Program-made: the position numbers and the translations under genes | Virus record (IMG/VR): IMGVR_UViG_3300024346_000492 | Location: 1-24,458 of that record | Source: a virus | DNA length: 24,458 nucleotides | Direction: 5' to 3' (one strand) | In this document: positions 1-24,458 of the stretch, piece after piece | Layout: every line of letters begins with the position of its first letter | How positions within the stretch are numbered: position 1 is the first letter of the stretch | Notes under the pieces: model-generated | Seen by the model: only the letters and a program-made list of their open reading frames with translations | Databases searched by the model: none | What the model was told of the DNA's origin: nothing

Positions 1-203
1 AATAGTGCAGTGTCACCCAGAGCAGTGATCGATTGTGCTTCTGGGATCACTGTACGATCATTGGTTGATGAAGAGGTACCTTCAATTAGATCAAACAATA
101 CAGTTTCTTGACCAGGTGTAGTATTTACCTGATCTTGTTTTGATTTTGCCAAGTTGAATAAACTCTCAGCAAGTACCCGATTGAAAGACTTGTTATTGAT
201 CAT
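1..203 (-). CDS. N-terminal part of an unidentified phage protein, cut by the window edge
   Basis: An open frame starts at an ATG (bases 203-201), beginning MINNKSFNRVLAESLF, and runs without a stop to base 1, giving about 67 residues. The rest of the gene is outside the window. A T4-type late promoter lies 38 bases upstream (241-248), so this is probably a late, virion-related gene. I see no strong Shine-Dalgarno sequence before the ATG, but no better start is available between the promoter and this codon. The visible part is soluble, rich in Ser, Thr and Asn, and has no signal peptide or membrane segment. I do not recognise the family. Its position after a fibre-like gene suggests another structural protein, which is inference only. 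Confidence 0.6.
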   Translation of the reverse strand, partial: MINNKSFNRVLAESLFNLAKSKQDQVNTTPGQETVLFDLIEGTSSSTNDRTVIPEAQSITALGDTAL

Positions 204-240
204 ATTTATGATATACTATAGGATGGTTAATATACTCATT

Positions 241-248
241 TATTTATA
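241..248 (-). promoter_or_regulatory. T4-type late promoter (TATAAATA) for the leftmost gene
   Basis: The minus strand reads TATAAATA, the exact late -10 element recognised by the T4 late sigma factor gp55. It lies 38 bases before the ATG at 203. It sits between the arms of a small inverted repeat (ACTCATTT on the minus strand at 260-253, AAATGAGT at 241-234), so transcripts starting here would lack the 5' arm. Confidence 0.65.
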
Positions 249-278
249 ATTAAAATGAGTTTAACTAGACAGTTAATT

Positions 279-1157
279 TTATACTAATTGTTGCAAAGTA
301 GACTTTATTTCTTGAATATCACTATCTAATGAATTTAGTCTCGTATTGAGTTGATCTATTTCTGCTTGCGTGGTGATATTTTCACCATTTAATGTGTAGT
401 CTCCAAGAAGTTGGACACTAGAACCGTCAATTATAAATCTATCATCATTGAGGTGTTGTATTTTGAATTTACTACCACTAAAACCTAAGTGTTTGATAAT
501 AGTATCAACACCGTTATGGTAGAATCGAGTTTCTTCGTTTGTACCCACCGTAAATGCAAAATGGTCATCTAAGATAAGGTCATTACCAAGAGAAACTCCT
601 GTAGAGTTGTAGGCTGCGACTTGAACTACTTGTTCGTCATCTACAACGTGAGTTAAGGAGATACTATCTCCAGTATCGGCAACATAGTCTATTCCTTGAT
701 GGAGCAAGACACCGTTGAGATAAACTTGAATCCTTGATGCATTATTAGGATTCGGATCGTACGTAAGTACATCACCAGAATCATCTTCTCCAGTGATCAC
801 TTCTAATGTGCCATCAGAAGTATAAATGTAAGAGTTGAATGTGGTGGTTGCAGAAAGATTATCGGTTCCAGTGCCAATTTCGACAATTGTCTGGATTCCA
901 CCGTCATACTCTCTTTTGATATAAACCTTACCATCTTGAGTATTGATGCCGATCTCACCCAACTTCAACTCATTAATTGCTGGAATATCCCCAAGACCAT
1001 CAAAGGTTTTGATGTTATCACTTCTATTTTGAACGACACGACTTACAGGACGACCCATAGTAACTCTTCTTACTTTAGTCGTGCCACTGCCTACCCCACT
1101 AATTCTTTTGACTAGAGTTTCACTTTCAGTACTCGTTGATACCTTCCTTATAGGCAT
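279..1157 (-). CDS. Fibre-like virion structural protein (292 aa)
   Basis: This is probably a fibre or appendage protein on the virion surface. The N-terminus (about 1-50) is basic and Ser/Thr/Arg-rich. Residues around 63-85 read LKLGEIGINTQDGKVYIK, a short segment typical of phage fibre N-terminal regions (L-x-x-GE-x-x-x-N-x-x-DG-x-x-Y). A middle beta-rich part contains RIQVYLNGVLLHQGIDY followed by a VVQVAAYN strand, a module common in myovirus structural proteins. A further beta segment (FYHNGVDT) leads into a C-terminal heptad-like helix (about 257-292) that could trimerise. The ATG follows the 118-aa gene by 7 bases and has an AAGG about 10 bases upstream, so the two are co-transcribed from the late promoter at 1562-1569. 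There is no catalytic motif. The exact position in the particle (whisker, tail fibre or head decoration) cannot be told. Confidence 0.7.
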   Translation of the reverse strand: MPIRKVSTSTESETLVKRISGVGSGTTKVRRVTMGRPVSRVVQNRSDNIKTFDGLGDIPAINELKLGEIGINTQDGKVYIKREYDGGIQTIVEIGTGTDNLSATTTFNSYIYTSDGTLEVITGEDDSGDVLTYDPNPNNASRIQVYLNGVLLHQGIDYVADTGDSISLTHVVDDEQVVQVAAYNSTGVSLGNDLILDDHFAFTVGTNEETRFYHNGVDTIIKHLGFSGSKFKIQHLNDDRFIIDGSSVQLLGDYTLNGENITTQAEIDQLNTRLNSLDSDIQEIKSTLQQLV

Positions 1158-1164
1158 GGGATTA

Positions 1165-1521
1165 TTACCTTGTCACCGAAGGATTGACTTTTATTTTGCC
1201 TTCAAGCACTCTTTCTATAATAGTGTTGCCTTCTCCATCGACATAACTTATCTCGACATCATAGACATATCTACCACGAGTAGTTAGCATGTCGGTTTGG
1301 AGATTGGTTAAGGAAATGGTAACAATACCATCTGTTGAAGGGTCTGGAATAATAGCAGTAAAGTCAACAGTACTGTCATCAGAACTATTGAAGGTTTTCT
1401 TCATCTTGGCAGATACAGAGAACCCAGTTAGGTCTTTTGTTGATTCGTCAGGGTCTACTAACTCTATTTGCAAAGCAAAGTCTGAACCCTGATCAATTGT
1501 GAAATCTTCGTAAGTTGCCAT
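1165..1521 (-). CDS. Small beta-rich virion protein (118 aa)
   Basis: A short acidic protein beginning MATYEDFTIDQGSDF. It then shows alternating beta strands (FALQIELVD, GFSVSAKMKK, GIVTISLT, YVYDVEISYVDG, RVLEGKIKV), the pattern of a single Ig-like or BppU-N-like sandwich found in phage baseplate and fibre accessory proteins. It has no cysteines, signal peptide or membrane segment. It is the first gene of a late unit: the TATAAATA at 1562-1569 is 41 bases upstream and the 292-aa fibre-like gene follows after 7 bases. The candidate Shine-Dalgarno AAGG (1533-1536) lies in the 3' arm of a long hairpin, and an AGGA sits only 2 bases before the ATG. Translation may therefore depend on which promoter made the transcript. 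The fold assignment is inference from strand pattern and context. Confidence 0.7.
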   Translation of the reverse strand: MATYEDFTIDQGSDFALQIELVDPDESTKDLTGFSVSAKMKKTFNSSDDSTVDFTAIIPDPSTDGIVTISLTNLQTDMLTTRGRYVYDVEISYVDGEGNTIIERVLEGKIKVNPSVTR

Positions 1522-1529
1522 ATTCCTAA

Positions 1530-1583
1530 AAACCTTAAACTGTTTATAAAACGTCTAACTCTATTTATAACAGTTTAAGGTTT
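1530..1583 (-). promoter_or_regulatory. Long hairpin around a late promoter: predicted terminator and/or translation block
   Basis: Bases 1530-1542 and 1571-1583 are a perfect 13-bp inverted repeat. Allowing one bulged base (1545), pairing extends to 20 bp, leaving a 13-base loop (1551-1563). On the minus strand the 3' arm runs into five Ts, then AGGAAT and the ATG of the 118-aa gene. The arm also contains AAGG (1533-1536), a likely ribosome-binding site. The late promoter -10 is in the 5' arm and loop, so late transcripts would start near base 1555 and lack the 5' arm. Only read-through RNA from the upstream cassette would fold. Phage T4 gene e is controlled by this arrangement. The structure is seen in the sequence; the function is inferred. 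Confidence 0.65.
1562..1569 (-). promoter_or_regulatory. T4-type late promoter (TATAAATA) for the 118-aa and 292-aa genes
   Basis: Exact TATAAATA on the minus strand, 41 bases before the ATG at 1521. The flanking bases (CTGTTATAAATAG) match those of the late promoter at 18413-18420. It is embedded in the hairpin at 1530-1583. Confidence 0.75.
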
Positions 1584-1599
1584 GAAGATTGAGATATAT

Positions 1600-2307
1600 T
1601 TACTCAGCAGATTCGATATCTGCAAGAACCATTGCACGGAAACCTTCGGATGCTTCTGAGTGATCAAAAACATAAGAAACTGTGCAACGCCAGTCATCTG
1701 TAGATGCGGTGTGATACATTACTTTGTCTGACTCACCGTAGTGACCGAAGTATGCAGCCTTACAAGTCCATTCACCTGGCTTGTCTTGACAACGAATTAC
1801 TTCTTTAGTCTCTGGGTGAATGTACTCAAAGTAACCTGAACCGTCTTCTGAGTAAGAGAAGATTAGGTTGTAACCTGGAGCATTTGCATTATTGTGCCAT
1901 GAGATGAATCCACCTGGTGGATATACTGCTGCAAGTGCATTGTGTTTAACCGACAAAAAGTTCATCATCTTGTCATTTAAGTCACGTAAGTGATGAGTCA
2001 TGTCACGTTTGAATACTGGATGTGCGTCCTTATCAAACATCATGTGTGATTTATCGGAAAGTTTAAAGTTGTAACCAACTAGTTCGTCTGGGAAACCTTC
2101 ATGACCTTGACCTTGAGCAACAATCTCATCCATATGTTTAGGTCCAACAAAGTATGGACGCTGTCGAATGTGTTGTGCAGCAGTGAGGTGACAGTTTTCT
2201 TCGAAACCTTTCATGGTATGCAACTTAGCGTATTCGTTTAGAATCTCTAGCAACTCAGGATTGTTTACCTGTACGTGCCTTAGATATGAGTCGTTTACCT
2301 GTGTCAT
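1600..2307 (-). CDS. 2-oxoglutarate/Fe(II) oxygenase-like protein with an altered metal site (235 aa)
   Basis: The C-terminal half looks like the double-stranded beta-helix core of 2OG-Fe(II) oxygenases. It has YPPGGFISWHNN with His138, then strands around NLIFSYSEDG and GYFEYIHPET, a KPGEW turn, then a second His199 (MYHTAS) and Arg207 in DWRCTVSYVF, matching the distal His and the 2-oxoglutarate-binding Arg. The usual proximal metal motif is HxD or HxE. Here it is H138-N-N140, so the carboxylate ligand is missing, and the protein may be an altered enzyme or a non-catalytic relative. Residues 1-100 are a helical N-terminal part with many His residues. The start codon overlaps the stop of the glycosyltransferase gene (ATGA), so the two are translationally coupled. 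Substrate unknown; possible targets are the neighbouring virion proteins or a glycan. Confidence 0.6.
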   Translation of the reverse strand: MTQVNDSYLRHVQVNNPELLEILNEYAKLHTMKGFEENCHLTAAQHIRQRPYFVGPKHMDEIVAQGQGHEGFPDELVGYNFKLSDKSHMMFDKDAHPVFKRDMTHHLRDLNDKMMNFLSVKHNALAAVYPPGGFISWHNNANAPGYNLIFSYSEDGSGYFEYIHPETKEVIRCQDKPGEWTCKAAYFGHYGESDKVMYHTASTDDWRCTVSYVFDHSEASEGFRAMVLADIESAE

Positions 2308-3041
2308 ACGATTGGAGTATCCTTGTTTAACCCTGCCGAGAAGTGACGCAAAATCACTGGACCCGTTTCAGGTTGTGTGATTGCCCAGTTCAGGGCATTG
2401 TAATAATTCCACCTCAAGTCGTCATCAAAGATACCAACTTTGAGGTCCTTATATTTTTCTTCTTTCTCGACTAACCACCAGAGAGAAAATTGATCCCAAG
2501 ACTTGAGACTATCTACATACCCTTCTGGCCACCAAGAATCATTCATCTGTCTGAATGTTAGGTCCCACCAGTCATCCATGAATTCACGAACAATTGGTTT
2601 AGACATATCATATAAACAAACACCACCGCATAGTGTGAACTTCGCACTACCTTCTGGAGTATCAAAGTCTCTTTCTGCGTAAATATAATCACGATCATCT
2701 GTCAATGCAGAGAAAACCACGTCATGGTCTTTCATCTCATCCCAAACCTTGATAATATCTTCGTGCTCACATTCCATGTCAGCATCAATATACATCGTCA
2801 AGTCATATGGAGATTTTGCCATCCCCCATAACTTGGCACGATAATGGTCGTCACAAAACAAAATATCGTCCGCAACATCACGACCACGATCATCAAGAAA
2901 TCTTTCTTCTGTTACCAAACAAATCTTACATTCTTCTTCAGGTTCATAATAGTCCCGAATAGACTCCGCAAGATTGATTGCGTACAAATAAAAGTTGCGT
3001 TTCTTAGACGCAACAATTATAAATCCTTTAGTCTTTTCCAT
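2304..3041 (-). CDS. GT-A fold glycosyltransferase, GT8-like (245 aa)
   Basis: Transfers a sugar from a nucleotide-sugar donor. The N-terminus has a Rossmann-type first strand (GFIIVASKKRNFYLYA). At residues 84-90 the sequence YIDADME carries the DxD motif (Asp86, Asp88) that binds metal and nucleotide sugar. Later come SWDQFSLWW (Asp183), a typical acceptor-side segment, and near the C-terminus RHFSAGLNK (His233, Gly237, Lys240), resembling the HxxGxxK motif of GT8-like enzymes. It has no signal peptide or membrane segment and should be cytoplasmic. It overlaps the upstream coiled-coil gene by 14 bases and the downstream oxygenase-like gene by 4, forming a three-gene cassette. Donor and acceptor are unknown. 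DNA, lipopolysaccharide precursors and the adjacent Tyr/Thr/Asn-rich fibre are all possible. Confidence 0.75.
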   Translation of the reverse strand: MEKTKGFIIVASKKRNFYLYAINLAESIRDYYEPEEECKICLVTEERFLDDRGRDVADDILFCDDHYRAKLWGMAKSPYDLTMYIDADMECEHEDIIKVWDEMKDHDVVFSALTDDRDYIYAERDFDTPEGSAKFTLCGGVCLYDMSKPIVREFMDDWWDLTFRQMNDSWWPEGYVDSLKSWDQFSLWWLVEKEEKYKDLKVGIFDDDLRWNYYNALNWAITQPETGPVILRHFSAGLNKDTPIV

Positions 3042-3489
3042 TAGTCTCGGCCTCTAGTTGGTCTTGTAAAATCATAATTGAGTACATATCGACTTCAATC
3101 TTAGACTTTGCACGACGCAATTTTGCCTTTAACTTACGGTTCTTAGAGTTCTTAATCTCTTCGACTTCGAACGCTTCCATCTTATAATTGAAGAGTTTTT
3201 CTAGTTTACGTGCTTTGTTATGTTCCTCATCACGTACCTTCTCTTCTTCTGCTTCTGCAGCCTTTCGTTCAACACGGTCAACAGTTTCCTTGTCAATCGC
3301 ATCTTCACCTAGGGCATCAACAACTTCGTTAAACAGTTCGTTCTCACTACCACCCTTATCGTGACGGTGTAAAAACATTTGTTGGCGTGTTACTCTACCA
3401 ACATCATCTTCAAGTTCTAGGATACAGTTTAGTTCTTTCTTTTCTTCTGTTTCCCAGAATGCATTATCCATCCATTGCTTACGACTCAT
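3028..3489 (-). CDS. Charged coiled-coil protein of unknown function (153 aa)
   Basis: I chose the ATG at 3489 (MSRKQWMDNAFWETEEKK) because a good GGAG lies 6 bases upstream. The frame is open further to a TTG at 3510, but that would put the GGAG inside the gene. Residues from about 75 to the end are dominated by Glu, Lys and Arg with heptad-like spacing (KAAEAEEEKVRDEEHNKAR, then KLKAKLRRAKSKIEVDM), predicting long helices or a coiled coil. The N-terminal 70 residues are less biased. No catalytic motif, Cys pair or membrane segment is apparent. It is the first gene of the cassette with the glycosyltransferase and oxygenase-like genes, downstream of a sigma70-like promoter. It could be a scaffold or partner for these enzymes, but that is a guess from position. 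I do not recognise the family. Confidence 0.65.
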   Translation of the reverse strand: MSRKQWMDNAFWETEEKKELNCILELEDDVGRVTRQQMFLHRHDKGGSENELFNEVVDALGEDAIDKETVDRVERKAAEAEEEKVRDEEHNKARKLEKLFNYKMEAFEVEEIKNSKNRKLKAKLRRAKSKIEVDMYSIMILQDQLEAETNGKD

Positions 3490-3495
3490 TAATAT

Positions 3496-3499
3496 CTCC
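3496..3499 (-). promoter_or_regulatory. Ribosome binding site (GGAG) that sets the start of the coiled-coil gene
   Basis: GGAG on the minus strand, 6 bases before the ATG at 3489. It favours this start over the upstream TTG at 3510. Confidence 0.7.
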
Positions 3500-3543
3500 A
3501 GAGAGTTCAATTCAAATTATAATGTATATAGTGTTGAGATAAA

Positions 3544-3565
3544 GCGGGTCAAATGAATGACCCGC
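3544..3565 (-). terminator. GC-rich hairpin after giant gene A (terminator or 5' leader hairpin)
   Basis: GCGGGTCA and TGACCCGC form a perfect 8-bp GC-rich stem with a 6-base loop, followed on the minus strand by TTTAT. It lies 32 bases after the stop of giant gene A, so it may end that transcript, although the T-run is short. If the sigma70-like promoter at 3577-3605 is real, the hairpin would also sit at the 5' end of the cassette mRNA, where it could stabilise it or attenuate it. Confidence 0.6.
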
Positions 3566-3576
3566 CTTGTTCTCAT

Positions 3577-3605
3577 ATTATACCATACTTAGGGGGATTA
3601 TGCAA
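3577..3605 (-). promoter_or_regulatory. Sigma70-like promoter with extended -10 for the enzyme cassette
   Basis: On the minus strand TGGTATAAT (3577-3585) gives a perfect -10 hexamer with the TGn extension. Exactly 17 bases upstream is TTGCAT (3600-3605), a half-match to the -35. It overlaps the stop codon of giant gene A. No TATAAATA late motif is present in this gap. It would drive the coiled-coil, glycosyltransferase and oxygenase-like genes with host-type RNA polymerase, separately from the late genes on either side. Confidence 0.5.
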
Positions 3606-6600
3606 CCCTACAGTATAAAGTATAAGTTTCTGGTGTATGTACTAGAGTGTCACTAATCGTTGCACCAACATAGTTACCTAGGAAGGATCGTGAGTAGTTG
3701 CCACCGAAGTTGCGTGAGTAATCACCTGTAAATTCACGTGTGTAGTTACCAGTGAAGTCACCTACGTATGTAGATACACGATCACGTGAGTAAGTACCAG
3801 AGTATGCAGAACTACGGATTCTTGAGTAAGCAGAAACCCTTACACGAGAGTAGTTGCCTACGAAGTCACGAGAGTAGTTACCTACGAAGTCACCGACGAA
3901 GTCACGAGCATATGTACCAGTGTATTCACCAGCAAACGTTCTTGCATAGTCACCTACGAAGTCACCAGCAAAGTCACGAGTGTACTGACCGGAGAAATCA
4001 CGTGAGTAGTTACCTGTGAATGTGTTAGAGTAAGTACCAGTGTACTCACCAACGAATTCACGAGCGTAGTTTCCTACGTAGTTTCCACCAAAGTCTCTTG
4101 AGTAAGTTCCGGAGTAAGCGCCAGCGTACTCACCAACGAATCCACGTGAGTAAGTTCCAGCATATTCACCAGTGAAAGTACGTGCATAGTTTCCTACGTA
4201 GTTTCCACCAAACTGTCGAGTGTAATTACCAACATAGTTACCAGTAAAGTCACCAACATAATCCCCAACAAAGTTACCCGCATAGTTACGAGAGTATTGT
4301 CCGGAGAATGTGCGTGAGTAGTTACCAGTAAAGTCACCAGCAAAGTTAGTTACACGATCACGAGTGTATGCGGATGAACGGTTACGTGTGTAAACAGAAA
4401 CACGACTTCTTACATATGCAGAGTAACGAGTACGAGCTGATGTACGAGTATACTCACCAGTAAAGTCACCAGCAAAGTCACCAGCGTATCCACGAGTATA
4501 GTTACCAACAAAGTCTCCGGCATATCCACGTGAGTAGTTACCCACGAAGTTTCCAGCAAAGTCAGTTACTCTATCTCTTGTGAAGTCACCAATGTAGTTA
4601 GTCACACGTGTACGTGCGTAAGAAGAACCACGGTTACGAGTCGAAGTACGTGTTGAAGTACGAGTAAAGTCACCAACATAGTTAGTGATACGAGTACGAG
4701 CATATGCAGAGTAACGAACGCGAGTAGAAGTTCGAGTAGAAGTTCTTGCGTAGTTACCTACGAAGTTACCAGCAAAGTTAGTTACACGGTTACGAGTAAA
4801 GTCACCAACATAGTTAGTGATACGAGTACGTGCGTAAGCAGAGTAACGAGTACGTGTTGAAGTACGAGTACTAGTTCTTGCGTAGTTACCTACATAGTCA
4901 CCAGCGTATGCTAGAGTCCGACCATAGTCACCTACGTAATCACCAGCATAGTAACCAGTACGAGTGTAGTAACCAGTCTCAGTACGAGTACGAGTACTAG
5001 TTCTTGCGTAGTTACCAGTATAGTGACCAGTACGTGTACGACCATAGTTACCAGTGTAAGCACCAGTACGTGTACGAGAGTAATCTCCAGCATATGAGAA
5101 CGCACGGTTACGTGAGTAATCGCCTACGAAATCACCTGCGAAGTTAGTCACACGGTTACGTGAGTAATCTCCAACATATGATGCTCCACGTGTACGAGAG
5201 TAGTTTCCTACGAAATCACCGGCATAAGATGCAGCACGGTTACGTGAGTAATCTCCAACATAAGATGCATTACGTGTACGAGAGTAATCACCTACGAAAT
5301 CACCAGTGTAGTTGGTTGCACGAGTTCTTGCATATGCAGATGAACGGTTACGTGTAAAGTTACGTGCGTATGCACCTGAGTAGTAGCTTGTCCAAGTATA
5401 GTTGGTTGCACGAGTTGTCGTATACGCCATGGCAGTAACAAAGTTACCAGCAAAGTTGCCAGTATAGTTAGATGATGCAGTGGTTCTTGTACGAGATATC
5501 TTGTAGTAAACCCAGTTTCCAGATGTGTTATTATAAGCACCCCTATAGTAAGTATTACCATCAATACCAGTCAAAGTCGTAATATTGGGATTAAACCATA
5601 TTTTCACAACAACCCCATTCCAGAAAAGTTTTGCCTCAGATGGTTCACCACCAGCTGGTGGTCCCACTCTCCAATATGTATGGGGCCAGTTAACGAACAT
5701 TGATGCTGAGGTGTATGATGCGCCACCACCAACACTTGTTCTAGTAGAAGTTCGAGTTGATGTAAGATTTCTAGTAAAGTCACCCACGAAGTTTCCGGTA
5801 TAGTATGATAACCTAGAATAATCACCACCGTATGCACGTGAGTAATTACCAGTGTAACTACGTGAATAGTTTCCTACGAAGTCGCCGGTATAATTGGTTG
5901 CACGAGTACGTCCATAGTTACCCACATAAGATGCCGCACGAGTACGACCATAGTTACCAGTGTATGTTGCATTACGTGTACGAGTAGATGTACGAGCATA
6001 GTTACCAACATAAGATGCGGCACGAGTACGTCCATAGTTTCCAACAAAATCACCAGCATAGTTAGTTACACGAGTACGACCATAGTTACCAGTATAGTTA
6101 CCAGTACGTGTACGTCCATAGTTACCGACATATGAGAATGCACGGTTGCGAGAGTAATCTCCAACATATGAGAACGCACGGTTACGTGAGTAATCACCTA
6201 CGAAATCACCGGCATAGTACAATGTACGAGTATATGCTAGTGTACGAGTTGATGTACGTGTTGATGTGCGAGTATAGTTAAATGCACTGTTACGAGTACG
6301 AGTTGAAGTCCTTGCATAATCTCCAACATAGTTACCGGCGAAGTCACCAGCGTATCCACGAGCATAGTTACCTACGAAGTCACCTGTGAACGTTGTTGCA
6401 TAGTTACCAACAAAATCACCAGCAAAGTTAGTTACACGGTCACGCGTATATTCACCTACGAAGTCACCAGCGAAGTCACCAGCGTATCCACGAGCATAGT
6501 TACCAACAAAGTCGCCAGTAAATGTGGTTGCATAGTTACCTACGTAATCACCGGCATAGTCACCAGCAAAGTTACGTGCATAGTTACCTACGAAATCACC

Positions 6601-8325
6601 AACGAAGTCACGAGCATAGTTGCCTACGAAGTTACCGGCAAAGTTAGTGACACGGTCACGTGTATATGCAGAGTAGCGAGTACGAGTTGACGTACGAGCA
6701 TATGCTGAATAACGTGTACGAGTAGATGTACGAGTAGAAACGCGAGCGTAGTTACCAACATAATCACCAGCATAACCACGAGAGTAGTTGCCTGCGAAGC
6801 CACGTGAGTAGTCACCCACGAATCCACGAGCATAGTTACCTACGAAGTTACCAGCGAAGTTAGTGACTCGATTGCGTGTGTAAGTAGAAACACGTGCACG
6901 AGAGTAAACGCCTGCAAAGTTAGTTACACGGTCACGTGTATAATTGGTAATACGAGTACGAGTGTAATCAGCAGAGTATGCTGAAGTACGAGTACGAGTA
7001 TAAGTCCCTGCGTAAGCAGATACACGGTTGCGCGAATAAGTACCAGCATATGCAGATACACGGTTACGAGAATAAGTTCCAGCGTAAGTTCCAGTGTATG
7101 TTGATACGCGTGTACGAGTGTAGTCTGCTGTGTAAGCCGAACTGCGTGTACGTGAGTAAGTACCTGAGTAAGTTGAAACACGACCACGAGTATACGAAGA
7201 TGCACGAGTACGTGAGAATGTTCCGGTAAATGGTGTGATGCGGTTTCGAACATATGTAGAAACACGTGAACGGTTGTAAGTACCGGCAAAGTATCCAGTA
7301 AATGCAGTTAGTCTATTACGTGTATATGATGAAACGCGAGTTCTCGCATAGTTACCTACATAGTCACGAGAATAGTTTCCTACGAAGTCACGTGAGTATG
7401 CACCAGTGTACTCACCAACAAATGTACGTGAGAAAGTATCTACACTGTTACGTGTGTAAGTAGAAACACGGTCACGTGAGTATGCAGAAACCCTAGTACG
7501 AGTGTAAGCAGAGTTACGTGTACGAGAATAAGATGCGTCAACAATAGTACGTTGAGTGTTTGCGGCAGTACCACGAGGTACCCAAGTACCTGCTGAAGTT
7601 GGAGCACCTTGTGCAGATGAACGAAGTTGGTAAGAACCAATCGCACCTGCGGTTGATCGAAGTGATTTAGCACGTTGACCAAGTGTGTACTTGATCTCTG
7701 CGTCTGACATTTCTTTAAGACCGTTAAATGATGAATTTCCATCATAATCGGTTGCAACTGGACGAACTACTGAAACACCAGAAGGTGATGCAGTCTTCTT
7801 CCAAATATGATAATCTATTGTTGTACCATCACCTAATGTATTAGAGAAAACACTATCGACATGTTTAGTCCATTCACTGCCTGGCGAGGTAACTTGTAGT
7901 ACAAACGAACCTTGAAGTCCATTAGACTCAATGTTTTTTAATGCACGGTTTGTGAGGTTATCCAAATCTGCGTCTACCATTTCGTAGAAGCCAGGATTTG
8001 CGTTATCTGCATAATAACCGACAGGTCGAGCAAAATCAGAACCAGACTCACTTGCGGAACCACTAACCTGTCTCAAGGTTGTAGTCACACTCGTGTTTGT
8101 GATAGCAGACATCGGGTGTGTACCCGCTGGTTCGTTGTAGAAGGTATCTACAAATGAACCGATGTTTGTACCGTTGGTTAAACTGATGTCACCAATATCA
8201 CCAGCAGTGGCCTCTGCTAGTGCTTCTCCTACTTTAACAGCAAGGTAGTTCTCTTCTGCTGGAGTAAGTTCCTGTAGGTCACCATTAGTATTCTTAATTT
8301 TTAGTGGTATACTAGATGCTGACAC
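3598..8325 (-). CDS. Giant tetrapeptide-repeat fibre protein A (1575 aa)
   Basis: Predicted virion fibre or adhesin. Residues 1-264 are a non-repetitive N-terminal part, probably the attachment region. From about 265 to 866 and 946 to 1550 the sequence is an almost unbroken four-residue pattern with an aromatic (or Arg/Ser) at position 1 and Gly or Arg at position 3, for example YVGNYARGYAGDF or YTRTRVSAYSRDR. Between them is a non-repetitive Trp-rich island (about 867-945) that resembles an island in giant protein B. The last 25 residues (ending YTLYCRVA) are non-repetitive. The repeats are rich in Tyr, Phe, Arg, Gly, Asn, Asp and Thr and nearly free of Lys, Cys, Met and Pro. The start is GTG with GAGAG 8 bases upstream; no ATG lies between the late promoter and this codon in frame. 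I do not know a named family for this repeat. Confidence 0.8.
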   Translation of the reverse strand: MSASSIPLKIKNTNGDLQELTPAEENYLAVKVGEALAEATAGDIGDISLTNGTNIGSFVDTFYNEPAGTHPMSAITNTSVTTTLRQVSGSASESGSDFARPVGYYADNANPGFYEMVDADLDNLTNRALKNIESNGLQGSFVLQVTSPGSEWTKHVDSVFSNTLGDGTTIDYHIWKKTASPSGVSVVRPVATDYDGNSSFNGLKEMSDAEIKYTLGQRAKSLRSTAGAIGSYQLRSSAQGAPTSAGTWVPRGTAANTQRTIVDASYSRTRNSAYTRTRVSAYSRDRVSTYTRNSVDTFSRTFVGEYTGAYSRDFVGNYSRDYVGNYARTRVSSYTRNRLTAFTGYFAGTYNRSRVSTYVRNRITPFTGTFSRTRASSYTRGRVSTYSGTYSRTRSSAYTADYTRTRVSTYTGTYAGTYSRNRVSAYAGTYSRNRVSAYAGTYTRTRTSAYSADYTRTRITNYTRDRVTNFAGVYSRARVSTYTRNRVTNFAGNFVGNYARGFVGDYSRGFAGNYSRGYAGDYVGNYARVSTRTSTRTRYSAYARTSTRTRYSAYTRDRVTNFAGNFVGNYARDFVGDFVGNYARNFAGDYAGDYVGNYATTFTGDFVGNYARGYAGDFAGDFVGEYTRDRVTNFAGDFVGNYATTFTGDFVGNYARGYAGDFAGNYVGDYARTSTRTRNSAFNYTRTSTRTSTRTLAYTRTLYYAGDFVGDYSRNRAFSYVGDYSRNRAFSYVGNYGRTRTGNYTGNYGRTRVTNYAGDFVGNYGRTRAASYVGNYARTSTRTRNATYTGNYGRTRAASYVGNYGRTRATNYTGDFVGNYSRSYTGNYSRAYGGDYSRLSYYTGNFVGDFTRNLTSTRTSTRTSVGGGASYTSASMFVNWPHTYWRVGPPAGGEPSEAKLFWNGVVVKIWFNPNITTLTGIDGNTYYRGAYNNTSGNWVYYKISRTRTTASSNYTGNFAGNFVTAMAYTTTRATNYTWTSYYSGAYARNFTRNRSSAYARTRATNYTGDFVGDYSRTRNASYVGDYSRNRAASYAGDFVGNYSRTRGASYVGDYSRNRVTNFAGDFVGDYSRNRAFSYAGDYSRTRTGAYTGNYGRTRTGHYTGNYARTSTRTRTETGYYTRTGYYAGDYVGDYGRTLAYAGDYVGNYARTSTRTSTRTRYSAYARTRITNYVGDFTRNRVTNFAGNFVGNYARTSTRTSTRVRYSAYARTRITNYVGDFTRTSTRTSTRNRGSSYARTRVTNYIGDFTRDRVTDFAGNFVGNYSRGYAGDFVGNYTRGYAGDFAGDFTGEYTRTSARTRYSAYVRSRVSVYTRNRSSAYTRDRVTNFAGDFTGNYSRTFSGQYSRNYAGNFVGDYVGDFTGNYVGNYTRQFGGNYVGNYARTFTGEYAGTYSRGFVGEYAGAYSGTYSRDFGGNYVGNYAREFVGEYTGTYSNTFTGNYSRDFSGQYTRDFAGDFVGDYARTFAGEYTGTYARDFVGDFVGNYSRDFVGNYSRVRVSAYSRIRSSAYSGTYSRDRVSTYVGDFTGNYTREFTGDYSRNFGGNYSRSFLGNYVGATISDTLVHTPETYTLYCRVA
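3675..5489 (-). repeat. Tetrapeptide (12-nt) repeat array, C-terminal half of giant protein A
   Basis: About 605 residues of the pattern [YF]-x-[GR]-[NDTA] repeat at 12-nt spacing. At DNA level many units share near-identical words such as GGTAACTAC and GTAGGTGAC (as read on the minus strand). Longer blocks are duplicated: gttagtgatacgagtacg occurs at 4681 and again at 4813, exactly 132 bases (11 tetrads) apart. Confidence 0.85.
5490..5730 (-). other. Non-repetitive island domain splitting the array of giant protein A
   Basis: Roughly residues 867-945. Features are YWRVGPP, LFWNGVVVKIWF, then GNTYYRGAYNNTSGNW and YYKIS. The tetrad pattern stops abruptly on both sides. An island at 20400-20693 in giant protein B shows the same order of landmarks (YW, FNG or WNG, NG/GN-TY, YY), so I read it as a shared domain, perhaps a carbohydrate- or surface-binding knob. 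Confidence 0.65.
5731..7533 (-). repeat. Tetrapeptide (12-nt) repeat array, N-terminal half of giant protein A
   Basis: About 602 residues of the aromatic-x-Gly/Arg-x pattern. A higher-order duplication is visible: the block starting agcgtatccacgagcatag at 6349 recurs at 6481, again 132 bases (44 residues, 11 tetrads) away. The blocks encode ATTFTGDFVGNYARGYAGDF with few changes. Confidence 0.85.
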
Positions 8326-8375
8326 AATATCGTCTCTCTTTAGCTAAAGTTAAATTTAAGGTTTATAACATCATT

Positions 8376-8383
8376 TATTTATA
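8376..8383 (-). promoter_or_regulatory. T4-type late promoter (TATAAATA) for giant gene A
   Basis: Exact TATAAATA on the minus strand, 50 bases before the GTG start at 8325 and directly after the terminator at 8386-8424. A 12-bp palindrome (ctttagctaaag, 8338-8349) lies in the leader just upstream of the ribosome binding site. Confidence 0.7.
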
Positions 8384-8385
8384 AT

Positions 8386-8424
8386 AAAAAAAATGTGCAT
8401 AAACAAAGTCTAAGCACATTTTTT
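8386..8424 (-). terminator. Rho-independent terminator after the chaperone gene
   Basis: TGTGC (read as GCACA on the other arm) at 8394-8398 and 8414-8418 is flanked by A-runs and T-runs that extend the stem to 11 bp, with a 15-base loop. On the minus strand it ends in a run of eight Ts. It closes the long unit that ends with the 146-aa gene. The A/T flanks make it potentially bidirectional. The rest of the 176-base gap 8326-8501 holds the late promoter and a 9-bp inverted repeat (8448-8456/8472-8480) of unknown role. Confidence 0.75.
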
Positions 8425-8501
8425 GAGTCATTTTTTAGAATGTGTTTATAGTGTATGCAACATTCACTATTATACACTATTATCTAGAAAATAGCAAGTA
8501 A

Positions 8502-8942
8502 TTATTTTGGTTCTTTTGGCCAATCAACATCCTTTACATTAGATATATTGTCTTGGACAAAAGATAGACTTCTTAGTTCCTCACGATATATTTGCCAGTC
8601 CAACTTATCATCTTCTGATAACGGAGAGTCTGGCATTTGAGTCCAGTCACTACTCTGAAGCAATAGATTACGAATTTCTCTTATCTCTTGAATGAGATCG
8701 TCCCATGACCATTCCCACTGATTGTTCACCCACTTGGAATGTTTGTTGGGAGATACTTCCCTTTCTTTCCACTCGTCGTCCCAATAGTGAGTCATAATGA
8801 AGTCATTTCTATTATCTATAGCAAAATCAATATGAACCACTTCAGAACCGTCTTCACGTAATCCTTCTGGTTCATTATTACCAGATGCTAATTTCAGAAC
8901 TTCTATTTCATTATTTCTAATGAAAGCAATATAATAAATCAT
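8502..8942 (-). CDS. Phage tail assembly chaperone (PF16778-like), 146 aa
   Basis: The C-terminal third carries the signature of this chaperone family: RNLLLQSSDWTQMPDSPL (about 91-108) followed by WQIYREELRSL (116-126) and a terminal DWPKEP. Members usually sit beside a fibre gene and help its protein fold or assemble. The N-terminal half is unrelated to that signature but shares HS-x-W and W-x-WSWD segments with the 159-aa protein at 17905-18384, so the two are paralogues. It starts 11 bases after the 244-aa gene, with GAGAAG before the ATG, and is the last gene before a strong terminator. The next gene is giant fibre A, which I infer to be its client, although the 244-aa protein is an equally close neighbour. 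Confidence 0.75.
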   Translation of the reverse strand: MIYYIAFIRNNEIEVLKLASGNNEPEGLREDGSEVVHIDFAIDNRNDFIMTHYWDDEWKEREVSPNKHSKWVNNQWEWSWDDLIQEIREIRNLLLQSSDWTQMPDSPLSEDDKLDWQIYREELRSLSFVQDNISNVKDVDWPKEPK

Positions 8943-8953
8943 TTATCTTCTCT

Positions 8954-9688
8954 TTATGTTAATTCTGCTGAAAGTATCATTCCGGTGATACTGGTTGCCC
9001 ATCTTTCATCACTTGTTGCGGAAGTCTGTCCTTCAGGACCAGTATTATTACCAACACTATAATAACCAATAGCATAAGGTCCACCAGCAAACCAAATACC
9101 AACTATGTCAGTATCACCTTCGAAGGTGCCGGCTAAACCACTCGTCCAGTTAGATATTTCCCAGTAGTCTGAAGATGAACCTAAACTAACTCCACCATTT
9201 GTAGTAGACCATGCGTCCACACTTCTTGGTTCATGATATGTATTTATTTTAAAATGGTGTCCTAGTTGTATGGCACGACTATCAAACTGTTTGGTATTAT
9301 CTGCATTGAAAACCACTAGACCATAATCATCTGAGGATGAAACTTTACTCGAATGTTTTACCGTAAAATAATCCAGTGTAGCTTCAGTAGCAGGACCAAA
9401 AGTAGTAGTCCACTGTCCTCCCGAAGAAGTATTGGTCATCTGACGTTTATTAAACTTTTTAGATATTTGGTTATAAAAAATAACTTGATCATTGAAGGCA
9501 TTTATCTGACCATCAGGTATCTTAATAAAAACGAAATCCGCATCACTAGTAGAAAATGGACCATTTGTCGTTACACTAGGGCCAGTTCCAGTTCCTATTT
9601 CACTAACAACGTAACTGTTCATCTTTCTACGAGAATCAAACATTAATCCGTTGTTAGCATTATAAACTGTAAGACCATAATCTGACAT
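8954..9688 (-). CDS. YG-module tail or fibre protein with two internal repeats (244 aa)
   Basis: Begins MSDYGLTVYNANNGLMFDSR, and a second copy of the module occurs at about 121-138 (DYGLVVFNADN, then FDSR). The stretch between and after is beta-rich, with a glycine-rich C-terminal part (GIWFAGGPYAIGYYSVG). The whole protein aligns in order with the first ~275 residues of giant protein B: D/Y-x-FIK-x-P, then LDYFTVKHSS against MDYFVVRKAS, then the second YG-x-FDSR module, then FKINTY against FYIESY. It is therefore a free-standing version of B's N-terminal domain. TAATG overlap with the 97-aa gene upstream. Such YG proteins are typical of phage tail-tip or fibre clusters. Exact function unknown. 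Confidence 0.7.
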   Translation of the reverse strand: MSDYGLTVYNANNGLMFDSRRKMNSYVVSEIGTGTGPSVTTNGPFSTSDADFVFIKIPDGQINAFNDQVIFYNQISKKFNKRQMTNTSSGGQWTTTFGPATEATLDYFTVKHSSKVSSSDDYGLVVFNADNTKQFDSRAIQLGHHFKINTYHEPRSVDAWSTTNGGVSLGSSSDYWEISNWTSGLAGTFEGDTDIVGIWFAGGPYAIGYYSVGNNTGPEGQTSATSDERWATSITGMILSAELT

Positions 9689-9981
9689 TACTGAAACCTA
9701 AAAAGTTTTGCGGAAAATACCGCATTTCCATTATTCGTATTGGTGATTGTCAAAGTGTCATTAGAAGAATTTCGAGTGATCTCTATATTTTCACTCGAAG
9801 TTGTTAAGTCTATTCCAATCAATGCTGAATTTCCAGCACCTTCTGTTTGGATATTAATAGAAGAATTTCCTCCAATAGATTGACTAGTAAGTTCAAAATC
9901 ATACTCTTCATTGAATATGACATCGGAGTTAGTTATAACTCCTCCGTTGATACCGTCACTTATGTATAGTCCGTGACTCAT
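9688..9981 (-). CDS. Small YG-family tail protein (97 aa)
   Basis: Begins MSHGLYISDGINGG and ends GNAVFSAKLFRFQ. The end resembles the end of the N-terminal domain of giant protein B (HNAIFAAKLGVG), and the start resembles the MSxYG starts of the 104-aa and 244-aa proteins, with His-Gly in place of Tyr-Gly. It is a compact beta-rich protein, rich in Asn, Ser and Thr, with no cysteines. The ATG overlaps the stop of the 449-aa fibre gene (ATGA) and its own stop overlaps the next ATG (TAATG), so the three are translationally coupled. It probably caps or follows the fibre in the tail tip. Function unproven. Confidence 0.65.
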   Translation of the reverse strand: MSHGLYISDGINGGVITNSDVIFNEEYDFELTSQSIGGNSSINIQTEGAGNSALIGIDLTTSSENIEITRNSSNDTLTITNTNNGNAVFSAKLFRFQ

Positions 9982-11327
9982 AGTCCTGCCAAGTTCCCTA
10001 GCTGTACACGTAGTTGTCCAGAACTATCAAATATCTTAGTGGCGTCATTTGTTAATTCCATTCGAGCACCAGTTTGACCTGTACCTATATCTAGTTGTCC
10101 TGTAACTGTCGCATTAGAAAGTAACACGTCATTACCAGAAACCGTGAATGGTTGGATTTCATTATCAGAAGCATTTACAATCTTGAAGGTGTCTGCGGTC
10201 AATGCAAACTCTGCGGTTGCACCGTCATTACCGAACTTGATACCAGCAATGTGTGGGTTTGCTTCAGTTCCAGCAACTAGGTCTATACCCCAAGATGCAT
10301 TTGTTGTTATTAATCCTTCTACTCGTGAGACTTCTGTCTGTAGGGATTCTGTAGCTAGTGCAACGAAAGTGGTGGGATTACCATCTGAGTCTACAGTATC
10401 TATTTTACCTTCAAGAATAGTAATATCTCCCTGTACAGTCGAGATATTTCCTTCATTGACTTCCACACGAGAAGTTAGAGCTGATCTTGCGTTACCTTCT
10501 GCGGTGATTAGGGCACCTGTATCAGAATCATTCGCCCTAACCAAGGTGTCTAGGTTTACTATTTTACCAGCTTCCAATACCAACCTATCACTGTCCGCAT
10601 TAAGTCTAAGAGTCAACTCATCCAGTGCACCACCAATGGCTTCAGTAACTTGTTCTGGTGTGAGAGTTATTCCATCACTAATAACTGCCTTTAAGTCTAC
10701 GTCTAGTTTAGTTACATCGGAAACCACAGCGGACAACCCACTAGTGTTTGCATTCACAGTAGAGGTCAATGCACTTACGGCACTAGTCTGTAAATCGATT
10801 CGGTCATTGGTCGCAGAATCTAAAAGAAGTAGATCCGCACTCACACTATCGATTCTTCCCCCAAAAACGCTAATACTACTATCTGTCGCATCAATGCGTG
10901 AGATTAAAGTAGTGTTCGCATTCGCAATAGCATCTGCAAGTAAGTCCGAATCAATACCACCTAGAACAAGACCTTCAAGTTCTGCTTGAGTGGCTTGTAT
11001 CTGTGAGGCAAGAACGGTGATACCACTATCGGTTTCAGTTACACTTGCATGTAATGTCAACAAGGAAGCCGCGTTAGCAGCAACAGCATTTTCAAGATCG
11101 GTTAAATCTACGTTAACGTCTATGGTAAATTGTTGTAGATATTCTTGGTTGATGACTGTAAGAAAATAATCCGAATCAAGAATATTGTTGACGATATTCG
11201 TAACCGAATTTGAATCTACACTATTAAAGACCCCAGTCTTAACAAGAGCAAAGTTTTCGTTTAATTTATCGAATGCCGCATTGATATTATCTGCGAGATT
11301 GACTGTTTGTATAGTACCTGTGCTCAT
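9978..11327 (-). CDS. Tail fibre with long helical shaft and DUF1983/gpJ-like C-terminus (449 aa)
   Basis: Predicted fibre or tail-tip protein. Residues 1-30 (NLADNINAAFDKLNENFALV) resemble a short adaptor helix. Residues 30-340 are irregular Ala/Ser/Asp/Ile-rich helical repeats with many DSD, DSN and DSS turns, expected to form a trimeric coiled shaft. The C-terminus begins at Trp346 with WGIDLVAGTEANPHIAGIKF, then EFALTADTFKIVNA, then PFTVSGNDVLLSNATVTG and a final GQLRVQLG, matching the DUF1983-type domain at the end of lambda gpJ-like host-specificity proteins. The truncated fibre at the right end of the window finishes with the same domain. Starts by ATGA overlap with the 76-aa gene. Low in Cys, no membrane segment. 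Confidence 0.75.
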   Translation of the reverse strand: MSTGTIQTVNLADNINAAFDKLNENFALVKTGVFNSVDSNSVTNIVNNILDSDYFLTVINQEYLQQFTIDVNVDLTDLENAVAANAASLLTLHASVTETDSGITVLASQIQATQAELEGLVLGGIDSDLLADAIANANTTLISRIDATDSSISVFGGRIDSVSADLLLLDSATNDRIDLQTSAVSALTSTVNANTSGLSAVVSDVTKLDVDLKAVISDGITLTPEQVTEAIGGALDELTLRLNADSDRLVLEAGKIVNLDTLVRANDSDTGALITAEGNARSALTSRVEVNEGNISTVQGDITILEGKIDTVDSDGNPTTFVALATESLQTEVSRVEGLITTNASWGIDLVAGTEANPHIAGIKFGNDGATAEFALTADTFKIVNASDNEIQPFTVSGNDVLLSNATVTGQLDIGTGQTGARMELTNDATKIFDSSGQLRVQLGNLAGL

Positions 11328-11554
11328 TTCTTATCCTCTAATAAACGAAAAAGCAATTCTTTTATTTGTGTAACATCATCTCTCAATGTGTCTACCTCAT
11401 TGGTTAGACGTATGATGTGTTGTTCTTTTTCCTGTTGAACTGTTCTAAGTTTTCTTGACCTTTCTATTTCTGTCTTGTTGGTATTTAGGATAGCGCCTGT
11501 GCGTCTATCCCTTACCAAATTACTGTGACCTTCTACTCTTTGATGGGTATTCAT
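11324..11554 (-). CDS. Small coiled-coil protein of the baseplate cluster (76 aa)
   Basis: Residues 1-30 read like a conserved head, VEGHSNLVRDRRTGAILNTN, a V-x-GH-x-NLVRD-x-x-TGAI-x-N pattern I associate with small proteins in the structural clusters of T4-like marine phages. Residues 31-76 are a charged amphipathic helix (about six heptads, ending LLFRLLEDKK) that should form a coiled coil. It sits between the DUF4815 gene (1-base TAATG overlap) and the fibre gene (ATGA overlap), so expression is coupled to both. A linker or assembly role between baseplate and fibre is plausible but not shown. No enzymatic motif. Confidence 0.7.
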   Translation of the reverse strand: MNTHQRVEGHSNLVRDRRTGAILNTNKTEIERSRKLRTVQQEKEQHIIRLTNEVDTLRDDVTQIKELLFRLLEDKK

Positions 11555-14500
11555 TATGTTACCAGTGCAATTGCACGTAGGTCTCTAATTACCGGAGACT
11601 TAGACGAGTTACTTGAGTGCATCACAATCTTCACTTGGAATGCGGTAAACTGATCGGTATCAATAGTGTACTCATAGTCACGGTATGTCAAAGGATTCTC
11701 ATCCGAAGGAAGTTCTTTGTCTATGGTAGTTTGTACCCACTCTGATATGAAGTTATTATCATCTGTGCCGTCAGTAGCAGCCAAAGCATCTTCATCTGCT
11801 GCAACTCTCACGTACACTTCAAAGTCAGAAGGAGATGGACGGTTTGCAGTAAAGATAACTTTCAGTCCAACAGACGATTCGTCGACGGTCACTGGTACAG
11901 TTATGTGTTGTGCTGCGTACCTAAATGTGTTATAGTCAGGTGTATTCGTCGTCTCGTTATAAACATTATAGTCAATGACATTTTCTAATGCAAGAACAGA
12001 GACCCTCTGTAGGTCAATGACTGGAGAAACTTTAGTATCATTTGTCGTCATCTGAAGATTGAACTTCATGGTCTCTGAACCACCAGCATTATCCGACGAT
12101 GCCACAACGCTCGGTAATGTGTTGGTGTTGTAGTCATTTAAGAATACGGGTTTCGCATTATTTAAATCAGCAGGCAAGCCGTAACCAAACTGATTGGTCG
12201 AACGAATATCACCATAAGATGTAACAGAAGGACTAAACAACTTAGCAGATATGGTTGTTGAGTTTGGTGTCACAGTTTGTATCTGTGGCACGAACTCATC
12301 GTAGTAAACTTGTTGAGACGCAGTAACATCATCACCACCACCTTGAGCGGAAGATGTTGCGGTAGTGGCCACAGTGATGTTGTATCCATCCCATGTTGGG
12401 TTAGATACTAGGAATGTTCCCACGAAGTCGGTTGATGGAACTCCACCAATTGCATTGGGTACGTCAGAAATAGATACTGTATCGTTGTAACTGAATCCGT
12501 GACCTTCTTGGTAGATCTTAACAATCGAAGATCCTTGAGTAGTATCGATAGGATTAGAACCAAGAGTAACCTTTGGTAGTGGTGCATTATCAAGAACAAG
12601 GTCACCAGATGCATCAAAGTCAGCACGGTCTAATTCAAACATTAGATCTTTAGTCTGGTCTGGAGTCCATGTGAAACCATTTTGTGATAGGAACAGAGAA
12701 CCTAAAGTAGGTTGTCTTGTAACTCTATCTTCTCGTGAACCGAAAACGTTTTGATAAGTTTCAGCAATATAAGCATTATATCCCACTGACTCTGCAAGTA
12801 ATACTATACAGTATTCTTCACCACTTGTCAAGTAAATTGGTTCATCAAATTCAACTATTGTTGGAGAACCTTGTACATCTTCAATTGTTTCGGGATTAGT
12901 CGCAATCGCAATGTCAGCAGGGTCAATAAACTTGACTGCGCCAGGCACGATGCGTGTAGTTGGTATACCATTCTCTACTGGACGAATCTGAACCTGTAGA
13001 GGAATGTTATCATCTTTGGTCGACAAGAAGATTCTTGCTTTAGTTATGAATAGACCGTTAGGGTTCTCTATCTGGTCAACGAAGAATGTCTGTGCGAGAG
13101 GGTCTTGACGACCAGCACGTCTACCCACTATACGAGTACTGCGTACAGTTCTCTGTACACTCTCGATAGAACCTGTTGATGTGTATGCCGCACGAGTTGT
13201 AACTGTTGCTTCGTCTTCGTCATTGAGACTTACATCAAGAAGTTTAAACTCATGGGTACCAGTTCTAAAGTTGATAGACGGTGTGTTAGGTAAGAAAAAA
13301 CTACCAATCAATTCACCGTTTGCATCTGTCTGTAGTGGAGACTTTCCACCCAGAGCAGATGGATATTCTGGTTCATTTGCATACTGACTACCAAACTCTG
13401 TAGGATCGTCCGAGAATCTTGAAGCAGTTGTCTCTTGTCGCACCCATGAACTCACGTCTTTATTACCGAAGAATGCGAACATCTTAGTGTTAGGACGAAG
13501 ACCCTTGGCAGTGAAGTGGATTCTACGAGAACGCATGAACGGAACAATCTCTACATCTGCAACTTGTTCACCGATGAAGTCTTGAATGCTTCGAGTTGTA
13601 TCTCTGAACGACACGTCTCTTGGTATTGTAGTGAAGAGTCCTGAATTACCGATATTACTAAACCCTCGACCTTCACTTGAATTAACCCATAGGTCGGCTT
13701 CGAAGTTTTCTAATCGACGTACTGTGGTCTGCATAACAGGTGGTAGGGTTCGAGTCTCAACCCACTCATCCGAAGATGGGGATAGTTCCATATGTCCGGT
13801 TTGAGTCAATACTGCGAATGGGTTTACGTTCATTGTATCTGTAGCAAGTAGTTGCGATACTAGATTGACATCTGTGTAAGGTAGAGTTACTAGGTCACCA
13901 TGCTTCACAACCGCGTCGACATTGTCCGTACTATAAGAAAGACGAACTGAGTTCTCACGGAAGGATGGTTTCAACAATCCCTGTGGGTCGATAGACGCAC
14001 GATAGTTATTATTGTTGATATCTGAGAAGGTAAACGAACTAAAGTTGTCCGCAATGAATCCCGCTTTAGTACGTGCATTGCCCGAACCGTCTAGTACAGT
14101 CAATGCGTTAGTGTTGGACTCTAACAGACTCAAAGTAGTTAGTTCGAATAGGTCTGTTACACGTTGTTCCAACTTACCGATATCTTTCATTGTGAATCGT
14201 TTGTTTGGAATGAATGTGCTAGTAAGGTCGGCAGTACCAAATGTGTATGGGTTCAATCGGAACTTGTACAGTGCCATTGAACCTGTAGGAATCTCTGGTT
14301 CACGTGGGATTACATTGGACTCACCTTGAATCACCTGTAGTTCACCGAACCCGATGTCACCACGACTGTCTGTTGCGTTGGCAACTAGAATGTCGATACG
14401 TGGTAGGTAGTACTGTATATTGTTAATTGTGATTGCCGAGGCATTCTGTGGTAGTTCGGCCCTAACATCAAACTCACCTAGGTAGGTAAATGCACGAGAA

Positions 14501-16551
14501 GGACGGAAGTCCAAAACGTCACGCATAGAGATTACTTGACCTGTTGCGGTGGTGTAGTCTGGGATACTTTCGTAAGTGTCGTCCACATAAGAACTTGCGG
14601 TGAAGAAAACACCGTCATCTTGATGGTCGTAATAAGTATAGGTTACCTGAATCTCAGAATCACCACCGTGCGGTATAACATACCCTGACTTAACGTATGC
14701 AACTATCTGGTCATAGAAGTTATCACGTTGACCACCATCTAGGGTGAACTGGTGAGTAATGTCTTCTGCGGCTGACCAAGCGGTATTAACATCATCTCTG
14801 AACTTGACCGATTGTAGAGCAATACCATCAACTTCTCCAGTGAATACTGGACGTGCTTGCCAGTCTACGGTGGGAATGGTTTGAGTTTTAACTCCAGTTG
14901 CAATCAGTTTGGATCGTCGTTGTACATTACTGAGTTCTACGTAGTATGCAATGTCATACTCTTGACCAGAAGTTAGTCCCGTATAAGTACCCGACATATT
15001 TGGGGTTACTGATAAAATAGGGCCCTCTGTTTCACATATTATCCATTGGTTAGTTTCAATACCAGAAAGACTAATCTCACCACTAACATCTGCTGTTTGT
15101 CTAGTATATCGTTGGATAGTGTAGTTAGCAGTGATAGGGTCTTTAGAAGGACTAGTTCTAGGTAAAGGAAATAACAAGTTATTATTTGATGCTTCGTGAA
15201 TTACACTGTCTACCAACTTCATTTCTGGTTGACCACTGCCTGGGATGTTATCTACCATCTTGTCTACGTCAGAGAAACTGTAGTAACCAGAACCACCCGG
15301 CGGTATAGGATCCATACGGATGTTGAAGATGTATAGTCGAGTACCAACGGAATCTTGTTGAACACCACGCACGTTACAATAACCGATGAAATTACCGGCA
15401 GAGTTTTTTAGTCTTTGGTTTCCAAATGTATCAAGACGACCAAACCCTTCGGTCAATGCTTCATCGATATAGACATAGTTACCATATGCGGCAGGGACAG
15501 GTTCGTTTGTTTTTATAATAAGGTCTCTTGCCTTCGGTACATTGATGTCCGTTGTACCAATCTCTAGTCGGTAACCATCTACGTATGCGATACCTTCAGT
15601 AACGTCTAGGTTCAAGTTGGTGGCATCTTTCTCTTCAAAGATTGCCTTGAACTGTTCTACTACGTAGTTACCAGACTCTTCCTTTGTGCGTTGTGCAAGA
15701 AGGTCATTGATTCGGTTGTATGCATCAAAGGTACTGACTTCACGAGTAATGATACCGTCAACAACACGTGCAACAAAAACAAAGTTCTCTTCAACTTCTA
15801 CTTGGTCACGTGTAGTAGGTACTAACTTAATCTGGTATCTATGTGCACCTGGTGCAGTAGTGTCTGGCACATCACCTTGGTTATCATATAAATCAACATC
15901 ATCACCTTCGGTGATTATTGCTTCTTCAATACGGAAACCAATATCTGTGGTTGGTAGTGAACTGTACTTGTCGATAAAAGAACTACCACCTTCCATATAA
16001 ACGAAATGATTCTGTACAAAGAAATCACCAGCTGCAAAGTATGCTTTGGTTCCACGACCAGATGCTGGGATAGGATCTGCACTGTCATCAGCAACAGTAA
16101 GAGTAGTTGTATCTGGACGAGTTAGAGTATCCAACGAAGAAACACGAGGTGCCTTCTCGGTATAAGTTATACCAGATGTATCGGTGTACTGTACGTAAAG
16201 TGTAGCCGGATCAGTTGCAGTAGATTCGAGTGCTTCAATTACTTTGAATTCAATAGTGCCATTAGTTAATGTCTCACCTACCAAGGTAGGGTCAATAATA
16301 CTAGTTGCATCTAGTCGAATGTATTCCAATTTATTGTTTACAGTAGCACCACCTGGATTGACTAGTGCACCTTCTTTGAAGATGTTGCGACCGAATCGTG
16401 CAATCTCCTCTTGGATAATTGTCTGTGATTCGATTAACTCACGTGCTTGTAGTGCTCTACCTGAGTTGAATAATACACGATGATAACTATCTTCAGGATT
16501 ATAAAAATCTCGGTAAGTTTCTTTGAACGTCTTATTTGTAAAATCTGCCAT
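11554..16551 (-). CDS. Very large virion structural protein with DUF4815 N-terminus (1665 aa)
   Basis: The N-terminal ~70 residues carry the DUF4815-type sequence: YHRVLFNSGRALQARELIE followed by QTIIQEEIARFGRNIFKEG. A beta-rich segment with FFVQNHFVYMEGG follows. The long middle is a chain of beta domains. Near 1290-1380 are RIFLSTKDDNIPLQVQIRP and YLTSGEEYCIVLLAES, and the last 40 residues (FTAFQVKIVMHSS, then VIRDLRAIALVT) are another pattern I associate with large myovirus baseplate proteins. There is no enzymatic motif. It directly follows gp8 (8 bases; AGGA overlapping the gp8 stop), the place that gp9/gp10 occupy in T4, so a baseplate-peripheral or fibre-connector role is likely. The length suits a multi-domain virion protein, and it is not made of short repeats like giants A and B. 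Confidence 0.8.
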   Translation of the reverse strand: MADFTNKTFKETYRDFYNPEDSYHRVLFNSGRALQARELIESQTIIQEEIARFGRNIFKEGALVNPGGATVNNKLEYIRLDATSIIDPTLVGETLTNGTIEFKVIEALESTATDPATLYVQYTDTSGITYTEKAPRVSSLDTLTRPDTTTLTVADDSADPIPASGRGTKAYFAAGDFFVQNHFVYMEGGSSFIDKYSSLPTTDIGFRIEEAIITEGDDVDLYDNQGDVPDTTAPGAHRYQIKLVPTTRDQVEVEENFVFVARVVDGIITREVSTFDAYNRINDLLAQRTKEESGNYVVEQFKAIFEEKDATNLNLDVTEGIAYVDGYRLEIGTTDINVPKARDLIIKTNEPVPAAYGNYVYIDEALTEGFGRLDTFGNQRLKNSAGNFIGYCNVRGVQQDSVGTRLYIFNIRMDPIPPGGSGYYSFSDVDKMVDNIPGSGQPEMKLVDSVIHEASNNNLLFPLPRTSPSKDPITANYTIQRYTRQTADVSGEISLSGIETNQWIICETEGPILSVTPNMSGTYTGLTSGQEYDIAYYVELSNVQRRSKLIATGVKTQTIPTVDWQARPVFTGEVDGIALQSVKFRDDVNTAWSAAEDITHQFTLDGGQRDNFYDQIVAYVKSGYVIPHGGDSEIQVTYTYYDHQDDGVFFTASSYVDDTYESIPDYTTATGQVISMRDVLDFRPSRAFTYLGEFDVRAELPQNASAITINNIQYYLPRIDILVANATDSRGDIGFGELQVIQGESNVIPREPEIPTGSMALYKFRLNPYTFGTADLTSTFIPNKRFTMKDIGKLEQRVTDLFELTTLSLLESNTNALTVLDGSGNARTKAGFIADNFSSFTFSDINNNNYRASIDPQGLLKPSFRENSVRLSYSTDNVDAVVKHGDLVTLPYTDVNLVSQLLATDTMNVNPFAVLTQTGHMELSPSSDEWVETRTLPPVMQTTVRRLENFEADLWVNSSEGRGFSNIGNSGLFTTIPRDVSFRDTTRSIQDFIGEQVADVEIVPFMRSRRIHFTAKGLRPNTKMFAFFGNKDVSSWVRQETTASRFSDDPTEFGSQYANEPEYPSALGGKSPLQTDANGELIGSFFLPNTPSINFRTGTHEFKLLDVSLNDEDEATVTTRAAYTSTGSIESVQRTVRSTRIVGRRAGRQDPLAQTFFVDQIENPNGLFITKARIFLSTKDDNIPLQVQIRPVENGIPTTRIVPGAVKFIDPADIAIATNPETIEDVQGSPTIVEFDEPIYLTSGEEYCIVLLAESVGYNAYIAETYQNVFGSREDRVTRQPTLGSLFLSQNGFTWTPDQTKDLMFELDRADFDASGDLVLDNAPLPKVTLGSNPIDTTQGSSIVKIYQEGHGFSYNDTVSISDVPNAIGGVPSTDFVGTFLVSNPTWDGYNITVATTATSSAQGGGDDVTASQQVYYDEFVPQIQTVTPNSTTISAKLFSPSVTSYGDIRSTNQFGYGLPADLNNAKPVFLNDYNTNTLPSVVASSDNAGGSETMKFNLQMTTNDTKVSPVIDLQRVSVLALENVIDYNVYNETTNTPDYNTFRYAAQHITVPVTVDESSVGLKVIFTANRPSPSDFEVYVRVAADEDALAATDGTDDNNFISEWVQTTIDKELPSDENPLTYRDYEYTIDTDQFTAFQVKIVMHSSNSSKSPVIRDLRAIALVT

Positions 16552-16559
16552 GATTAATC

Positions 16560-17888
16560 CTAAACGGTGATTACTATCTTAATGTCTTCTTGTTGTTCTG
16601 CGTCACGTCGTATTCTGTGTCTGTTCTCAATATATAGTACTTCGCCAGAGAACCGATCTACACCATTGTCGGCATACACTAATGAAACAACTCCTGTTGC
16701 GTCTCCACCTATCTCGGTAACAGTCTCACCGACTTCAAAGTCACCGAATCCTGTTGACTCATTTTGATGGAAGTAGACGTTGTTGTTCACAGATTCATCG
16801 ATGTGTGCTAGTGCTTCGGAATTAGTTCCGGTAATCTGATTACCAGCAGTAAATCCAGATGCGGATGTAAGTCTGACATAAGGTAAAACTTTTAATTTGG
16901 TTCCTAAGAAAGGTGTTCCGTCAGTGTTGTCAATGTCTTTCAATAGACCCATTTGACGGAAAGTGTTCTCTACGATGAAGGTGTTATCTTCAATTCCATT
17001 TGGTTTAATAGTGAACATTATTGAACTTGTTTTGAAATCATTTGTCTGATCTTTACCCAGACCATTATGGTCGGAAAGGATTGCTCTCAATACGCACCCA
17101 GACCCTATACCATCAACAGTGACACTTGCGTGGGTGTAATCTTGTCCACGGTTATCCATAGCGACCTTAACTACCTTACCACCTAATACAGTTGCAGTAC
17201 ATGCGGCACTTGTACCATTACCATCAACGGTCACTTGTAAAGTTCCATCGGTATATCCACTACCACCATCGACAACTTCAACAGATACTAGTTGTCTTGG
17301 AATTGCAGTGTTCTGAACTTCGATGAGAAGATCTTCGAATGGACCTGCTTGTGCAGGGTCTTTATCGGAAACTAGAACAGGAATATAGTTAGATGATAGG
17401 AAGTCGACCACACGTTCTGGTGATAGAGAGAACATATACTTCCACTCGTACCCATCTGTTGTGGTGAACGGTGTTAGATAAGCATCAGGTCCCACGTTAC
17501 CATAGTTAGGTTCTACAGTAGACAAGTTAGGGGTTTCTGCGGTACCACCCTGTGACAAACAGATGTATACTTCTTTCTGTTCGTTCATCACATAGTATGG
17601 ATGTGTAGTTTCTTTATCTGACCACACAGAGTATAACGAACCACTAGACCAATTGACACGAGGTATCACCATTGATGATGATTCTACTCTTTTAATGGAC
17701 TGTAAATTGTTACGAAACTCTCTCTCTTCATGAGACGCATCAACAGCAGAAACTGCTATATCATCATCTTGAAAAATGTCAGACTTACCAATACCAATAA
17801 AGTATTGACTTGATAAATCCTGTACATTTGTCAATAAATCTCTCGCAATGCGAGACCTCATGGTTTGTCTTACGATAGCTAGTATCAT
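16560..17888 (-). CDS. gp8: Baseplate wedge subunit, T4 gp8-like (442 aa)
   Basis: Structural subunit of the baseplate wedge. Three segments recall T4 gp8 in the right order: an N-terminal YFIGIGKSD (T4 has a similar strand ending in GRS), then VIPRVNWSSGSLYSVW (T4 VIPRRDW), then GYEWKYMFSLSPE (T4 GYVWEYLFEI), and the C-terminus GEVLYIENRHRI ending DIKIVIT (T4 GEMIYMENRPPI ending EINILFTF). The length is somewhat over that of T4 gp8 (about 334 aa). The extra residues are in the middle (GGSGYTDGTLQVTVDG and related Gly-rich beta segments, about 207-265), which look like an inserted domain. AGGA lies 8 bases before the ATG. Preceded by the 159-aa chaperone and followed by the DUF4815 gene. Confidence 0.85.
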   Translation of the reverse strand: MILAIVRQTMRSRIARDLLTNVQDLSSQYFIGIGKSDIFQDDDIAVSAVDASHEEREFRNNLQSIKRVESSSMVIPRVNWSSGSLYSVWSDKETTHPYYVMNEQKEVYICLSQGGTAETPNLSTVEPNYGNVGPDAYLTPFTTTDGYEWKYMFSLSPERVVDFLSSNYIPVLVSDKDPAQAGPFEDLLIEVQNTAIPRQLVSVEVVDGGSGYTDGTLQVTVDGNGTSAACTATVLGGKVVKVAMDNRGQDYTHASVTVDGIGSGCVLRAILSDHNGLGKDQTNDFKTSSIMFTIKPNGIEDNTFIVENTFRQMGLLKDIDNTDGTPFLGTKLKVLPYVRLTSASGFTAGNQITGTNSEALAHIDESVNNNVYFHQNESTGFGDFEVGETVTEIGGDATGVVSLVYADNGVDRFSGEVLYIENRHRIRRDAEQQEDIKIVITV

Positions 17889-17904
17889 TGTATATTCCTA
17901 TCCT

Positions 17905-18384
17905 CTATTTCGGTGCAGTAGGCCAGACGACCTCTGACACTGATGTTACATTTCCAATGGTTGACGGCAAGTCTCTTAATGCTTGTCGATAGTCTCTCCA
18001 TTCTTGAAGTTTTGCTTCGGTCAAAGGAGCATCCAATGACTGAGTCCAATCAGAAGAAAACAAAAATCTGTTTCTTTCCACTACGATGTCTTGTAACAAT
18101 GACTCTGCGTCCCAAGACCATCCATCTGTAGAACTCCATACAGAGTGTCTGTTAGGTGGTAATCCTATAAAATCAAAAGACTCTGTTTCACTGTTGTACC
18201 AGTGATAGTCCATGAAGTATCTCGTATCATGACACCCTTCTGGAATATTATCTTCAAAGATATGGATAATACGCATAGTAGCATCTTCAGAGATGCCTGC
18301 CTTATCGATGTTGTGATGTGGTATTGATATTCTAGATATTCTACCAGTCTCAATTTTTACGTATACTACGAATTTCAAATTCAT
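17905..18384 (-). CDS. Phage tail assembly chaperone (PF16778-like), 159 aa
   Basis: Same family as the 146-aa protein at 8502-8942. The signature is RFLFSSDWTQSLDAPL (about 106-121), EWRDYRQALRDLP (128-140) and a terminal VVWPTAPK. The middle shares P-N-R/K-HS-x-W and a W-x-WSWD segment with its paralogue, which goes beyond the family signature and argues for duplication inside this phage lineage. It is the first gene after the late promoter at 18413-18420 and the gene immediately after giant protein B, its likely client. An AAGG lies about 9 bases before the ATG. It is separated from gp8 by 16 bases. It should act in the cytoplasm during fibre assembly and may not remain in the virion. Confidence 0.75.
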   Translation of the reverse strand: MNLKFVVYVKIETGRISRISIPHHNIDKAGISEDATMRIIHIFEDNIPEGCHDTRYFMDYHWYNSETESFDFIGLPPNRHSVWSSTDGWSWDAESLLQDIVVERNRFLFSSDWTQSLDAPLTEAKLQEWRDYRQALRDLPSTIGNVTSVSEVVWPTAPK

Positions 18385-18412
18385 CAGGGTTACCTTACAT
18401 TTTTCATTATAC

Positions 18413-18420
18413 TATTTATA
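18413..18420 (-). promoter_or_regulatory. T4-type late promoter (TATAAATA) for the chaperone-gp8-DUF4815 unit
   Basis: Exact TATAAATA on the minus strand, 28 bases before the ATG at 18384, in the 61-base gap after giant gene B. The flank CTGTTATAAATAG is shared with the promoter at 1562-1569. No terminator-like hairpin was seen before it, so read-through from B is likely too. Confidence 0.7.
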
Positions 18421-18445
18421 ACAGTTTTATCAATATGTTTTTAAA

Positions 18446-21400
18446 TTAATTTAGGTTGTTATTAGAGCCGCCAGTGTTTGTGTAATATACTGGAGGAGTG
18501 TAGGTTGTCGTGTAGGTTGGCGTGTAGGTTGTAGTTGGTGGTACATAGTCCGTATTGGATATCCTACTCACTACATAGTATGACGACACTATCCACGCAT
18601 TACCATTCCATACTCTTAGACTGTAAGTATAACTTGAACCAGCCGGAGGAACTTCATTCACAGTCTTCGTCGTTCTCTGATTAGATGACAGGTTGAAGTC
18701 CGATACTATTATAGAACTTCCTCGGTAGATTCTTGCTGGTACTAATGAAGTTCCTTCTGTATAGAAATCAAAGGTGACATCATGTGTTGTTGATGTATGA
18801 TGAATCACCTGTGGAGATGTAGATACGAACAACCCATGATCATCATCATAAAGAGTGAATTCTTTTGAGTCTAGTACTGCAAGGGTTCCTCTAGCCGCAC
18901 CTATAGATGTTGCATCAGAACCTCTTCGCAATTCAATAACAAACCGTTCTCCCTGCCAACCTGTCTCCGAGGTATTGGATGGTGTACGAGTCGACTCACT
19001 TGTGTAGTTACCTATGTAATCTCCTACATAATTAGCAGTGAAGTCTCTTGTATAGTCAACACCATCAGTTCTTGTGTAAGAACTCGTTCGTGTTCCAGTA
19101 GAAGTTCGAGTTGATATAATAGTCCTAGTGAAGTCTGCGGTAGGTTCTCTAGTATATACCGGAAACCGTGAGTACGATGACGTTCTAATAAGAGCATTAT
19201 TAGTGCTTGTGCGACTATATTCACCTGTGAAGTTGCCTGCAAAGGTGAGAGGTCTACTGTAAGATAAAGTACTTGCTCTGTCTCTGGTATAGTCTCCAAC
19301 ATAGTTACCAATGAAATCACCGGCAAAGTATCTTGTTCCTGTGTATACACTGGTTCGTGTTATAGCAGAAGTTCGAGTACGAGTAAACGTAGAAGTTGTA
19401 CCTCTAGCGTAGTTACCGACATAATCTAAATTACGTGTACCCGAAAAGTCTCCGATATAGGAAACTCCAGCTGTACGAGTTCGACTATAGTTTCCAACAT
19501 AGTTCCCTGCATATCCACGAGTATAGTCACCAACATAGTTCCCTGTAAAGTCACGAGCATAGTTGCCTAGGTAACTTGCTGTATACGTACTTACTCTGGT
19601 AGATGATCTTGCATAGACGGACGATCTAGTTCGGTTATATTCCCCAACCCTAGTATAGTCTCCTATGTACGATGAGTTACGAGTACGAGTGTACAAATGA
19701 CTAGATACCCTATGTTCTCCGTCAGACATAATATAAAAAGCTGCACCGGCTCCAGCATAGTTACCAACATAGTCCGTTATTCTCGTTCGAGTATAGGGTA
19801 AATTACGTGTAGAGGTTCTAGTATAGTTCTCTGTCCTAACTGCACCCGATACATAGTTACGTGCATAGTTACCTGTAAAAGATGAGTTACGGACACGAGT
19901 GTACAAATGACTAGATACCCTGACTTCTCCATTATTCCCCATATAGAAAGTTGTACCGCCATCACCAGAGTAGTTACCGACATAGTCTGTTAATGTCGTC
20001 CGAGTATAAACTGGAGTTCTTGTGAAGTTTCTACTGTAGTTCTCTGTCCTAACCGTCCCTGCCGCATAATCACGTGTATAGTTGCCAACAAAGTTTGATG
20101 CACTGGTTCGGTTATATGTTAAAGTTCGAGTAAATTCTCTAGTGTAGTATTCGGTTCTAACGGTTCCGTTCACATAGTTACGGCCGTAATTACCTGTATA
20201 ACTTGCATCACGAGATCTAGTATAGTCGAGTGTTCTTGTGAAGTTTCTACTATAGCTCTCTGTCCTAACTGTACCCGATACATAGTTACGTGCATAGTTA
20301 CCTATATAACTACTAGTACGAACCAACGAATAATCTACTGTCCTAGAGTATCCCACTGACCGATTTCGTGTATAGGTTGAGTTTCGAGTATAACTCGTTG
20401 TTGTATTTGATGGGGGGAATATAGAAGAACTTAATGCAATCGAATAGTACTTGTTATCCCCGATAGTGTTCTGTAAGGTACCTTTGTGCCAGTAAGTTCC
20501 GTTTATATTTTGTATGTAACTAACATTAGTAAACTGGGTCGACACCGTTGAAGCGACTAATGCTCCACCATTAAATACCTCGATATCAGTAAGTACGAGT
20601 CCACCAGATGTGGGGTCGAAGTCACCAGCGCCCGATTCTGAGTCCGGAGATTCTACCCAATAATGTTTTGGTGAAGAGACATAACTAAAAGGACTGGTTG
20701 TTCTAGTATATGATAAGGCACGTGAGTAGTTACCAACGAAGGTTCTTGCATAGGAGATTGATCTATTGTAAGAGGTTCCAGTAAAAGATCCAGATGTAGT
20801 TCTAGTAAAGTTTCGAGCATATGGAGTGTTTGCAGTGTAACTACGAGCGTAGTTTCTAGCATAAGATCCAACACGAGTATAGTTACCTGTGTAACTTGCA
20901 ACTCTAGTTCTAGTAAAGTTTCGAGCGTATGTTGTCGTATCGGTGTAACTACGAGTAAAGTCTCCAGCATAAGATCCGACACGAGTGTAATCACCTACAT
21001 AACTTGACGATCTGGTTCTAGTGAAGTCTCCGGCGTATGTTGTGGTGTCGGTGAAACTACGAGAGAAGTTCCTAGCATAAGATTGGACACGTGTGTAGTT
21101 CCCAGAGAAGTTACCGACATAGTTACCGACATAGTCACGAGTATAGTTACCTGTGTAACTTGCAACTCTAGTTCTAGTAAAGTTTCGACTAAATGTCGTG
21201 GCGGTATCTGTGAAACTTCGAACAAAATCTCCAGTATAAGATCCTACTCGGAAATAGTTCCCAGAGAAGTTGCCGACATAGTCACCAACAAAGTCACGAG
21301 TATAGTTACCTGTAAAGGCAACGGTGTTAGTTCGTTGATAATTTAAAGTTCGAACGTAGTTCCCTGCGAAGTTGCGAGAGTACTCTCCAGCAAATGATAA

Positions 21401-23152
21401 AACACGAGTACTACTAGTTCCTCTATCTCTAGTGTAAGCACTAGACCTATCTCTAGTATAGGTACCTAAGTACGAAGAAACCCTTGTCCTTGTACTTGTT
21501 CTTGTATAGTTTCCTTCGTATGATAGTGAACCGGCTCTGGTCCTAGTATAGTTCCCTGCGAAGGTAGAGTTTCGTGTTCTAGTGTAATAGGCGGTAAAGA
21601 TAGTGGGCATGTAGAAAACATCACTGCCTTCTTGAAACACAGTCCTTGCCATATAGTTACCGACATACGAAGTGCCAGCAGTAAATGTTCGAGTAAAGTC
21701 ACCAGTTCTAGTGCTTGTACGTGTGGAGGTTGGGGTAGTAGTTCTTTCATAATTCCCAAGGTAACTCACCGGCCTAGTGTAAAGGTCTGTTCTTGTAGAT
21801 GATCTGGTACTAGTACGTAAATAGTTTCTGGTATATGTAGAACCTCTAGTGAAGTTTCTAGTATAGTCACTCTGACCAGTATAGTTACCTAGGTAGCTAC
21901 TAGTACGAATAACAGGTCTTTCATAATTCCCAATGAAGTCACCAATGAAGTCTCTTGAGTATGAGGAGTCTACACCTCTAGTATATGTTGAAGTACGATC
22001 TCTCGTGTATGTACCTGTGTATGCTTGACTGAAGGTCTTATCGAATGTTTGTGACGTAGAGTTCGTATCATACGTATTCAACGTAACTGTTTCTGAGGTA
22101 GAGGTGAATGGATTTGAAACGGACACAAAGTCCTTTCCAGAAACACCATCCGAACCTGACAACCTAAACACACGTGTGTGGTAGTTGCCTACTTCAGAAG
22201 TTGTTACGTCAAATGATATTGTATCACCTTCTGTTAGACTACTACCTGACTGGTAGTTTAGAGTGCCTGTGATTTCATCTGGTTCAGTAGGAGGTCCGTC
22301 TACATCATCACCGTCATCTTCATTTGGGGGTGCACTACCCACTCCTAGTTTAGCTGCAAAGATAGCATTATGACTTGAGTATATCTGGAGCGTAGGTTCA
22401 CCACCTGACCCTATACCAGTAGCATCTCCGTCTATAGTGTATGCATATGTGTCTGCAATGTATATTCCGGATATCGAATTCGCATCCATCATACTTGGAG
22501 ATCCAATGGAAGCTTGTTTTCTAGACCATTCTAGATTGACATAAGTACCGGAACTATAGTTCAATGATGAGGATGCACCGTCAAGGACACGAAAGTTATT
22601 TGCTGGAGGTAAGTAACTTTCGATATAGAATGTTTGGTTCGACGTAAAACTTCTTGAGTCTAGTGCAACTTCCCCAGACTCTGTGATCAACTGCATACCA
22701 TAGTTCTCAGATGTGGCATTGCCAATGGTAGATGCTTTTCGTACCACGAAATAATCCATCTCAACCACGAAGTCAGAGTACTGGTAGAACTGCCGTTGAC
22801 CGTAGATGCTGTTACCACTAATCCACTTCCATGCAGAACCAATAAAAGATACCTCTCCATTTAGGCCATATTCAATACTATACACCATAGGCTTATCGAA
22901 GGTCACGCTAGTCGTAAGGGACATTCCAAAACTTGCATCTACCTCAACCGTTACTGGTGTGAAGTATGCTTCATTTGGAGCGGTAGGTCTTTTTACAAAT
23001 ATATAATCTCCGGGCTGGATACCACCCTCTAATGTAAAAGACGAACCTCTACCAGAGTTGGTAACTATCAGATTGACCATACTTAAATCAGTATCCGCAA
23101 CCGTGAAATTTCCTCCGGCATCGTTTCCTGTAATCTGTAGTCCGTAGGACAT
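18446..23152 (-). CDS. Giant tetrapeptide-repeat fibre protein B (1568 aa)
   Basis: Predicted virion fibre or adhesin. Residues 1-~275 are a YG-family domain (MSYGLQITG; ENYGMQLITESGEVALDSR; ending AIFAAKLGVG), homologous to the 244-aa protein. An acidic Pro/Asp linker (about 272-292, NEDDGDDVDGPPTEPDE) and a beta domain (about 293-375) follow. Tetrapeptide repeats run from ~377 to ~1387, interrupted by one large island (~820-918) and three short ones with an FY-M/I core. Residues 1388-1568 form a beta-rich C-terminal domain (WQGERFVIELRRG, then SYTYSLRVWNGNAWIV) ending in a Thr/Tyr/Pro tail (TYTPTYTTTYTPP). Compared with giant A, repeat units are more diverse and phase shifts more frequent. 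TAATG overlap with the 104-aa gene. It is followed by its probable chaperone. Confidence 0.8.
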   Translation of the reverse strand: MSYGLQITGNDAGGNFTVADTDLSMVNLIVTNSGRGSSFTLEGGIQPGDYIFVKRPTAPNEAYFTPVTVEVDASFGMSLTTSVTFDKPMVYSIEYGLNGEVSFIGSAWKWISGNSIYGQRQFYQYSDFVVEMDYFVVRKASTIGNATSENYGMQLITESGEVALDSRSFTSNQTFYIESYLPPANNFRVLDGASSSLNYSSGTYVNLEWSRKQASIGSPSMMDANSISGIYIADTYAYTIDGDATGIGSGGEPTLQIYSSHNAIFAAKLGVGSAPPNEDDGDDVDGPPTEPDEITGTLNYQSGSSLTEGDTISFDVTTSEVGNYHTRVFRLSGSDGVSGKDFVSVSNPFTSTSETVTLNTYDTNSTSQTFDKTFSQAYTGTYTRDRTSTYTRGVDSSYSRDFIGDFIGNYERPVIRTSSYLGNYTGQSDYTRNFTRGSTYTRNYLRTSTRSSTRTDLYTRPVSYLGNYERTTTPTSTRTSTRTGDFTRTFTAGTSYVGNYMARTVFQEGSDVFYMPTIFTAYYTRTRNSTFAGNYTRTRAGSLSYEGNYTRTSTRTRVSSYLGTYTRDRSSAYTRDRGTSSTRVLSFAGEYSRNFAGNYVRTLNYQRTNTVAFTGNYTRDFVGDYVGNFSGNYFRVGSYTGDFVRSFTDTATTFSRNFTRTRVASYTGNYTRDYVGNYVGNFSGNYTRVQSYARNFSRSFTDTTTYAGDFTRTRSSSYVGDYTRVGSYAGDFTRSYTDTTTYARNFTRTRVASYTGNYTRVGSYARNYARSYTANTPYARNFTRTTSGSFTGTSYNRSISYARTFVGNYSRALSYTRTTSPFSYVSSPKHYWVESPDSESGAGDFDPTSGGLVLTDIEVFNGGALVASTVSTQFTNVSYIQNINGTYWHKGTLQNTIGDNKYYSIALSSSIFPPSNTTTSYTRNSTYTRNRSVGYSRTVDYSLVRTSSYIGNYARNYVSGTVRTESYSRNFTRTLDYTRSRDASYTGNYGRNYVNGTVRTEYYTREFTRTLTYNRTSASNFVGNYTRDYAAGTVRTENYSRNFTRTPVYTRTTLTDYVGNYSGDGGTTFYMGNNGEVRVSSHLYTRVRNSSFTGNYARNYVSGAVRTENYTRTSTRNLPYTRTRITDYVGNYAGAGAAFYIMSDGEHRVSSHLYTRTRNSSYIGDYTRVGEYNRTRSSVYARSSTRVSTYTASYLGNYARDFTGNYVGDYTRGYAGNYVGNYSRTRTAGVSYIGDFSGTRNLDYVGNYARGTTSTFTRTRTSAITRTSVYTGTRYFAGDFIGNYVGDYTRDRASTLSYSRPLTFAGNFTGEYSRTSTNNALIRTSSYSRFPVYTREPTADFTRTIISTRTSTGTRTSSYTRTDGVDYTRDFTANYVGDYIGNYTSESTRTPSNTSETGWQGERFVIELRRGSDATSIGAARGTLAVLDSKEFTLYDDDHGLFVSTSPQVIHHTSTTHDVTFDFYTEGTSLVPARIYRGSSIIVSDFNLSSNQRTTKTVNEVPPAGSSYTYSLRVWNGNAWIVSSYYVVSRISNTDYVPPTTTYTPTYTTTYTPPVYYTNTGGSNNNLN
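18990..20399 (-). repeat. Tetrapeptide repeat array, C-terminal part of giant protein B
   Basis: About 470 residues of aromatic-x-Gly/Arg-x units. A 36-residue super-repeat is clear near 19770-20320: GNYARNYVSGTVRTE-type blocks recur (VSGTVRTES, VNGTVRTEY, AAGTVRTEN, VSGAVRTEN). Two of the blocks are followed by short non-repeat islands. Confidence 0.8.
19681..19965 (-). repeat. Two copies of a short island (FY, N/D-GE-x-RVSSHLYT) within the array of B
   Basis: Copy 1, upstream in the protein (about 19890-19965), contains FYMGNNGEVRVSSHLYT. Copy 2 (about 19681-19750) contains FYIMSDGEHRVSSHLYT. The DNA word gtgtacaaatgactagatac occurs in both, at 19690 and 19900, 210 bases apart. Each copy is preceded by YVGNY plus Gly/Ala residues and followed by TR-x-RNSS. 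Confidence 0.75.
20400..20693 (-). other. Non-repetitive island domain splitting the array of giant protein B
   Basis: Roughly residues 820-918. Landmarks in order: KHYWVESPD, LTDIEVFNGGALV, NINGTYWHKGTLQNT, NKYYSIALSS. The matching island in giant protein A has YWRVGPP, LFWNGVVV, GNTYYRGAYNNT and YYKIS, so the two appear homologous despite the different flanking repeats. Confidence 0.65.
20694..22023 (-). repeat. Tetrapeptide repeat array, N-terminal part of giant protein B
   Basis: About 443 residues. A 36-residue super-repeat (R-V-x-S-Y, then SF/SY-TDTTT, then FTRTRVASY) occurs at least three times between about 20830 and 21260. One copy carries 16 extra residues, that is four whole tetrads. 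Confidence 0.8.
20872..21188 (-). repeat. Perfect 53-bp direct repeat inside the array of giant gene B
   Basis: Bases 20872-20924 and 21136-21188 are identical over 53 bases and 264 bases apart (88 codons, in frame). Because other units here differ in synonymous codons, exact identity over this length suggests recent duplication or gene conversion. In-frame recombination between the copies would delete 88 residues. Confidence 0.8.
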
Positions 23153-23466
23153 TATCCAACCCTCAATGCTATTATGGTGCCATTAGTGTTAGGCAATCCC
23201 TGATATCCATTAGTTACTGTGAACCCAGTAGATGTTTTATTGCTAACGTAGAACCCTCGAGCAGTCTCGAAGGTTATCAATATTTTTGAAGTGTCGTTTG
23301 CGTCCGGACAAGGAATGAATTCACTCGCATTCCTAGCTAAGTTTAATGTTTCATAAACTTGTATATTGGATGTTCTTATAGAGTCCGAGAAGACTGTCGA
23401 TGACGTAATCGAGTTACCATTGCCGTCACTGTCCGGACTAATAATTTCCATTCCATAATTAGACAT
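23152..23466 (-). CDS. Small YG-family tail protein (104 aa)
   Basis: Begins MSNYGMEIISPDSDGNG, the same MSxYG start as the 244-aa protein and giant protein B. The remainder is beta-rich (SNIQVYETLN, KILITFETARGFYVSN, FTVTNGYQG) and ends in GTIIALRVG, similar in placement to the AKL ends of its relatives. It has a single Cys (about residue 52). Both ends overlap by one base with the neighbours (TAATG): the DUF1983-like fibre upstream and giant gene B downstream. It holds the same position as the 97-aa gene does after the other fibre (9688-9981), supporting a duplicated gene order. Function unknown; probably a tail-tip or fibre-base component. Confidence 0.65.
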   Translation of the reverse strand: MSNYGMEIISPDSDGNGNSITSSTVFSDSIRTSNIQVYETLNLARNASEFIPCPDANDTSKILITFETARGFYVSNKTSTGFTVTNGYQGLPNTNGTIIALRVG

Positions 23467-24458
23467 TATGACAACTTTCCTATTATAACTCTCGCTCTTG
23501 TTCCGTCGTGAACCGTGATTGTCTCATCGTCGATAATTGTTCTTGCACCACTCGAACTGGCACCGACATTTAATCCACTGGTTACTTGAACGTTAGTCAG
23601 TGTAACCGTATCTCCAGTCACAGAGAAAGGAGTTTTAGTTTGATTGTCCGTCTGTAATTTAAAGTCATTTGCTTGGATAGTGAATGACGATACACTATCC
23701 CCATTGATTACTTCGAATCCGGTGAATGTGTTTCCGTCGTCTAGTGCGACAAAGTACTTCTGATTGATTGAGGCCAGACCATCACTATTTGCAGATGCGG
23801 TTTGTATAAGACCTTGTTGAGCGATTGCGAATTCACCCTCTGAATCGTATTCACCACCGAATAAACCTGTCTTGAATGTAGTAACTGCTTGGTTTGCAAT
23901 GGTTGCAATGCCTTGACTATCAAGAATAATTAAAGCCTCGATCTCACCTTGAACATCATTAATTAAACCACTTACACTTGAATCACTACCAAGACCAATC
24001 TCAGTTCTGAAACTTGTTAGTCTTGAGTTAGTGATCGAAAGAGTACCAGCGGAGTCTAGAATATCAGCGCGGATACCGTCTTCGACATCATTCAAAAGTT
24101 TACCAACACTATCATCGCCAAACCCAAGTTCAGTTTTGAAAGTTGTTAGTCTAGAATTAGTGATCGAAAGTGTCTCGGCTGAATCTAGAATGTCCGAACG
24201 AATGCCATCTTCTACATCATTCAACAGTTTACCTACACTATCATCGCCTAATCCAATCTCAGTTCTAAATGTCGTTAGTCTTGAGTTAGTGATCGAAAGA
24301 GTACCAGCGGAGTCTAGAATATCGGCACGAATGCCATCTTCTACATCATTCAACAGTTTACCAACACTATCATCGCCAAACCCGAGTTCAGTTTTGAAAG
24401 TTGTCAATCGTGAGTTAGTGATCGAAAGAGTACCAGCGGAGTCTAGAATATCGGCACG
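23466..24458 (-). CDS. Tail fibre with 43-residue tandem repeats and DUF1983-like end, 5'-truncated by the window
   Basis: The frame is open to the last base of the window and the repeat continues across it, so the true start lies beyond base 24458. An apparent start at 24407 is only an internal TTG (Leu). At least 330 residues are visible. The N-terminal part is a tandem repeat (unit: GDDSVGKLLNDVEDGI, then DILDSA-x-TLSITNSRL). After a degenerate copy there is a helical part, then a C-terminal domain: FVALDDGNTFTGFEVI, SFTIQANDFKL, PFSVTGDTVTLTNVQVTSGL, ending RARVIIGKLS. The last ~80 residues match the end of the 449-aa fibre closely (PF-x-V-x-G-x-x-V-x-L-x-N-x-x-VT, then GAR, then RV-x-x-G). 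Predicted trimeric fibre. Overlaps the 104-aa gene by one base. Confidence 0.75.
   Translation of the reverse strand, partial: RADILDSAGTLSITNSRLTTFKTELGFGDDSVGKLLNDVEDGIRADILDSAGTLSITNSRLTTFRTEIGLGDDSVGKLLNDVEDGIRSDILDSAETLSITNSRLTTFKTELGFGDDSVGKLLNDVEDGIRADILDSAGTLSITNSRLTSFRTEIGLGSDSSVSGLINDVQGEIEALIILDSQGIATIANQAVTTFKTGLFGGEYDSEGEFAIAQQGLIQTASANSDGLASINQKYFVALDDGNTFTGFEVINGDSVSSFTIQANDFKLQTDNQTKTPFSVTGDTVTLTNVQVTSGLNVGASSSGARTIIDDETITVHDGTRARVIIGKLS
24018..24458 (-). repeat. 129-bp (43-codon) tandem repeat with two alternating unit types
   Basis: Units are 24404-24276, 24275-24147 and 24146-24018, with a partial unit 24458-24405 entering from the right. A fourth, degenerate unit follows below 24018. 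Units alternate: type a has FKTELGF and RADILDSAG, type b has FRTEIGL and RSDILDSAE. So the copied block was probably a 258-bp pair. Confidence 0.85.

What the first reader, a model, noticed from the sequence alone, without database searches (positions are those of the whole stretch)
8502..8942. Two paralogous PF16778-type chaperones, each beside a giant repeat gene
One follows giant B directly and one precedes giant A. Phage tail-assembly chaperones are often specific to the neighbouring fibre. The N-terminal halves differ more than the C-terminal signature, as expected if the N-terminal half recognises the client.
Basis: inference. Interest (0 to 1): 0.5.

Follow-up and report, generated by a model that had tools for sequence, protein, structure and literature searches.

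The report
Fibre chaperones travel with swapped tips
Both small genes look like ordinary phage tail-fibre chaperones, but the one beside giant gene A appears to serve the fibre-tip gene on its other side, with which it is swapped between marine viruses as a set, independently of the giant.

Summary
8502-8942(-) and 17905-18384(-) are paralogous PF16778 proteins (32% identical); one follows giant B and one precedes giant A.

Each chaperone (APC) ends a fibre > small YG > large YG > APC cassette ("YG" = proteins starting MSYGL-like), and the window holds two. Giant B is the large YG protein of cassette 1 with about 1,000 residues of YxGx repeat in its middle, so APC2 plausibly serves it. Giant A lies outside cassette 2, behind a hairpin with T run (20 of 23 gaps) and a TATAAATA late-promoter motif (23 of 23).

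In 61 loci, APC and large YG occur together (33) or are both missing (28, three uninformative); giant A persists without them. Across 23 distinct loci APC divergence follows the large YG protein (partial Mantel r 0.88), not giant A (0.03). Phages with near-identical giant A starts carry different YG+APC sets, and one nearly identical set precedes two different giant As. APC1's likely client is the 244-aa YG protein at 8954-9688.

The N-terminal half does track the client more than the C-terminal half. Fibre-plus-chaperone exchange and a variable fibre-binding N-domain are already published, so this is a new member of a known kind.

The parts
8502..8942 (-). APC1: PF16778 tail-fibre chaperone, last gene of cassette 2
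   Evidence: PF16778 51.2 bits over cut-off 26.6; starts 11 nt after the YG protein gene; AlphaFold2 pLDDT 92.5, N-terminal beta domain and C-terminal helices
8954..9688 (-). Large YG protein of cassette 2 (244 aa): likely client of APC1, probable fibre-tip protein
   Evidence: Directly upstream of APC1; a YG-motif gene stands directly upstream of APC in 33 of 33 APC-bearing loci of the giant A set; weak match to phrog_4062, unknown function; mostly beta model, pLDDT 73.5
9688..9981 (-). Small YG-type protein of cassette 2 (97 aa)
   Evidence: MSHGLYISDGIN start; same place as about 100-aa MSYGL proteins in many relatives
9978..11327 (-). Fibre/tail-tip protein of cassette 2 (449 aa)
   Evidence: PF09327 Phage_Tail_Tip 34.2 bits over cut-off 22; phrog_2589 tail
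17905..18384 (-). APC2: PF16778 tail-fibre chaperone, last gene of cassette 1
   Evidence: PF16778 63.9 bits over cut-off 26.6; starts 61 nt after giant B
18446..23152 (-). Giant B (1568 aa): large YG protein of cassette 1 with about 1,000 aa of YxGx repeat; likely client of APC2
   Evidence: Residues 1-362 and 1395-1520 match residues 1-361 and 365-494 of the repeat-free L045 YG protein
23152..23466 (-). Small YG protein of cassette 1 (104 aa)
   Evidence: MSNYGMEI start; same order in L006-L009
23466..24458 (-). Fibre protein of cassette 1, cut by the window end
   Evidence: Ends ..RARVIIGKLS, like the genes at this place in L006 and L007 (..RVRFGKLS..RVILGKLS)
3598..8325 (-). Giant A (1575 aa), outside the cassette; probably its own transcription unit
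   Evidence: Present in relatives that lack APC and YG genes beside it
8326..8501 (-). Gap APC1-giant A: hairpin with T run (8388-8424) and TATAAATA (8376-8383)
   Evidence: TATAAATA in 23 of 23 homologous gaps (shuffled gaps: mean 0.93 of 23); hairpin in 20 of 23 by my own scan, 19 with 10 or more pairs (shuffled: mean 0.12). The standard terminator scan, limited to loops of 3-8, did not list it
1165..3510 (-). Four genes that follow giant A (160, 245, 235, 118 aa)
   Evidence: All four in 37 of 37 loci with complete giant A and more than 2.7 kb downstream (near-duplicates not removed); APC in 22 of these 37

Best explanation
Both genes encode intermolecular tail-fibre chaperones that act on the fibre or fibre-tip protein encoded directly upstream. 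Each is the last gene of a fibre > small YG > large YG > APC receptor-binding cassette that recombines between marine T4-like phages. The N-terminal beta domain binds the large YG client and changes with it; the C-terminal helical DWTQ..YRQELRD..WP domain is the common oligomerising part and lies near the downstream edge of the exchanged block. APC2 serves giant B because giant B is the large YG protein of cassette 1 with a long YxGx repeat in its middle. APC1 serves the 244-aa YG protein, not giant A, which is a separate unit with its own late promoter. Shown here: families, gene order, co-occurrence, co-divergence, exchange boundaries, the repeat-free giant B homologue. Inferred: binding, chaperone activity, trimerisation, tip location, promoter and terminator use.
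For: PF16778 above cut-off. APC and large YG both present in 33 and both absent in 28 of 61 loci, none discordant; 3 of the 28 hold under 1 kb upstream. APC~YGL given giant A N-terminus r 0.88, p 0.0002, 23 loci; APC~giant A given YGL r 0.03, p 0.32; same against giant A's last 60 or 200 aa, 17 loci; same with 3 near-duplicates dropped. Natural swaps (protein identity): L063/L089 giant A N-terminus 100% but APC 49%, YGL 29%; L045/L046/L051 giant A 98-99%, APC 31-41%, YGL 29-30%; L055/L051 APC 100%, YGL 99%, giant A 84%. DNA: L051/L047 homology stops about 320 nt into the fibre gene and returns at 96% in the last 27 nt of APC; L063/L089 returns at 97% in the last 152 nt of APC; L055/L051 is 99-100% identical from before the fibre gene through APC and falls to 85, 72 and 67% from the start of giant A. 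Hairpin and TATAAATA between APC and giant A. L045: giant B homologue without repeat beside an APC nearer APC2 (126 bits) than APC1 (73 bits). Precedent: Pam3 gp25, N-domain binds the fibre, C-domain trimerises (PMC9608196); fibre plus cognate chaperone shared by distantly related phages (PMC10579305).
Against: No binding or folding data. Genes in one exchanged block co-diverge through linkage alone; the small YG protein (apcN~YGS given YGL r 0.45) and the gene taken as fibre (r 0.74; in some loci the third gene upstream is not the fibre) also correlate. Spearman for APC~YGL is only 0.40 because most pairs sit near 30% identity. The APC C-part keeps a small partial correlation with giant A (r 0.16, p 0.04). 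Not every pair has its boundary inside APC: against L045 homology returns 2-27 nt after the APC stop, and L051/L045 keep patchy similarity through the fibre gene. Cassette 1 is seen in few lineages, so the APC2-giant B pairing rests on synteny and L045; APCs of L068-L070 also score 121-124 bits to APC2 beside YG proteins only 27-28% like giant B. The YGL model was built from APC-bearing loci, so a distant YGL in APC-less loci could be missed. TATAAATA also stands in the giant B-APC2 gap and in 3 of 23 YG-APC gaps, so it does not by itself mark a unit boundary.
Confidence: 0.8

Rival explanations
1. One reading: each APC is dedicated to the adjacent giant, APC1 to giant A and APC2 to giant B.
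For: Adjacency of both pairs; the giant B-APC2 pairing is compatible with the data.
Against: No PF16778 in 21 of 42 records, 10 of which hold long repeat-dense giant A homologues; no adjacent APC in L060; no correlation of APC with giant A once YGL is accounted for; probable separate transcription unit.
Confidence: 0.07
2. APC serves the 449-aa fibre or the small YG protein of the cassette rather than the large YG protein, or the whole set as a complex.
For: They belong to the same exchanged block; Pearson APC~small YG 0.84, APC~third gene upstream C-terminus 0.74.
Against: Large YG is the immediate upstream gene, has the highest correlation (0.92) and keeps r 0.70 after small YG is accounted for.
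Confidence: 0.25
3. APC is a transient cap or a permanent tip component as much as a folding chaperone.
For: Transient-cap proposal for Alteromonas phages, and the statement that TfaMu stays on the fibre (PMC10579305 Discussion).
Against: Pam3 gp25 was not detected in virions (PMC9608196 section 3.1). Nothing here separates the two.
Confidence: 0.2

Closest known systems
PF16778 Phage_tail_APC family
   Same: Both proteins match the C-terminal 60-position profile over the cut-off
   Different: The profile covers only the C-terminal part; the N-terminal halves have no Pfam match
Pam3 gp25 (PMC9608196; taken to be chain a of PDB 7YPX from its length of 162 aa)
   Same: N-terminal beta domain plus C-terminal helices in the model; variable N-part, conserved C-part; fibre chaperone
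   Different: Not among the rows of the PDB sequence search with the family profile; fold match weak (Foldseek E 1.5; Z 4.0, 114 aligned, rmsd 6.1)
Mu Tfa (PDB 5YVQ)
   Same: Position after the fibre gene (PMC7289586 passage); N-domain weakly alike (Z 2.5, 55 aligned)
   Different: Caudo_TAP below cut-off for APC2 (14.2 against 22.1), no row for APC1
Alteromonas V22 gp27 / A5 gp9 modules (PMC7289586, PMC10579305)
   Same: Fibre and cognate chaperone shared together between marine phages
   Different: Those chaperones are listed as DUF4376; no giant repeat gene was seen in the passages read
Phage C48C1 (OQ984149, Kyanoviridae)
   Same: Same gene order: two YG genes, APC, 3347-aa giant A, then the same downstream genes
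   Different: A 1568-aa fibre-connector gene stands before the gp8-like gene, without giant B or APC2

Membership tests
PF16778 Phage_tail_APC | Profile score over Pfam's gathering cut-off | tested here: met
   51.2 and 63.9 bits against 26.6
Intermolecular tail-fibre chaperone (Tfa / gp38 / gp25 kind) | Encoded directly downstream of a fibre or tip gene | tested here: met
   YG-motif gene directly upstream in 33 of 33 APC-bearing loci of the giant A set; in six published phages viewed besides C48C1, a fibre, virion structural protein or protein J stands directly upstream (3) or one gene further (3). That the YG proteins are fibre-tip proteins is itself inferred
Intermolecular tail-fibre chaperone (Tfa / gp38 / gp25 kind) | Variable N-terminal fibre-binding domain, conserved C-terminal helical domain | tested here: met
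   Mean pairwise identity 0.32 N-part, 0.46 C-part over 23 loci; model: strands and a short helix in 4-78, helices in 80-125. Fibre binding itself not tested
Intermolecular tail-fibre chaperone (Tfa / gp38 / gp25 kind) | Same fold as Pam3 gp25 or TfaMu N-domain | tested here: inconclusive
   Z 4.0 and 2.5; no Foldseek match at E <= 0.001
Intermolecular tail-fibre chaperone (Tfa / gp38 / gp25 kind) | Required for folding or trimerisation of the client | not testable with these tools
   Needs co-expression
Caudo_TAP (lambda Tfa, PF02413) | Profile score over cut-off | tested here: not met
   APC2 14.2 bits against 22.1; no row for APC1
Dedicated chaperone of giant A | Co-occurs and co-diverges with giant A | tested here: not met

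The most novel reading that the evidence does not exclude
The tyrosine-rich YxGx repeat is a mobile arm that folds without a dedicated APC. It stands alone as giant A and has been inserted into (or lost from) the chaperone-dependent tip protein of cassette 1 to make giant B, lengthening the fibre while the chaperone still handles only the ends. Giant A is instead served by its constant downstream genes, a weakly glycosyltransferase-2-like protein and an LtfC-like protein among them, so it may be a modified rather than a chaperoned fibre.
Probability: 0.2. Interest if true: 0.6.

Novelty: new member of a known kind. Interest (0 to 1): 0.38.

Why it matters
It corrects the client assignment and gives a testable rule for these marine T4-like phages: read the APC with the gene before it. 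The natural swaps give matched pairs (same giant A start, different tip and chaperone; same tip and chaperone, different giant A) for mapping which chaperone residues recognise the tip, and a giant and a repeat-free form of related tip proteins.

Tried and rejected
Giant A as client of APC1: rejected by co-occurrence and co-divergence. APC as a feature of giants in general: rejected, APCs stand near ordinary fibre genes in published phages. Pfam and PHROG searches with the N-terminal parts of giant A and giant B gave no row at the limits used; whole giant A gave only weak rows below cut-off. tblastn of the 244-aa YG protein in the phage collection gave no match at E 1e-3, and giant B's N-terminus none. 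Fold search of the YG model (pLDDT 73.5) gave no PDB match at E <= 0.001 and five viral proteins at that limit, four named uncharacterised and one unnamed. A solved-structure search with the profile of the 235-aa gene after giant A gave two weak unrelated rows, and of the 245-aa gene none at E 0.1. Chimera counts between APC halves were not one-sided: 2 pairs C-alike/N-different and 2 pairs N-alike/C-different by the cut-offs used, so the claim of junctions inside APC rests on the DNA pairs L051/L047, L046/L051 and L063/L089. L041/L062 gave no usable boundary. My first boundary script hid matches with a large offset; one search repeated five pairs without that filter. Literature searches; C48C1 together with 'phage', and the string Phage_tail_APC, were not found in the library.

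Full report
The window is a whole 24,458-base virus record. Its gene order matches phage C48C1, a Kyanoviridae member, so it is most likely the baseplate and fibre region of a T4-like marine phage. The main genes are on the minus strand.

Observation. The two ORFs, their PF16778 membership and their relation are real. The N-terminal part is less conserved between the two (22 of 83) than the C-terminal part (28 of 62). APC2 follows giant B after 61 nt; APC1 lies 176 nt before giant A but only 11 nt after a 244-aa gene.

Two cassettes. Reading in the direction of transcription, the window holds fibre (23466-24458, cut) > small YG (104 aa) > giant B > APC2, then a gp8-like baseplate gene, a 1665-aa and a 76-aa gene, then fibre (449 aa) > small YG-like (97 aa) > large YG (244 aa) > APC1, then giant A. 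YG names proteins beginning like MSYGL; three large ones tested match phrog_4062 or phrog_3370 weakly, of unknown function. Giant B is the large YG member of cassette 1: its residues 1-362 and 1395-1520 align with residues 1-361 and 365-494 of a 638-aa repeat-free protein in L045, which stands at the APC1 place beside an APC closer to APC2 (126 bits) than to APC1 (73 bits). APCs of L068-L070 also score 121-124 bits to APC2, beside YG proteins 27-28% like giant B's N-terminus.

Who goes with whom. A search with giant A's N-terminal 250 aa gave 59 loci in viral contigs. With the window and C48C1, 61 loci: APC and large YG both present in 33, both absent in 28, no discordant locus; three of the 28 (L094, L099, L100) hold under 1 kb upstream and tell nothing, and two of the 33 (L101, L102) hold only the first 67 and about 20 codons of giant A. 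In the 33, the gene directly upstream of APC bears the YG motif. Of 42 whole records searched (41 of the 59 giant A loci plus L009), 21 had PF16778 and 21 had none, in contigs up to 105.8 kb; none is known to be 90% complete, so absence is not proof. Of the 21 without, 10 (L071, L072, L074, L075, L077, L078, L080, L086, L087, L090) hold long repeat-dense copies, and these include near-duplicates; the other 11 hold short forms of about 420-470 aa with thinner repeats, or cut ends. So the APC-less evidence comes partly from reduced giant A relatives. L060, with a giant A N-terminus 75% identical to the window's, has an 850-aa giant A next to other genes, and a short APC match only upstream of the baseplate gene.

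Co-divergence. In 23 non-redundant loci (31 before removing duplicates) APC distance follows the large YG protein (Mantel r 0.89; 0.88 given giant A) and not giant A given YG (0.03, p 0.32). Giant A C-terminal ends give the same (17 loci), as does dropping three near-duplicates. The N-part follows YG more (0.89) than the C-part (0.57), which keeps a slight link with giant A (0.16, p 0.04). Rank correlation is weaker (0.40 for YG, 0.01 for giant A N-terminus) because distances saturate. Small YG and the third gene upstream also correlate, as expected of a linked block.

Exchange boundaries. Between L051 and L047, DNA identity is 83% up to about 320 nt into the fibre gene, lost, and back at 96% from 27 nt before the APC stop through 2.6 kb; L046/L051 returns at the same place at 98%. 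L063/L089 are 72% alike up to about 75 nt into the fibre gene and return at 97.5% from 152 nt before the APC stop. Against L045, homology returns 2-27 nt after the APC stop; L047/L045 is lost about 350 nt into the fibre gene, while L051/L045 keep patchy similarity through it. The reciprocal case is L055/L051: 99-100% identity in 500-column windows from before the fibre gene through APC, then 85, 72 and 67% from the start of giant A on. L055's YG frame is split into two ORFs.

Transcription. All 23 APC-giant A gaps hold TATAAATA 47-66 nt before giant A (seven hold a second copy), and 20 hold a hairpin followed by T by a scan of my own; shuffled gaps give 0.93 of 23 for the motif, and 0.12 against 19 observed for stems of 10 or more pairs. 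The standard terminator scan, limited to short loops, did not list the window's hairpin. YG-APC gaps, which are short, hold the motif in 3 of 23 and no such hairpin. The loci are related, so these are not independent; in the window as a whole TATAAATA is not significantly enriched (4 found, 10 of 100 shuffles reach that), one copy being before APC2. TATAAATA is the T4 late promoter, and a very similar motif is reported in cyanophages (PMC2984593, passages seen).

Mechanism. The APC1 model (pLDDT 92.5) has an N-terminal beta domain and C-terminal helices, the layout described for Pam3 gp25, where the N-domain binds the fibre and the C-domain trimerises (PMC9608196: abstract and sections 3.1, 3.3, 3.4, 4 read). 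Structural matches are weak; the best is the C-terminal domain of 2KZ6 (Z 7.0), which also matches by sequence. Sharing of fibre plus cognate chaperone between distantly related phages is published (PMC10579305: abstract, passages, Discussion), as is the position directly downstream of the fibre (PMC7289586, passages). So the thing is ordinary in kind; what is new to me is the client assignment, the two cassettes, and a giant, repeat-bearing form of a client whose repeat-free form also exists. I did not find these described in the searches listed, but most subscription papers are not held.

Giant A's own company. In 37 of 37 loci with complete giant A and over 2.7 kb downstream, the same four genes follow, while APC is present in 22 of 37. 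They are better candidates for helpers of giant A than APC1; their function is untested.

Noticed in passing
1165-3510: Four genes follow giant A in 37 of 37 testable loci: 160 aa, 245 aa (glycosyltransferase-2-like, 16.1 bits against cut-off 23.3), 235 aa with invariant WHNNANA and YH..R residues and no Pfam row, 118 aa LtfC-like (24.6 against 27). They might modify or assemble giant A.
   Followed up: partly
3598-8325 and 18446-23152: Both giants carry a threonine/tyrosine/arginine-rich repeat with aromatic residues at period 4 (autocorrelation 0.54 and 0.35 at lag 4), with a non-repeat island in the middle.
   Followed up: partly
L071, L072, L074-L080, L086, L087, L090: Two giant A copies in tandem, without adjacent APC.
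   Followed up: no
L068, L069, L070 second gene upstream of APC: Short YxGx repeat stretches (tetrad density 4-6%) inside cassette proteins other than the giants.
   Followed up: no
24001-24458: 129-nt (43-aa) tandem repeat in the cut fibre gene of cassette 1.
   Followed up: no
L109, L110 (ACG-2014h, S-RSM4): Genes annotated as 2OG-Fe(II) oxygenases stand next to the APC and fibre genes in published cyanophages.
   Followed up: no
L104 15141-16714: Two further small APC-like genes (73 and 79 aa), each directly after a gene of about 350 aa, in the same record as L009.
   Followed up: no
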